Shown here: positions 1 to 64,000 of the stretch, one piece after another
How positions within the stretch are numbered: the stretch's first letter is position 1
How the letters are laid out: each line of letters opens with the position of its first letter
Assembly (NCBI GenBank): GCA_018897105.1
Contig: JAHILF010000031.1
Location: 62,001 to 126,000 of the forward strand
Direction of reading: 5' to 3'
DNA: 64,000 nt
Source of the DNA: Pseudomonadota bacterium
GTDB lineage: Bacteria; Desulfobacterota; Desulfobulbia; Desulfobulbales; SURF-16
Translations under genes and position numbers: made by a program
Notes under the pieces: model-generated
The model's input: only the letters and a program-made list of their open reading frames with translations
Databases searched by the model: none
Told to the model about the DNA's origin: nothing

Positions 1-107
1 CTGCCCAACACCTGTGCTCATTTTACTCCACAAGGCCCAAAGCTTGCATTTACAAAATAACAGGATAATTTTACTGAATAATGGCCTATTTTTCTGTGGA
101 GGATTCA

Positions 108-1922
108 ATGAATTTCAGTTTCCGCAACTTTCTCATTCTTATTCTGGTGGCAGTAGCAGTTCTCATCGCTGTAGATTTCTGGAAAGCGGAAAAGAAACTT
201 CCCGAAGTTGACTACTCCACTTTCATGGCCCAGTTGAACGATAAAGAGATCACAAAGGTGGCCATAGAAGGAGGAATAATTGAAGCAACGGACAAATTTG
301 ATCGGCAATATCAGACATTTGCACCTGATGTCAAAACAGTTTTGGAAAAACTTGAAAAACAGAATATTTCTATCAGTACACGTCCGCCAAAGGGAACCTC
401 CATCTTTTCTCCATTTCTATTGATCATTGTTTTGGGCGGTTGGATGTATTTCCTGATGCGGCAGCAAAAAGGCAGCGGGTTTGCCAAGAATAACGCTTTA
501 ATAACTCCGACTAAAAAACTCGATATCACCTTTGAGGATGTGGCGGGTATTCCCGAAGCCAAGGAAGAGCTTGTTGAAACCGTAGAATTCCTCAAAAATT
601 CCAGCAAATTCACCAAACTGGGAGGACATATTCCCAAAGGCGTACTTCTTCAGGGCCCCCCGGGAACAGGCAAGACACTGCTGGCTAAGGCCATTGCCGG
701 TGAAGCGGGTGTTCCATTCTACAGTATGAGTGGGTCTGATTTTGTGGAAATGTTCGTAGGCGTCGGCGCGTCAAGAGTTCGTAATCTTTTTGACCAGGCA
801 AAAAAAAGCGCGCCCTGTATTATTTTCATAGATGAAATAGATGCAGTGGGAAGAAGCCGTGGAGCTGCAGGCGCTCAAGGTGGGCAGGACGAAAGGGAGC
901 AAACCCTGAATGCCTTGCTGGTTGAGATGGATGGCTTTAAATCAGGGGAAACAGTTATCATAGTTGCCGCCACCAATCGCCCTGACGTACTTGACCCTGC
1001 CCTTCTGCGCCCAGGACGTTTTGATCGCCAGGTCAACATTTTACCTCCCGATGTGAAAGGAAGACAAAAGATTCTTGAGGTGCATGCCAAGAAACTCATC
1101 ATGGGCAACGATGTTGCGCTTGTTAAAGTTGCCAAAAGCACCCCGGGGTTCACCGGTGCAGAGCTTGCCAACCTCATGAATGAATCGGCGCTGATGGCGG
1201 CCCGCAAAAACAAGAATTTTATAGAGACTGTTGATATTGAAGAAGCAAAGGACAGAATACTCATGGGAGCTGAACGCAAAGGAATGGTTATCACCGAACA
1301 GGAAAGAAAAGTGACGGCCTACCATGAGGCTGGACACGCTATTGTTGCGGAATTGCTGCCCGATGCCGACCCGGTCCATAAAATAACTATTATCCCGAGG
1401 GGAAGGGCAATGGGCGTGACGCAGCAGATCCCATTGGACGACCGACACTCCTATTCGCGGGAGTACCTGAGATCCAGGATAATGACTCTGCTGGGGGGCA
1501 GGACAGCGGAAGAAATTATTTTTAACCAATTTACCACCGGGGCCAGCAGTGATCTTCAGTCAGCAACAGAAATCGCCACCAAGATGATTTGCGAATGGGG
1601 CATGAGTGATCTGCTCGGCCCCCGCGCTTATGTCGTGGCTGACCAGAGTTTTCTCCAGACCGGTACGGTAAAACGCTCTTACAGTGAAGAGACTGCGCGG
1701 GCCATAGATATGGAAATCAATAAAATCATAGAAGATTGCTACCAGGAAACCATGATCATTCTTGAGGGGAAAATAGGCTTTCTCCACAAACTTGCTGAGA
1801 CACTGCTTTTGTCAGAAACCATTAATGCAGAAGAGGTTAATATTATTCTAAAATGTAAGGAGATCAGCAGACTGAACGAAGAAATGTTGCGCGGCAGACA
1901 ACAACGAACATATCCAACATAG
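108..1922 (+). CDS. ftsH: ATP-dependent zinc metalloprotease FtsH
   Basis: N-terminal TM segment, Walker A GPPGTGKT, Walker [37 protein letters not shown], zinc motif HEAGH. Start at 108 preferred over 81 because of GGAGG at 97-101. Confidence 0.97.
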
Positions 1923-2083
1923 TGCCACACATATGTAGCTACACATGTGTAGCATGCAACACTTTCTGCCACACATGTGTGTAGCATCGCCTCTCCCAAA
2001 ATGAGCCTTTATTCATTTTTTTTATTTTTCCACTTCATCCTGACACGCATTTCAATTTTCACCAACAATAAACCCACAACATC

Positions 2084-2100
2084 TTGGCACTGTTTATGCT
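2084..2100 (+). promoter_or_regulatory. Candidate sigma54 -24/-12 promoter upstream of cytochrome/ferredoxin/NrfD operon
   Basis: TTGGCACTGTTTATGCT; GG-N10-GC spacing. Confidence 0.45.
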
Positions 2101-2208
2101 TAAGGATTATTTCGAACAGTATTGCAGGCGTAAGCCACATTCAAAATTAAGGGGTCGAGTTTTTTCAAGAGCCTGACTTTTTCATTCATTCTCAAAAGGA
2201 GAAAGGAA

Positions 2209-2730
2209 ATGGGTTTGAAAACAGGAAAACAAGTTGGCCTAGCTGCATTAATCGCTATGGCAGCACCATTGGTATTGCCATTTAGTGTTCATGGAGAGGT
2301 CTTTGAGCTAAGCAGCCTTGCTAACCTATATGAAGGGGTCAGCTTTGATCATGACATGCATATTGAGGCGCTTGAAGACGATTGCTCCTTATGCCACCAC
2401 CACACAGCAGGCACTCCACCTGAAGAACCGACGTGCATTCCTTGTCATAAAAACAGTCCCGAAGCTGATTCACCGGCATGCAGCAGTTGTCATCTCATCG
2501 AACCGTTTTCTTCTGCCAATCTTGCAATAAGTGAAAAAAATCCACTTCTTCATCACAAAGCAAAACCAGGGCTTAAAGCTGCTTTTCACCAGAACTGCAT
2601 GGGTTGTCACCAGGAAACTGGCGGACCTGTTGGTTGCCAGGATTGCCACGCCATGACCGAAAAGGGTGAGAAATTCTACAACACAGGAAAATACGCCCCA
2701 AAACCTCACACGGAAACTGGCCATCATTAA
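2209..2730 (+). CDS. Periplasmic multiheme (5 CXXCH) class III-like cytochrome c
   Basis: Signal peptide; CSLCH, CIPCH, CSSCH, CMGCH, CQDCH; RBS aaggagaaagg. Confidence 0.85.
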   Translation: MGLKTGKQVGLAALIAMAAPLVLPFSVHGEVFELSSLANLYEGVSFDHDMHIEALEDDCSLCHHHTAGTPPEEPTCIPCHKNSPEADSPACSSCHLIEPFSSANLAISEKNPLLHHKAKPGLKAAFHQNCMGCHQETGGPVGCQDCHAMTEKGEKFYNTGKYAPKPHTETGHH

Positions 2731-2768
2731 AATTGACGTAAAATTGAGACCAATGCATAGGTGAAAAT

Positions 2769-3698
2769 ATGAAGAAATTGAACAGAAGAAATTTTATCAA
2801 GGGTAGTCTGGCAGGAGGTATCGCTACTGTCGCCGCCTCCGGTAAAGCCAAAAAAGCCTCAGCAGCCGGGGGTGATTTTGGTGGCTATCCGGAAAGCATG
2901 GGAGTTCTGGTGGACATGACCAAATGTGTCGGTTGCCGCACATGTGAAGCAGCATGCAACAAGGAACAAGGCCTGCCTGAACCGGATAAACCCTTTGATG
3001 ATTACAGCGTATTTGATGAGCATCGCCACGGGGGATTGCCCCGCCGTACAACAGAAAAGGCTTACACTGTTGTAAACCGCTACAATGTTGAAGGACGTGA
3101 TCACCCTCTTTTTAGAAAATTCCAATGCAATCACTGTAACGAACCTGCTTGCCTGACCTCCTGTTTTGTCAATGCCTACACAAAAACTCCTGAAGGGGCA
3201 GTTATCTATAACCCCAAAGTATGTGTCGGCTGCCGTACATGCATGGTGGCCTGTCCCTTTTATGTTCCCGCATACAGTTTCACCAGTGCTATCAATCCGG
3301 TAGTTAAAAAATGCATCATGTGCTATGACACCCGCCTTAAATTCGGACGTCCACCTGCATGTGTTGAATCTTGTCCTCAAGGCGTAATGACTTTCGGTAA
3401 ACGGAAAGACCTTATTGCTCTTGCCCATCAAAAGATTGAGGGAAACCCGGGGAAATACGTCGATCACTTGTATGGAGAACATGAAGTAGGCGGTACATCG
3501 TGGATGTATCTCTCTGATGTGCCATTTGACAAGATCGGCTTTGACATGCACCTCGGAAAAGAACCAATTATCAGCTACGTCAAGGATTTTCTTGCCATGG
3601 TCCCTATGGTTCTCTGCATCTGGCCAGCATTGTTCACCGGCTTTCATCTCCTGTCAACCAGGAAACAGGCAAATAAAGAAGAGTCGCCCAAGGCATAA
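2769..3698 (+). CDS. Tat-exported 4Fe-4S ferredoxin-like subunit (HmcB/DsrO/NrfC-type) with C-terminal TM helix
   Basis: RRNFIKGSLAGG Tat signal; several CxxCxxC...C clusters (CVGCRTCEAAC, CNHCNEPACLTSC, CVGCRTCMVAC, CIMCYDT); hydrophobic C-terminus. Confidence 0.9.
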   Translation: MKKLNRRNFIKGSLAGGIATVAASGKAKKASAAGGDFGGYPESMGVLVDMTKCVGCRTCEAACNKEQGLPEPDKPFDDYSVFDEHRHGGLPRRTTEKAYTVVNRYNVEGRDHPLFRKFQCNHCNEPACLTSCFVNAYTKTPEGAVIYNPKVCVGCRTCMVACPFYVPAYSFTSAINPVVKKCIMCYDTRLKFGRPPACVESCPQGVMTFGKRKDLIALAHQKIEGNPGKYVDHLYGEHEVGGTSWMYLSDVPFDKIGFDMHLGKEPIISYVKDFLAMVPMVLCIWPALFTGFHLLSTRKQANKEESPKA

Positions 3699-3710
3699 CA
3701 GGAGGAAGAA

Positions 3711-4967
3711 ATGAAAAAATTAATAGCTGAAGGCTTCCAGCCCATCGATACACTCATAAAGCCAAACACCAACAATCCTTGGTCCTGGAAAGATAAACTG
3801 TTTCTCGGGTTAAGTCCAAAGGATTACATGAAGCAACTTTTTCGTAATCCCTTCAACTGGATACTTGCCATCATTTATGCAGTCGGAATTCCGATCCTTG
3901 TCGGACGTTTCATATTCGGCCTCGGCTGGGCTACCCATGGTTCCTACGATTATCCCTGGGGGCTTTTTCTTGGCTGGGGTCTATTTGTCATGGTTCCCTT
4001 ATCAGCTTCCGGGTTTATGATGGGAACCACGGTCGAACTCTTCGGCAGAAAGGATTTCAAGCCGATTGAACGTCTCGGTCTGTTAAACGGACTGCTTGGC
4101 TACTTCTTCGCTGTTGTCTTTCTCCAGGTCGACCTCGGCCAACCATGGCGTCTGGTTTACCCAATGTTTGTTTCACTCGGGCCTGCAGCGGTTCTCTTTC
4201 TGGTGGCCTGGCATGTTGCTACCTATCTCTCCGTGCAGATTGCCGAATTAGTGCCGGCAACCAGCGAGTTAATGGGATGGGTAAAGCCCAAAAAATTCAT
4301 CAAAAGCATCGTATTGGGACTGACCATCGCAGGTATCATACTTTCTACTCTGCATCAGGGCGCTTTGGGTGCACTCTTTACCTATGCGCCCGGCAAGGTC
4401 CACCCCCTCTGGTATTCGGCTGCCTTCCAATGGTTCCATTTTTTCTGCTCTTCCATATTCGGCGGCCTTTCCATGCTGATTGTTGTCAGCACCCTCAGCA
4501 AATGGTTCTTGCAATGGCGATGCGATGCCAATTTCAGCAAAAATCTCGACAAGATCACCTTGGGGATAGCCAAGGGTTGTTCTATGGCCCTCATCACCTA
4601 TCTTGTTATCAAATTGGTTGCACTTGCCCATGATAATGAGTGGGGATATCTCCTTACAAGTTGGGGGCAGTTGTATATTTTTGAAATTATAGCGGGTTCC
4701 ATCGTGCCACTCGTCTTCTTTACCATGGCTATCCGGACGGGCAGAGCAGGACTCGCACGTTTCGCCGCCTTTATTGCTGTATTCGGCATCGCTTTAAACA
4801 GGTTGAACACGGCCTTGATAGCCTTTAACTGGCATCTATATCAGGAAATTCCTCACTGGCGAGAGTTTGTTATCGCCATAATGGTTTATGCCACATATAT
4901 CGTAGTTTACCGGGCAGTGCTGTATCGTCTGCCAATTCTTTATACGTGGCAGGGGGATTCCAAATAA
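3711..4967 (+). CDS. NrfD/PsrC-like polytopic quinone-interacting membrane subunit
   Basis: Multiple TM helices; adjacent to and co-directional with the ferredoxin gene (12-bp gap); typical NrfD-family length (418 aa). Confidence 0.88.
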   Translation: MKKLIAEGFQPIDTLIKPNTNNPWSWKDKLFLGLSPKDYMKQLFRNPFNWILAIIYAVGIPILVGRFIFGLGWATHGSYDYPWGLFLGWGLFVMVPLSASGFMMGTTVELFGRKDFKPIERLGLLNGLLGYFFAVVFLQVDLGQPWRLVYPMFVSLGPAAVLFLVAWHVATYLSVQIAELVPATSELMGWVKPKKFIKSIVLGLTIAGIILSTLHQGALGALFTYAPGKVHPLWYSAAFQWFHFFCSSIFGGLSMLIVVSTLSKWFLQWRCDANFSKNLDKITLGIAKGCSMALITYLVIKLVALAHDNEWGYLLTSWGQLYIFEIIAGSIVPLVFFTMAIRTGRAGLARFAAFIAVFGIALNRLNTALIAFNWHLYQEIPHWREFVIAIMVYATYIVVYRAVLYRLPILYTWQGDSK

Positions 4968-4999
4968 ACACCATTCCCTCTTAACGTTAATTATTAAAG

Positions 5000-5025
5000 G
5001 CAGGGGAGCCTCATGTCTCCCCTGC
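5000..5025 (+). terminator. Stem-loop between NrfD-like gene and sensor kinase (no U-tract; attenuator or processing hairpin)
   Basis: GCAGGGGAG ... CTCCCCTGC perfect 9-bp arms, 8-nt loop. Confidence 0.45.
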
Positions 5026-5041
5026 TATCTCAAGGCTGACA

Positions 5042-6901
5042 ATGATTCTACCGCTCAAATCGACCATCTACACTATTTACCTGGCAGTCTTCGCCGCCTT
5101 GGTAATCCTGCTCAGCCAGGGAGTCCGTCAATACCAGCTCTATCACCAACATGAAGCCATTATCTCCCAGACCGAAAGTCTTATTTTTCAATTTTCCATT
5201 ATCCGCGAACACGTGTCTGAGGCCCTTCTGGAGGATGGTCAGCAATCGAAACTTTCCGGCATTTCAACGGAAATGGAAAAACTTAACAGCAATCTGACAG
5301 CCATTCTGAGCGAAAAAAACATTGGAGATGAATATAAACTGCCTTTTTTAAACAGCATTGATCTGCCCGGAATTATCCTTCTACTGCGAAAAATTGAATC
5401 AGGAGCAGGGGAGATTGAAAACAAGCGCAATCTAAATAGCGAAATGCGCACTCTGGGAGAAAGGCTCCTCCTCTTTGACCGGGTACTGGTAAATAACTCC
5501 AAAAAAAAGTTGATAGGCTTTCAGAATATCATCATCGGCTCTACTACCTTTGTCGTCTTTTTGCTGGTGACGGTGCTAACCCTTTTTCATCGCCAACTGA
5601 TTGTACCTTTGCTGCAACTTATTAACAAAAGTAGTGAGGCAGCTTCCGGGCAGAACACCAGCATTCAGGTGAATAGCCCATCCAAAGAATTAACTAATCT
5701 TACCGGTTCTATTGACGACCTGCTGGAACAACGCAGTGTTTTGCAGCTGCAACTGCAAAACTATCGTCAAACCTTTTTAGAACTTGTCACTTCGCTGAGA
5801 GGTTTTTTCGTCGTCATTTCTCGTGAAGGCAAAATTATTGAAATCAGCAGCAATATTGCAGAAAAATGCGGCTTCACTCCAGCAGAATTGACTGGCCGAC
5901 AATGGCGTGATTTTTTCATCATGCCGCCCAATAAAGCTGACTCCAAGTTTCCCGACGCCCAATTTCTTGAGGACCCCTCCACCACATGCCAAACTTTTCA
6001 TATGTCACTTGTGACAATAGACCAAAGCCCTTCTTCTCACATTCGTTGCAGCTTCATCAAATATCCCGCGGAGGGAAACAGCGAATCGTATCATATCTAC
6101 TGCCTGGGGATTGATCTGTCCGAAGAGCAGGCTAAGATAGATGAACTGGAACAATGCCTTGCTGCTGAGATAAATAAAAAGGCGGAAATGGTACGTGTTT
6201 CGCACCTGGCCATACTTGGAGAGCTGTCGACAGGAATTGCGCATGAAGTCAGCAATCTCAGCAACGGGATCATTAATTATGCCCAGGTCCTTGCCGATGC
6301 AGCATGTGATCCTGACTTTGAAATTGAACGGGACAAACTTTTTAATAAGATTATTGTCGAGGGAGAAAAAATAGCGGGTCTGGCCAAAAACCTGCTCGCC
6401 TATGGGCAGGATGATGCGCAGTCAAAAGAACTTGCACCGATTGAAGATGTTTTGCAGAATTCACTCAATCTCATGAATCACTATTTCAGGATCGATGGGG
6501 CCACCGTTGAAACAAACTTCAATGCCACCATGCCTTACAGAACCAATGGGCGCCAGATGCAGCAGGTCTTTCTCAATATACTTAACAATGCCCGTCGAGC
6601 ACTCAACGAACGCTATCCGCAAAAGGATGAGAATAAAATAATCAAGATCAGCACCAATGAATTTGAAAAAAACGGGAAAAAGATGATCCGCCTGATCTTT
6701 ACCGATTTTGGCATCGGAATATCAGGTGAGAATTTAAAAAAGGTTTTTGAACCTTCATTTTCAACGAAACCTGCTTCAGAGGGAATTGGTTTGGGGCTTA
6801 CAGTGAGCCGCGAACTGATTGCCCAGCACCATGGAGAAATCTATCTGGAAAGCCAGCCCAATGACCATACTACCGTGACCGTAGAGCTTCCGCTAATTTA
6901 A
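5042..6901 (+). CDS. PAS-domain sensor histidine kinase
   Basis: Two TM segments; H-box HLAILGELSTGIAHEVSN; N-box FLNILNNARRALN; G-boxes DFGIGIS and GIGLGLTVS. Confidence 0.92.
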   Translation: MILPLKSTIYTIYLAVFAALVILLSQGVRQYQLYHQHEAIISQTESLIFQFSIIREHVSEALLEDGQQSKLSGISTEMEKLNSNLTAILSEKNIGDEYKLPFLNSIDLPGIILLLRKIESGAGEIENKRNLNSEMRTLGERLLLFDRVLVNNSKKKLIGFQNIIIGSTTFVVFLLVTVLTLFHRQLIVPLLQLINKSSEAASGQNTSIQVNSPSKELTNLTGSIDDLLEQRSVLQLQLQNYRQTFLELVTSLRGFFVVISREGKIIEISSNIAEKCGFTPAELTGRQWRDFFIMPPNKADSKFPDAQFLEDPSTTCQTFHMSLVTIDQSPSSHIRCSFIKYPAEGNSESYHIYCLGIDLSEEQAKIDELEQCLAAEINKKAEMVRVSHLAILGELSTGIAHEVSNLSNGIINYAQVLADAACDPDFEIERDKLFNKIIVEGEKIAGLAKNLLAYGQDDAQSKELAPIEDVLQNSLNLMNHYFRIDGATVETNFNATMPYRTNGRQMQQVFLNILNNARRALNERYPQKDENKIIKISTNEFEKNGKKMIRLIFTDFGIGISGENLKKVFEPSFSTKPASEGIGLGLTVSRELIAQHHGEIYLESQPNDHTTVTVELPLI

Positions 6902-8339
6902 CCACGACCAATGTATCCGTGGCGGCATCAAGTTCGATCCAACCTGTTACCTTGTTTGACGAAAGATCAATTACGGAAACGCCACCTTTATATTCATCAC
7001 CCACATATAGCCACTGCCGAGTGAGTGAGACATCCATTTCAAAGGGCATACCGCCAATTTGGATCCCCCGGGAAGCATTGAGCTGACCGGGGCTCAGCAC
7101 TGAAACAGTACCTGATCCGTAATTCGAAATATAAATATGGCTGTTGCCAAATACAAGCCGTCTCGGTTTGATGCCTACATTAATACGAAACTTGTCCCTG
7201 CCACCGGGAAGTTCAAAAACCGACACAGAATTACTGGAACTTTCTGCCACATAGAGATAGTTATCCCGCTCCAGCAGACCATCAGGTGTTCCACCTGTAT
7301 TAACCGTATTGACTATCGCCAAGGAAGTTGCATCCAGGAAATATACCTTCTGGGCATAGGCACAGGAAATCGCAAGAAGATTCTGATCCTCAAGGTAGAG
7401 CATATATTTGGGTCGTGAGCCAATGCGGATCTGTCCGTCAACAGTACCTGTTTGCAGATCGAGACGGAGCAGATTGTTGCCCATCTCATCAAGCAGGTAG
7501 GCCTTCTTTCCATCCGCACTAACCGTCATGTAGGTAGCTTTTATCGAAAGAGGAATCCTGATTTGATCGATCAGTCTGTTTGAGGTTAGCTCAAAAATCT
7601 TAACGGCAGAGTCCTTGGGGGCAAGTACGTAAAGTCGATTTGCTGCCAGATTTGCGACAATAGTGGTCGGCTTACCGCTGATGCCAATGGAACCGCATAC
7701 CATATTCAAATCGGTTCTGATAATGTAAATGGTATCAAGTAATGGACAGGAGACATAAGCCAGATCTGTCACAAGGGGAATACTCTGCAGGTTAATACTC
7801 ATATTGGGCTGGAGGAGGGCTGTCCCCTGCATGGAACCAGCAGTATCCCATGTCAGGAAAAGAGATGTACTGTCTCCTTTAGCAAGGTGGAGTTCCGCGG
7901 GAAAATTGATTTCAACAACCGGATTATCCACCGACAGAAAAATCATTTCCCCGTTACGATCGAGGGCAGCCTTTTCAACTGTAAATCTGATATTCTGATA
8001 TTGGCCGGCCGGAACCCCTCCTCTGGCGGCAAGAATCTGCCCGTTGGAGCGCACCTCCTGACGATGAATTTCCTCCCTGGTTGCCCTGATAGGGAACCAC
8101 GTATTGTAGGACCCAACCTCAAGATTACTGATTTTCATCCACAGATTGGGACCTTCAGGCTCTTTCAAGCGCAAAAAGACAGATAGCCTTGCATCACCGC
8201 TGCTTTCCTGAAGAGCCGCATGTGATAAGGAATCGCCACCAACCGCCCCACCCTGCTGACAACCGGCAAGAAAAAAAATTCCACAAAACAGAAAAAGCAA
8301 ATGCGAGACGATATTTACCCCACTCAAACGAGCTCTCAT
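6870..8339 (-). CDS. YVTN/YncE-like beta-propeller lipoprotein
   Basis: Lipobox FFLAGC; repeated blades (RLYVLAPKDSAVKIFEL, NLLRLDLQTGTVDGQI, YLYVAESSSNSVSVFELP, WLYVGDEYKGGVSVIDL). 3' end overlaps the convergent kinase gene by ~32 bp. Confidence 0.82.
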   Translation of the reverse strand: MRARLSGVNIVSHLLFLFCGIFFLAGCQQGGAVGGDSLSHAALQESSGDARLSVFLRLKEPEGPNLWMKISNLEVGSYNTWFPIRATREEIHRQEVRSNGQILAARGGVPAGQYQNIRFTVEKAALDRNGEMIFLSVDNPVVEINFPAELHLAKGDSTSLFLTWDTAGSMQGTALLQPNMSINLQSIPLVTDLAYVSCPLLDTIYIIRTDLNMVCGSIGISGKPTTIVANLAANRLYVLAPKDSAVKIFELTSNRLIDQIRIPLSIKATYMTVSADGKKAYLLDEMGNNLLRLDLQTGTVDGQIRIGSRPKYMLYLEDQNLLAISCAYAQKVYFLDATSLAIVNTVNTGGTPDGLLERDNYLYVAESSSNSVSVFELPGGRDKFRINVGIKPRRLVFGNSHIYISNYGSGTVSVLSPGQLNASRGIQIGGMPFEMDVSLTRQWLYVGDEYKGGVSVIDLSSNKVTGWIELDAATDTLVVVKLAEALRSR

Positions 8340-8375
8340 AATTATAAACCTGTTTTTTAAAATCGATAAAACCGA

Positions 8376-9464
8376 TCAATCTTTGGTCGTATGGCAAACA
8401 GCACAACCGTTATAGCCGCCGCCTGGCCACGATTTATAATCCCACCTCAATATGGCCTGATACTGCGTACCATGGGCTCGATGACATGAAAGGCACATGA
8501 CAATAGCATCATCAGGAGCGGTATATATGGTGCTGTTGATTATCTCTGTTTTACTTGCTGTTGCAACCGGAGAAATGACGCTGTAGACATTATTGGAGCC
8601 TGATCCCCCGTTATATGCCGCATATTCATCCGTCGAAGCGGCCCTGCCCATATCAAAATCGGTGGGATGCCTCAACCAGACTCCGGCACCAAATGTGCCA
8701 GAAGTAATCTTGCCCGAGCCTTGATGAAAGTCACCATGGCACTTGGCACAAAGACTACTGATGGTGCTGTTATCGTTTTGCGTCTCCGAGGTTCTGTCAA
8801 TTCCGTAATATTTGTTATGGCGGTTGCTTGCAGGACGATACTCATATTGCTGATCCTCCCATCCCTGCACGGAGTAGAGAAAGCGATAACTGTTCGCCAA
8901 TGTCGACCCGTCCTTCCACATGGTCATATCATTTGCATGATGGGACTTCATCATGGAGTTGATTTCACCGCTTACCGTACGGTCACCATGACAGCCACTG
9001 GTTCCGGCGCACGTGAGTTGCGTGCCTAAATCAACGCCACCGGGAGGTACATTGCCTAATCGAGTGTCTGAAGTTGCAATACCATTCACATTATGGCCGG
9101 TTGCATTCTGTCCGCTACTCACCCAGTAAAAATTTCCACCAGCCAGAGTAGTGGTGTTACCCTCCGTACCTGTGATACTGTATTCAGGAGGATTAGTTTG
9201 CAGAACATAAGGCGTGGTAAGAGTGCCGACACTATTATTTCCCTGATGACAGCCAATACAGTTGGTATTGAGCAAGGCTTCATTAGGTGTTAATGATAAA
9301 TCCAAAGATCCATTTATCATATTCTGCGCAACAGCGTTGCCTCCCTGGCTGTTGTGCATGGTATGACAATTGCCACATTGACCCGTAACCTTGGCATAGC
9401 AAACAAGCGGAAACAGGATCAAAGGCAGCGTAACCAGCCCCTTGAGACCTTTTGTTGTCTTCAT
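8376..9464 (-). CDS. OmcS-like hexaheme extracellular cytochrome (putative cytochrome nanowire subunit), copy 1
   Basis: CGNCHTMHNSQGG, CIGCHQ, GGNFYWV, GHNVNG, CAGTSGCHG (CX5CH), CAKCHGDFHQ, WLRHPTDFD, CLSCHRAHG, CAVCHTTKD. Order and spacing resemble Geobacter OmcS (CEGCHTMHNSLGG, CLNCHQ, GGDFGWV, GHNIV, CSSCHDPHG, CANCHTDIHNS, LRHPAG, CLSCHRAHAS, CNKCHAKD) as I recall it. Confidence 0.8.
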   Translation of the reverse strand: MKTTKGLKGLVTLPLILFPLVCYAKVTGQCGNCHTMHNSQGGNAVAQNMINGSLDLSLTPNEALLNTNCIGCHQGNNSVGTLTTPYVLQTNPPEYSITGTEGNTTTLAGGNFYWVSSGQNATGHNVNGIATSDTRLGNVPPGGVDLGTQLTCAGTSGCHGDRTVSGEINSMMKSHHANDMTMWKDGSTLANSYRFLYSVQGWEDQQYEYRPASNRHNKYYGIDRTSETQNDNSTISSLCAKCHGDFHQGSGKITSGTFGAGVWLRHPTDFDMGRAASTDEYAAYNGGSGSNNVYSVISPVATASKTEIINSTIYTAPDDAIVMCLSCHRAHGTQYQAILRWDYKSWPGGGYNGCAVCHTTKD

Positions 9465-9476
9465 GGTCACCCCTTT

Positions 9477-10364
9477 TTAACGGCCAAATACTTCTACCCG
9501 GCCATTACCCTCTTCTACAACACAAAGACCTCCCCACGGGTCAAATAATATCTCGATCGGGAAATAAAGCTCTCCTCGCGACCAACCCTTGGTAAGAAAG
9601 GTATATTTGAAGCTTCCCTCTGTGTCAAAAACAGCGATATCTGGCGCATGGCGGTCAAGCACGTAAATATTGCCAGCAGGACCAATTGCCAGAGAAACAG
9701 GGAACTCTACCTTCTGACCGACATCAAAATTTTTGATTAATTTCCCATCGCCGCCAAATTGAAGTACTTTTTTATCCAGTTGATCCAAGGCCCAGATACT
9801 GTCATTTATGAGTTTAAAATCAACGATGCCAGAGGTACACTCCGCACATGATATCCAGCTCTTCAAAGTAAGGTCGCTATTGAGTAAAGCAATTTGTCCG
9901 GTTTCTTTATCCAAGACATAAAAAATGCCATCCTTATAGTCAAGGCGATCCGGCACAAGTGTCCTCTCGCCATCGTATATAATGTGAGTTAAAATTTCTT
10001 TTGCCTTGATGTTAATACTTGTCAGACTGTTGCGTGCTTTCTCCACCACCCAAATGACATCGGAGTTATCCCGAACCATATCATAGGGAACCTGAAGCTT
10101 GCCTTCCGCGGTAAAGGAAAGAAGAAAATTTCCTTCCTTGGAAAAAGAAACCAATCTGTTGTTGCCGCTGTCGACCACATAATAACGTTGCCGATCGGCA
10201 TCTATATACAGGGCAGTAGGCATGACAATGGCTTGACCGGATCCTGCGCCATCAAGTGTTGCCTTCCAGGCCCAAGGTTCGGTAGCCAAAGAAGTTGTCG
10301 CGACCATAAAAATTGAGACTGCCAGGAATGCTGACTGGCTCAACATATTTTTCACGTACTTCAT
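9477..10364 (-). CDS. NHL-repeat/6-bladed beta-propeller secreted protein
   Basis: Signal peptide MKYVKNMLSQSAFLAVSIFMVATTSLA; NHL-like repeats (YYVVDSGNNRLVSFSKEG, NIYVLDRHAPDIAVFDTEG, LCVVEEGNGRVEVFG). Confidence 0.82.
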   Translation of the reverse strand: MKYVKNMLSQSAFLAVSIFMVATTSLATEPWAWKATLDGAGSGQAIVMPTALYIDADRQRYYVVDSGNNRLVSFSKEGNFLLSFTAEGKLQVPYDMVRDNSDVIWVVEKARNSLTSINIKAKEILTHIIYDGERTLVPDRLDYKDGIFYVLDKETGQIALLNSDLTLKSWISCAECTSGIVDFKLINDSIWALDQLDKKVLQFGGDGKLIKNFDVGQKVEFPVSLAIGPAGNIYVLDRHAPDIAVFDTEGSFKYTFLTKGWSRGELYFPIEILFDPWGGLCVVEEGNGRVEVFGR

Positions 10365-10422
10365 AGAGACTCCTTCACAAATCGGCATTCTGTAATCGAA
10401 AGTGCTGAATCGATATTTTCCA

Positions 10423-11598
10423 TCAATATCTCTTATGGCACTGAATGCACAAATCTTTCGAACCACTGTATATTAATTCATACTTAAAATCAGACCCCAT
10501 GGGCAGATGACAGGTGATACACGTCACCATCTGACTGGTTCGCACATCAACTACCTTTTCCCCAACCGGGTGGGTAAATTTGCCTTGAGTCTCATGGCAC
10601 CTGGTGCAAATGGCATTACCATCACCTCTCAGCATGGCGATCCTGTTTGAACCATGCACCTCGTGACAATTGATGCAGGACCCTTCTTTTGCTTTCGGAT
10701 GCCTGTAAAGTTTATTCTCATAACGTGCAATGGTGTCAGCATGACAACCACGGCAAACCTGCAGCTGGCTGCCTTTTAATAAATTCTTTTCATTGCCGGC
10801 ATGGGGTGAATGGCAGGACAAACATTTATTTTCTCCCTTACCCGTTAAATGACTATGCCGGGCAAACATACCGGTCGCGACCGCTTCATGACATCTGAGA
10901 CAACTCTGTGTGCTGCCCTGTATTTCCCCTTTATCATGACATTCTTTACATCCTTGGACAAAAGGCGCATGGAGGATATCACGAACAATGCCCTTCCTGC
11001 TGCTGCCGTGTGGATTGTGACACGAAAGACAATCGCGTAAAGTTCCGGGATAATTCAAATGGCCCTTCTGCAGGTCTTGAGACTTATGACAGGACAGACA
11101 GACTTTATCAGGTTCATCCTTGAGCAATTGGCCAAAAACTGACTGATGAGGCCGGTGGCAGGAATAACATTGCCCATGGGCATAGGGCTCATGGGTATAT
11201 TGAAATTTAGGAGAAAGTTTCGTATGACAGCCGAAACAGGTTGCGCTTAACTGATCCTTGAGAAGCCCTTTTCTGAAACTTGCGTGGGGCACATGACAAA
11301 CAAGACATTGTCCGCTACGCACAGGCTGATGGACCATCCCCTGTTTGAACGTAGTCTCTTCCTTTGCATGACAGGAAAAGCAGAGTGCTGACCCTTCCTG
11401 TTCCAGTAATCCCTTAAAATGCGCAACATGGGGATTATGGCAAGCGCCACATTGCCCATTGGCTAGCGGTTGATGGACAAACTTGTCGCTGAAAGCCTCT
11501 TTTTTGTGGCAATTAAAGCAGACTGTATCTGCTGCCGCTGCTATGGGAAAAGCTAAGGCAAGCCAGGAAATGACAAAGATTCGATAATAATTTAACAT
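10423..11598 (-). CDS. Multiheme cytochrome c with 16 CXXCH motifs (doubled-CXXCH type)
   Basis: 16 CXXCH counted; signal peptide MLNYYRIFVISWLALAFPIAAAA; start overlaps the upstream stop (TAATG). Confidence 0.92.
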   Translation of the reverse strand: MLNYYRIFVISWLALAFPIAAAADTVCFNCHKKEAFSDKFVHQPLANGQCGACHNPHVAHFKGLLEQEGSALCFSCHAKEETTFKQGMVHQPVRSGQCLVCHVPHASFRKGLLKDQLSATCFGCHTKLSPKFQYTHEPYAHGQCYSCHRPHQSVFGQLLKDEPDKVCLSCHKSQDLQKGHLNYPGTLRDCLSCHNPHGSSRKGIVRDILHAPFVQGCKECHDKGEIQGSTQSCLRCHEAVATGMFARHSHLTGKGENKCLSCHSPHAGNEKNLLKGSQLQVCRGCHADTIARYENKLYRHPKAKEGSCINCHEVHGSNRIAMLRGDGNAICTRCHETQGKFTHPVGEKVVDVRTSQMVTCITCHLPMGSDFKYELIYSGSKDLCIQCHKRY

Positions 11599-13550
11599 TA
11601 TTTTCTGCCCTCCCCGGGATGACACGGGCTGCATTTGCCTTCGGCAAAAGGCTTATGACTTACCGGGAAGAGTAATCCTTTTGTCGGACCCCCATGAGGA
11701 TCATGGCATTTCAGACAGGAAGCGATTCCCGGACGAATTCCTTGATGCACGGCAGTGAATCGTGTTTCCGTGAGATTATGACAGCGGGCGCAGAGCTGAC
11801 CACCTTTTTCATGCACGATTCCTTTATTCTTTGAGGCATGGGGGTCATGACACACTGTACAATCATTTGTCGCCGGGTCATGGGCGAAACCATCCCGCCA
11901 ATAGGTGGATATTTGATGATGACAGCTGAGACAAAGGGCCGGCTGTTTTTGCGCAAGATTTTTCGGGTAGGCGGAGCCATGTGCCAAATGGCAGGCTGCG
12001 CAATTCAGGTCCTTCACCGGTCCATGAACCACAGGGGAATCGCTGATCACTTTTTCCATCCCCCCATGGCAGCTAAGACACAGTTTTCCAGGATTTTCTT
12101 TCAGGTTGTAAACATAATCTCCGGCATGAGGAGAGTGGCATTTTTCGCATTCTTTTTTAGCAAAAGGATCATGGGCAATGAAATTTTCATTTTGTTTTTC
12201 CAGAACCTTATGGCAGGAAAGGCAAAGCCTGCCACCGACCGTACTTTCCTTTAGCAGATTCTTCCTTTCTCCCTGATGGGGCTCATGACATCGACTGCAG
12301 TCACCATTGGCAAAAGGAGTGTGGAGACTGAAGCTGCCCATCTCTCTGCCACTCTGTTGATGACAGGGAAGGCAAACCTCCTTCTCATTCTTGACAAGTA
12401 ATTTCCTCTCACCGGCTTCATGCGGATTGTGACACTCCAGACATTTACTCTTTGCAGCCGGTGGATGGGAAACTATACCTTCACTGTAAAGTTTTTTCTC
12501 ATGGCATTTATAACAAATCTTCGAAGACTCGATGGCCAGCAGAGCTGCCTGCTGCGAACTATGGCCCATATGACAGGAAAGACACTGGCCCTTACTGTAA
12601 GGCTCATGGCTGCTTTTGATCATGGTCATGTCTGCACCGGCGTGACAACTTACACATACCTTTTCCGGTGGCATAGCAAGCATATACTTGTTTTCACTGG
12701 CATGTGATGCGTGACACTTAAGACAGAGCCCCCCTGTGTAGGGCTTATGCTGGCTGGTCATTTTCATGTTGCGGCGAGGATGGCAGGTTAAACACCCAGC
12801 ATTGGCATCGCCTTTAATCTGCAACGCTCCTTCACTGCCAATCAGATGGCAACCGGCACATTTACCCTCCATAACCGGCTTATGCACTACCAACTTTAAT
12901 AAATGAAGGCCATCGGAACTGTGCGGGCTGTGGCAGAGAACACACTTTCCTTGCACCGGATAATCACGGTGGCTTTTACGAAAAGCCGCCTCATCATTCT
13001 TATGGCAGGAAAGACAGAGACTGTCTTCGGCTTGTTTGAGAAGGGATTTTACACCTGATCCATGGTTTACATGACAGCTGGCACAACCCTCTTTAACAGG
13101 GTCATGCACATTAGTCCGAGAAAAATGCTTTCTATCATGGCAGGTAAAGCAAATCTCAGGGCTGGCGGATCTCAACAGGCCTTTATTCGTGCTGTTATGT
13201 ACCTCATGGCAGGACAGACAAAGTCCTTGGGCAACAGGCTTATGCACGGACTGCTTCTTGCTTTCCTCTTCAATCTGCTGATGACAGACAAAACACTGTT
13301 CAGGCGGATTCTGTCGAAGATACGTACCGCCAATCATTCCATGATGAAGATGACAAGCCTCACAATTATCTTCTTGCACAGGTTTATGAACAACTCCTTG
13401 TTTGAAAGCGGCAGCCATATCGGCGTGACATTCCACGCAGCTTTTTCGGGGCTGGCGAACCGGTTGGCTGCTGACGCAGGAAACAAGCAAACTGAGGATG
13501 AATGCCAGTCCAAAAAATAACTTAATTTTATTTCCCGACATGAAGATCAC
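11598..13550 (-). CDS. Giant multiheme cytochrome c lipoprotein with 26 CXXCH motifs
   Basis: 26 CXXCH counted in 650 aa; lipobox-like LSLLVSC; recurrent H(K/D)P...CxxCHxxHxS modules. Confidence 0.93.
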   Translation of the reverse strand: MIFMSGNKIKLFFGLAFILSLLVSCVSSQPVRQPRKSCVECHADMAAAFKQGVVHKPVQEDNCEACHLHHGMIGGTYLRQNPPEQCFVCHQQIEEESKKQSVHKPVAQGLCLSCHEVHNSTNKGLLRSASPEICFTCHDRKHFSRTNVHDPVKEGCASCHVNHGSGVKSLLKQAEDSLCLSCHKNDEAAFRKSHRDYPVQGKCVLCHSPHSSDGLHLLKLVVHKPVMEGKCAGCHLIGSEGALQIKGDANAGCLTCHPRRNMKMTSQHKPYTGGLCLKCHASHASENKYMLAMPPEKVCVSCHAGADMTMIKSSHEPYSKGQCLSCHMGHSSQQAALLAIESSKICYKCHEKKLYSEGIVSHPPAAKSKCLECHNPHEAGERKLLVKNEKEVCLPCHQQSGREMGSFSLHTPFANGDCSRCHEPHQGERKNLLKESTVGGRLCLSCHKVLEKQNENFIAHDPFAKKECEKCHSPHAGDYVYNLKENPGKLCLSCHGGMEKVISDSPVVHGPVKDLNCAACHLAHGSAYPKNLAQKQPALCLSCHHQISTYWRDGFAHDPATNDCTVCHDPHASKNKGIVHEKGGQLCARCHNLTETRFTAVHQGIRPGIASCLKCHDPHGGPTKGLLFPVSHKPFAEGKCSPCHPGEGRK

Positions 13551-15180
13551 CGAGCTCCTTTTTAATTTTCTCCCAGGCGCGGTTGTTTATTTCAAAAACC
13601 GATTTTTCTTTCAGAGCGGCAAGATATTCATTACGTACCTTGGAAAATTTTTCCTCTTCAACTAGGCTGGCAACTTTATCATGGACATGGTCAAAGGGCA
13701 TAGGGGTGGCTGGAGTCCGTTTTATCAATTTTATAATTGTATGATGACCTTTCACAACAAATGGATTACTCAATTCTCCAATCACCAGACTATCTACAAC
13801 CTGCTGAACAATCGGATCAAGATATCTGAATTGCATGTTCTGCACCGGCACTTCCCCAGAATAATAACGGGAAACAACTTCAAAGAAATCATCGCCTCTT
13901 TCCATTTCCTTATACATCTTGTCAATAAGGTTTTCTTCATCCTCCACAACGGCTATGGAGACCATTTCGGGTTGCGAGAAACGATCCAGATGTTCCTGAT
14001 AATACTTTTCGATATCCTGTTCACTTACCTGAACCTGTGGTTTAAAAAGACGTTTTTCAAATTCCTTTATCAGACGGTGCTGAGTATAAAAAAGGTAAAG
14101 GGGCTTTAAAGGTTCTTTTTCTTCATAATGCTCATCAAGGGCTCCTCTTGTTGTAAGAGTCTGGGCAAGCACTCCATCAAGTAGCCTTTGTTTCAGCTTA
14201 TCTCCCTTCTCAACCGCAAAACCATACTGTTTGCGGAATTGCAGTTCCTTGTTAACGAGATCAAGAAACACTCTCACCGTATAACTTCCATTGTCCATGG
14301 TAATGAGCGTCTGATCAAGGAGTTCTTCATTGGATGAATCCAGATTCAGGGCATCAAAAACCTGCTGGTTTATTTTAACCTGATATTTTTTTTTCAACTG
14401 CTCGACAAGTGCGACAGTAAGTTCCTGCTCCTTTCTCTCCCGGACCTCATTGGTGATCATCGGTTTCAGCAACTCAAAATCCTCAGCATCATATCCTTTC
14501 TGGGACACAAGACGAATGATAACAAAACCTTTACTCCACGGGAAAGGCTCGGACATCGCTCCAGGTGTCAAACCATCAACTACAGGACGCCACTCCTGCT
14601 GAAGCTGATTGGTTCTTAGCCATTTTTCATCATAATAAACGGAATTTTTGTTAACGATTGTCGCCTCAGCTGCAAACTTAGCAAAATCCAGATTCCCTTC
14701 TTTTATATGTTCGTAAGATTTTTTTGCCACCTCGCCATCATTAAAATAAAGAATCTGCAGCTGCAGACGGGGTAGATATTTTTCCTCATAACGATCTTTG
14801 AGTTCCTTATCTGATATTTTAACCTGAGAATTAATCTTATCTCCCTTGTAAACAAGCAATGTGCGTGCTTTCAGGAAGATATCTATTTTATGGCGGTACT
14901 CCGGTTCGTTATAAAGCTCCATCTTTTCGGCTTCCTGAACCAACAAATGCCAATCAACAAAAGGATCAACTGATTCAGGGAACTGTGTGTCCTTTTCTTT
15001 CCAATTTATCCACCAGTTTTTAAAATCGTCAGACGTTAAACTGCTGCCATTTATAGTTACAAGTTTCTCCGCTCCCCAAGGCCAAGCATGTCCGTCTCCG
15101 GCAATGGTCAACATCCAGAAAAAAACAACCCCGCATATAAATCCTATTTTCCGCATTGCTTCATTCCTTCGGCGAACCAT
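13528..15180 (-). CDS. Peptidyl-prolyl cis-trans isomerase, PpiC/SurA-like
   Basis: Signal peptide; parvulin-like segments (MSEPFPWSKGFVIIRLVSQKGY, IGELSNPFVVKGHHTIIKLIKRTPA). Confidence 0.82.
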   Translation of the reverse strand: MVRRRNEAMRKIGFICGVVFFWMLTIAGDGHAWPWGAEKLVTINGSSLTSDDFKNWWINWKEKDTQFPESVDPFVDWHLLVQEAEKMELYNEPEYRHKIDIFLKARTLLVYKGDKINSQVKISDKELKDRYEEKYLPRLQLQILYFNDGEVAKKSYEHIKEGNLDFAKFAAEATIVNKNSVYYDEKWLRTNQLQQEWRPVVDGLTPGAMSEPFPWSKGFVIIRLVSQKGYDAEDFELLKPMITNEVRERKEQELTVALVEQLKKKYQVKINQQVFDALNLDSSNEELLDQTLITMDNGSYTVRVFLDLVNKELQFRKQYGFAVEKGDKLKQRLLDGVLAQTLTTRGALDEHYEEKEPLKPLYLFYTQHRLIKEFEKRLFKPQVQVSEQDIEKYYQEHLDRFSQPEMVSIAVVEDEENLIDKMYKEMERGDDFFEVVSRYYSGEVPVQNMQFRYLDPIVQQVVDSLVIGELSNPFVVKGHHTIIKLIKRTPATPMPFDHVHDKVASLVEEEKFSKVRNEYLAALKEKSVFEINNRAWEKIKKELGDLHVGK

Positions 15181-15755
15181 TCTTCGATTATCTCATCCGA
15201 TATGATCCGACTGAGTTGAGTCACGGTATTAACAAGTCCAAAATGCATAACCTTACGATAATCCGTACCTTCACGCCTGTGATAGGTATTCCACATCGTT
15301 TTGCCTCTTTTGGCATCATAAACCTGCAATGTTACGGCTAAAACAGGATTTACATAGTTATCCCCCATTTTTTCTTCCATTTCCGTAATTCTACCGCTGA
15401 TCACAAGCTGAACATCAAGCCGGCTACCAAGCACTCTGATTTGCTCGATACTGGGAAGTTGATTCGGATATATGCGCAGTTCTCGATAAATGTTCTGAAC
15501 ATCCCCTTCAGAGGCAACTTCAATACCGGCAATGCGGGTCAATTCTGCAGCAAAAACACGTTGCATGATCAAATTGCCCTGTTCAAAACGGCTACCGTTA
15601 ATAAAAGGAAGAAGAGCCACAGAACAGATGCTCTCCCCTTCATAAACATTTTTTTTCCCGTGAGAAGGCCTTGATGAAGTACAGGAACTGCCTCCCAAAA
15701 GAATCACGACAAGAAGAAGAAATATGGAAAAATATCTGAATTGCGGAAAATTCAT
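15144..15755 (-). CDS. CsgG/GNA1162-like lipoprotein
   Basis: Lipobox LLGGSSC; SICSVALLPFINGSRFEQGNLIMQRVFAAELTRIAGIEV resembles CsgG/GNA1162/TolB-N folds. Confidence 0.65.
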   Translation of the reverse strand: MNFPQFRYFSIFLLLVVILLGGSSCTSSRPSHGKKNVYEGESICSVALLPFINGSRFEQGNLIMQRVFAAELTRIAGIEVASEGDVQNIYRELRIYPNQLPSIEQIRVLGSRLDVQLVISGRITEMEEKMGDNYVNPVLAVTLQVYDAKRGKTMWNTYHRREGTDYRKVMHFGLVNTVTQLSRIISDEIIEEWFAEGMKQCGK

Positions 15756-15774
15756 AATAATAGTGATCTGCTCG

Positions 15775-17250
15775 TTAAAATTCAGGGACCCATTCTTGCT
15801 GCTTGGGCGGTTCAGGTTGATCGTCCTCAACATTGACTAATTGCATAAGATTATCGATTTTTTTCTGAGCCTTATTGCCTAACACGTCCTTCATGCAGAC
15901 AACAGCCTCAAGTTGCCTCGTATCTGACGGTGAAGGAAACGGGATCAGAACGTCCACTGGAAGATCAGTTCCTTGACTCTGCAACAAGACTTCACCGTCC
16001 GAATACAAAATTTCGGCACTCCAGTAATCGACAGGAATTTCATCCTCAGAATCCAGGGTTACGATGAGACTGTCATTACCTACTGCTGCGTTTATCACCG
16101 GAATTGGGGGAGTACTTTTCAAAAACACCTTCTTGGTCGATACTGTGGAATTATTTGCCCTGTCCCAGACCGTTAACACAATTTCGTAGATGCCGTCTTC
16201 AGCCTTATGGCCATCCGGGCGTTGTCCATTCCAGACGAAACGTTGCGGTAAAGAACCTTTATTCTCTGTGCCGGCCATGACCTGCCCCCCCATATTCTGT
16301 ATAAACAGCGACCAATGGGAAAGCGGCTCCGGATCCAGCCAAACAGGGGTAATAGGTAACCTGCCATTAAATGCCATGAAATTGTTAACATTTTTCCCGG
16401 CGACTTTCAAATTCAATTTCGGGGAATGCGTATCAATCTGATAATTTCCGACAAAGAAAACAAGTGCTCTCCCGGATTGACATCTTAAAACAAGACTGAC
16501 GGGAAGTAATCCTTCATGGTCAGGAGCAGACCAGAAAACAGCGTAGGAGTTGGGGGATACCTCAACCATGTCGAGATAATTATCTTCTCCAATCCTAAGC
16601 AGGACTTGGGAAATTGTCTCACCGCCTGCTGGTGTTCGAATTTTGACGGAACAACTCACCTCATCACCCGGTTTAACATGTTGTGAAGAAAGTCGTGACG
16701 TTTCAACAACTATGCCTGGGTTTTGTCCTGTAACTTCCAGAACAGCAGGCCAGCTGCTCAGGAGCTGCTGTGCAAGAACGGGAAATAAATCGTCGAGGCT
16801 TTCGGGTTCATCAATAGCAAAAAAATTAGAGATATCAGCTTTGCTCATTCCACCGACCTCGGTCCATACCGTCCGTGCGTCACAAGCGCGTACCAGGGTC
16901 AGCACCATCCCGAAAGCTGCCAGTGGTAATTCCTGCCGCTGGCTGACTGTCCCGAAAAGGATAAAGTCTGCACCAAGGTCATCCCGAACTTGATAAATAT
17001 GACTTGTACCAAGGAAACCAAGCCATCTGATACGATTCCTGGACATGAACGAGATAACTTTATCCGTCGGAATGACTTCAATCCCTTTTTCCTGCAAGTT
17101 CTGCTGTAAAAATTCGGTGAGAGTGAAATTGACTCCATTACGTCCCTCACTGAGGTCTTCCACAGGGAAAACAGCCACAGTGACAGCCTGAGCATATGAG
17201 GCAATCAGTGTGGTCATCGTCAGAAGTGTTATAATGAGGAACCTTTTCAT
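15775..17250 (-). CDS. CsgG/FlgO-like N-terminal domain plus FlgD-Ig-like C-terminal region, secreted
   Basis: Signal peptide; VTVAVFPVEDLSEGRNGVNFTLTEFLQQNLQEKGIEVIP; FlgD-Ig-like RFVWNGQRPDGHKAEDGIYEIVLTVWDRANN. Confidence 0.65.
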   Translation of the reverse strand: MKRFLIITLLTMTTLIASYAQAVTVAVFPVEDLSEGRNGVNFTLTEFLQQNLQEKGIEVIPTDKVISFMSRNRIRWLGFLGTSHIYQVRDDLGADFILFGTVSQRQELPLAAFGMVLTLVRACDARTVWTEVGGMSKADISNFFAIDEPESLDDLFPVLAQQLLSSWPAVLEVTGQNPGIVVETSRLSSQHVKPGDEVSCSVKIRTPAGGETISQVLLRIGEDNYLDMVEVSPNSYAVFWSAPDHEGLLPVSLVLRCQSGRALVFFVGNYQIDTHSPKLNLKVAGKNVNNFMAFNGRLPITPVWLDPEPLSHWSLFIQNMGGQVMAGTENKGSLPQRFVWNGQRPDGHKAEDGIYEIVLTVWDRANNSTVSTKKVFLKSTPPIPVINAAVGNDSLIVTLDSEDEIPVDYWSAEILYSDGEVLLQSQGTDLPVDVLIPFPSPSDTRQLEAVVCMKDVLGNKAQKKIDNLMQLVNVEDDQPEPPKQQEWVPEF

Positions 17251-17361
17251 AATAATCAAAACAAACTATAATTTTTCTGTAACTCGCAATAAAATTTACC
17301 TACATGTTACGCGGCATCAGCTTATATTATATCACGACGCATCACTCAATCTCATTTTTTT

Positions 17362-18294
17362 TTAAGGCGCAACAGTCATCGATTCACCAGGTGCTGGCTC
17401 CACAACAGGAGCAGGCGGTTCAACTTCTACGTCGACTGGTTCAGCAGGTGAAGGTTCAACCACTACTGCCGCAGGCTCAATCGTCTCTATTTCTACGTCC
17501 ACGGCAGGTTCAGCGGGAGCAGGCTCTTCCGGAACTGCCGGTTCAACAACATCGCCGCCTTGTTCAGAAGGTGAAGGTTCACCCTCTACAGTTACAGGCT
17601 CAGCAGGAGCAGACTCTTCAGAAACTGCCGGTTCAACAACATCAGTCGTGACAGATACCGGTCTAACAACCACAGGTTTATCGGCCACGGGTGCAGCAGG
17701 CACAGGTACAGGAACATTTTGCCTCTCAGGTATAGTGGAGAGAAGTTCCTTGGCAAGTTTAACAGTAACCTTGTAAGCATCATCAGGTGTTATGCCAAAG
17801 AGTCGTCCCACAACGGAATCTCCAGCATAATGACCACTGGCCTGCCATAATACAATACCAGACTTTATCTCGATAAGTCGCAAGGTCAGACTCATTTCAG
17901 GAACAATCACGGAACCAATCCGTTTATCTCCTGCCATGTCGACGGAACCAATCATAATAGACTGAACATTGAGGCGCTGCCCAAGTCTACTGAGCATAAG
18001 TTGACTCACAGGAGATCCTGGGTCAATGGCTTCTTCATGCAAAACACTGTCAGTAATCCCTTTATCCACGACATCAAAGATATTCATGGCCAGAATCTCG
18101 GTATTGATCACATCCCTTGCAAGCTCAGCTGCATATTTCTGTTCCGTATTATTTTCCAGAGGAAGAACGCTGATCCTGTTGACAAAGTCAAGCGTCACAT
18201 CTTCTCTCATAAAAGAAACTGTCGTTTTCCCAGAACATCCGGTCAGTATGGAAAAACACATCAAAGTCAGTATGGAACACATTATTCTTTTCAT
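17362..18294 (-). CDS. CsgG/GNA1162-like lipoprotein with Pro/Glu/Val-rich C-terminal tail
   Basis: Lipobox SILTGC; RISVLPLENNTEQKYAAELARDVINTEI; ~100-aa EPAVPEEPAPAEPAVDVE low-complexity tail. Confidence 0.7.
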   Translation of the reverse strand: MKRIMCSILTLMCFSILTGCSGKTTVSFMREDVTLDFVNRISVLPLENNTEQKYAAELARDVINTEILAMNIFDVVDKGITDSVLHEEAIDPGSPVSQLMLSRLGQRLNVQSIMIGSVDMAGDKRIGSVIVPEMSLTLRLIEIKSGIVLWQASGHYAGDSVVGRLFGITPDDAYKVTVKLAKELLSTIPERQNVPVPVPAAPVADKPVVVRPVSVTTDVVEPAVSEESAPAEPVTVEGEPSPSEQGGDVVEPAVPEEPAPAEPAVDVEIETIEPAAVVVEPSPAEPVDVEVEPPAPVVEPAPGESMTVAP

Positions 18295-18348
18295 GAACAG
18301 AACCCTTGGGAAATTAATTTTAAACATTTATCATTTAAGTTTCAAACA

Positions 18349-20385
18349 TCAGTAACGAATGACAAACTGCCCACCGTATGCAAATTCGGTTTCATCCTCA
18401 TCAATATAGGTACAATAGGCATGCATTGAAAAAATTCGATTTATAGTCCAGTTGTAATTTGCACTATAATCATCACTACTTTCACTATGATTATAACTCA
18501 GATTTAACTGTGTTTTGTATGTAGGTGCAACGGTCACCGTGAGATAATTTGTAAAAGCAGAAGATTCATCGCTTTCCCACTCCTGGCCGGCACCAACCTG
18601 CATGGAAAGGATATCAGAAGCCCTCCAGCTTATGCCTATTAAACTGGAGGCGGTCCAGGTTGATTCTTCAGCGTTTGAAGTGTTGTATCTTTCTGTGAGA
18701 TCCACCGTCATTTCGGGATTCAGCCGTGCGGTAAACTTCAAGGTGGAATTAAAATCCTTTGAGGTCTCATCTGTCTCTTCATCACGCTCGGTGATATAAG
18801 CAAGATCAAGATTCGAGGTCAAATCAGGGAATATCAAGGCGGTCAAAAACATGTTGTAATTATAGCTGGTGTCTGTTTTCACATCCGCTTCATATATATC
18901 GCTCCGGGTGACACCATAATTCATATCGACCGTAGGGAGCAGCAGCGATGAAAAACTGAGCGAGTAATAACGTGTTTTTTCTTCATCTTCGTCCCCTACC
19001 TGATCTTTCGACTCGCTGGCGCTCATGGTTGAAGAAAATGAGAGGGTGGGTGACCAGATGAGACTGGTTGAATTGTAGGTCCGACTAATATCATCCCCAA
19101 CTGCTGTTTCACCGTCTTCCATTATGAGGTTATACGTCCAGTTGAGATCAGGGGTGATAAGAAAACGAAGTGATGTATCCCCTAAATAGGTGTAATAAGT
19201 TGTATTATGGGTAATCTTCTGTCCCGGATCCCCGCTAACCCTGGTAAAGGCTTCGACCCGGGTAATGTTGAAATTATCGTCAGTGGGAATTCTGTCTTCA
19301 ACCAGCATGACAAATTTAGCTGTTACTTGAGGAATTTCAATTTCAAAACGTTGCTGGGTACTATCGTATATCTGCGAAGTCGCTGGTCCCTGAGAAGACC
19401 ATTCGGTTCCATTGGAACTGGTATAGACTGTCCACTGGAAGCGGTTAAGATTCCCTGATTCAGTTTCACCCAGGTCGGTTTCCGTATAAATATAGAAATC
19501 ATTGACCGGTTGTGGTGATAATTGAAAAATGGCGACATTATAACGTTCATGGTGAATAACGGTATTCGGAAAACTCGTTAATTCATTCCATTCAGGATCA
19601 TCATCAGGATCAGGCGAAGCCTGTCCACCACGACTTTCTATGCTGTGAATGGGAACCAGTGCGCTGCCGCCAGGATCAATTTTCGTTTCAAAATCCTGGG
19701 TGTTGTTGGCGTATTGCCCCAGGAAGGTGACATTTAAACGATCCTCCCAGAAAGATTTTTCAGTTGTCAGACGGGCGAGTTGATTGGTTGATTTATCATT
19801 ACTGTTGGCGACAAAATCATCACTCTCATTGAGGTCTATATTGTAATAGACTTTAGCGAGCAATAAATCCCAGTCAATATTGAAACCGCTGAAGGTGCTC
19901 TCTGCGTCAATCCGGCTTGGACTCTCATCATCTATGGTGCTGCTTGCTGCATAATTAAGCTGCACCATCGGCCAAAGTTCTTTCTGCCAGTTACTGATCC
20001 ACCTGCCCTGCCAGTTACTGCTGGTCAAATCGGATCTTTCGGAGTTTCGCAGCTTGTTCCACGTGCCGGAAAGGTCAAAATAAAAGAGATCATTGTTGAT
20101 CTGGTAGTCTAGAGACGGAGTGATTGCCTCTGTTTCATACCCACCCTTGAAAGTTGTCGTATAGCGGACAGTTTCGTCTATACTCATCACTGGAGTCAGT
20201 GGCTGGTCAAGCTCGAGAGTGGTGCTTTGACTGACCTGTGATTCACTTCCTTCATCTTCAGTATGCTGATATGTTCCGGTGCCGATAAATGACAGCGGCT
20301 TTCCCTGGACGATATCGTCACAGAAAAAAAACATCAGCAACAGGGCATAGATAATGCCGTTATATTTTATCCCCCCTCGCATCAT
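18349..20385 (-). CDS. Outer-membrane beta-barrel (putative cytochrome-conduit porin) with inserted discoidin-like domain
   Basis: Signal peptide; alternating amphipathic strands; C-terminal aromatic GGQFVIRY; insertion containing FYIYTETDLGE...RFQWTVYTSSNGTEWSS...ARFEIEIPQVTAKFVMLV-like F5/8C features. Confidence 0.7.
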   Translation of the reverse strand: MMRGGIKYNGIIYALLLMFFFCDDIVQGKPLSFIGTGTYQHTEDEGSESQVSQSTTLELDQPLTPVMSIDETVRYTTTFKGGYETEAITPSLDYQINNDLFYFDLSGTWNKLRNSERSDLTSSNWQGRWISNWQKELWPMVQLNYAASSTIDDESPSRIDAESTFSGFNIDWDLLLAKVYYNIDLNESDDFVANSNDKSTNQLARLTTEKSFWEDRLNVTFLGQYANNTQDFETKIDPGGSALVPIHSIESRGGQASPDPDDDPEWNELTSFPNTVIHHERYNVAIFQLSPQPVNDFYIYTETDLGETESGNLNRFQWTVYTSSNGTEWSSQGPATSQIYDSTQQRFEIEIPQVTAKFVMLVEDRIPTDDNFNITRVEAFTRVSGDPGQKITHNTTYYTYLGDTSLRFLITPDLNWTYNLIMEDGETAVGDDISRTYNSTSLIWSPTLSFSSTMSASESKDQVGDEDEEKTRYYSLSFSSLLLPTVDMNYGVTRSDIYEADVKTDTSYNYNMFLTALIFPDLTSNLDLAYITERDEETDETSKDFNSTLKFTARLNPEMTVDLTERYNTSNAEESTWTASSLIGISWRASDILSMQVGAGQEWESDESSAFTNYLTVTVAPTYKTQLNLSYNHSESSDDYSANYNWTINRIFSMHAYCTYIDEDETEFAYGGQFVIRY

Positions 20386-20576
20386 TAGTTACATTCCACA
20401 TGTAATTAATATTTAAAAACAGCCATTTTATTTCGCCCCTTGGTATTCCCTTCCCATCACATGACAAAAAGACATGAACACAAAGAATATGCAACAGTTA
20501 ATTGATGAAAATGCAAAATAAATCAAACACCTACTTCATTAATTTGTTAAAGATAAATAGTACAGATGCATGGACA

Positions 20577-20637
20577 AAAAAAATTCCGGCCTGGAAACGA
20601 TTAGGAGGGAAGGGGTATCGTTTCCTGGCCGGAATTT
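20577..20637 (-). terminator. Rho-independent terminator of OmcS-like copy 2
   Basis: 21-bp arms with one mismatch: AAATTCCGGCCTGGAAACGAT (20581-20601) / ATCGTTTCCTGGCCGGAATTT (20617-20637); on the minus strand followed by a T tract. Confidence 0.85.
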
Positions 20638-20693
20638 ATCTCATGCGATATTCTTTTTAATTTAACATAAAAAACACTTATACAACCTGTTCA

Positions 20694-21812
20694 TCAACCA
20701 GCATCTTTGGTGGTATGGCATGCAAAGCAACCACATGCGGCATCATCAGCGCCTGCTTCGCAGGTACTATAATCCCAGCGCAGTAAATCTGCATATGGAG
20801 AACCATGAGCCCGATGGCAGGAGATACAGTTCACTATCGCATCACCGGCAGTTGCATTGACGTCGCTTACAGGAGCAGCAAGAGCTGCTGTTCGATCCGT
20901 GGCAACGGGTATCAGAGGCAGATATGTCCCATCAGTGCCGTAAGCCGAATATTCTGTGCCGGGAAGATTATTCATGTCATAATCGGTGGGATGCCTGAGC
21001 CAAGCTGAACCAGCGGTGTTAGCTGTGTCGGCGCCTTTATCATCAGCAGCACCTGAGTGAAAATCACCATGGCATTCCGCACAGAGGTAGTTAATGCCTT
21101 TTGCGCCCTCACTACCAGAGGCAGGAGGCGTGTCGTTTGTTCTGTCGTAACCGTAATATTGATTATGATCGGATGAACTTTTTGTATATTCCCAATCGCT
21201 GTCCTCATAACCGATAATACCGTAAAGAAAACGAAAACTCTTTGCAGCTGTTGAACCATCAATGCTTGAGTCGTCAGCGTGGTGAGAGCCTGATATGGCG
21301 GTAAAATCATCAACGGAGCCGCCGTCCTCATGAATACCATGGCAACCATTCGTGCCGGCGCAGGTCAGCTGCGCAGTCCATGTCGCAGCGGCGCCATTCA
21401 GCTCGGTATTTGCATCAAAAGTGGCATTCCAGCCTGGGGGAGTTTCTCCCAAAGTAGCATCAACTGAATTTAAACCAACAACGTTATGACCTACCGTGTC
21501 GTCCCCAGCCACCACCCAGCGAAAGTTGCCGCCGGCAAGGGTATCGGTGCCATAAGTAGCCGCTGTAGAGAAAACATACGGAATATTGCCCCCACTGTTA
21601 GCTCCGGTATGACATCCGACACAACCGCCGGACTTGTTAACCAAGGCACCTTGTGGACCAGCTACGACAATAGCGGCTCCATCCTGACTGTTATGCATTG
21701 TATGACAGTCAACACAAGGACCTTGGGCCTTTGCACCAACTAGTTGCGGGGCCATTAAGGCTAAACCAACCAGGCCCAAACCTAGCGAAAATACTTTCAT
21801 TTTTTTAATCAT
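20694..21812 (-). CDS. OmcS-like hexaheme extracellular cytochrome (putative cytochrome nanowire subunit), copy 2
   Basis: CVDCHTMHNSQDG, CVGCHT, GGNFRWV, GHNVVG, CAGTNGCHG (CX5CH), CAECHGDFHSG, WLRHPTDYDM, CISCHRAHG, CFACHTTKD. Confidence 0.82.
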   Translation of the reverse strand: MIKKMKVFSLGLGLVGLALMAPQLVGAKAQGPCVDCHTMHNSQDGAAIVVAGPQGALVNKSGGCVGCHTGANSGGNIPYVFSTAATYGTDTLAGGNFRWVVAGDDTVGHNVVGLNSVDATLGETPPGWNATFDANTELNGAAATWTAQLTCAGTNGCHGIHEDGGSVDDFTAISGSHHADDSSIDGSTAAKSFRFLYGIIGYEDSDWEYTKSSSDHNQYYGYDRTNDTPPASGSEGAKGINYLCAECHGDFHSGAADDKGADTANTAGSAWLRHPTDYDMNNLPGTEYSAYGTDGTYLPLIPVATDRTAALAAPVSDVNATAGDAIVNCISCHRAHGSPYADLLRWDYSTCEAGADDAACGCFACHTTKDAG

Positions 21813-21890
21813 CTGAGTCCCTCCGTCTCGTTAAGTTGCTTTTTTTTTGATACGGCTTGATAAGCTAGTTTTTTTTTACAAAAAATGGAA

Positions 21891-21907
21891 TATGGCAAAT
21901 TGTCGCA
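21891..21907. promoter_or_regulatory. RegA/PrrA-like box upstream of OmcS-like copy 2
   Basis: TATGGC-AAATT-GTCGCA, ~79 bp upstream of the start at 21812(-). Confidence 0.6.
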
Positions 21908-22182
21908 GTATTCACCCTGAACACTTCAAGCCTAACAATTAACAGTATTCGCCATACACCGTCAGACACTGCAAAAAAAATTTGCAAACCCAATATTATG
22001 GATAGTTAGCTCAATCATTTTAGACTTTACAAAAGTCTGCTGAGATCAGCAAGGGCCTCATCATCAACTCGTGCCGCTCATCATTTTTTATACTCTTTTC
22101 TGGCATCTCTGACAACAATCTTCAATTTACCAGCATAAAAAAAACAGATTTTGCTGCACATCATCAAAAACTCAGTTACTCC

Positions 22183-22488
22183 TCAACTGGCACGGATAAA
22201 TTTCAAACCGGCCCTATAACCACCCATTCCCCTCCGAGACCACATTACCACAGCCTTTTTGGGAATCTTTACATAATTATTAACAACGATATTAATCATC
22301 TGCCCCAAGACAAGTTCATCTGCTGCCCTGATCCCCATACCGGTCTCACTGATATCAAGAAGTTTCACTTCTATGCTAGCCATTGCCAAATCTCGAATTT
22401 CAATCTTCAGTGAAGTTTCATTACCCAACTCTTGCACAGAAACTCTTTTTGCAAGTCTCCCATCCGCCAATATGCGGGCTCCTCCCAT
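22183..22488 (-). CDS. PilZ domain protein
   Basis: RLAKR (RxxxR) and LLDISETGMG (DxSxxG); RBS-like GGGAG before ATG. Confidence 0.75.
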   Translation of the reverse strand: MGGARILADGRLAKRVSVQELGNETSLKIEIRDLAMASIEVKLLDISETGMGIRAADELVLGQMINIVVNNYVKIPKKAVVMWSRRGMGGYRAGLKFIRAS

Positions 22489-22652
22489 ATATATCTCCCA
22501 AGCTCCCCATGGCTTGTGTTTTTTCTTCTGATTATTTGAGTTGCACCAATCCTTCTAGCGGAAATAAACGACAAGGACTCACCAACCATCTTGTCATCAG
22601 AAAACTTTTTTAGTCTCATGGTTATAAATTAACACATAATTTCACAAAAGAC

Positions 22653-22670
22653 ATGAGGCAAATTGTCGCA
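22653..22670. promoter_or_regulatory. RegA/PrrA-like box upstream of PilZ gene 1
   Basis: TGAGGC-AAATT-GTCGCA; 18-bp identity in the same gene-relative orientation with 29592-29609. Confidence 0.65.
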
Positions 22671-22720
22671 CCTTAAAAAAAGTGTAACAAGCTTGTCTCA
22701 GTCTGTTAAATTTTCTTACT

Positions 22721-24283
22721 TTATTTATTATGGGAATGGAGACAGTTGTTAACCGCCTTGTAAAAAGAGCACACCAGGCATGTTTCAATTTTGCTTGCAC
22801 ACATTGCAGCTATTCTGCTCTGGCTGGTTGGTCCTGATGTTGCCCAGCATATACGGCCAAAATGAGGATACGCCGAGCAATGGCGCGATAGCTCCGTTTC
22901 GATGCCGCATCCTAGATATTCCCAGCATGGAATCATTTTGTCCTGCTCTTCACTTTGAAATGGAAAATTAAGGGAAAATTCCGTGCCACTGCCGACATCA
23001 TTTTTCACACTGACAAAACCCCGGTGCTCTTCCATGATTTTTTTGAGAATACTCAGACCAAGCCCTGTAGCAAGACCAACCTTTTTGGTAGTAAATAATG
23101 GTTCGAAAATGAATTTGATAACATTAGGGTCGATACCTTTACCTGTATCGCTGATTGAAATCGTCAAATAAGGTGTATGATGAATTGACGCTTGGCCGGT
23201 GGACAAGGACAAAACTCCACCTTCCGGCATGGCTTCAATAGCATTACAGATAAGAACATCCAGAGCTTGTTGAACCTGCACAGAGTCAATCTTTGCTCTG
23301 GGCAGGCCTGTTTCGTAATATTCTTCCAAAGTAATATGTTGCTCTTGACACAGCGCACGATAACGAGGGGAGACTGCCCGTAACGGTTTACTGATCTCCT
23401 CGGGCTTTAGTTGCGATACTGCGATATTGCAATAGTCAAGTGTATCCCCTAAAATTTTCTCATTACGGAAAATTTCATTAATTATTATCGAGATAGATTC
23501 ATGCCCTACGACTCCGGAATCAGTATTTTTTTGATAATTTTGCGCTACCCCCCTAAGGTTCATGAGCGAATTTCTCATCTCATTGGCAACATCAGCTGTT
23601 AACCTGCCAAGCGAGGAAAACTTTTCCATTTCAATTAATTTCTGTTGCACCAGTTTAATGTTTTCCTGTAAATGGGCGAGATCCCCATTGAGATAATCCA
23701 CCTTTTTTTTGTCACGCTTCGCCTGTTCTGACAAAAGCCCCAGAGGCACCGTGATGAAGTAAAGGAATGCGATACGTACGACAAGATCAGTCCAATTTAT
23801 AAAATCTAAAAGAGATGTGATACTGAGGAGGTAAAAAAAGGCTGACAGGGTAGCGGCAAGAAGACCAAACCTGAGTCCGAAATAAATAGTATGGAGACAG
23901 ACAAGAAGATAAAAACCCAGAAAAAAACTATTTTCAAAACTTCGCTCAGAGTAAACTAAGTTTGCGAGAAAAATGATGTCACAAAAAAACGATGCGATAT
24001 AGACTTTTCTCAGCCAAACAGGCCTGAAGAAGATAACACAGTAACAGACAATGCTGTAAAGGGAAAAACCAATCAGTGTTTTGAGCAGGATGGCTTTTTC
24101 ACTGGCAGAATAGGGAACCAGCAACAGCCAACCAATCCCGGCAAAGAAAGAGACAATTCGTAAGGCAAGGAAGGTTATATCAACTTCCGAAGTAACAGTT
24201 GAAACTGCTTTCCATTGTTGCTTTAGGGCATTTCGTTGAGTTTCAAACACCTCGGATTGTGACATTTGCGGATTCCGTCTCAA
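22721..24283 (-). CDS. Membrane sensor histidine kinase with C-terminal cysteine-rich (two-CW-like) domain
   Basis: 6 TM-like N-terminus; MEKFSSLGRLTADVANEMRNSLMNLRG; G-boxes SDTGKGI, GLATGLGLSI; tail IPCWEYLGCGIE...CSAY...ICWATSG...CASKIETCLVCSFYKAV. Confidence 0.88.
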   Translation of the reverse strand: MRRNPQMSQSEVFETQRNALKQQWKAVSTVTSEVDITFLALRIVSFFAGIGWLLLVPYSASEKAILLKTLIGFSLYSIVCYCVIFFRPVWLRKVYIASFFCDIIFLANLVYSERSFENSFFLGFYLLVCLHTIYFGLRFGLLAATLSAFFYLLSITSLLDFINWTDLVVRIAFLYFITVPLGLLSEQAKRDKKKVDYLNGDLAHLQENIKLVQQKLIEMEKFSSLGRLTADVANEMRNSLMNLRGVAQNYQKNTDSGVVGHESISIIINEIFRNEKILGDTLDYCNIAVSQLKPEEISKPLRAVSPRYRALCQEQHITLEEYYETGLPRAKIDSVQVQQALDVLICNAIEAMPEGGVLSLSTGQASIHHTPYLTISISDTGKGIDPNVIKFIFEPLFTTKKVGLATGLGLSILKKIMEEHRGFVSVKNDVGSGTEFSLNFPFQSEEQDKMIPCWEYLGCGIETELSRHCSAYPHFGRICWATSGPTSQSRIAAMCASKIETCLVCSFYKAVNNCLHSHNK

Positions 24284-24324
24284 GTTATTTCAACGGGCAT
24301 CCTTGGAGTTAAATTCATCAAAAT

Positions 24325-24564
24325 TTATTTATTTTCTCGGCGGATAAAAAATCTAAAAAAAACAGCTTTCATCTTTTACCTCAAGAAACTCATGTCCGGC
24401 CCTTGCCCACCATCCTGGAAGATCATTTTCGATCCCGGATCAGCCCCAAACACATCAAAGGACCTCTCCCAGTTGTATTTTATTGAAAAATTGCTTTGTT
24501 TTCGCATAGGCATAGGACAATTCAAACCTTTTGCATCCAGGGTCCAAACGGCTTTCATTTCCAT
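24325..24564 (-). pseudogene. Frameshifted TusA/SirA-family remnant
   Basis: Fragments in alternating frames: MEMKAVWTLDAKGLNCPMPM | AKTKQFFNKIQLGEVL | FDVFGADPGSK | PGWWARAGHEFLEVKDESCFF | RFFIRRENK. Confidence 0.65.
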
Positions 24565-24661
24565 GTCTCCCCCCCCCTCAAATCAAGTCTTGCGATTTGC
24601 CATTAATCAATTGACATCTCCACATAAAATTGTATTTATCACACCTTATAAAGAGACTAAA

Positions 24662-24678
24662 TGTGGTAAAATGTCGCA
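24662..24678. promoter_or_regulatory. RegA/PrrA-like box upstream of regB-like gene
   Basis: TGTGGT-AAAAT-GTCGCA, 60 bp upstream of the start at 24739. Confidence 0.5.
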
Positions 24679-24738
24679 CATACCGCTAATGTTAATTATT
24701 CCGGTACGTTTCTATCCATCGAGAAAAGGGGATGACAA

Positions 24739-26121
24739 GTGAAATCATGTGATCACAAGATCATGAACGGGCGAACATTCAACAGCACCGGGCATGACAT
24801 AACCTTTCTCTGGCTTTTGCGTCTCAGATGGGCCATTTTAGCATGCCAATCATTCATGGTATTGGCTGGAAACAGAATTTTCCATTTACACATTTCCCTG
24901 TTGTTTACCTTTTTAGTTATAGGGCTTGGCCTGATCAGTAACATTTTTCTTTATAATCTGCCTGCCCCGAAAAAAATTATTCCATGCTGGGTACCCGCCC
25001 TGGTGATGTTTTTTGACATCTTGCTGATGACTGTCCTCTTTTTCCAGGTTGTTTCAATCTTTAATCCGTTGAGCATTCTTTATATTATTTATATTGTTCT
25101 CGGGGCACTCCTGCTTGAACGAAATTGCTCATATGCTCTCACCGCCTTCACTTTAACCTGCTATGCCATCTTTTTTTATCTTTCAAACCCTTTACCGATT
25201 GATCAATCGATTCTGACGGCATCAAGCCATTGTATCGAGAACCCTGCAATTTTAGCTGTTTTCAATAGGCAACTGGATGAATATCTCAACTCTCACAGCT
25301 ATTTCATGTTCTTTATATTTTTTCTTGTCGCCCTGCTGATCGTTTATCCCGTTGCCCAGATAAAAAAGAACATGGAGGAACAGGACGAGGTCTTAAATGA
25401 GCTTGATGAAGAAAGGATGCGTAACGAAAGACTGGCATCACTTGCCACCTTTGCCGCTGGCGCAGCGCATGAATTTTCCACTCCGCTATCGACTATCGCA
25501 ATAGCCTCAGGAGAAATGCTCTATCATTTCAAAAAGCATGGCGGTGACAAAAACCTGATCGACGACACAAGACTGATTCGCGATCAGGTGGCCAGATGCA
25601 AGGAAATCCTCTTCCAAATGTCAGCTGACAGCGGCAAACTTATGGGAGAAGCTGTTGACAAATTCAGCATTAAAGAGCTAGTTTATGAGGCTATGGCCCT
25701 TTTTAATTTTGAAAATCTGCAACAGGTCAACTTTCAAAATAAGGTTGGTGACATGCAGGTTGTAATGCCTGTCCGCACCCTTACGCGAACCATTAAAGAG
25801 CTTATGAAAAACGCCATGGATGCTTCGGAACCCGGCGCGCCTATCGAACTGACCTGCTGGAAGGACTCCCAGTTCCTTTATTTTGAGGTTCAAGATCATG
25901 GCACGGGAATGGACGCAAACTCGCTTAAAAGAGCAACGGAACCTTTTTATACAAGCAAGGAACCTGGAAAGGGAATGGGCCTGGGGCTCTATCTTGCGAG
26001 AATTATGGCTAACAGATTTGGGGGCGACCTCTATTTGACTTCAGCACTATCAACAGGAACCACAGCGACGTTAACATTTGCTCTCAACCGGATTCAGTCG
26101 GTTAACTCAGTAAATTCTTAA
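24739..26121 (+). CDS. RegB/PrrB/ActS-like redox sensor histidine kinase
   Basis: 6-TM N-terminus; H-box LATFAAGAAHEFSTPLSTIAIASGEM (RegB-type HE..TPL.TI); LIRDQVARCKEIL with Cys 43 residues after the His; G-box GKGMGLGLYLAR. Confidence 0.85.
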   Translation: MKSCDHKIMNGRTFNSTGHDITFLWLLRLRWAILACQSFMVLAGNRIFHLHISLLFTFLVIGLGLISNIFLYNLPAPKKIIPCWVPALVMFFDILLMTVLFFQVVSIFNPLSILYIIYIVLGALLLERNCSYALTAFTLTCYAIFFYLSNPLPIDQSILTASSHCIENPAILAVFNRQLDEYLNSHSYFMFFIFFLVALLIVYPVAQIKKNMEEQDEVLNELDEERMRNERLASLATFAAGAAHEFSTPLSTIAIASGEMLYHFKKHGGDKNLIDDTRLIRDQVARCKEILFQMSADSGKLMGEAVDKFSIKELVYEAMALFNFENLQQVNFQNKVGDMQVVMPVRTLTRTIKELMKNAMDASEPGAPIELTCWKDSQFLYFEVQDHGTGMDANSLKRATEPFYTSKEPGKGMGLGLYLARIMANRFGGDLYLTSALSTGTTATLTFALNRIQSVNSVNS

Positions 26122-26162
26122 CGTTTTGCAGCTATTATCAGTACTATGGAGAAGATGCAAAC

Positions 26163-26696
26163 ATGGAAACAATTCTGATAGTCGATGACGAAGACCTTTT
26201 CAGAAACAGATTGCAGCGAGCTTTTGAAAGCCGCGGTTTTACAGTATATGCGGCGGCAAATTATGAAGAGGCGATCACGACTATCAGAGATGACAGGCCG
26301 AAACTCGCTGTAGTTGACATGAAAATGCCTGGCAAATCCGGTCTTGAGTTGATCAGGGATGCTCTGCTCATCGATCCCGAGCTGAAAATGGTTGTGTTGA
26401 CGGGTTACGGCAGCATTGCCACAGCTGCCGATGCCGTTAAACTCGGTGCAATTTTTTACCTGCCCAAGCCAGCGGATGTCGGGGATATACTCAATGCCTT
26501 CAACAGGAGTCCGGAAGTCGAGATAGACAATCAACCGGACGACTTCATGGCACCATCTCTTGCCCGCACGGAATGGGAGCATATCAACAGAGTCCTGGCT
26601 GACTGCGGCGGCAATATCTCTGAAACTGCCAAAAGGCTCGGGATCCATCGCAGAACGCTGCAACGGAAACTTTACAAGTATCCGCCTGATAAATAA
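26163..26696 (+). CDS. RegA/PrrA/ActR-like response regulator with Fis-type HTH
   Basis: Receiver ILIVDDEDLF...VVDMKMPGKSG...VVLTGYGSIATAADAVKLGAIFYLPKPAD; HTH WEHINRVLADCGGNISETAKRLGIHRRTLQRKL. Confidence 0.9.
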   Translation: METILIVDDEDLFRNRLQRAFESRGFTVYAAANYEEAITTIRDDRPKLAVVDMKMPGKSGLELIRDALLIDPELKMVVLTGYGSIATAADAVKLGAIFYLPKPADVGDILNAFNRSPEVEIDNQPDDFMAPSLARTEWEHINRVLADCGGNISETAKRLGIHRRTLQRKLYKYPPDK

Positions 26697-26721
26697 CCCT
26701 TTACTCCGGAGAAGGGTTATT
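26692..26721. terminator. Bidirectional hairpin between convergent regA-like and NHL genes
   Basis: AATAACCCTT ... AAGGGTTATT perfect 10-bp arms. Confidence 0.5.
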
Positions 26722-28023
26722 CAGTTTATCTTTATTTATGGTATCCGATAAATCGACTGAGCCAAATAAAGCAACGCCAGCTTCAAACTTTACATCCAGA
26801 ACCTGCACTCTCTGATTAAAAAGATCGGCCACTACCAGATTTCCGTTTCCGTCCAGGGTCAAGCCGGTCGGGAAATTAAACCAACGCGGGGAACTGCCCT
26901 TTCCCCCGATCTCAAAAAGAAAACGCCCGGCAAAATTATAAATAAGAATCGAGTGCCGCATATAGTCGACCACATAGACACACTTTCTCTTTTCATCGAC
27001 TGCGAGCGCCCTGGGACGGCTCATTTTCCCGGATGATCCTCCTTTTTTACCGAAAGCAAAAAGAAACTCCTCCGAGGCATTATAGACATAGACCTTGCTT
27101 GTTTCCTCGCTGAGGATATAAATATGGCCTTCAGACCCACACACCACGTCAGTAACCTGAACCGGTCCAAACTTTTTTGACTCCTCTTCTTCAATCACCT
27201 CTTTGCCTTTTGGCTTGAGGAAATCAGGGAGATTAGCCATCTCCGTTTCCCGCTGATCTTCTTCAGGGGGTTCGACATTATCCTTGGATGGAGGCGACTC
27301 TGCGTCGTCCATCTGGCCTTTTCCGGTAATATCTTGAGGCAGTTTCGAATAATCCAACTGCTGGTCCACCCATATCTTATCCTTTGGTTTGAGCCAGTGT
27401 AAAAAGTTGCCTTCTCTGTCAAGCACCATTAGCCCGCGATAATCGATGCCGGTAACATAAATATTTTCATTGCGGCCAACATAAACACGATTAGGCACAA
27501 ACGATTCCGCCTCGGGAAACTGCTGAACCAAAATTTCCTTAAGTGGAAAAAAGGCAGCATTGAGAATGGTGAGACGGGGAGGTTTTTTTGCCGTACGGCC
27601 CTGGCAGATAAAAAGACGTCCATCACCGGCAACAAAAATACCGTTCGGAGAATCGACCCCTCGCCCCACACCCAGTGAAATTCTCGGGAAATAATCAGAA
27701 CCATAGAGATTTATGCGTCCGTTACCGCCATTCACCACATAAATCTCATTCATTGTCTTATCAAAAAAGACAGCCGAAGGAAACTTCAGAGGAAGCCCCT
27801 GGTCATCTTCATTAATAATCGCCACCGTTTTTACGGGTACCGGCCATGGGGTGTTTTCTTCCGGTTGCGCCAAAAGATCGGCATGAATGGGCAATAAACC
27901 AATGCATACAAGGAGAATAGCGATTCGCCTGACCACACTTGCCTCAACAACAATGAATAATCGAGAAATTTTTCCTTTTACTCTCTGCATAATCCACTGA
28001 GCACCGATATGAAATAAAATCAT
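26701..28023 (-). CDS. NHL-repeat beta-propeller protein with acidic insert
   Basis: Repeats such as EIYVVNGGNGRINLYG, CVYVVDYMRHSILIYNFAGRFLFEIG, LVVADLFNQRVQVLD; acidic insert DDAESPPSKDNVEPPEEDQRETE. Confidence 0.8.
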   Translation of the reverse strand: MILFHIGAQWIMQRVKGKISRLFIVVEASVVRRIAILLVCIGLLPIHADLLAQPEENTPWPVPVKTVAIINEDDQGLPLKFPSAVFFDKTMNEIYVVNGGNGRINLYGSDYFPRISLGVGRGVDSPNGIFVAGDGRLFICQGRTAKKPPRLTILNAAFFPLKEILVQQFPEAESFVPNRVYVGRNENIYVTGIDYRGLMVLDREGNFLHWLKPKDKIWVDQQLDYSKLPQDITGKGQMDDAESPPSKDNVEPPEEDQRETEMANLPDFLKPKGKEVIEEEESKKFGPVQVTDVVCGSEGHIYILSEETSKVYVYNASEEFLFAFGKKGGSSGKMSRPRALAVDEKRKCVYVVDYMRHSILIYNFAGRFLFEIGGKGSSPRWFNFPTGLTLDGNGNLVVADLFNQRVQVLDVKFEAGVALFGSVDLSDTINKDKLNNPSPE

Positions 28024-28106
28024 TTTTCAAAAATCCCGTATGAAAAAAAATTGAACCTCGTCAACTAAATATGCTAGCATAATTCCCAATTGGTTCATTG
28101 GCTTTC

Positions 28107-29279
28107 TTAATGATGGCATTTGCTGCAAACAAGACCGCCTAAAAGATCCCCGATCAGCAAATACTGAAATTTTGACCCATGGGGATTGTGACAGCTTGCA
28201 CAATTAAATTCCTTTTTTGGATTCAAAGGATTTTTGGGACCTTTCAGAGGATGCCCGCCGACCGGATGGCCTTTTGTCACACCTGCCAAATCATTATGAC
28301 AACCGGTACAGAGTTCGTTGACCGGTTTATACAGCATGTACTCATTTTCAGAGGCATGGGGATCATGGCAGGCGACACAGCCTCCTCCCCTGATGATACC
28401 ATGGACATCAATACCTTTCGTGTCCTTCTTCAGCAGGTCTTCCTTGTCAACGTGGCAACTGACGCATAATTCGGCCCTGCCGTCAGCCCACAACTGAAAC
28501 CGATACTTGTCACCATGGGGATTATGACAGATTGAACAGACACCGAAACCAACCGGTTGGTGGATATGCGCCATGTCACCCCAGGCCTTGCCCTTGACAA
28601 GATGGCATTGATAACACAGTGAAGCATCTTTGCCTATGGACACCGAAATCCGACCCACATCTTTTTCCTGCTGATGGCAGGTCTCGCAAAGCAAATTCGC
28701 CGCAGGGCTGTGCTGCCATTTTGTTTCCTCGAAAATGGCTTTATGACAGGAATAGCAGACAGGAGAACTCTTGAAATAAAATATGGGTTTAACATAAAAA
28801 TCTTCCGGCATGGACGCGACCTCATGGCACTGCCGGCATTCCTGGTGCATTGTTTCTACATTCCGGTGATAAAGAAAGACGCCCGTGGCATTCAAATTGG
28901 CGTTCATCAGTGTGCGGAGGGGTTTATAATCAATAACGATTTTTTTTGAACCGGGGGAAAGAACAAACTTGTTTTCACCCGGAACGAGAGGAACACGATA
29001 ATGCACATAATAAATATCGTTTTTCGCTTGGGTTACCAATGGCATGATGCTTTCCGACCCTGACTGCAGTTGCAGCTGTTTCAGATCCTCTTTCGTGTCG
29101 ACTTCGACGACAAAATGGTAAGAGGGGGAGCGCGCATAAACGATGCAGGCAGTATCCGGGGTGAGAAGAGTAACTCCCCTAGCCAGCGCCGGACTTGCGG
29201 GGAGGCAGAAAACAGCCAGGAAATATATGATGGAAACAGCGGATTGTTTCACCAGTTGTGCAAAAAAACCCATTTTCAT
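28107..29279 (-). CDS. Decaheme cytochrome c with N-terminal non-heme domain
   Basis: 10 CXXCH counted (CRQCH ... CSKCH); signal peptide; ~120-aa heme-free N-terminal region. Confidence 0.88.
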   Translation of the reverse strand: MKMGFFAQLVKQSAVSIIYFLAVFCLPASPALARGVTLLTPDTACIVYARSPSYHFVVEVDTKEDLKQLQLQSGSESIMPLVTQAKNDIYYVHYRVPLVPGENKFVLSPGSKKIVIDYKPLRTLMNANLNATGVFLYHRNVETMHQECRQCHEVASMPEDFYVKPIFYFKSSPVCYSCHKAIFEETKWQHSPAANLLCETCHQQEKDVGRISVSIGKDASLCYQCHLVKGKAWGDMAHIHQPVGFGVCSICHNPHGDKYRFQLWADGRAELCVSCHVDKEDLLKKDTKGIDVHGIIRGGGCVACHDPHASENEYMLYKPVNELCTGCHNDLAGVTKGHPVGGHPLKGPKNPLNPKKEFNCASCHNPHGSKFQYLLIGDLLGGLVCSKCHH

Positions 29280-29591
29280 TAATTTTCTTTAACCGAATTT
29301 TATAATAAAACATCGGCCGCACAAAATACGCCACGCAGCTCTGACAGTATAAATGAATTCCTATTCATAATTTGACAATTTCACCTACCATTTTCATTTT
29401 CTGTTGTCAACACTGCTGTCTGTATCAAACAAAACCGAAAAAGCAATGCATCTCTATGTAGGCAAGCTTTTTGCCAGGAAAAATTACAGCAAACAAATCC
29501 TAACATTATTTTTTCACAACTTTCCTTTACCAGATGAAAAATTATGCTCTTCCCCGCCGAATATGGTGCACCCAAAAAAAATACCAACGAA

Positions 29592-29609
29592 TGCGACAAT
29601 TTGCCTCAT
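29592..29609. promoter_or_regulatory. RegA/PrrA-like box upstream of PilZ gene 2
   Basis: TGCGAC-AATTT-GCCTCA(T), ~90 bp before 29698; same 18-mer as upstream of PilZ gene 1. Confidence 0.65.
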
Positions 29610-29697
29610 TCCCACCCCCTTGATTTTTTGTTAAGTGTACTTATGAAAAAATGCTCGTTTTAGAGACATAATAAAACATTAGAGCGAGGGGCTGAAA

Positions 29698-30117
29698 ATG
29701 ACTACCAATTTTAACACAATGAACCGTCGAAAATTCCCCCGGTTTGCGCCAAAGAAAGACATGTATGTTCTCCATCACAACTTCGGAAAAGTGATAGACA
29801 TCAGCATGGGAGGCATTCTTTTTAATTATGTTGACAAAGAGTATTTACAGGGGAGCCCACCTGAAAGAGGTATCCTTTTCGGTTATAACGATCATTATAT
29901 GGATGAAATCCCTTTCGAGACAGTTTCCGATACAGTGATCTCAAAATCCCCTACAAGCAAACCGGTCATCAAGCAGAGACGAATTATTTTTGGTGATCTT
30001 TCAGTCGGACAGATTCAGCAACTGGAACGCTTCATACTTGACAATGCCCGGATACCTCAGTTAAACTATGATTCACAATTAACTGACGAAAATACCACAG
30101 AACAATATTATATGTAG
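29698..30117 (+). CDS. PilZ domain protein
   Basis: RRKFPRF (RxxxR) and VIDISMGGI (DxSxxG). Confidence 0.8.
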   Translation: MTTNFNTMNRRKFPRFAPKKDMYVLHHNFGKVIDISMGGILFNYVDKEYLQGSPPERGILFGYNDHYMDEIPFETVSDTVISKSPTSKPVIKQRRIIFGDLSVGQIQQLERFILDNARIPQLNYDSQLTDENTTEQYYM

Positions 30118-30146
30118 TATGTAGTTTGCACTATTAAATAAATTAA

Positions 30147-30179
30147 CAAAAAAAGCACGCATAATACGTGCTTTTTTTT
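30147..30179 (+). terminator. Rho-independent terminator after PilZ gene 2
   Basis: AAAAAAAGCACG cataata CGTGCTTTTTTTT. Confidence 0.85.
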
Positions 30180-30309
30180 GTTCGCATGCATATTAATTTT
30201 CCCCGCGGGAATATCATTAATTTGAAAAAAAAATTATCCTGTTAAGTTAATTTAGGATGTGCTGACTTCACGACTATCAATCTTTTCAGAACTTGACAAG
30301 GGTTACTTC

Positions 30310-31614
30310 ATGAAAAAGCAACAGCGAGATTACAGAAGTTCTTTTTTGTCGCCTCTCTGTATAAGTATCATTTTACTGGCACCTTTCCTTTATCTTCTTC
30401 CTGCCCAGGCTGGACCCTACACGGATTCCGCCCATGGCAACAGTTCTTCCGGGGTAAAACGAAGCGAAGCCTCCCTGGACAACTATTCACAGGCGAACTG
30501 TGCCCATTGTCACGAACAACACGCCAGTATCGAAGGGGCTGAACCCGACCCATATTCCGGGGATGATAGCGCCTCTCCTTTTGCCCTTTTTGTCGATAAC
30601 TTCAACACCAGCGCCACCAGCAACCCCTATCTGCAGGGGGACAATTTCTGTTTTTACTGCCACACCAACGCCGCTTCCCTGCAAGCCAGCGCAATCGACA
30701 ACAAGGACTATGCCGCAACCTTCGGCGGTTATACCACCAATTCACCATTGGGAATCTTTGAGGCATTCAATCAATATTCATATCACAATCTTTCCGATAT
30801 CCAGGATTTCAGCAAAACCAATTTCAGCAACTTTTTCACGTCCAACTCAAATCCATGCACCGGCTGCCATAATCCTCACATTGCTCGACGCAATAAGGAA
30901 AATGAAAAGGACCCGTCTTACACTGCTATCTCCAAGCCCTCCGATCATGCCAATCTCTGGGGTAATGACGCCAGCGAAAGAATGTTTGCCGCCACCAGCA
31001 ACAACTACATGGCACCCTACTTTTACAATTCGTCAAACACCTATGAACCCGATGCCACCAACTTTGATGACGGCTCGCTGACCCCGGACTACAACTCGTT
31101 CTGCACGGATTGCCACAATACCACCAATACCATCTTCAGCAGCACGCTGGGTAGAAATCTCATCAAAATCAGCTGGTATACGGAAGGTGGGGACAGCATC
31201 TCCGCCGGCGACAAACACGGCAAAAACAGTGCGACCGGTAGCTCGGAGAGAATAGAGCCATATGGTACCGATAACGGCTGGATTCTCTCCTGCCTTGACT
31301 GCCACGAACCCCACGGCTCTCCAAGCTCGTTTCTCATCAGAAGAGAGGTGAACGGCACGTATACAACAGCTGCCGTGCATACGAGGGCAACTTCTCCTAC
31401 AGCCACCTCAAACATAAAATTGCTGTGCGCAAAGTGTCATAATAGTAACTGGGAGTACGTTCACCATCAATCTCCTGACGCTACCTTCGACCAGATGCAA
31501 TGCGGCACATGCCATGGTCATGGCGGCTTTCCGATTCCCTGCGAAGACTGTCATTCCCACGGGAAATATGTGGTCGATGAAGTTGATCCTTCTATTATCC
31601 GCAGAACCTTTTAA
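30310..31614 (+). CDS. Octaheme c-type cytochrome, secreted
   Basis: 8 CXXCH counted (CAHCH, CFYCH, CTGCH, CTDCH, CLDCH, CAKCH, CGTCH, CEDCH); signal peptide. Confidence 0.87.
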   Translation: MKKQQRDYRSSFLSPLCISIILLAPFLYLLPAQAGPYTDSAHGNSSSGVKRSEASLDNYSQANCAHCHEQHASIEGAEPDPYSGDDSASPFALFVDNFNTSATSNPYLQGDNFCFYCHTNAASLQASAIDNKDYAATFGGYTTNSPLGIFEAFNQYSYHNLSDIQDFSKTNFSNFFTSNSNPCTGCHNPHIARRNKENEKDPSYTAISKPSDHANLWGNDASERMFAATSNNYMAPYFYNSSNTYEPDATNFDDGSLTPDYNSFCTDCHNTTNTIFSSTLGRNLIKISWYTEGGDSISAGDKHGKNSATGSSERIEPYGTDNGWILSCLDCHEPHGSPSSFLIRREVNGTYTTAAVHTRATSPTATSNIKLLCAKCHNSNWEYVHHQSPDATFDQMQCGTCHGHGGFPIPCEDCHSHGKYVVDEVDPSIIRRTF

Positions 31615-31628
31615 GTCAAAGGATCATT

Positions 31629-32834
31629 ATGCGTTTATGGCTTACTGTCTTTTTTATACTCTCCTTCATACTTCTGCCTAACAACGATTCCTTCGCTGCA
31701 TCCAGTAAAAAGGAACCGTTGCTAAAAGAATGCCTGAAATGCCATAATGAGGCCATTGAGAAGGAACTGCTGAAGAGATATATTCATCAGCCTTTTATTG
31801 ACAAAAAATGCCTGACATGTCATGTCGACGCAAAAGATTCCCCTCCCGTTGCCGACCAGCCGTCCTCTGGCCAACAACAAGCCAGGTCAAAAATCCGCTG
31901 GCTCAGTATGTCCCCATCAGCGTCTGAGAAACACACATTTCTGCTGCCTGCAAAATCCGCCCCCGGCAAAATATTAAAAATATTAATTGAAGCAAAGACA
32001 CCCGGCAAATCGCCGTTGCGCCAAGTATTGACTATCCCCGCGGCAAACACCATGGCAAAGGTGGAAAACGACCTGACTACGCCGCGGATAACAGACATCA
32101 AGGCCGACGTACAGCTGGGTATCCTGATCAATTCCGTAATCACCTGGCAGACTGACAAAAAAACAAATGCAACCGTGCACTACGGCATTGAAGATATGGG
32201 GCAAATAATCGAAAAAAAATACTGCTTTGTTACTGACCATAAAATTACTCTGCCCGGTCTGAAAAAGGGATCAACCTATCAGGTTGCCATCACATGCCAG
32301 GATATTTTCGGCAACAGCTCCACCTCTCCTTCTTTCAGTTTCTCCACTGCGGACATTTCCCCATTGCATGCACTTGCGTCCGAAAACCAAAGGGCCAGTA
32401 GTGATAAAATTGCCTTAAAAAACAACTTCTTTACCACTAACGATAAAAATGTCATACTGGAACTGACAGCCAATCAACCGGTGTCCATTGCTCTCGGAAC
32501 TGCAGCTGATGAACCCGCAGAAAGGCAGATCCTCATGGAAAAATCCGGCCAGTCCACTGATACGACAAAGGAACATATTCCTTTGACCAATAAAAAATAC
32601 AGCAGCATGACTATCTGCACGACCTGCCACGAAGGCTTAAACCAGCAAAAATCCCATCCGGTCAATATACTGCCTAAGGGAAAATCAAAAATACCGCCCG
32701 AGTATCCAACCCTGCCGGACGGTCGTATCTCCTGCATGACCTGCCACATTAATCATGCAGCAAACATTGAATACAGACTCATCAAATCATCGCGAAAGGA
32801 ACTCTGTTTAGGTTGTCATCCGGACAAATTTTAA
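31629..32834 (+). CDS. Pentaheme cytochrome with central fibronectin III-like domain
   Basis: CLKCH, CLTCH, then Fn3-like SVITWQTDKKTNATVHYGIEDM...HKITLPGLKKGSTYQVAITCQDIFGN, then CTTCH, CMTCH, CLGCH. Confidence 0.82.
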   Translation: MRLWLTVFFILSFILLPNNDSFAASSKKEPLLKECLKCHNEAIEKELLKRYIHQPFIDKKCLTCHVDAKDSPPVADQPSSGQQQARSKIRWLSMSPSASEKHTFLLPAKSAPGKILKILIEAKTPGKSPLRQVLTIPAANTMAKVENDLTTPRITDIKADVQLGILINSVITWQTDKKTNATVHYGIEDMGQIIEKKYCFVTDHKITLPGLKKGSTYQVAITCQDIFGNSSTSPSFSFSTADISPLHALASENQRASSDKIALKNNFFTTNDKNVILELTANQPVSIALGTAADEPAERQILMEKSGQSTDTTKEHIPLTNKKYSSMTICTTCHEGLNQQKSHPVNILPKGKSKIPPEYPTLPDGRISCMTCHINHAANIEYRLIKSSRKELCLGCHPDKF

Positions 32835-32869
32835 CAGAACTGTTCCGCCAGCAAAAAGCACTGACTGCC

Positions 32870-33409
32870 ATGAATCCATACAAAAACAAAAGAAAAAAAC
32901 TCAATCTGAACGTGAAGCGGGAATTCCAGAAATGGCTTTTCCTACGCATGACAGCGCAAGTTCTGCTCAGCTCGCTCGTTGCTGCAGTGATTCTTTATTT
33001 TTACGCCAGAAGCGAAATTACCGACAGCTTCTACTCAGCCCATGTGACAATCCGCCGGGTCAGTGATCTTCTCCTGCCGGTTATTGCTGCCGGATCCGCG
33101 GTGAGCTTTTTGGGCACCCTTCTCGTGGTAATTTTTCTCCCCCAGAGAATAGCCGGACCTCTCTACCGAATCGAAAAACGATTGGAAGATTTAAAAGAAG
33201 GCGATCTGCGCTCGGAATGCAAACTGCGCAGAAATGACATTCTGCAGGAAATGGCCGCGACCCTTAACGACTGCACCGGTTCTCTGCAGAAAAAAATCAA
33301 GATGGCCCAGGAAAATCAGGTGCAACTTGAAAAAACACTCCATAAATCAGCTGAAACTAGTGATGCTTTCGCTAAACTGAAAGAAAATCTGGACAGTTTT
33401 AAAACCTGA
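32870..33409 (+). CDS. Two-TM HAMP-domain protein lacking an output domain
   Basis: TM1 FLRMTAQVLLSSLVAAVILYFYA, TM2 LLPVIAAGSAVSFLGTLLVVIFLP, HAMP GPLYRIEKRLEDLKEGDL. Confidence 0.7.
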   Translation: MNPYKNKRKKLNLNVKREFQKWLFLRMTAQVLLSSLVAAVILYFYARSEITDSFYSAHVTIRRVSDLLLPVIAAGSAVSFLGTLLVVIFLPQRIAGPLYRIEKRLEDLKEGDLRSECKLRRNDILQEMAATLNDCTGSLQKKIKMAQENQVQLEKTLHKSAETSDAFAKLKENLDSFKT

Positions 33410-33650
33410 TTCTCACAACTCCTTGCATTTTTTTTACAATCCTTCTGACTAAAATATTGCTTTTTTTGCCAGACTATGGCAACTATTTGCCGTATTTGCG
33501 TGTTAGACCCTGATATTTAACGGCTCGCAGATATTTTTTCTATTCTGGAATTTCCCTTTTTTATTAACTTTGGCCTTTATAAAAAAACAGAAAAACACTC
33601 TAACTTTCGGTTACTTAACGCTTAATTTCAACATCAGGAGGATAATTTAG

Positions 33651-34469
33651 GTGAAAATGAGCAAAAAATATAAAAAGATTCAATTGATGAAACAAACGGT
33701 GGCAGCAACTTTTGTAATCTTCCTGACAGCTGGGGTAGCGGCACCTTTTGCCTTGGCACAAGATACGGAGCGTCCTGTGCTGACTGTGGACGATTGTGTA
33801 AAATGCCATGATGCCGCACCGCAGGCCATTGAAAGTGCGGGCGGCAAACATAAGACCGAAGTTACCTGTATTGACTGCCATGAGGGTCATCCTCCCAGAA
33901 ACACCGACATTATCCCTCAATGCAGCAAGTGCCATACAGGCGAAAAACATTTTGAACTTGAAGGCTGCATGAGCTGCCATACCAACCCGCATACACCGCT
34001 TAAGATCACCCTGGCCGACAATCTTACCGAACCCTGCCTTACCTGTCATACCGATCAGATTGATCAGCTGAAACAAAATCTAAGCAAACATACCGAACAG
34101 TCCTGCACTACCTGTCATACCGCCCATGGCGAGCTGCCGAGCTGCACCAACTGCCATACCCCCCATTCTGAAGACATGGTGCAGGCTGACTGCCTGAGTT
34201 GCCATAAACCGCATATGCCTCTACAGGTTACCTATCCTGATGATACCCCGTCCAAACTTTGCGCTTCCTGTCATCAGACCGCTTATGACCTGTTGATGGC
34301 CAACACCTCGAAACACCATGAGCGTTCCTGTGCCGATTGCCACAAGTCGCAGCACAAGATGATTCCGAAGTGCCAGGATTGCCATGGCGTACCACATCCC
34401 GAGGATATGATGAAGAAATTCCCGACATGTGGTGAATGTCACGGCATTGCCCATGACGTGACCAAGTAA
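33651..34469 (+). CDS. Dodecaheme c-type cytochrome, tandem paralogue 1
   Basis: 12 CXXCH counted; signal peptide; RBS aggagg. Confidence 0.9.
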   Translation: MKMSKKYKKIQLMKQTVAATFVIFLTAGVAAPFALAQDTERPVLTVDDCVKCHDAAPQAIESAGGKHKTEVTCIDCHEGHPPRNTDIIPQCSKCHTGEKHFELEGCMSCHTNPHTPLKITLADNLTEPCLTCHTDQIDQLKQNLSKHTEQSCTTCHTAHGELPSCTNCHTPHSEDMVQADCLSCHKPHMPLQVTYPDDTPSKLCASCHQTAYDLLMANTSKHHERSCADCHKSQHKMIPKCQDCHGVPHPEDMMKKFPTCGECHGIAHDVTK

Positions 34470-34482
34470 CAGTTTATTTAAA

Positions 34483-34518
34483 AAGAGTGAGCGGAGATAC
34501 TGCTCACTCTTTTTTTTT
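34483..34518 (+). terminator. Rho-independent terminator
   Basis: AAGAGTGAGC ggagatact GCTCACTCTT followed by T tract. Confidence 0.9.
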
Positions 34519-34582
34519 CTCCATTCGCCTATCACACAGAATATTCTGTGTTCTGCTACTTATTGAAGATAAGGAATATGTT

Positions 34583-35512
34583 ATGAAAAAGAAAAGAAAA
34601 ATTCTTTACAATGTCCTCTCCGTTTTTTTCATTTCCTCGGCCATTTCCTGTATGCCGATCAATGCTACAGAACGCGGAACAGAAGTAAAGAACGGAAATG
34701 ATAAAGCCCCTATGCTCCTTGCCAGTGCCGAGCAACCGGCAGCCGCACAGGCAGACTCCGCCGCCAACAATGGCGCAGCGCTCTATGCCCAGGCACCTGA
34801 ACCTCTGACCGTCATCCAATGCGCCCAATGCCATACCGCAGTATTCTACAAGATCAAAAATGACGGCGGCCGGCACCGTATAAACTGCCAGGACTGCCAC
34901 CAGCAATTTCATTCATACAATCCGACCAAAAACAACTGGAAGGAAATCATGCCGAAGTGCACCCAATGCCACACTGAACCGCCCCATGGGGCGAACTTTC
35001 TCGACTGCATGAGCTGCCATATCATCCCCCATACCCCGTTGAATGTCCCCATGAACGATTTACTGGGCGGCCAATGCGCCAACTGCCATACCGGCCCCTC
35101 CGGTGAACTGACGCAGTTCCCCAGCCTCCACACCCAGCAGGGCTGCAGCACCTGTCACCATACCAAACACGGTTATATACCATCCTGCATGGAATGCCAT
35201 GAGCCCCATATTCCCGACCAACCGGTGGAGGCCTGCAAGTCATGCCATCCCGTGCACCGGCCTCTCGAGATTACCTACGAGGCAGGAACCGAGGCTACAT
35301 GCGGCGCCTGCCATGACCAGGTTTATGAAGTCTGGGCAGCCTCGCCAAGCAAACATTCCGGAGTTCCCTGCGCCGAATGCCATGCAAAGCATGGTCAGAT
35401 TCCGCAGTGCACCAATTGCCATGACCAGCCCCACGATCCAAAAATGCTGGAAAAATTCCCGCGTTGTCTGGATTGCCATATCAACGCCCACAACCCGCCG
35501 ATTAATAAATAA
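34583..35512 (+). CDS. Dodecaheme c-type cytochrome, tandem paralogue 2
   Basis: 12 CXXCH counted; same module order as paralogue 1 (CMSCH..PHTPL; CKSCHPVHRPLEITY vs CLSCHKPHMPLQVTY). Confidence 0.9.
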   Translation: MKKKRKILYNVLSVFFISSAISCMPINATERGTEVKNGNDKAPMLLASAEQPAAAQADSAANNGAALYAQAPEPLTVIQCAQCHTAVFYKIKNDGGRHRINCQDCHQQFHSYNPTKNNWKEIMPKCTQCHTEPPHGANFLDCMSCHIIPHTPLNVPMNDLLGGQCANCHTGPSGELTQFPSLHTQQGCSTCHHTKHGYIPSCMECHEPHIPDQPVEACKSCHPVHRPLEITYEAGTEATCGACHDQVYEVWAASPSKHSGVPCAECHAKHGQIPQCTNCHDQPHDPKMLEKFPRCLDCHINAHNPPINK

Positions 35513-35534
35513 TCAAAGGTTTCCACGGATGCAG

Positions 35535-35570
35535 CAAAAAAGCCCCGGTTTCTTCCGGGGCTTTTTTTAT
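35535..35570 (+). terminator. Rho-independent terminator
   Basis: AAAAAAGCCCCGG tttctt CCGGGGCTTTTTTT. Confidence 0.92.
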
Positions 35571-35744
35571 CCTTTTTTTTAAGAGCATCGGCAGTAAAAT
35601 TCTGCTACATATTTAAATGATTACTCTTCCGGATTCTATGAATCTCATTTCCTTGTTAAAAACAAACATATTACTTTTTTCGGCCAGGTAAGGATTAAGT
35701 CAATAACAGAGCATTTCTTCTAACGCTGTTGATCTGAAACAACC

Positions 35745-37502
35745 ATGCCCTTGTCTTCCAATCTCAAGAGGAAATTTTTTATTTACATGGCCTTGACCGG
35801 GCTTGTCCCTTTGCTCGTTCTCGCTTTTCAAAATCATTATTTCGGCAAAAAGGCCATTGAAAAACTGGAGATTGAGCACCTGAATTATTCCCTGAAATCA
35901 AGAATGCTCTGGCTAAGGGAATGGACACGACAAACCAAAAAAGAGTTCTTCAGTCTAGGCATCCAGCTCTCCGCCAAAGACGCGCGAATTACCAAGGAAG
36001 ATCTCACGGCTCTGGATTTTGCGGTTCAGGGTCTCTTCAATGGTCACTCAAAATACAAATCCCTGACGGTATATGACCCAAATTGGTCTGTTATCCGGCA
36101 GTTCAATGAAAATCCCCAATTTGAAATACCGCCGCCTTCCAGCGGTTTCAAAAAAAAATTCGTCATTCCCGATATTTTTTTGGCGGATAGACCGTTTCTA
36201 ACCCCGGATAAGGATACCATCCTGCCGTTGGGGCAAACCGTGCTTGACCGCAACGGCCATCCAGCTCTTTATATAATCGGGGAAATGAATATGACACAGT
36301 CCCTGAAACGGGTTCTATCCGACACCTCTGATCTTGATGAAAGCGGCAAGATTTATCTTGTTTCCGGAGACGGGAGCCTGCTGTATCAGGCATCACCCGC
36401 GGCCTATGAATGCCCCGGCACCATGATCTTCCCTGGCAAACTGCTGCAAGGACCGTACTGGCAGTTACAGAAAAGAAGAGACTGCAGGGGAGTTTCTGTT
36501 TTTTCCGTTGCCGCGCCCATTACGGAAATGGACTGGATACTCATCGTTGAAGTTGACAAAATGCACGCCATGAAGGAGATCGAGAGATACAGAGGTATAG
36601 GCAGCAGCACGGCCCTGGCAATCCTCATTCTCATCCTTATCGGCTCCTGGCGGACGGCTAGTAACGTAGCTGATCCTCTTGATGAGCTGGCACGGGTTGC
36701 CCGCCATATCTCGGAAGGCAATCACCAGGAACGACTCCCTGTTTTTAAAGACCGCTATCTTAATAATGTCGGCGAGGCATTCAACGCCATGCTGGATACC
36801 CTTGATGCCAACAAGCGGCTGATGATTCAGACTATCTCTCTTAGCGCCGTGGGAAAACTGAGTTCCAGCATTGTCCATGAAATGCGCAACCCCCTCTCTT
36901 CGGTCAAAATCAACCTGCAGGCCCTTGCGCACAAAGTCAAAGAAGATCCGGCCTATGCGGAAATGGCCAGCATAGCCATTTCCCAGGTGAAGCGGCTCGA
37001 ATCGATGTTTTCCGATCTCCTCCACTTCAGCAAACCGATTCAGTTAAACCCCGAAGAGGTGACTTTCCGGGAGATAGCCAACGAGGTACAGGAAATCCTT
37101 ACCCAGAAGGCCGCCGATAAGATCATTTCACTGGAGATCATCGACAATCTGGGCAGCACATCAATAACGGTTGATAAGAAACAGGTTGTCCAGGCCTTAA
37201 TCAATCTGGTTGACAATGCCATCCAGTGGTCGCCCGACAACGGCACAGTGCAGATCATCGGCGAACAGGCCAAGGCCGCTGGTGGTTTTACCATTATTAT
37301 CAAGGACCAAGGGCCGGGAATTCGGGAAGAACAGATAAATAATCTTTTTCAACCTTTTTACACCACCAGGGAAACAGGGACCGGCTTAGGTCTGGCCAAT
37401 GTGAAAAAGATTGTCGAATTTCACGGCGGCTCGGTTTTTGCTGGCAACAATCTGGGTGGTGGTGCACGGTTTTCAATGACTTTCAACGAAAGGCCACGCT
37501 GA
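35745..37502 (+). CDS. Membrane sensor histidine kinase (periplasmic sensor, HAMP, HisKA, HATPase)
   Basis: HAMP DPLDELARVARHISEGN; H-box LSSSIVHEMRNPLSSVKINLQAL; G-boxes DQGPGIREE, GTGLGLANVKKI. Confidence 0.9.
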   Translation: MPLSSNLKRKFFIYMALTGLVPLLVLAFQNHYFGKKAIEKLEIEHLNYSLKSRMLWLREWTRQTKKEFFSLGIQLSAKDARITKEDLTALDFAVQGLFNGHSKYKSLTVYDPNWSVIRQFNENPQFEIPPPSSGFKKKFVIPDIFLADRPFLTPDKDTILPLGQTVLDRNGHPALYIIGEMNMTQSLKRVLSDTSDLDESGKIYLVSGDGSLLYQASPAAYECPGTMIFPGKLLQGPYWQLQKRRDCRGVSVFSVAAPITEMDWILIVEVDKMHAMKEIERYRGIGSSTALAILILILIGSWRTASNVADPLDELARVARHISEGNHQERLPVFKDRYLNNVGEAFNAMLDTLDANKRLMIQTISLSAVGKLSSSIVHEMRNPLSSVKINLQALAHKVKEDPAYAEMASIAISQVKRLESMFSDLLHFSKPIQLNPEEVTFREIANEVQEILTQKAADKIISLEIIDNLGSTSITVDKKQVVQALINLVDNAIQWSPDNGTVQIIGEQAKAAGGFTIIIKDQGPGIREEQINNLFQPFYTTRETGTGLGLANVKKIVEFHGGSVFAGNNLGGGARFSMTFNERPR

Positions 37503-38848
37503 TGAGCGTAATACTGATTATTGATGACGACAAACTTCTCTGCCGCAGTCTGCAGATTCAACTTGAGGCTGTCGGGCATAAAACATGTCTTGCCCACACC
37601 ATGCACGAGGGACTGGAGACCACTGTATCCGCCAGACCGGACCTCATCCTGCTGGACATCAATCTGCCGGACCAGAGCGGACTGCTGGGTTTACCGGCAT
37701 TGCTGGAAAAAAACCATGGCCTGTGCGTGGTGATTATGACCGGCAATCCCGACAACAAGGCTGTTATTGATTCCATGCGCAAGGGTGCCTTTGATTATCT
37801 GCGTAAGCCTCTGGATCTTGATGAGCTGTTTGCCATGGTAGAAAAGATGGAAGACCGCAAGAAAATGACGCAATCGCTGCAATCAGAGCAGCTTGTCACA
37901 CCTCGCCCCTCCCTTGACGATCTTATCGGCGCCCATCCTAAAATAATTGAACTGCTGAAACAGATCGGTCTTCTTTCCCGCAGCAGGGTCACTGTCCTGA
38001 TCCAGGGAGAAAGCGGTACAGGCAAGGAACTGGTGGCAAAGATTCTTCATGCCTCCTCCTCCCCCGGCATGCCTTTTGTGGCCATTAACTGTTCGGCGGT
38101 TGTCCCGACCCTGCTGGAAAGCGAACTCTTCGGCTATGAAAAGGGCGCCTTTACCGGAGCGGATAAGATCAAAATAGGCAAAATGGAATTTGCCGGGGAA
38201 GGCACGGTGTTCCTTGATGAAATTGGCGACATGCCGCATGATCTGCAGAGCAAACTGTTGCGGGTGCTGCAGGAAGAGGAATTTGTCCGGGTTGGCGGGC
38301 TTGAGACTATTCCGCTCAAGGCTCGGATAGTGACGGCCACCCACCGGGATCTGCAAGGCATGGTGGAACAAGGGCAATTCAGACAGGACCTTTTTTACCG
38401 ATTGAACGTCTCCACTTTAAATATCACCCCTTTGCGGTTCCGGCGTGAGGATATCCCCTTGCTGGTTGACAGTCTGTTGGCCAGAATCAGCGCAAAGCTG
38501 CATTGCGACCTGCCATCCGTTTCCGAAGCGGCCATGAAAAAAATGATAAATTATAACTGGCCGGGCAACGTCAGAGAGCTTGAAAATGTCCTGACCCGGG
38601 CCGCGGCCCTTTCCCGCGACAACAGAGTTCTTGCCGAAGACATCGTCTGGCAGGAGACAAAAACCCCTGCTGCCGCTGATCAGCAAGCCGAATCATTCAC
38701 CCTGGCAGAGGCGGAGAAATCTCACATTACCAGTGCGCTTCTCGAAAACGACTGGAATATTACCCATACCGCGCTGAAATTAGCCATCTCGCCCACCACC
38801 CTTCGTAAAAAGATCAATGATTTCGATATCAGAAAGCCGACAACCTGA
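37502..38848 (+). CDS. NtrC-family sigma54-dependent response regulator
   Basis: Receiver domain, GESGTGKE Walker A, ELFGYEKGAFTGA, C-terminal Fis HTH; start overlaps kinase stop. Confidence 0.95.
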   Translation: MSVILIIDDDKLLCRSLQIQLEAVGHKTCLAHTMHEGLETTVSARPDLILLDINLPDQSGLLGLPALLEKNHGLCVVIMTGNPDNKAVIDSMRKGAFDYLRKPLDLDELFAMVEKMEDRKKMTQSLQSEQLVTPRPSLDDLIGAHPKIIELLKQIGLLSRSRVTVLIQGESGTGKELVAKILHASSSPGMPFVAINCSAVVPTLLESELFGYEKGAFTGADKIKIGKMEFAGEGTVFLDEIGDMPHDLQSKLLRVLQEEEFVRVGGLETIPLKARIVTATHRDLQGMVEQGQFRQDLFYRLNVSTLNITPLRFRREDIPLLVDSLLARISAKLHCDLPSVSEAAMKKMINYNWPGNVRELENVLTRAAALSRDNRVLAEDIVWQETKTPAAADQQAESFTLAEAEKSHITSALLENDWNITHTALKLAISPTTLRKKINDFDIRKPTT

Positions 38849-38940
38849 AAACGATTTCCATGCCCTGAATACCAACCCACCGGCTTAGACCGCATCTTGC
38901 CGGTTGACGCATTGTTTCCTTACAGATATTCTTGGAGATC

Positions 38941-40164
38941 ATGCGACTGAAAAAAATAACCATAATCAGCCTGGCCCTGCTTACACTTCTTCTGCCGATG
39001 CCGCTTGCAGCCTATGATCTGAATGAAAAGATCCAGCTGCACGGTTTTGCCTCACAGGGCTATCTTGACAGCTCAGGCAACAACTTCCTGTCAGACAGCC
39101 TGGGCGGCACCTTTGATTTCAATGAAATCGGCGTCAATCTGAACGTGCGCTTTACCGACAAACTCCGCTTTGGCGGCCAGATTCTGTCCAGAAAAATGGG
39201 GAGCTATGGCGACAACCAAATCCGTCTGGACTGGGGACTTGCGGATTACCGTTTTCAGGACTGGGCGGGAATACGCCTCGGCAAGGTCAAGATTCCCATG
39301 GGCCTTTACAATACGGAAAGAGATTCCGACTTTCTGCGGGCCATGATTTTTCTCCCCCAAAGCATCTATGACGAAACACGACGCGACACCTGGCTCGCCC
39401 AATCGGGCGGTGAACTTTACGGCAACGTGGCAATGGATGCCTTCGGGGACTTTGACTATAAACTCTTTTACGGACGCATCAAATATGAGGGAGACTCGGT
39501 TTATCATGATTCCACCCTGGCCAACATCAACAGACGGCTGGCCGACAACCTGGCAGACCCCAATCCCGATCCCCTTCTCCCCACCCACATCAACCAATGC
39601 GACCGCGACAACGATTATCTGTATGGTGCCAACCTCATCTACTCCCCCCCTCTTGAGAATCTCCGTCTGGGAATCTCCTATGCCAGCCAGAAGGATACCT
39701 CCTACGCTGATAATATAAAAATCGGCGAATATAAAACCAACAGCTACTTTGTCTTTTCCCTGGAATACATCTGGAGGAACCTCTCGTTGAGCGCAGAATA
39801 CGGAGAAAACGACCGCACGCAAACCCTCTACGACGTCACCACTTTTGATGGCCCCAACCAGGCCTGGTACGTCATGCTCACCTACAGCGCCACCGACCGG
39901 CTAAGCTTTTCCGTTCTCTACGACGAATACTGGAAAGAAAAATACAACAAGGACGACTCCATCCATGCCAGCGGCAGGTACAATTCCACCCCCTGGAGAA
40001 AGGATTGGGGCTTCGGTGTCCGTTATGATGTCAACGAAAACTGGACAGTCAAAGGCGAGTGGCACATAGTTGACGGCTCGGCCCTGCTGCTTGAATTTTT
40101 CAACCCGGACGGCACGGAAAGATACTGGCAGTACGGTGCTGTTAAAGCGTCCTTTAATTTCTGA
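38941..40164 (+). CDS. Outer-membrane porin-like beta-barrel
   Basis: Signal peptide; amphipathic strands; C-terminal WQYGAVKASFNF. Confidence 0.75.
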   Translation: MRLKKITIISLALLTLLLPMPLAAYDLNEKIQLHGFASQGYLDSSGNNFLSDSLGGTFDFNEIGVNLNVRFTDKLRFGGQILSRKMGSYGDNQIRLDWGLADYRFQDWAGIRLGKVKIPMGLYNTERDSDFLRAMIFLPQSIYDETRRDTWLAQSGGELYGNVAMDAFGDFDYKLFYGRIKYEGDSVYHDSTLANINRRLADNLADPNPDPLLPTHINQCDRDNDYLYGANLIYSPPLENLRLGISYASQKDTSYADNIKIGEYKTNSYFVFSLEYIWRNLSLSAEYGENDRTQTLYDVTTFDGPNQAWYVMLTYSATDRLSFSVLYDEYWKEKYNKDDSIHASGRYNSTPWRKDWGFGVRYDVNENWTVKGEWHIVDGSALLLEFFNPDGTERYWQYGAVKASFNF

Positions 40165-40166
40165 GC

Positions 40167-40613
40167 ATGATTAGGAATTTCATGGGAAAACCGTTGAAAA
40201 CGATCATGTTGCTGCTGCTTGTCATGCTGTACGGGGCACCCGGTTCCTGTCTTGCAGCCGAGATTATTCTGGTAGTCAACCATGAGAACCCTCTCACAGG
40301 AATTACCTGGCGGGCGGCTGAGCGTATTTTTCTCAGCAAGAAAACGGAATGGACCCAGGGCGAACACATCCATGTCGTGGTAAACAACGATCCGGAGGTG
40401 TATGCTTCTTTCTGCCGGGAGATTTTAAAAAAAACTCCCCTGCAGTATCTGCTTTACCGGAAAAAGATGCTCTTTAATGGTTCAGGGATCCCACCTCGGG
40501 TCATGAACAACGATGAAGAGGTCAAGAATTTTATAGCGGCCACCAAAGATGCCATAGGCTTTATCAGGAATGATTCCCTGGATTTCAGGGTAAAACAGCT
40601 TGTCATCCGCTGA
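40167..40613 (+). CDS. Short PstS/phosphate ABC substrate-binding-like periplasmic protein
   Basis: AEIILVVNHENPLTGITWRAAERIFLSKKTEWTQGEHI...GIPPRVMNNDEEVKNFIAATKDAIGFI is PBP-like-2 style. Confidence 0.65.
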   Translation: MIRNFMGKPLKTIMLLLLVMLYGAPGSCLAAEIILVVNHENPLTGITWRAAERIFLSKKTEWTQGEHIHVVVNNDPEVYASFCREILKKTPLQYLLYRKKMLFNGSGIPPRVMNNDEEVKNFIAATKDAIGFIRNDSLDFRVKQLVIR

Positions 40614-40652
40614 CGTCTTCGGCGCAAAGCAGAGAACAAGGACAACATTGCC

Positions 40653-42335
40653 ATGCAAATCTTGAACAACATCAGAGCAAAGGTGTGGAGCTGTGTTGCC
40701 ATTGCCCTGCTGGGCTACCTGATTGCCACCATCGCCACGTCAATCTCCAATATCCGCATCACCGACAGTCTCACCACTCTCGAGTCCACCCATTTCCCGC
40801 TGGCGCTGAAAGGGGAAAAGATTTTTACCCTCTTCAATGAGCAGACTAAGCATTTTGAAGGCGGCCTGATTACCGGAGAAGCCGATGAGCTGACCAAGGC
40901 CCGCGAGCATCATGAAGAGATCAGCTCCCTGCTCAACGAAATGGTGCAGACGGCATCCAGTCAGGACATGAACTTATACTCGCAGCTCCTTACCTTGCGC
41001 GACGCATATGATGATTACTTCACCCTGGCCGCTGACCAGTATATGCAGATGTCCCACGACACCGATCTCTTTGAACACACCCAGCTACTGCTGCGCATCG
41101 GCAAAGCCAGAGAACGTCTGCTGATAAAATTTAAGGAAATTACCGACCAGCTCACCGAAAAGGTGGTTAATGAAATAAAAAACAATAAACAGCGAGCTAC
41201 TGACAACTCCCGCCAGCTGCACCTCCTTTTCATCGCCGTTCTCCTGATTGCCACCCTGGCCATCAATCTGCTGGCCAACAGACAGCTCATCACCCCCTTG
41301 AAAAAACTCAAAGAACTGATCGACAACTTTGCCAGGGGTAAAACTGTCGAGAAACCGCAGGTCTGTGATTCGGCCGATGAAATCTGCAGTCTGACCCTCT
41401 CCTTCTGGGACATGACCGAGGAGCTGAAAAAAATTTCGGTATCCAGAAACTATCTGGACAACATCATCAATTACATGTCAGACTGCCTGCTGGTCCTGTC
41501 GCCGACTCTGTCCATCACTCGGGTCAACCAGTCCGCCCTCAATCTGCTTTCCTACCATGAAGAGGACCTGCTCAACCAACCGGCCAACCACATTTTCAGT
41601 GAATATGGGGTCGGTGCCACCATTCAGACAATTTTTGAAGAGCTGCTGCAGGGCAAATCCATCACCAATCTCGAGATGATGCTGCGGACCAGGGATAACA
41701 TCCTGATTCCTGTTCTTTTTTCCGGCACAACTTTTTACAGCACATCAGGAACAGTTGAGGGGGTGGTCTGTCTTGCCCGCGATATCAGTGAATTGAAAGG
41801 CAACCTGGACAACAGTGAAAGCATGTCGAATTTCGACCCCCTGACCCATCTGCCCAATCACAATCTTCTCCACGACCGGCTAAGCAATGCCCTGCGCCTG
41901 GCCAAACGCTCACAGAAATTATCGGCCCTGCTTCTCATCGATCTCGACCTTTCTTCCTCCATTATCGATGCAGGCGATGAAACGGGCAAACTGATTCTGC
42001 AGGAGGCAGCCAAACGCTTTCTGCAGTCTGTCAGGGAAACAGATACCGTGGCGCGGATGAAGCGTAACCAGTTTGCCATCATGTTGACCAATCTCAACGA
42101 TCAACAGGATGCCAAGCTTGTTGCCGGCAAAATCATGCAGGAATTTCTCCTGCCATTTCATATTTTAGGCAGTGGCGATATCAGCCTCAGCATCGGCATC
42201 ACCCTTTTCCCCAGTGACGGCAGTGACGGCAGCAGCCTTCTGCGCAATGCCGACATCGCCCTGTCCGAGGCAAAAATGCAGGGCGGCAACTCTTACACTT
42301 TTTACACCAGTGCAATGCACCACCACTCAAGCTGA
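40653..42335 (+). CDS. HAMP-PAS-GGDEF-like signalling protein with degenerate GGDEF site
   Basis: TM/HAMP; PAS; NFDPLTHLPNHNLLHDRLSNAL then RMKRNQFAIML where GGDEF is expected. Confidence 0.8.
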   Translation: MQILNNIRAKVWSCVAIALLGYLIATIATSISNIRITDSLTTLESTHFPLALKGEKIFTLFNEQTKHFEGGLITGEADELTKAREHHEEISSLLNEMVQTASSQDMNLYSQLLTLRDAYDDYFTLAADQYMQMSHDTDLFEHTQLLLRIGKARERLLIKFKEITDQLTEKVVNEIKNNKQRATDNSRQLHLLFIAVLLIATLAINLLANRQLITPLKKLKELIDNFARGKTVEKPQVCDSADEICSLTLSFWDMTEELKKISVSRNYLDNIINYMSDCLLVLSPTLSITRVNQSALNLLSYHEEDLLNQPANHIFSEYGVGATIQTIFEELLQGKSITNLEMMLRTRDNILIPVLFSGTTFYSTSGTVEGVVCLARDISELKGNLDNSESMSNFDPLTHLPNHNLLHDRLSNALRLAKRSQKLSALLLIDLDLSSSIIDAGDETGKLILQEAAKRFLQSVRETDTVARMKRNQFAIMLTNLNDQQDAKLVAGKIMQEFLLPFHILGSGDISLSIGITLFPSDGSDGSSLLRNADIALSEAKMQGGNSYTFYTSAMHHHSS

Positions 42336-42517
42336 TCTAAACAGTATCTGATCAGCTTCTCCTCAGTTTCTGTTCGCTGCAGACCTTTACATCTTCCGGC
42401 AGGATTCCCTTTTCACCTCTTCCCTGATCATTCCTGACAAAGGAATAATCTATTTATTTCAATAATTACAAATAGTTAAAATAAAAATCCCCTACCACCC
42501 TAGCCAGCATACATACT

Positions 42518-42534
42518 TTGGCATTCATTATGCT
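42518..42534 (+). promoter_or_regulatory. Candidate sigma54 -24/-12 promoter
   Basis: TTGGCATTCATTATGCT; GG-N10-GC spacing. Confidence 0.45.
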
Positions 42535-42548
42535 TTTAAGGCAGCCAG

Positions 42549-42581
42549 TGCGGCAAATTGCCACAGTGGCAATTTGCCGCA
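42549..42581. promoter_or_regulatory. Perfect 33-bp palindrome: two RegA/PrrA-like boxes head to head
   Basis: TGCGGCAAATTGCCAC-A-GTGGCAATTTGCCGCA. Confidence 0.6.
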
Positions 42582-42782
42582 CACAAACTTACACGGGATG
42601 GCTTCACTTTTTCTGGAGCCCTTCGAAATTGACTGCCTCGTGGAAATCTCCCCGGCAGCCGGACAGTGCATGATAAATTCCTGATTTATCCTCACGAAAT
42701 TCGGTATCGGGACTATTTTACCCCTCAGGGGGCATAAATACGAAGCCATCAAAATTCGTCAACGAAAACGGAGGATTGCTAA

Positions 42783-44249
42783 ATGAAGAAAACAAGAAAA
42801 GTAATTTCAGCAGCAGTTGCTTTAGGCGCACTGGCAACTTTCAGTGTTGCCGAGGCCGGCATGATCACCGAGTGGGATCAGAGTAATGTTGTGCCCCGCA
42901 CCCCCACCAACATCACCAATCCTGGTTTTGTCTTTGACCAATACAATTACATTGAACCGGGCTACCTGACTGATCCCAACACCGGCGCGGTTTCCACAGA
43001 TGGATTCATGCCGAGCGGCTGGGCCAAATACAGTGTTGGCTCCGGAGCCATTCTCAATGCCGCCGGCACCGTTGTCGGCGCCATGACCTGGAAAGAGAGA
43101 GACACCCAGGGCCCGGGCTTAAGCATCGTCAATGGCGATGACCAAACCGGTGACAACTGCATCATGTCCGCCGGCTGGAATCCTGATTCAACCGTTGTTC
43201 TGGACGCCAACGGCATCGACATCACCGAGATGAGCGACTGGTGGGGCATTGACAAGAAACAGTGCTCCGATCCCTTCCAGTCAAGCAAGCGCTTCAAATC
43301 AGTCAGCTATATGCTTGATACTCCCGTCGATCTGACCTTCAACGTAGCAAACAACGGCCAGACGGAAGAGTACAGACTGCTGATGAAATACGGTAACCAG
43401 ACAGGCGCCAGGGTCACCGGTTTCACCATGCAGCTCGGATTCCTTGATGCAGGCGGCAACTTCACCGAAGCCGGTCCTTCCAGCGGCCTGTCTTTTTGTT
43501 CACGCAACGGCGGCAACTATGACTACACCGTGCCGGTCACCAGCGACATCATGAAACAGGGTGAGCTTGATGCCCTGCAGGCCCACGGCCTCTTCGGCGC
43601 CCCTGACCAGCACCATACCTCTTACGGTTATTTCAACCCGTACGTACGCGCCACCTTCCTGATGACCGCCAACCAGACCCATATCGTGGCCTCTGATATG
43701 TCAGCCGTGCATACTGACCTATTCGGCGAGTGGCTGCCCTCCAGCAACCTCAAAGGCGGCCTCTATTTTGACGCTGATAATATCATCTACACCGACAACA
43801 TCCTCATGGCCAGCTGCCCCGGCAATTTCAGCGAGGAAGCAGGCACCACCGGCGTTGCCAATGCCGACTGTGACGAGGCCTGCGCCGCCAACCTCGGCTG
43901 TGACGCTCCCTGGGTAACCTACCGCGAATCCGTCAATATTACCTTAAATGCCGACGGCACCTGGAATATCCCCGCAGTAGTGGGTACCGATATCCGCCAG
44001 CCCATCGAGCTGACCGCTGCAGAGCTTGACGCCATTAAAGCCAATCCGGCCTGGTCTGCTGCTGACATCGATGACTTGGCCAACGTCAACATCAATGCAT
44101 TCCTGAACGTAAGCGATCTGCCCCAGGGCAATTTCACCCTGCGCGTCACCCCGACCTTTGATGCAACCACGGCAACCACCGAACCGGGCACCGCTGGTCC
44201 CGCGGACTTTGATATTACCATCAATGCTCCGAACACGGTTACTCCTTAA
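42783..44249 (+). CDS. Secreted protein, choice-of-anchor F-like
   Basis: Signal peptide MKKTRKVISAAVALGALATFSVAEA; large secreted beta-rich protein with SxxKxCSDPFQSSKRFKS-like segments; family call from memory. Confidence 0.55.
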   Translation: MKKTRKVISAAVALGALATFSVAEAGMITEWDQSNVVPRTPTNITNPGFVFDQYNYIEPGYLTDPNTGAVSTDGFMPSGWAKYSVGSGAILNAAGTVVGAMTWKERDTQGPGLSIVNGDDQTGDNCIMSAGWNPDSTVVLDANGIDITEMSDWWGIDKKQCSDPFQSSKRFKSVSYMLDTPVDLTFNVANNGQTEEYRLLMKYGNQTGARVTGFTMQLGFLDAGGNFTEAGPSSGLSFCSRNGGNYDYTVPVTSDIMKQGELDALQAHGLFGAPDQHHTSYGYFNPYVRATFLMTANQTHIVASDMSAVHTDLFGEWLPSSNLKGGLYFDADNIIYTDNILMASCPGNFSEEAGTTGVANADCDEACAANLGCDAPWVTYRESVNITLNADGTWNIPAVVGTDIRQPIELTAAELDAIKANPAWSAADIDDLANVNINAFLNVSDLPQGNFTLRVTPTFDATTATTEPGTAGPADFDITINAPNTVTP

Positions 44250-44322
44250 GTTTGCAAAGGGTTAACAAACGTATTTACTGAGTAGGAAAAGTGAAAATTT
44301 TATCGATATATGAGGATATAAT

Positions 44323-44721
44323 ATGAAATTTGCAAAAATAATTACGTTGGCGATTCTTCTCGCTTTCTTCACCACAGGCATGGCGCTGGCCGCAGGATCC
44401 GTAAAAATGAACTCCACCTCTACGGTTTCCGCCTCAGTCAAAAATAACACCAGCAGCAGCGTCTACGCAGCGGTAAAAATGATGGCCTTCGATGCCGTCG
44501 GCACCGCGGTTGGCCATCTCTGCCGGGAAGTCTATCTGCGCAGCAACCAGACAACCCCGGTCAGCTTCTCCTGGCAGGCCCCGAACTATGAAACCGGCCT
44601 CTACTGGACAGCCAAGGTTGACACAACTGGAGACTGCGGTACCCACGACACCAACGACAGTGACAGTGACGACGACAGTGACGGTGAATCGCTGCATTTT
44701 GATTCTGATGAGCACCATTAA
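44323..44721 (+). CDS. Small secreted protein with Asp/Ser-rich acidic C-terminus
   Basis: Signal peptide; tail DTNDSDSDDDSDGESLHFDSDEHH. Confidence 0.7.
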   Translation: MKFAKIITLAILLAFFTTGMALAAGSVKMNSTSTVSASVKNNTSSSVYAAVKMMAFDAVGTAVGHLCREVYLRSNQTTPVSFSWQAPNYETGLYWTAKVDTTGDCGTHDTNDSDSDDDSDGESLHFDSDEHH

Positions 44722-44756
44722 GAGTATTCCCGCAGTTTAAAACTTCTTCTTTCCCC

Positions 44757-44796
44757 GCCCCCCACCAGGTTTTATTTCCCTTTTCTGGCGGGGGGC
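44757..44796 (+). terminator. GC-rich hairpin after the acidic protein gene
   Basis: GCCCCCCaCCAG ... CTGGcGGGGGGC. Confidence 0.55.
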
Positions 44797-44829
44797 ACCT
44801 CTTTCCTCAAGGTAGCGGAGAAAAGCGCA

Positions 44830-46146
44830 ATGAACAGGAAAATCGACACAATCACTGCCTACAGTCTCTTTTTTTTCATCATGGCCCTTTTCGCTGTTGT
44901 CGTATCCCGCTTCCCTGTGGCATTCATCTGGGCCACCTATGAGGATCTGCTCGGCGAATGGAGCCAGTTTTATTTCTTTGCCATCGCCTTATTTTTTTCA
45001 GTTCGCCTGGCTCTGGCAAAAAGCCGTTTCTGGCTTTTTTTCGCCGCCCTGGCCCTGGCCTGTTTCTATGTTACCGGGGAAGAGATCTCCTGGGGACAAC
45101 GGCTATTCAACATCGCCACCCCTGACTTTTTCGGTTCGCACAATCTGCAACAGGAAACAAATCTGCATAATTTCTTCACAGGCCCATACAACACCCTGTT
45201 GAAGCGCATCATTGAAATGCTGCTTGCCAGTTCCTTCATTATCTACGGGGTCATCTACCCTCTTGAACTGAAAGTCAGTTGGAAACCCGCGGTGTGGATC
45301 AACATAAAAGGTCTTCCGGCGCCGCCCGCGTATCTCTGGCCGTTTTTTGTCGGGGCTGCCCTGTTTGAGCTGCGGATATTTCAATTCAACGAAGCGGAGA
45401 TCGCTGAAATCCTACTTTCCCTGGCCTTGGCCATCTTTAGCAACCACTACTGGCTCAAACATAAACACCAGGGGAAAAGCGCTTACCATTTATCCACGCG
45501 TCATGCCGTGGCAATGATTTTGATTTTGGTTGTCGGCACCGGACTTGCGGCAACAACCACCTCAATCAGCTACACTGTGCCGCGCCTGAAAACCGAGATG
45601 GATTCCCGGATTGACAACGGTATGGTAAAATTTACTGAACGCTATGGACGCTACGGCAGCTGGCGGAATGCAGCGGTACTCTATCAGCTTCTCCTGGAAA
45701 AGGATCAGAAAAACACCGCAACCCTGCGCGACCTTGCCGCCTGTTATCAGAAGATGGGGCAGGAAGGGCAGTTTAAAGAGATCAACACCAGGGCGATGGT
45801 GATTGATATGACAAAATACGGACGATTTCCGGGCAACGTCGCAACCAATCTTTCCCTGCATAAGACTTTCCTGCAGGCAGGCAACAGGGAGCGGGCAGAG
45901 TTCCATTTGCAGAAGTCCCTGCAGGCAAGCCGGGTCAATGTCAGACTTGAGCCCAACAATGCCTCGGCCGCCTACTGGCTGGGCAAATCCTATCTGGCAG
46001 CCGGAGACACCGATGCCGCCCTGCGTCAGCTTAAAAAAGCGGTTCAGCTCAAACCGCAATCAACTTCCTACAAAAAAACGCTGTACAGACTCACCCTGGG
46101 ACAGCAATACTCGGACGATATTGATGGCCAGGAAACCGGCGGTTGA
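44830..46146 (+). CDS. Polytopic membrane protein with C-terminal TPR repeats
   Basis: ~7 TM helices; TPR-like NTATLRDLAACYQKMGQ, NASAAYWLGKSYLAAGDTDAALRQLKKAVQLKPQ. Confidence 0.75.
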   Translation: MNRKIDTITAYSLFFFIMALFAVVVSRFPVAFIWATYEDLLGEWSQFYFFAIALFFSVRLALAKSRFWLFFAALALACFYVTGEEISWGQRLFNIATPDFFGSHNLQQETNLHNFFTGPYNTLLKRIIEMLLASSFIIYGVIYPLELKVSWKPAVWINIKGLPAPPAYLWPFFVGAALFELRIFQFNEAEIAEILLSLALAIFSNHYWLKHKHQGKSAYHLSTRHAVAMILILVVGTGLAATTTSISYTVPRLKTEMDSRIDNGMVKFTERYGRYGSWRNAAVLYQLLLEKDQKNTATLRDLAACYQKMGQEGQFKEINTRAMVIDMTKYGRFPGNVATNLSLHKTFLQAGNRERAEFHLQKSLQASRVNVRLEPNNASAAYWLGKSYLAAGDTDAALRQLKKAVQLKPQSTSYKKTLYRLTLGQQYSDDIDGQETGG

Positions 46147-46211
46147 TATACTGCTTTTTTTGAGAAATACCAGCTCATTTCGCAACAGAAACAGCAAAGG
46201 GCAATCACCTG

Positions 46212-48041
46212 CTATTTTCCCAGCAGTCCCTTGAGCAGACTCTTGCCGGTCTCTTCCAGGCTTGGCTGGGGAGCATTCTGTTGATCCCCCTCTACCCCTG
46301 CCGTGCCTTGCTCCGAGGAACGGTCAATCTCGCCAAGGGCTTTGTTCAGCAAGGTTTTCCCCACCTGTTTCTGCACCGACGTGGTGTCCAGGACCGGCTG
46401 GGGGTGGTCAAGGGTGCCGGCGACTTTCAGCTGGATGATGGTTTTCCCTTGTTCATTGGAGAGATACCTGGCGATGGAGGCCTTCTGCTGCAACCTTTGG
46501 CTCAACTCCGGAGACAGCTGCAAGGTCAGCGGCAGATCGAGTGTGTTGTCAAGGCCGATCCGACCCGCTGCCTCCATGTTCAGATCCCTGCCCTCCATGC
46601 TGCTCGTCAGGTTGAGATTTCCCTCGCTGACCCTGACATTGCCGCTGAGACTTGCAAAGACAAAATCCTGCAGCTCAGGCAAGCCCAGCAGATCGGCAAT
46701 GGAACGGGCAACGCCTGAATTGAGGATTTTCCCGTCCAACAGGGAGAAGTTGCCATCAGCGCTTAACCGATCACGCAGTACAGACCAGTCCATACCAGCC
46801 CCTGAATAGCTGACATCCGTTGACAGAGCGCCTGAAATTTTCTCGGAAATCTGCGGGGAAAGGGCGTCCTGTAGCAGGGCAAGCTGCACTGCCTTGAGAG
46901 CCAGTGTGCCCTCATAGGTCAGTCCTGGTTCATTCAAGTCCACGGTGAGATTGGTGGCCATACTCCCTTCAGCGGTATCGGCTGTAAATTCTTGCACAGT
47001 TAGAATATTCTTCTCCAGCCGATAAACCAGATGCAGGTTGCTCATCTCAAGGCCCTGATAGGTGGCCTTTTCCACCTCAATGCGGCCATGGGCGGTCAAG
47101 CCCGGCGGCAGTTTCGCTGCCAACGCTGCCTGGGGCACCTTTTTGCGGCCAGGGGCAGAAGCCGGTGACTTGCCCGCTCCCTGTTTGCCCGCACTATCCT
47201 GGACGTTAAGCGCACCTGCCATGGCAAGCAGTTTATCGATATTGAGCTGTTTGCTGACGGCATTGAGTTCAACGCTCGGGGTTTTCAGATAATTGTCGAT
47301 CTTGCTGTCGATGTTGATCTTTTCATCCTGCACGGCCACTTCAACATGGACGGAAAGTTGCTGCTCGCTGAATTCCATGGTGCCGTTGATGCGCGGCTCA
47401 AGCCCCTGGTAGACTGCTGTCAGCTCAAACTTGTCATCCCCTTTAAAACGCAGGGAGTCCAGGCCATGGGCCAGGTCAAGGCCGACATTGACATCGGCCA
47501 GGGCATCGACGGAGGGCATCTCGCCCTTGGCGTCGGAAAAGAGCAGATGCGCCCTGTGCACGGAAATCTTATCCACGGTCAGAGCCAGGGGGAGTGCCTC
47601 GACCGGGGCAGATGATGTTGCTTGAGTGCCGGCCGCACTGCCCTGTTTTGCCAGCACGGCCAGACTGCTGAAATTAAAATGACTCTTGTCATCCCGGAAT
47701 ATGCGCACTGCAGGCTGTTCCAGTCTGATTTCACTGACCACGATTTTTTTCTGCAGAAGGGGCATGAGATCGTAACGCAGAATAAATTTTCCGACTGAGG
47801 CAAAATCCTGTTTGCCGTCAGGCTCCTTGACGGTAAAACCGTCCACGGTAATACCCTGAAACAGGCTGACATTGATGCGGCCGAGAGTGATATCCCGGCC
47901 AAGGGCCTTTTGCACAGGGGGGACAAGCATGGCTTCCAGCCTGTCTCCGGTCAGATAAAAATGCACAAAGGCGGAAAGCCCGGCAATGACGAGAAGAACA
48001 ACAACGACGATGCCGGCAAGAACCCTGATAGCTGTTTTCAT
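46212..48041 (-). CDS. AsmA family protein
   Basis: N-terminal TM; ALGRDITLGRINVSLFQGITVDGFTVKEP; C-terminal AsmA_2-like DGKILNSGVARSIADLLGL. Confidence 0.85.
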   Translation of the reverse strand: MKTAIRVLAGIVVVVLLVIAGLSAFVHFYLTGDRLEAMLVPPVQKALGRDITLGRINVSLFQGITVDGFTVKEPDGKQDFASVGKFILRYDLMPLLQKKIVVSEIRLEQPAVRIFRDDKSHFNFSSLAVLAKQGSAAGTQATSSAPVEALPLALTVDKISVHRAHLLFSDAKGEMPSVDALADVNVGLDLAHGLDSLRFKGDDKFELTAVYQGLEPRINGTMEFSEQQLSVHVEVAVQDEKINIDSKIDNYLKTPSVELNAVSKQLNIDKLLAMAGALNVQDSAGKQGAGKSPASAPGRKKVPQAALAAKLPPGLTAHGRIEVEKATYQGLEMSNLHLVYRLEKNILTVQEFTADTAEGSMATNLTVDLNEPGLTYEGTLALKAVQLALLQDALSPQISEKISGALSTDVSYSGAGMDWSVLRDRLSADGNFSLLDGKILNSGVARSIADLLGLPELQDFVFASLSGNVRVSEGNLNLTSSMEGRDLNMEAAGRIGLDNTLDLPLTLQLSPELSQRLQQKASIARYLSNEQGKTIIQLKVAGTLDHPQPVLDTTSVQKQVGKTLLNKALGEIDRSSEQGTAGVEGDQQNAPQPSLEETGKSLLKGLLGK

Positions 48042-48133
48042 GATAAAACTCCTCTACGGATTTTTGCAGGAACTTGAGAGCTAATACATCAACAATCGGT
48101 AAGGCAATTCACCCTTTCATTATCAACACACAT

Positions 48134-51100
48134 TCAAAAATTATCAAAGGCTTTTCTGGTTTCCGACCACATCTTGTCCAGCCGCTTGGCCGAGATGGGA
48201 AATGAAGTTTTCAGCTCCTGGGCAAAGAGCGAAACCTTGAATTCCTCTATCATCAGGGCATATTCCCGGACCATTTGCAATTGCTCGGAGGAGAGGCCTT
48301 CCTGCTTGCGAAAATGTTTAAGTCTCTCCTGGTGCACCGCAAGCTGGGCAGCCTTTTCCGCATCCTTGGCCGGGTTCAGCATTTTTCGCTCCAGGCGGAT
48401 GCGAAGGGCCTTCAGGTAGCGAGGGAAACGGCTCAGATCGCTCAGGTCAATTGTCTGCAGGAAACGGGGGGGCAGCAACTCCGTCACCTCCTGTCTCAAA
48501 AGGGTGCAGTCAGCCAGAGTGACACCGAGCTTGCTCTTCTTGCGGCAAGTTTGCTCCATGCCGGCAATGAAATCAAGCACGGCTCTTCTCTCCCGTAAAA
48601 CATCGACAACCTGATCCATGATCTGCATGGCCGGTCCATGAAGTCCCTGGTGTGTGACGTTTTGCACGATCTGGTCAAATTCCTGCTGGTCAGGGATCAG
48701 ACCGGTCCGGCACTTAAATATTTCATCCAGCACCAGGCGAAACAGATCCTCATGAAATTCTTCATGGGAAGCGATGCCCTGATAAAGCGGCCAGCTGGCC
48801 CGGGGCAGGACAAGGTCCTTGGGCAGGGCCTTGCACTGTCTGGCAAACTGGAGACAGTAGAGGGCGCGCAAACCAGCCACTGTCTGCTGCCGCTGCTCCT
48901 CGGGGTCGGCAAACAGCCGCAGGGACACACTGCTGTCATCTTCTGCCACCAGTCCGGGATAGGCGAAACCGGCCAGCTGGCCCTCTTTGTCCTTGATGGT
49001 GATGCGCTGCGGCACCCCGGCAAAATCCCAGCCCTGCACCAGGGGCTTTTCCCAGCGACTGCGCAAGGCCTCAAGCCGGGGACTGCTGCCGCCTGCCTGG
49101 ACCGGATTTTTCATTATGGCGGCAAAGTCGCGGCTGCCGGCCACAGGTTTCCCTGTACCGTCAACGAGCTGACAACGCATCTTCAGATGCTCCGGCAGCG
49201 CGTCCCTGGGCCAGGCGCCCCGGTCAATCTGCAGCCGGAACCTCCGGGAGATCAAATCTTCAAGCTGCTGATAGAGCGACCCCTCATAAGGTCTGAGCTG
49301 TGGCAGCAGTTCGGCGGCGGTGCGCGGAATGGGAATAAGCTGCCGACGGATGAACTTGGGTAGTCCTTTCAGCAGAAAGATAATTTTTTCAAGCAGCAGC
49401 CCGGGCACCAGCCACTCAAATTTTTCGGCCTGCACATAGCCGGTCAGATCAGCTGGAATATTGACCGTCACCCCGTCCTGCTCCTCCCCCGGGGTAAATG
49501 AGTAACTGAGCGGCAGGGTCAGCTCGCCGCAATGGATCTTCTGCGGATAATCGGCCAGTTCATCCCGCTCTGGCAGCTGCCTGAGGATATCCTCCCGCTG
49601 CATGCACAGGAAATCATCCCCTTTCATTTTTTTCACCAGACGGATGAGACCTGCCCGGTCAAAAACATCGGCAGGCAGCCGCTTGTCATAAAACTCATAG
49701 AGCAGGAAATCATCCACCAGGATATCCCGACGGCGCAGGCGATCTTCCAGATCTGCCAGGCTGGCAATCAGCTGCCGGTTCTTTTCCAGAAAGTCAAAAT
49801 GACCGCCGCACTCCCTTTCAACCAAAGCGGACTGGATAAAAATCTGTCTGGCCTCCTCCGGTTTGATCGGCCCGAAATTGACGCGCCGGTTCGCCTCGAT
49901 GACCAGCCCGAAAAGGGTGATCTTGGCCAGGGCCGTGACCTGCCCGGATTTCTTCTCCCAGTGAGGCGCGGAATAGCTGTAGCGGCACAGCTCCCCGGCC
50001 AGGGGCTCCAGCCACTCAGACCTGATGCCCGCCACGGTACGGGCATAGAGTCGTGATGTCTCCACCAGTTCCGCAGCCATGATCCACTGTCCGGCCCGAT
50101 TGAACTGGGCGGAACCAGGAAAAATCATGAACTCCTTGCCCTGGCCACCCTGGTAAATATTCTTTTCCTTTTTCAGACCGATATTGCGAAGACTACCGGA
50201 GAGAATCGCCTGGTGGATCTGATCATAGCCCCTGTCGTACCTCTTTTCCCTGTCCGCCACCAGCTCGTCCAGGCAGGATGATTTGCGGAAAAGATGATGC
50301 TCCTTGCTGTTACCCGCCGTGGCGAGCTGGGACCAGATCTGTTCATGGATGTCCCGCCATTCCCGCATGCGCTGATAGGCCAGAAAAGTATTCTTGCAAA
50401 ACTTGCCGATGGCGGATCTGCTCCTCTTTGCCCGAACCAGATCATCATAGAGGTCCCACAGCTGGAGATAGGAGAGAAAATCAGAGCGTTCGGAGCGGAA
50501 GCGCTCATGGGCCGCATCGGCCTGCTGGGCGTTTTCCGTCGGCCTGATGCGGGGATCCTGAATGCTTAAGGCGGCGGCGATGATCACCACCTCGCGCAGG
50601 CAGCCGTTTTCCCGGGAGCTGATAATCATACGGCTGATCCGAGGATCAAGGGGCAGGCCGGCCATGAGCTTCCCCCGTTCGGTCAGCCTGCGGCTCTTGT
50701 CGATGGCACCGAGTTCGGTCAGCATCTGATAACCGTCATGAATAGCCCTGGGGGCCGGCGGATCGATAAAGGGAAATTTTTTCGGGCTGCCGAGCCTGAG
50801 CGCAACCATGCGCAGGATGACCTCGGCCAGGTTGGCGCGCACAATTTCCGGCAGGGTGAACTCCGGCCGCCCCAGATACTCTTCTTCGCTGTAGAGTCTG
50901 ACGCAGATGCCCGGCGCCACCCGGCCGCAGCGGCCGGCCCGTTGATCGCAGCTCGCCCGCGATATGGAACTGACCGGCAGCTTGGTGGTTTGCGCCCTGA
51001 CATTGTAGGTCGAGATACGCGCCAGCCCGGTATCAACCACATAACGGATGCCGGGCACGGTGACCGATGTCTCCGCCACATTGGTGCAGACCACGATCTT

Positions 51101-51970
51101 GCGGACAGAACTTTTTCTGAAGATGCGGTTCTGGTCAAGCCCGGACAATCTGCCAAAAAGCGGCAGCATCTCGGGTTCGCTCTCCTTGATGCCCAACCGG
51201 GGCCCGTCATTTCTGAACCGTTTTCCCAGCAGTTCAATCGTGTCGCGGATGTCCCGTTCCGTGGGCATGAAGACCAGCATATCCCCGCCCGGCCCGGAAC
51301 GGCACAGGTCCATCACTGCTTGAGCGGCCTGTTCCACATAGCCCAGGTCCTGTATGGCGGACTCGTCCAGCCCATCCTCATCCGCTACGGCATAGCGGAT
51401 CTCAACCGGATAGGTCCGGCCGCTCACCTTGATGACCGGCGCCCCGGCAAAGGCCCTGGAAAATTTCTCCGTATCGATGGTGGCCGAAGTGATGATAATT
51501 TTCAAATCCGCTCTTTTTTTCAGGATTTTCTTAAGAATCCCTAACAGAAAATCAATATTAAGGCTTCGTTCATGGGCTTCGTCGATTATAATGGTATCAT
51601 AGGCCCGCAGGTCAGGATCGTTCTGGGTCTCGGCCAGCAGGATGCCGTCGGTCATGAACTTGATGCGGGTAGCCGGTATTGTCTGATTGCTGAAACGTAT
51701 CTTGTAGCCGACCAGATAGCTGAGTGGGCCGAGTTCCTCGCGGACTCTGGCGGCGACCGAAGTCGCGGCAAGCCGGCGGGGCTGGGTGCAGCCGATCAGT
51801 TTTTTCACGCCCCGTCCCGCTTCCAGGCACATTTTGGGGATCTGGGTGCTTTTGCCGGAACCGGTGTCACCGGCAATCACTACCACCTGGTGGTGGCGTA
51901 TTGTCTCGATGATACGCTCTTTTTCAGCAGTTATGGGCAGAACTTCCGGATAAGTTATGGAATTTCTCAT
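48134..51970 (-). CDS. hrpA: ATP-dependent RNA helicase HrpA
   Basis: GDTGSGKSTQIPK, DEAHERS, TSATIDTEKFS, QRAGRCGR; 1278 aa with C-terminal DUF3418-like extension. Confidence 0.95.
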   Translation of the reverse strand: MRNSITYPEVLPITAEKERIIETIRHHQVVVIAGDTGSGKSTQIPKMCLEAGRGVKKLIGCTQPRRLAATSVAARVREELGPLSYLVGYKIRFSNQTIPATRIKFMTDGILLAETQNDPDLRAYDTIIIDEAHERSLNIDFLLGILKKILKKRADLKIIITSATIDTEKFSRAFAGAPVIKVSGRTYPVEIRYAVADEDGLDESAIQDLGYVEQAAQAVMDLCRSGPGGDMLVFMPTERDIRDTIELLGKRFRNDGPRLGIKESEPEMLPLFGRLSGLDQNRIFRKSSVRKIVVCTNVAETSVTVPGIRYVVDTGLARISTYNVRAQTTKLPVSSISRASCDQRAGRCGRVAPGICVRLYSEEEYLGRPEFTLPEIVRANLAEVILRMVALRLGSPKKFPFIDPPAPRAIHDGYQMLTELGAIDKSRRLTERGKLMAGLPLDPRISRMIISSRENGCLREVVIIAAALSIQDPRIRPTENAQQADAAHERFRSERSDFLSYLQLWDLYDDLVRAKRSRSAIGKFCKNTFLAYQRMREWRDIHEQIWSQLATAGNSKEHHLFRKSSCLDELVADREKRYDRGYDQIHQAILSGSLRNIGLKKEKNIYQGGQGKEFMIFPGSAQFNRAGQWIMAAELVETSRLYARTVAGIRSEWLEPLAGELCRYSYSAPHWEKKSGQVTALAKITLFGLVIEANRRVNFGPIKPEEARQIFIQSALVERECGGHFDFLEKNRQLIASLADLEDRLRRRDILVDDFLLYEFYDKRLPADVFDRAGLIRLVKKMKGDDFLCMQREDILRQLPERDELADYPQKIHCGELTLPLSYSFTPGEEQDGVTVNIPADLTGYVQAEKFEWLVPGLLLEKIIFLLKGLPKFIRRQLIPIPRTAAELLPQLRPYEGSLYQQLEDLISRRFRLQIDRGAWPRDALPEHLKMRCQLVDGTGKPVAGSRDFAAIMKNPVQAGGSSPRLEALRSRWEKPLVQGWDFAGVPQRITIKDKEGQLAGFAYPGLVAEDDSSVSLRLFADPEEQRQQTVAGLRALYCLQFARQCKALPKDLVLPRASWPLYQGIASHEEFHEDLFRLVLDEIFKCRTGLIPDQQEFDQIVQNVTHQGLHGPAMQIMDQVVDVLRERRAVLDFIAGMEQTCRKKSKLGVTLADCTLLRQEVTELLPPRFLQTIDLSDLSRFPRYLKALRIRLERKMLNPAKDAEKAAQLAVHQERLKHFRKQEGLSSEQLQMVREYALMIEEFKVSLFAQELKTSFPISAKRLDKMWSETRKAFDNF

Positions 51971-52121
51971 GAATTAAGTGATAAATATTTGAAACAAAGT
52001 AAGAAATTTGTTTATAATCAAGGATTGATACTATATATAAAGGAATCTACCAGTCTAGCAGCAAAATTATACGAAATATTTTCGCTTCTACAAGGTATAT
52101 TGTGGTAGCAGGTAATCGCCA

Positions 52122-53324
52122 ATGTCGCACTTTAAAAAAAAGAAAAAACAGTTGGCCTTCAATCGCTTTTCAACTCCAGCTACCACAAGCGTAATGCAAA
52201 CAAGTCCCGATATTGAGGATGAGGAAGGGGGAACAAGTATGGCACAGGATATGGAACATATTGAGACCGCTATTGAAGCATCACAGAAGATGGTTGTTTC
52301 CAGGGAAAAAGAGATCGGCGAAGAAGCTGAAAAGCCGACCGGACCTATCGGCCTTGATATCGGCACCAGCCATATCGTCATGTCCCAGAACAAGGGCAGG
52401 AACATTTACACGGTCAAGCAACTCAATGCCTTTTTTACCGTTCCCTACTCAAAATTCACCAAAAAGATTCTCGTTGAAAACGACGTGACCTTTCTGGAAA
52501 AACATAACCAGTTCTATATTCTGGGTTATTCGGCGGAAAATTTCGCCAACATGTTCAACACCAACACCCGGCGAACCATGGAAAAAGGGTTGTTGAGCGC
52601 CAAGGAGGATGAGAGCATCAATGTCCTGCAGGCCATTATCGACACCCTGATCACCCGGCCTGACAAGACCGGCGAAATCGTCTGTTTCAGCCTCCCCGGC
52701 GAACCGGTGGACGGGCTCAACTCGGTGGTCTACCACGAATCGATCCTGAAAATGTATCTGACCAGCCTGGGCTACAGACCCATTTCCATCAATGAAGGGC
52801 TGGCCACCATCATGGCTGAGCTGTCCAACGACAACTTCACCGGCCTCGGCATCAGCATGGGCGGCGGCATGTGCAATATCTGCCTCTCCTACCTCTCCGT
52901 GCCAGTCATCAGCTTCAGTATCCAGAAGGGCGGCGATTACATTGATTCCATGGTCGGCGTTTCCCTGGGAGAGCCGGCGACCAAGATAAAAACCATCAAG
53001 GAAAGCTCACTGAACCTCGCCAGGCCACCCAAGGACCGCATTGAAACCGCCCTTGACATTTATTATGTTGATCTGGTTTCCAGCCTGCTCGACACCCTGG
53101 AAAAGGTGATGAAGAAGAGCGACAAAATCCCGAAAATCGCCAAACCGGTGCCCATTGTGCTGAGCGGCGGCACAGTGCTGCCCAAGGGATTTCAGGATCT
53201 GTTCGAGAGAAGCCTGGGAAAAGTGGATCTTCCCATTGCTGTTTCCGAGATCCGTATTGCGGAAGACCCGCTGAACACCACAGCCAAGGGCGCCATGGTA
53301 ATGGCCCTGTCAGAGGCTATTTAG
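52122..53324 (+). CDS. Actin-like ATPase fold protein (MreB/FtsA/MamK-like) with charged N-terminal extension
   Basis: Phosphate-1-like IGLDIGTSHIVM; phosphate-2-like GISMGGGMCNICL; adenosine-like PIVLSGGTVLPKGF. Confidence 0.7.
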   Translation: MSHFKKKKKQLAFNRFSTPATTSVMQTSPDIEDEEGGTSMAQDMEHIETAIEASQKMVVSREKEIGEEAEKPTGPIGLDIGTSHIVMSQNKGRNIYTVKQLNAFFTVPYSKFTKKILVENDVTFLEKHNQFYILGYSAENFANMFNTNTRRTMEKGLLSAKEDESINVLQAIIDTLITRPDKTGEIVCFSLPGEPVDGLNSVVYHESILKMYLTSLGYRPISINEGLATIMAELSNDNFTGLGISMGGGMCNICLSYLSVPVISFSIQKGGDYIDSMVGVSLGEPATKIKTIKESSLNLARPPKDRIETALDIYYVDLVSSLLDTLEKVMKKSDKIPKIAKPVPIVLSGGTVLPKGFQDLFERSLGKVDLPIAVSEIRIAEDPLNTTAKGAMVMALSEAI

Positions 53325-53415
53325 GAGCCGTTACGAAATAACATGGCCATGTTATTTTTTACAACGGCTTAGCGGTTTGATTGGCGGTTAGCTCAGGCTC
53401 ATGGGGGTGACCTCA

Positions 53416-56052
53416 TCACTCCCTGGCTGACTCCAACCGCTTGCGGCGGTCATCAAAACGATCGGCAGACACGACTGCTATTTCCTGGCTGCCGATCAGG
53501 CGGTTCTGATAATAAAACTCCACGTTCCAGGCACCCTGCTGCGGCTCGCCGTCACCGGTGAAACTGTATGACGCCACCTGGCGCCGGCAATAACCGGCGC
53601 TGACTGATTCGACGCCAACCACCTTTTTTTGCGGACTCAGCCATTTAATGGTAACCGGGATCTCCTGATTGCCCGGCATGAAATTGACCGAATACAGCAC
53701 TCCCATGACGGTTCCTTTCAGCGCCGGTACTCCTGCCTCTCCTGAGGCAAACATGCGGTGCTTCACCAGATTCGCCTCGATTTCACTCAAACCCGCAAAG
53801 GCGGCGTTCAAATCCTTTTCCTCTTTAAACGGTTGCCGGATTACGCCGGAATTTTCAATTTTGAGTCCCCAGATCTTGACCACCCTGCCCTTCTCCGTGG
53901 CCGGCAGGTCGTCAGTAGCATCATTTGCCGTAACCTCCTCCCCTCCGCCGGCAAGCTGCTCTCGCCCGCTCTGTTCAGCAATTTTCTGCAGCTCACCGCT
54001 GTCGGCATTTCGGGCCCTGTCCAGATTTTTGGCGTTATGCATGTCAGCGCTGGACAGCACGACCTTGTCGAGATTGGCCCGATTGAGGTTGGCATCGGTG
54101 AAAATGGCATCCTTGACCTCAGCTTCCGTCAGGTTGGCATCGGTGAGATTGGCCCACCGAAAATCAGCCTTGCCCAGATTGGACTTGGTCAGATCCGCCT
54201 TGGTCAGATCCGCATTGGAAAAATCCACATAGCGCAGATCCGCATTGGACATGTTGGCACCGGTCAGATTGGCATTGCTCAGATCAAAACGGGTAATGCG
54301 GATATCGTTGAGCAGAGTGGAACCGATGGTCCTGATGTTCATGCTGAAACTGCTGGAGAGATTGATGCCGGTGAGATTGGCCCCTTTCAGGTCGGCATTG
54401 GTCAGGTCGGCACTGGTCAGATCACTGTTGGTGAGATCGGCATTGCTCAGATAGGCATTCTGCAGATTCGTCTCATTGAGCAGCGCCTCCTGCAGAGAGG
54501 CATCGGTGAGATTGGCCTGGCTCAGGTTGGCCTGGCTCAGGTTGGCCTTGCCCAGGTTGCTGCCGGTCAGGTTGGTCCTGACCAGACTTGCCCCATCAAT
54601 AAGGCTTGCCCCTTGCAGATTGGCCCCGGTTAGATTGGCATCATCCAGCACCGCCTTCGCAAGTTTTACCCCCACCAGGCTGGCATTGGTCAGATTCGCT
54701 TCTGCCAGCAGGGCCCCGGTCAGATCACATCTGTCCAACACCGCACTGGTCAAATTGGCCTGGCGCAGTTCGGTGCGCAGAAGCCTGGCATCGGCCAGCT
54801 GGGTTTGATGCAGATTGACCCGGGAAAGACGCGCCTTATCCAGCACCGCCCCCTGCAGCATGGCCGTGCTCAGATCGGCTTCGGCAAGATTGGCCAGGGT
54901 TAGATCAGCACCCCGCAGATCACAGCCGTACAGTTTGCCTCCGGTGATATCCGCCCCCACCAGCTGTACCCCGGCCAGTTTGGCCTTGGTTAAATCAGCC
55001 CCCTTGAGGCTGGTGCCGGACAGATTGGCGCCCTGCAGATCAGTGGTGGTCAGATTGCTCTGATCCAGCCGCGCCTTGTGGAAATTGGTCTCCCGCACAC
55101 TGGTCCTGGTCAGGTCGGCGCCGGTGAAATCAGCTCCGGAGGCATCGGCCTTACTGCAATCCGCCTCAACCAGGTTGGCCCCGGACAGATTGGCGTCTTC
55201 CAGCACGGCGCTGCGCAGATTGGTCCTGGAGAGATTGGCGTTGGTCAGATCCGCTCCGGCCAGATTGGCCGCGGTCAGATCCGCTTTGTCGATGGCCGCC
55301 TCAACCAACACGGCCTCCTTCAGCTTGCTTTCACTCAGATCGGCATACTGCAGATTTGCCCCTTTGAGATTTGCCCGCCGCAGATCGGCCCTGAACAGAT
55401 CGGCCTTGCTCAGGTCAGCCTTCTCAAGATTGGCGTCACGCAGGTCAACATCCCGCAGGTCCATGGCGGACAGGTTGATACCGCTCAGGTCTTTGCCCCG
55501 CAGATCCCTGGATGACTGGAGGATGCGGGCAACCTCAACCAGACGGATATATTCCGGGGACTGGACCGGCAGCTTGCTGAGAGGCAGAGGCCGGTAATCA
55601 AGCTCAGGCGGCAGGGCTGTGGCAAACAGGGCAGGCATGCGATCATTGAAATAATAAAGCACGGAAGTGGACAGGAGCAGCAGAGAAAAAAAGGTCAGCA
55701 CCATTTTCTGCGCCCGGGATCTGCGTTGCAGAAATTGCCATTGCCTGAGGGCCAAAGCAGAAAAAGCCAGAGATAATGAACTTTTTTGGGCGGCCTCTTT
55801 TTTAACGACCGCCGTCAGGATGACTTTTGTAGCGGTTTTGCATTTCGGACAGGCCGAAGTCCTGCCGGCATATCGGCCGGGCAGTTTCCGGGCAAAACCG
55901 CACTGACGGCAGGCAAAAAGTGCGGTCAGATCGCTGTCGGCCGCCTGGCCGGGAATCCTGATCAGAGTGCGGCATTTCGGGCAGCGAAAAGCCCTGTCCC
56001 GGGGGGAGGGACTGATTTCCTTAGTGAATCCACATGTGCAGCGAACAATCAT
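53416..56052 (-). CDS. Large zinc-ribbon / TM / pentapeptide-repeat protein
   Basis: MIVRCTCG...CPKCRT, CRQC...CPKC; TM MVLTFFSLLLLSTSVLYYF; long A(D/N)LxX array (DANLEKADLSKADLFRADLRRANL...). Confidence 0.93.
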   Translation of the reverse strand: MIVRCTCGFTKEISPSPRDRAFRCPKCRTLIRIPGQAADSDLTALFACRQCGFARKLPGRYAGRTSACPKCKTATKVILTAVVKKEAAQKSSLSLAFSALALRQWQFLQRRSRAQKMVLTFFSLLLLSTSVLYYFNDRMPALFATALPPELDYRPLPLSKLPVQSPEYIRLVEVARILQSSRDLRGKDLSGINLSAMDLRDVDLRDANLEKADLSKADLFRADLRRANLKGANLQYADLSESKLKEAVLVEAAIDKADLTAANLAGADLTNANLSRTNLRSAVLEDANLSGANLVEADCSKADASGADFTGADLTRTSVRETNFHKARLDQSNLTTTDLQGANLSGTSLKGADLTKAKLAGVQLVGADITGGKLYGCDLRGADLTLANLAEADLSTAMLQGAVLDKARLSRVNLHQTQLADARLLRTELRQANLTSAVLDRCDLTGALLAEANLTNASLVGVKLAKAVLDDANLTGANLQGASLIDGASLVRTNLTGSNLGKANLSQANLSQANLTDASLQEALLNETNLQNAYLSNADLTNSDLTSADLTNADLKGANLTGINLSSSFSMNIRTIGSTLLNDIRITRFDLSNANLTGANMSNADLRYVDFSNADLTKADLTKSNLGKADFRWANLTDANLTEAEVKDAIFTDANLNRANLDKVVLSSADMHNAKNLDRARNADSGELQKIAEQSGREQLAGGGEEVTANDATDDLPATEKGRVVKIWGLKIENSGVIRQPFKEEKDLNAAFAGLSEIEANLVKHRMFASGEAGVPALKGTVMGVLYSVNFMPGNQEIPVTIKWLSPQKKVVGVESVSAGYCRRQVASYSFTGDGEPQQGAWNVEFYYQNRLIGSQEIAVVSADRFDDRRKRLESARE

Positions 56053-56399
56053 GTTGATAAAACATCCCCGAATTTCTTCATTGTCATGCAGGCAGAAGCA
56101 ACACAAGTATGCTGCGGCAACACAAGATTTTTTTAGCGAACCGACGGGCTCATGGTATTGCGCCTGATCAATATCTTTTTTTATCGGTCTGTTGCTTTCC
56201 GGACTGAAAGAAATCTTTCAATAACTTTCATTTGAAGTCCGACAAGTTACCCTGTAAACTCTTTATTTGAAGATATGCTTTGCAAAACCATGCCGGTACT
56301 GGCAGTTTTATTTTAGCACGGAACATTTGCAAGAAGACGAATAGAAAAAAAGTAGAGCTGGTCCGTCAACCTCTCTGAACAGGAAATCACCCAAAAAGA

Positions 56400-59192
56400 A
56401 TGGCTGGTCACGATCCGCAGGCAAAAAAAAATCAGCACACCGTTGATCCCGGCGCCACTGAGAAAAACGAACAGCAGATCTTAAAACAACAGGCCATCAA
56501 ATATAAAGCCTTTCAGCATACCTTTTCCAAAAGTGACATCAACAGAGGAATTCCGGAAAAGAAAATCCTGAAGGGGCTGCGGGAAAGCAAGCATCTTGAA
56601 GAAAGCTACTATAAATATCTCAAGGAGCTGGAAAAAAATCCCAATAAAAAGGTTGTCTTCCCGTGGGAAAATCCACTGCTTCGAATGATGTTTCTCATCA
56701 CCTACTGGATGCCCCGCCTCCTCAAATGGTCGTCCATCTGTCTTGGGCTGCTCTTTTTCATCAATTTTGTGCCCGGTCCCACCCAGCATATTATCGAATT
56801 TCTCGTGGCCAGAACAATTTATGACACAGCACAGATCCAGCGGCTGCCGCAAAGTCTGGCAAGCTACGCCCATTCCGCAAAAATCGTCGATACCGGCGGC
56901 GCGTTGATCAAGTCTTACGGTCAGCGCAATATCACCAAGGAAATTCCGCTCAAGGTCAAACTTGCCCTGCTGGCCTGTGAAGACCATTACTTCATGCCCC
57001 ATGAAAAAAATCCGTGGTATATCAACATGTTTCTCATCCACGCCGGGGTGAGCTGGCCCAACCTTGGCGGTGCGGTCAAGGACACCTTGCTCGGTCATCC
57101 CCGGGGAGCAAGCACCATTGTCATGCAGAACGCCAAAAAACTTCTCGGCAACTCGGACCGGACTATCACCAACAAACTGGAAGAGATCATCATTTCCTAC
57201 ATGATGGTGGCCAAATTCGGCAAGGATGCCAACCTGGACTTTTATATCAATACGGTACCGGTGGGAAGCAACATGTACGGCTTCAGTGTGGCAGCCCGGA
57301 ACTATTTCAAAAAGGAACTGCCGGACCTCACCCTGCAGCAGCTGGTGGCCATCGCCTCATTTATTCCCAATCATAACCGCCAGCTGGCCTTTTACCAGAT
57401 CGTCAAGGGAAAGGATTTCGCCGAGCTGGACAAGGAGCAGCTCCGCCACGCCAGGGAGGCGATCAACAAAATCAATCTTGCCCTGGTGCATCTGCGGGAT
57501 CTCGAAGAAATCACCCCGCAGCAATACCAGCAGTGGCGCCTCACCGATGAAGAATCGATCCGGGCCATCGGCTTCAGGGATTACCGCTCTCCCCTGTATG
57601 GCGAGGAGGAATGGGCCTCCTGGAACGTTATCAGGGAAATCTGTTCCCGCACCTATTCCATAAACGACCAGACCGTAACCGGCGCCCAGCTCATGCTTGA
57701 TGTGCGCGGCGATGTGGTGGTGGAAACCGCCGTGGATCTCTCCCTGGTGGAAGAGAGCAAAAACAGCGTTGCCAGCTTTCTCAACAGCCCCGAGTACCGC
57801 AAAATTCTGCAGGCCAGAAATAGAAATTTCTGGAAAAAAGATCAGCAGTACTATCTGGACAGAAACATGGCGCCCCCTTATGTGGATTTTGACGGCTACA
57901 TGGAAGATCTTTACAGAAATATCAATGCCGGGGTCATCATCATCAACCAGCAGGGTGAGATCGTTTCCTATGTGGGCGGCAAAGAGTTCATCAGGGGAGA
58001 AAACGACACTGTTTCCACCGATGAGGAAGGGGAGCCGGTCATCATCGACCTGATGAACAAACAGGCCACCATCACCCCCTCATCAACCATAAAACCGGTC
58101 ATCGCATATTTTGCCATGACCACCAGCAATGCCACCCTGCAGACCCTGCTCCCCGACAAACCGCTGGAATACAAATATGTGGAAAGTGAAGCCAGGCAGG
58201 TCTGGCTGCCGCGCAACTGGTATAACTATGATAAGGAAGGTCAGGGCGCCAACCACTTTCTGGGCCGGCAGTATTCACTGCTGGAGGCCCAGGTTCTGTC
58301 GGTAAATACCATTTTTGCCAGGCTCTATTCCAACAAACAGATCAGCGGTTCGCTGCTGCTCTCCTTTGATCGTATCGGCCTGCGTTACAACAGGGAGGAC
58401 GCCCGTTTCTGGCCCTTCGGCATCGGCGCCTCTGATATCCCGGTGCAGCAGTGGCTGGGAGTGTACAACGCCTTTCTTGACGGCACTTACCGGGAACCCT
58501 TCTTTGTTAAACGCATTCTTATTGACGGTATGGTCGTTTTTGAGGGCCGCCGGGACAGGGCAAAAGAATCCATTGCCCTCTTTGACTCGAAAAAAGAGCG
58601 TGAGGATGAAATGCAGGCTATGTACGAGGTCTGCAACCGAGGCACCGGGGCCACCATGAAATCGGAATTCAAATACCACCGCAACCTGGTATCCGGCAAG
58701 ACAGGTACAGCGCCGAAAGGGCGATCCGCCATCTTTGTCAGCCACTTCAATCCCTACCGGGACAGACTTGCCCATCCGGACAAAACCGTGACCATGATCG
58801 TTTCCGTGACATTGACCAGCGGCGGCACAAACAGTGTGGGCTTCTCCACCGAAGGGCCGACAAAAATCGGCGGACGGATCTATAACTACCTTTTCCAGAA
58901 AGAGCTGCAGGAAATGATGGATGCGGAAATAGAAAAGGCAAAACGCAATGACCCCAACTTCCGCAACAATCATGTCTACTGGGCCAACGTGAACCGCTAC
59001 ATGAATCGATTGCTTGAGGAAAAGGCGGGCAAGGATTATATTTATGAGAGTATCATCGGCGTTGACTCCTATCAGGAGGCGCTCCAGCAGATCTTAAACA
59101 GCAGCAACCAGATCTATACCGGCAAGGATGATCTCTTTGAAGAATTGCTGCGCTATTACCTCAACCAGGAAAAAATTGTGAAAATAAATTGA
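56400..59192 (+). CDS. Class A penicillin-binding protein-like transglycosylase/transpeptidase
   Basis: N-terminal TM; glycosyltransferase-like CEDHYFMPHEKNPW...GASTIVMQNAKKLLG; transpeptidase-like STIKP and SGKTGTAP. Confidence 0.85.
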   Translation: MAGHDPQAKKNQHTVDPGATEKNEQQILKQQAIKYKAFQHTFSKSDINRGIPEKKILKGLRESKHLEESYYKYLKELEKNPNKKVVFPWENPLLRMMFLITYWMPRLLKWSSICLGLLFFINFVPGPTQHIIEFLVARTIYDTAQIQRLPQSLASYAHSAKIVDTGGALIKSYGQRNITKEIPLKVKLALLACEDHYFMPHEKNPWYINMFLIHAGVSWPNLGGAVKDTLLGHPRGASTIVMQNAKKLLGNSDRTITNKLEEIIISYMMVAKFGKDANLDFYINTVPVGSNMYGFSVAARNYFKKELPDLTLQQLVAIASFIPNHNRQLAFYQIVKGKDFAELDKEQLRHAREAINKINLALVHLRDLEEITPQQYQQWRLTDEESIRAIGFRDYRSPLYGEEEWASWNVIREICSRTYSINDQTVTGAQLMLDVRGDVVVETAVDLSLVEESKNSVASFLNSPEYRKILQARNRNFWKKDQQYYLDRNMAPPYVDFDGYMEDLYRNINAGVIIINQQGEIVSYVGGKEFIRGENDTVSTDEEGEPVIIDLMNKQATITPSSTIKPVIAYFAMTTSNATLQTLLPDKPLEYKYVESEARQVWLPRNWYNYDKEGQGANHFLGRQYSLLEAQVLSVNTIFARLYSNKQISGSLLLSFDRIGLRYNREDARFWPFGIGASDIPVQQWLGVYNAFLDGTYREPFFVKRILIDGMVVFEGRRDRAKESIALFDSKKEREDEMQAMYEVCNRGTGATMKSEFKYHRNLVSGKTGTAPKGRSAIFVSHFNPYRDRLAHPDKTVTMIVSVTLTSGGTNSVGFSTEGPTKIGGRIYNYLFQKELQEMMDAEIEKAKRNDPNFRNNHVYWANVNRYMNRLLEEKAGKDYIYESIIGVDSYQEALQQILNSSNQIYTGKDDLFEELLRYYLNQEKIVKIN

Positions 59193-59382
59193 TGACAATT
59201 GACAATCAAGCCGGGATAATGGTTAATTGTTAAACAGAATTATTAACAACCTGTCTGCCGACATCCGGAATCCTTTCTCTTTCTTTCTGAACCATTGTCA
59301 TCACTGCACAAACCAGGAAGAAAAATTGTGAAAATCCCCATGACAGATGGCGTTTGCCCATTACTACACAAAGGACTGACTC

Positions 59383-59901
59383 ATGAAAATAGGACGCAAT
59401 GATCCCTGTCCCTGCGGCAGCGGACAGAAGTATAAAAAATGCTGCCACGGCAAGGTTGATTTCAAACCGGTTGCAGGGCAAGCCGCCCCGCAGGTGACCC
59501 TGAAAAGCGAGATTGAAAAGCTGCAGGAAGTTGCGGTAAAAAAGGAAAAACTGGTAAAACCCCTGGGCGTTTTCGTCCTCTTTTCCACCGAGGAGGGAGA
59601 TGCCTGGCTGCTGGAGATAACAGAAATGGATGCCGTGCAGGTGGCTGACAAGGGCGGCAAAATCGAGGTGGATCTCAATGAGAACCCGGAAACCATCGAG
59701 ATCAACTGGACCCATCATTTCTCCATCAGGAAAAAGCAGTTTGTCACCGTGGCCTATGCCGATGAACAGGAAACCGTATGGCCTGACTACCCGGCCCACT
59801 CTATCTTTTCCGCCATCAAGCGTATCCGCAAAAAATTTCCCAAAGAGCTGCTAAGCAGTATCCACTTGAACGAAGAAGATGTATCCGTCGGACAGGCTTA
59901 A
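59383..59901 (+). CDS. SEC-C motif protein
   Basis: [23 protein letters not shown]. Confidence 0.85.
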
Positions 59902-59932
59902 TTCCAGTTTGCCATCAAAATGGCACGTTCCT

Positions 59933-59966
59933 GTCATTCCCGCCAAAGCGGGGATCCGGGAAAATC
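59933..59966. repeat. REP-like palindromic fragment
   Basis: TCATTCCCGCCAAAGCGGGGATCCGGG, close to the widespread TCATTCCCGCGAAAGCGGGAATCC class. Confidence 0.45.
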
Positions 59967-59972
59967 CAAGGA

Positions 59973-60443
59973 TTGCTGGGCGCGCTTCGCTTGCCGGCAA
60001 TGGCCTTCTGGTTGCGTGTTCCCATAAACAAACAGCTCAGCCCGGATAAACCGGTGGAAGAACGGCCGGGATCCGGCAGCATTCTGAGAGTGTTACCCAT
60101 GATCGGCATGATGGCGGCAATTCTTGTTGCCGCCAGCGTGCCGGGCATTTATTTGCCCTTTCTCCGGCATCATAACCTTGACAAAATCTGCCACGGACTG
60201 GCCTATGCGGCCCTGGCCGCCAGTTGCCTGTTTGCCTTCCAGCCTCTGTTCAAAAAACATCCCTTTCTCGCCAGCCTGCTGGTGGTCGCTATCTGTCTCG
60301 GCTACGGTTTTGCGGAAGAGGCCTATCAGTCCCTCATCCCCCGCCGGGTGACGGACAGCAGGGACGTCATGGCTGATCTGCTGGGAGCAACCATTGTTGT
60401 TGTCGGCCGGCAGCTGGGCCTCCTGCGAAAAAAACCGGACTGA
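59973..60443 (+). CDS. VanZ-like membrane protein (start uncertain)
   Basis: DKICHGLAYAALAA...LGYGFAEEAYQSLIPRRVTDSRDVMADLLGATIVV. Confidence 0.75.
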   Translation: MLGALRLPAMAFWLRVPINKQLSPDKPVEERPGSGSILRVLPMIGMMAAILVAASVPGIYLPFLRHHNLDKICHGLAYAALAASCLFAFQPLFKKHPFLASLLVVAICLGYGFAEEAYQSLIPRRVTDSRDVMADLLGATIVVVGRQLGLLRKKPD

Positions 60444-60523
60444 AGGAAAATGTTGGGACACCCTATGTTTACCCTTTTATTTTCGAGAAACTCCTTGCTT
60501 TCCCGTAATCGTTCGATTACATT

Positions 60524-60826
60524 TTGTCTATGATCACGGTCAAAACCCTTCCCGAGTTTGACGCCTGGCTGGACGGCCTTAAAGACCGCATGACCAGGCT
60601 CCGCTTGGGCCGTCGCCTGGACAAGGTTCAGCGCGGCGTCCTTGGCGATGTCAAGCCGGTGGGCGACGGCGTGTTCGAAATGCGGGAACATTTCGGGCCA
60701 GGCTGGCGCATGTATTATGCGCAACGCGGGCCGATATTGATCCTGATGCTTGGTGGCGGCGACAAATCGACGCAGGCCGCAGATATCGCCAAGGCTATTC
60801 AACGAGCGTCTCTTCTGGAGGATTGA
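60524..60826 (+). CDS. RelE/HigB-like type II toxin (COG3657-like)
   Basis: FDAWLDGLKDRMTRLRLGRRLDKVQRGVLGDVKPVGDGVFEMREHFGPGWRMYYAQRG. Confidence 0.88.
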   Translation: MSMITVKTLPEFDAWLDGLKDRMTRLRLGRRLDKVQRGVLGDVKPVGDGVFEMREHFGPGWRMYYAQRGPILILMLGGGDKSTQAADIAKAIQRASLLED

Positions 60827-60829
60827 TCC

Positions 60830-61147
60830 ATGAAAAAAACCCGTATCTCCGAACTCCCGGAATTCGACATGGCGAAACAGTTGCGCAGCGAGGCTGACAT
60901 TGCCGCCTATGTGACCATGGTTATCGAAGATGGTGATGACGCCGAACTGGCGCACGCCCTTGGTGTTGCGGCCAGGGCCAGGGGCATGAGCGAAGTGGCC
61001 CTGGCTGCCGGGATCACCCGCGAGGCCCTTTATAAGGCCCTCCGGCCCGGCGCCCATCCGCGTTTCGACACCATCAACCGCGTCTGTGCGGCGCTTGGCG
61101 TGCGCCTGGTGGCCGAACCAGTCCCGCCATCCCCGCATCACCCTTAA
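60830..61147 (+). CDS. HTH antitoxin (COG3636-like)
   Basis: VALAAGITREALYKALRPGAHPRFDTINRVCAALGVRL; 3 bp after toxin stop. Confidence 0.88.
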   Translation: MKKTRISELPEFDMAKQLRSEADIAAYVTMVIEDGDDAELAHALGVAARARGMSEVALAAGITREALYKALRPGAHPRFDTINRVCAALGVRLVAEPVPPSPHHP

Positions 61148-61455
61148 TCAAGCCGGAAACGCAAGAAACTTATAATCTGAAATGCGTCCCCTACGTCGTC
61201 CCTTGCCGCCTCTGGAACCGAAAGCTGACCGTCACCATGACTATCCCGAAAAATCCGGGCAACCTACAGGATCTCTTCAACCCGGAAGCCGAACGCCGGA
61301 TCTATAACACCCTGGCCATGCTGGGGTACCTGATGCGTCTGATCAGCCCCGGCACTACCTGGCCCTCCAGGGTGCGGCAAATCATTGAGGAATGCGCAGA
61401 TGTCGATCCCGTCGCCATGGGTTTTCCGGCAAACTGGCTAGACCTCTCCTTATAG
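61144..61455 (+). pseudogene. C-terminal remnant of Abi_2-family protein
   Basis: Open frame upstream of the ATG at 61237: YNLKCVPYVVPCRLWNRKLTVTMTIPKNPG...RRIYNTLAMLGYLMRLISPGTTWPSRVRQIIEECADVDPVAMGFPANWLD. Confidence 0.6.
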
Positions 61456-61826
61456 AGTGAGAATTCATGAAATATCGGGCCTGTAATAACAGAAGTACTC
61501 AGGAATTATGTTTTACTTGCTGTATTCATGTCAGGCATTTTCCTTGCCATGACAAATCTATTGAAGTAGACCAAAAGATACATTTTAAACAGCAACAAAG
61601 CTGGATAAATACTGCCTGGATCACTTGCAGTTATTCCTGCTTGTCACATCTCAATAAAAGTGCTACTCCTTTTCTTTGACAAGAGAAAATCGGGGTAAAA
61701 AATCCCATTTAATGATGGGGTTCCGAGGCCCGCTTCGGCGTTTCAGTTCAACCAGAGTTTTGACGTCGGCTACGTGCCGTAAAAACTCTTAATTCGTTAG
61801 GAAACGTTCCACAAATATAGGTACTC

Positions 61827-63335
61827 ATGGCGAAATCACATATCACACGCACATTAGGCCCTATCCACTTCGAGGATCTCGATCCCCATCGGTTCGAGGA
61901 TCTCGTCCGTCAGCTCATCTATGACCTCAAACAATGGCAATCAATTGAGTCGACAGGGCGAGGTGGTGCTGATGACGGCTTCGATATACGCGCGTATGAA
62001 GTCCTCCTCCCATCTATTGCGCCGGTTGACGAGGAAGCTGAGGAGGGCACTTCTCATCCGATGGACGGCAACCTTTGGATGATTCAGTGCAAGCGCGAAA
62101 AGGCGCTTGGCCCCAAAAGGATCGAAACTATTATAGGCGATGGGGTTAAAGCCGATAGTCCCCCTTACGGTTACATCCTTGTGGCACCGGCTCATTTCTC
62201 CAAAGCCGCGCACGACAAGTTTCGAGAGGAGCTTAGAAGCCGCGGCGTGATGGAGTTCTATCTTTGGGGGGCTGGTGAGCTTGAAGATATGCTCTATCAG
62301 CCAAAGAACGATCACGTACTGTTCGCCTTCTTCGGTATTTCGCTTGCGAGTCGCCGACGTTCGAGGACGACCGAGATTCGCGCTGGAGTTACTGTCAAGA
62401 ATAAGTTACGACGAGTTCTAGGCGACAACCCGCGTCATCAACCCGTCCTCCTGCGGGATCAGCAAGATACCCATTATCCATATGAGGATGAATACAAAGA
62501 CTTTGATAAACGGCCACGATGGAAAGAGTATACCGCTGTGGGGTTCCACCCGATAGGCCTTATCGTTTCAGTCGCGAGGCACTACGCATACATTGACAAA
62601 CCAAAGGCTGAATGGGATTTCACCAAGGCAGTGAATAACATCATGCCGGTTCAAAGCCATCATGGCAGACGCCTTGACGCTAAAGAGGAAGAGCTACGTA
62701 ACGCTGTGAAGGGCTTCTGGGAGCAGCTGCCGCGCATGAAAAGGGCTACGTTTGTCTACAACGGGTTTGTCAGGTTTGACTCTATAGCTTTCGTCGACGA
62801 TAAAGGTGATACCGAATATAATTGCCCGCACCTGTTCATAGACTTCAATTATGAGCGTGGTCCGTTCTCGGGCAGTTTTCAGTACTTGGAGTTAAATGAA
62901 CACCATCACGAATCGCTTGATGGACTGAAACGCGTGGAGATTTTTCCAGAAAGCTTTCCGAAGCCGTCCTTCGGGACCATTTATTCGGACAAATTCATTT
63001 CGATAGACAACCGGACACGCAAGACCCTTCAGCATAACTCAACCGGCATAACCGTGTATGACGCAAATAATAAGCACAGCTATCTGAAGCCCACCGATGT
63101 AATTGCTGTTGATATGACAGAGGACAGTGAAGGGAAGAAAACTCTTCTTAAAATTACCAGCGTGACAGTTGCGACAGGTAAGGAATTGCTGGACTCATGC
63201 AAGGATAATCCTTTATTGAAGCAAGATATAGAAAATCAGTTGTCGAGGCAGATTAAAGCTAGTGATAGGGTCCACGTCATAGAAGGACTTGTGATCTACG
63301 ATTGGCAAATCGAGCAGAACAGACCAGTATTATGA
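61827..63335 (+). CDS. Mrr-like restriction endonuclease-domain protein with uncharacterised C-terminus
   Basis: HFEDLDPHRFEDLVRQLIYDLKQWQSIESTGRGGADDGFDIRAYE...WMIQCKREK. Confidence 0.7.
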   Translation: MAKSHITRTLGPIHFEDLDPHRFEDLVRQLIYDLKQWQSIESTGRGGADDGFDIRAYEVLLPSIAPVDEEAEEGTSHPMDGNLWMIQCKREKALGPKRIETIIGDGVKADSPPYGYILVAPAHFSKAAHDKFREELRSRGVMEFYLWGAGELEDMLYQPKNDHVLFAFFGISLASRRRSRTTEIRAGVTVKNKLRRVLGDNPRHQPVLLRDQQDTHYPYEDEYKDFDKRPRWKEYTAVGFHPIGLIVSVARHYAYIDKPKAEWDFTKAVNNIMPVQSHHGRRLDAKEEELRNAVKGFWEQLPRMKRATFVYNGFVRFDSIAFVDDKGDTEYNCPHLFIDFNYERGPFSGSFQYLELNEHHHESLDGLKRVEIFPESFPKPSFGTIYSDKFISIDNRTRKTLQHNSTGITVYDANNKHSYLKPTDVIAVDMTEDSEGKKTLLKITSVTVATGKELLDSCKDNPLLKQDIENQLSRQIKASDRVHVIEGLVIYDWQIEQNRPVL

Positions 63336-63370
63336 GGAACTGCATGGAATCCAGACCGATTCCTAACCCA

Positions 63371-63573
63371 TTTTTTCACAGGACGCCAAACAGCTGGCGC
63401 CTGTGAAAAAACCGTTCTCGGCGACTGCGTCGCCGAGAATCGCGGTGCTGACTTCGTCAAGTACCTTGTCCCGGCGCTTTGCGCCAGAACAAGGTACTTG
63501 ACCGGACACCGCGTACCACACAATCAAGCTACGCTTGCTTGCGCGGCACACGGCGCCGGTCAGCACCGCGATT
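63371..63573. other. Strongly structured nested inverted-repeat element
   Basis: 15-bp perfect closing stem (63438-63452/63559-63573) enclosing a 14-bp stem (63456-63469/63489-63502) and smaller stems; two further hairpins at 63371-63411 and 63415-63439. Confidence 0.8.
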
Positions 63574-63594
63574 ATCTTCAAAATGGATGATTGA

Positions 63595-64000
63595 ATGCCA
63601 AGAGACAGGAGCATACGAAAATCATTTGAAATTGCTGACGATGGCCTACAAGGGACAATAGGATATTTTTTCTTCGTTATCGCTTGTAAAGATAGTGCAA
63701 AATTTAATGAAATTTCCCAACGACTACCACCTGGTGCAATTCCTGTAACCCAAGAATGGGTACGATTTTATGATAAAGAGGAATTAGTACAAGTTATGGA
63801 ATCATGTTTTAATTTTTACCATGCCAGAATTTGCCTTATATCCTCAATTAGCATCTTTGAATCAGCTCTGAAAGATTTCATCACGAGATTAAATGCTAAG
63901 GGGCACATATCAAACAATAGAGTAAGAAACCTGAAATATTATAAGCAGAAGTTAGAATGGGCATTTGAGATGGTATCTGCATCCACTTATGGAACAAGAT
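63595..64000 (+). CDS. Partial ORF running off window end, unknown function
   Basis: ATG at 63595, open to 64000: MPRDRSIRKSFEIADDGLQGTIGYFFFVIACKDSAKFNEIS...; absent from the supplied track (no stop). Confidence 0.55.
   Translation, partial: MPRDRSIRKSFEIADDGLQGTIGYFFFVIACKDSAKFNEISQRLPPGAIPVTQEWVRFYDKEELVQVMESCFNFYHARICLISSISIFESALKDFITRLNAKGHISNNRVRNLKYYKQKLEWAFEMVSASTYGTR

Follow-up and report, generated by a model that had tools for sequence, protein, structure and literature searches.

In OmcS of Geobacter sulfurreducens (6ef8, 6nef), the hemes stack in the order of their motifs, and one of the 12 heme ligands is supplied by the neighbouring subunit (PMC6584659); what OmcS filaments do in the physiology of the cell is itself a matter of dispute (available part of PMC11077965). 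OmcS-like proteins of Desulfurivibrio alkaliphilus were described in 2025, with heme motifs counted as CX2-5CH. Among them, DA_402 is upregulated more than 100-fold in iron-oxide respiration with sulfide and is the most prominent cytochrome under these conditions, and DA_756 and DA_765 are also induced (available sections of PMC12545173). OmcS-like genes have further been reported together with an OetABI-type conduit in partner bacteria of ANME (accessible text of PMC10553843), and an operon encoding a six-bladed propeller, a 16-heme and a 26-heme cytochrome and an isomerase has been described (accessible text of PMC5539420). Deviations from the CXXCH heme motif are also known: the atypical sites CXXCK and CX15CH come with dedicated CcsBA proteins (PMC10663686), and the filament cytochrome OmcZ contains one enlarged heme motif with a 14-residue loop (PMC9473688).

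Here we analysed a 64,000-nucleotide stretch (the window) of contig C152 from the 4.95-Mb genome of SURF-16 (Desulfobulbales), a sulfur-cycling bacterium. The window carries two genes for OmcS-like hexaheme cytochromes, omc1 and omc2 (Table 1), on the minus strand, which the preliminary description had left unstated; no open reading frame was found on the plus strand at either position. The upper boundary of omc1 had been placed at 9464, which is indeed an in-frame ATG, but the reading frame itself extends by two codons to a GTG at 9470; the ATG may well be the true start. The heme motifs are, in order, CGNCH, CIGCH, CAGTSGCH, CAKCH, CLSCH and CAVCH in omc1, and CVDCH, CVGCH, CAGTNGCH, CAECH, CISCH and CFACH in omc2. 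Alignments bear out the proposed OmcS order of six motifs in both copies, with CX5CH counted as site 3, and the landmark blocks CHTMHNSQ, GGNF.WV, GHNV, LRHPTD, C.SCHRAHG and CHTTKD recur in both; the CX5CH reading of the third site, CAGT(S/N)GCH, is confirmed at the codon level in each. Mature omc1 contains 12 cysteines, each within one of the six heme sites.

Table 1. Coordinates of the two OmcS-like genes, their third heme sites and the neighbouring cluster in the window
Feature	Position	Strand	Properties or basis of assignment
YncE-like beta-propeller lipoprotein, downstream of omc1	6870..8339	-	domain match
omc1 (copy 1), OmcS-like hexaheme cytochrome	8376..9470	-	364 aa, GTG start; signal peptide; five CXXCH and one CX5CH
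CX5CH codons of omc1 (CAGTSGCH)	8988..9011	-	DNA pattern scan of the genome
NHL-repeat beta-propeller	9477..10466	-	NHL, 1.7e-11
16-heme doubled-CXXCH cytochrome	10423..11634	-	16 CXXCH counted; Pfam
26-heme doubled-CXXCH cytochrome, lipoprotein-like N-terminus	11598..13550	-	26 CXXCH counted; Pfam
PpiC/SurA-type peptidyl-prolyl isomerase	13528..15180	-	Rotamase_2, 6.8e-23
Lipoprotein, weak FlgT_M match	15144..15833	-	domain match and synteny
Secreted protein, 494 aa, weak FlgD-type Ig domain	15775..17259	-	domain match and synteny
Lipoprotein, weak LpoB-like match	17362..18327	-	match and synteny
Putative outer-membrane beta-barrel, 678 aa	18349..20385	-	no Pfam match; place of the conduit porin; role inferred from context
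omc2 (copy 2), OmcS-like hexaheme cytochrome	20694..21812	-	372 aa, ATG start; signal peptide; five CXXCH and one CX5CH
CX5CH codons of omc2 (CAGTNGCH)	21339..21362	-	DNA pattern scan; modelled as two short strands

Both proteins are true homologues of OmcS. A single-sequence phmmer search against the PDB did not match OmcS, and family profiles were required: hmmsearch recovered OmcS (6ef8/6nef) at 1.7e-21 with a profile of 17 relatives and at 5.9e-26 with a profile of 128, the latter alignment extending from site 1 past site 5. In the profile-PDB alignment, OmcS QLHCSSCHDPHG stands opposite QLTCAGTxGCHG, so that the CSSCH given for OmcS site 3 in the preliminary description was correct. The AlphaFold model of omc2, a protein-only model with hemes absent, had a pLDDT of 35 with 17 input sequences, and a pLDDT of 82 and pTM of 0.84 with 128. 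When this model was compared by Foldseek with 350,542 PDB chains, OmcS 6ef8 was the sole significant match (E 3.5e-5, prob 1.00), with moderate TM-scores (0.45/0.39) and an rmsd of 12.1, and the OmcE filament was the second and last match, a weak one (E 0.91). The window proteins have the six-site order, the landmark blocks, the fold and the CHTMH histidine in common with OmcS and differ from it in the third site, which is CXXCH in OmcS; taken strictly, as a protein with CXXCH at all six sites, OmcS does not include omc1 or omc2. In addition, the window clade has a conserved HH pair and an HN histidine with no aligned His in OmcS.

A genome scan combined with fetched loci yielded 135 relatives, including the two window genes, and an alignment of 136 rows with OmcS. 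Of these relatives, 89 form a hexaheme class with a single CX5CH site in the site-3 region (consensus C-[AS]-G-x-x-G-C-H-G). Despite a median pairwise identity of 43% within this class, C1, C7, H8 and the second Gly of the motif are invariant (89/89), and the first Gly is kept in 87/89; the three heme-site residues are among the 34 invariant columns of the 305-column alignment, which are mostly heme Cys and His, with some Gly and Pro. CX5CH is thus, as judged from these alignments, the normal state in a large OmcS sister clade and not a peculiarity of this pair: the OmcS kinship and the altered third site put forward in the preliminary description stand, on profile, fold and alignment. Searched as a DNA pattern in the whole 4.95-Mb genome, C-x-G-x-x-G-C-H-G occurs only in omc1, omc2 and a third OmcS-like gene. 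Together with the invariance of its residues in the hexaheme class, this shows that the motif is not a chance occurrence. We found no discussion of a CX5CH heme site in open-licence PMC text, and no statement on heme-site spacing in the accessible text of PMC10553843 and PMC5539420.

In a seven-site sister class, the same region holds two sites, a canonical CX2CH ahead of the HH pair and a variable one in which C...CH is kept at a spacing of 2, 3, 4, 5 or 6. MAFFT aligned CX5CH with the second of these two sites, and by residue context it is readable as the first. At the site-3 position, a CXXCH that runs on into (D/N)PHG is seen in OmcS and in three distant relatives. In a tree computed with the columns of the site-3 region removed, 87 of the 88 CX5CH rows group together with moderate support (SH-aLRT 86), the spacing states require at least 10 changes overall, and omc1 and omc2 fall in separate lineages. 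The SURF-16 genome itself encodes two seven-site OmcS-like paralogues (L020 and L018, on C86 and C38), each with a variable site followed by CX2CH ahead of the HH pair; the variable site is a CX5CH of another type (CGTANSCH) in one and CSPCH in the other.

Sequence homology, the fold, the invariance of the motif, the gene order and the inventory of lyases form the established part of our reading. Beyond it, we propose, with a probability of roughly two in three, that omc1 and omc2 are secreted hexahemes of the OmcS superfamily that serve an Oet-type conduit, carry heme 3 on CX5CH through the ordinary CcsBA lyase and form OmcS-like chains outside the cell. What is known here is the kind of cytochrome for extracellular electron transfer and its cluster; the clade-wide variant heme site is the part for which we found no discussion in open-licence PMC text.

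The His that follows site 1 (CHTMH) is present in 136/136 rows and occupies position 16 in both OmcS and omc2. We take His16 of OmcS to be the histidine that ligates the heme of the next subunit, and by analogy, the CHTMH histidine of the window proteins would ligate the heme of a neighbouring subunit. The conservation of this residue in every row strengthens the filament reading, and omc1 and omc2 can be regarded as candidate subunits of extracellular filaments. Alternatively, proteins with the OmcS fold could function at the conduit mouth, singly or in short oligomers, with omc1 and omc2 in differing roles other than that of a wire. The placement of the two in separate tree lineages, because of which they need not share a function, is compatible with this alternative, but the conserved CHTMH histidine and OmcS architecture, together with the OmcS-like oligomer predicted for the relative DA_402 (available sections of PMC12545173), speak against it, and we regard it as rather unlikely.

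As for the third site, its His is as strictly kept as both cysteines, which argues for a heme at CX5CH. Since hemes stack in motif order in OmcS, the chain would be interrupted if heme 3 were lost. In the proposed arrangement, heme 3 would be a heme c held by the two thioethers of C-[AS]-G-x-x-G-C-H-G, and the CX5CH segment would fold back such that both cysteines reach one heme, with the His as axial ligand. In the omc2 model, short strands at mature residues 125-128 and 132-135 lie around C127 and C133-H134, which suggests that the site forms a hairpin. The corresponding nine-residue segment reads C-S-S-C-H-D-P-H-G in OmcS and C-A-G-x-x-G-C-H-G in the window clade, and the second His of the OmcS segment aligns with the CH histidine of CX5CH. 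A more specific version of the proposal, which we put forward tentatively and hold as possible rather than probable, is that, within a segment of fixed length, heme 3 has its proximal ligand displaced by three residues and that a beta-hairpin anchor, served by an unspecialised CcsBA, replaces the CXXCH turn. If true, such a mode of heme c anchoring would be new, and the orientation or potential of one mid-wire heme could be altered by it.

Two other readings of the site are less probable. Heme 3 might be present but attached through one thioether, which Cys7 of the motif would provide, while the first Cys plays another role; the CH pair is intact as in canonical sites, and a gap of five residues may hinder two-point attachment. 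However, the first Cys is as invariant as the second (89/89), and exactly 12 cysteines are present in 32 of the 89 hexaheme-class proteins, which have none beyond the six sites and hence no spare cysteine for it to pair with, making this arrangement improbable. Still less credible is a heme-free site in a pentaheme cytochrome, with the two cysteines in a hairpin disulfide and the His used elsewhere: their position on adjacent predicted strands would also fit a disulfide, and the standard lyases are known above all for their action on CXXCH, with CX15CH requiring its own (PMC10663686), but a disulfide would not need the His that follows the second Cys in 89/89 proteins, the motif-ordered stack would be interrupted without heme 3, and the seven-site class still keeps C...CH across spacings of 2-6.

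The question of which lyase would serve the site was approached through the gene inventory. The SURF-16 genome contains a single ResB-CcsA pair (contig C124), one CcsA-like gene that is HemX-like and adjoins a hemA-type gene, and, on C95, a divergent CcsA-like gene; no CcmH was found in the genome, and a Cytochrom_C_asm/ResB search of the window contig gave no match. The divergent gene on C95 was rejected as a dedicated lyase: it has no cytochrome gene nearby and is absent from several CX5CH genomes. Two other CX5CH genomes (G072 and G107) each contain one strong CcsA and one weaker match that is HemX-like by score and size. A dedicated lyase linked to the CX5CH genes was sought beside the cluster and not found, whereas the CXXCK and CX15CH sites need dedicated lyases, a contrast that counts against the proposal. 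CX5CH most likely carries a normal heme c, and the single general CcsBA would join heme 3 to it. If so, a gap of five residues is acceptable to the general System II lyase, and attachment models must therefore allow for sites other than CXXCH that have no lyase of their own; annotation by CXXCH alone would count five rather than six hemes per subunit in this group of nanowire candidates. The comparison with OmcZ is limited to the presence of a single altered site in a filament cytochrome, whereas its fold is unrelated, it has eight hemes and the altered heme is heme 1, not heme 3 (PMC9473688). In D. alkaliphilus (G024:C1:914135-914773), a second CcsA gene is located ~7 kb from the OmcS-like cluster; on the window contig, no such neighbour was found.

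The D. alkaliphilus proteins belong to the same clade and share the CX5CH site. The published DA_402 primers (available sections of PMC12545173) have one match in the D. alkaliphilus genome (G024), inside locus L105, which overturned an assignment of DA_402 by gene order to a 2-2 class gene (L095). The L105 protein has seven motifs, the third being CAGAKGCH, and thus includes an additional seventh CXXCH that is absent from the window proteins; DA_402 was modelled as an OmcS-like filament in the available sections of PMC12545173. At 894-907 kb, genome G024 also contains a cluster of ten genes in identical order, bracketed by two CX5CH proteins (CAGAAGCH and CATATGCH); from the gene numbers, which fit a span of ten genes, we infer that these are DA_756 and DA_765. 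The available sections of PMC12545173 contain no discussion of the CX5CH site that we could find; the CX2-5CH counting used there recognises it implicitly. With the same site in DA_402, the most induced D. alkaliphilus cytochrome on iron oxide according to these sections, the proposal is testable in a cultured organism.

By gene content and order, the 13 kb between omc1 and omc2 is the known Oet-type conduit, with its ten-gene order. The propeller, 16-heme, 26-heme and isomerase genes are adjacent, as in the operon of PMC5539420, and this core with OmcS-like genes nearby is shared with the conduit of the ANME partners (PMC10553843); unlike the loci in the accessible text of these two sources, the window has two OmcS-like genes bracketing the ten-gene cluster. 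Gene order is kept in loci L001-L012, as far as each extends, and paired OmcS-like genes span ~13-16 kb in 16 genomes. Related loci, and also L168, contain counterparts of the barrel, both lipoproteins and the 494-aa protein in the same position, and homologues of the YncE-like propeller lipoprotein adjoin omc1 in L005 and L010. The two large cytochromes, with 16 and 26 hemes, would together with the barrel take electrons across the outer membrane and pass them to OmcS-like heme chains, joined head to tail, on the outside. From these chains the electrons could reach Fe(III) oxide or some other solid acceptor, or else a partner cell; flow could also run inward.

The same bacterial conduit, with an OmcS-like gene of the CX5CH type, is present on one contig labelled Heimdallarchaeota (L005), and this label is likely to reflect misbinning. 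Elsewhere in the window, genes for a five-CXXCH cytochrome, a TAT-exported 4Fe-4S protein and an NrfD-like membrane protein lie in a row upstream of the conduit (2209-4967), likely a redox module linking quinone and periplasm. Sensor histidine kinases are encoded beside the cytochrome clusters (5042-6901, 22721-24283, 24739-26121 and 35745-37502). A second multiheme cluster (26701-35512) encodes an NHL propeller and proteins with 10, 8, 5, 12 and 12 CXXCH sites, of which the adjacent 12-site proteins (33651-34469 and 34487-35512) resemble the OmcX-related pair in the accessible text of PMC5539420.
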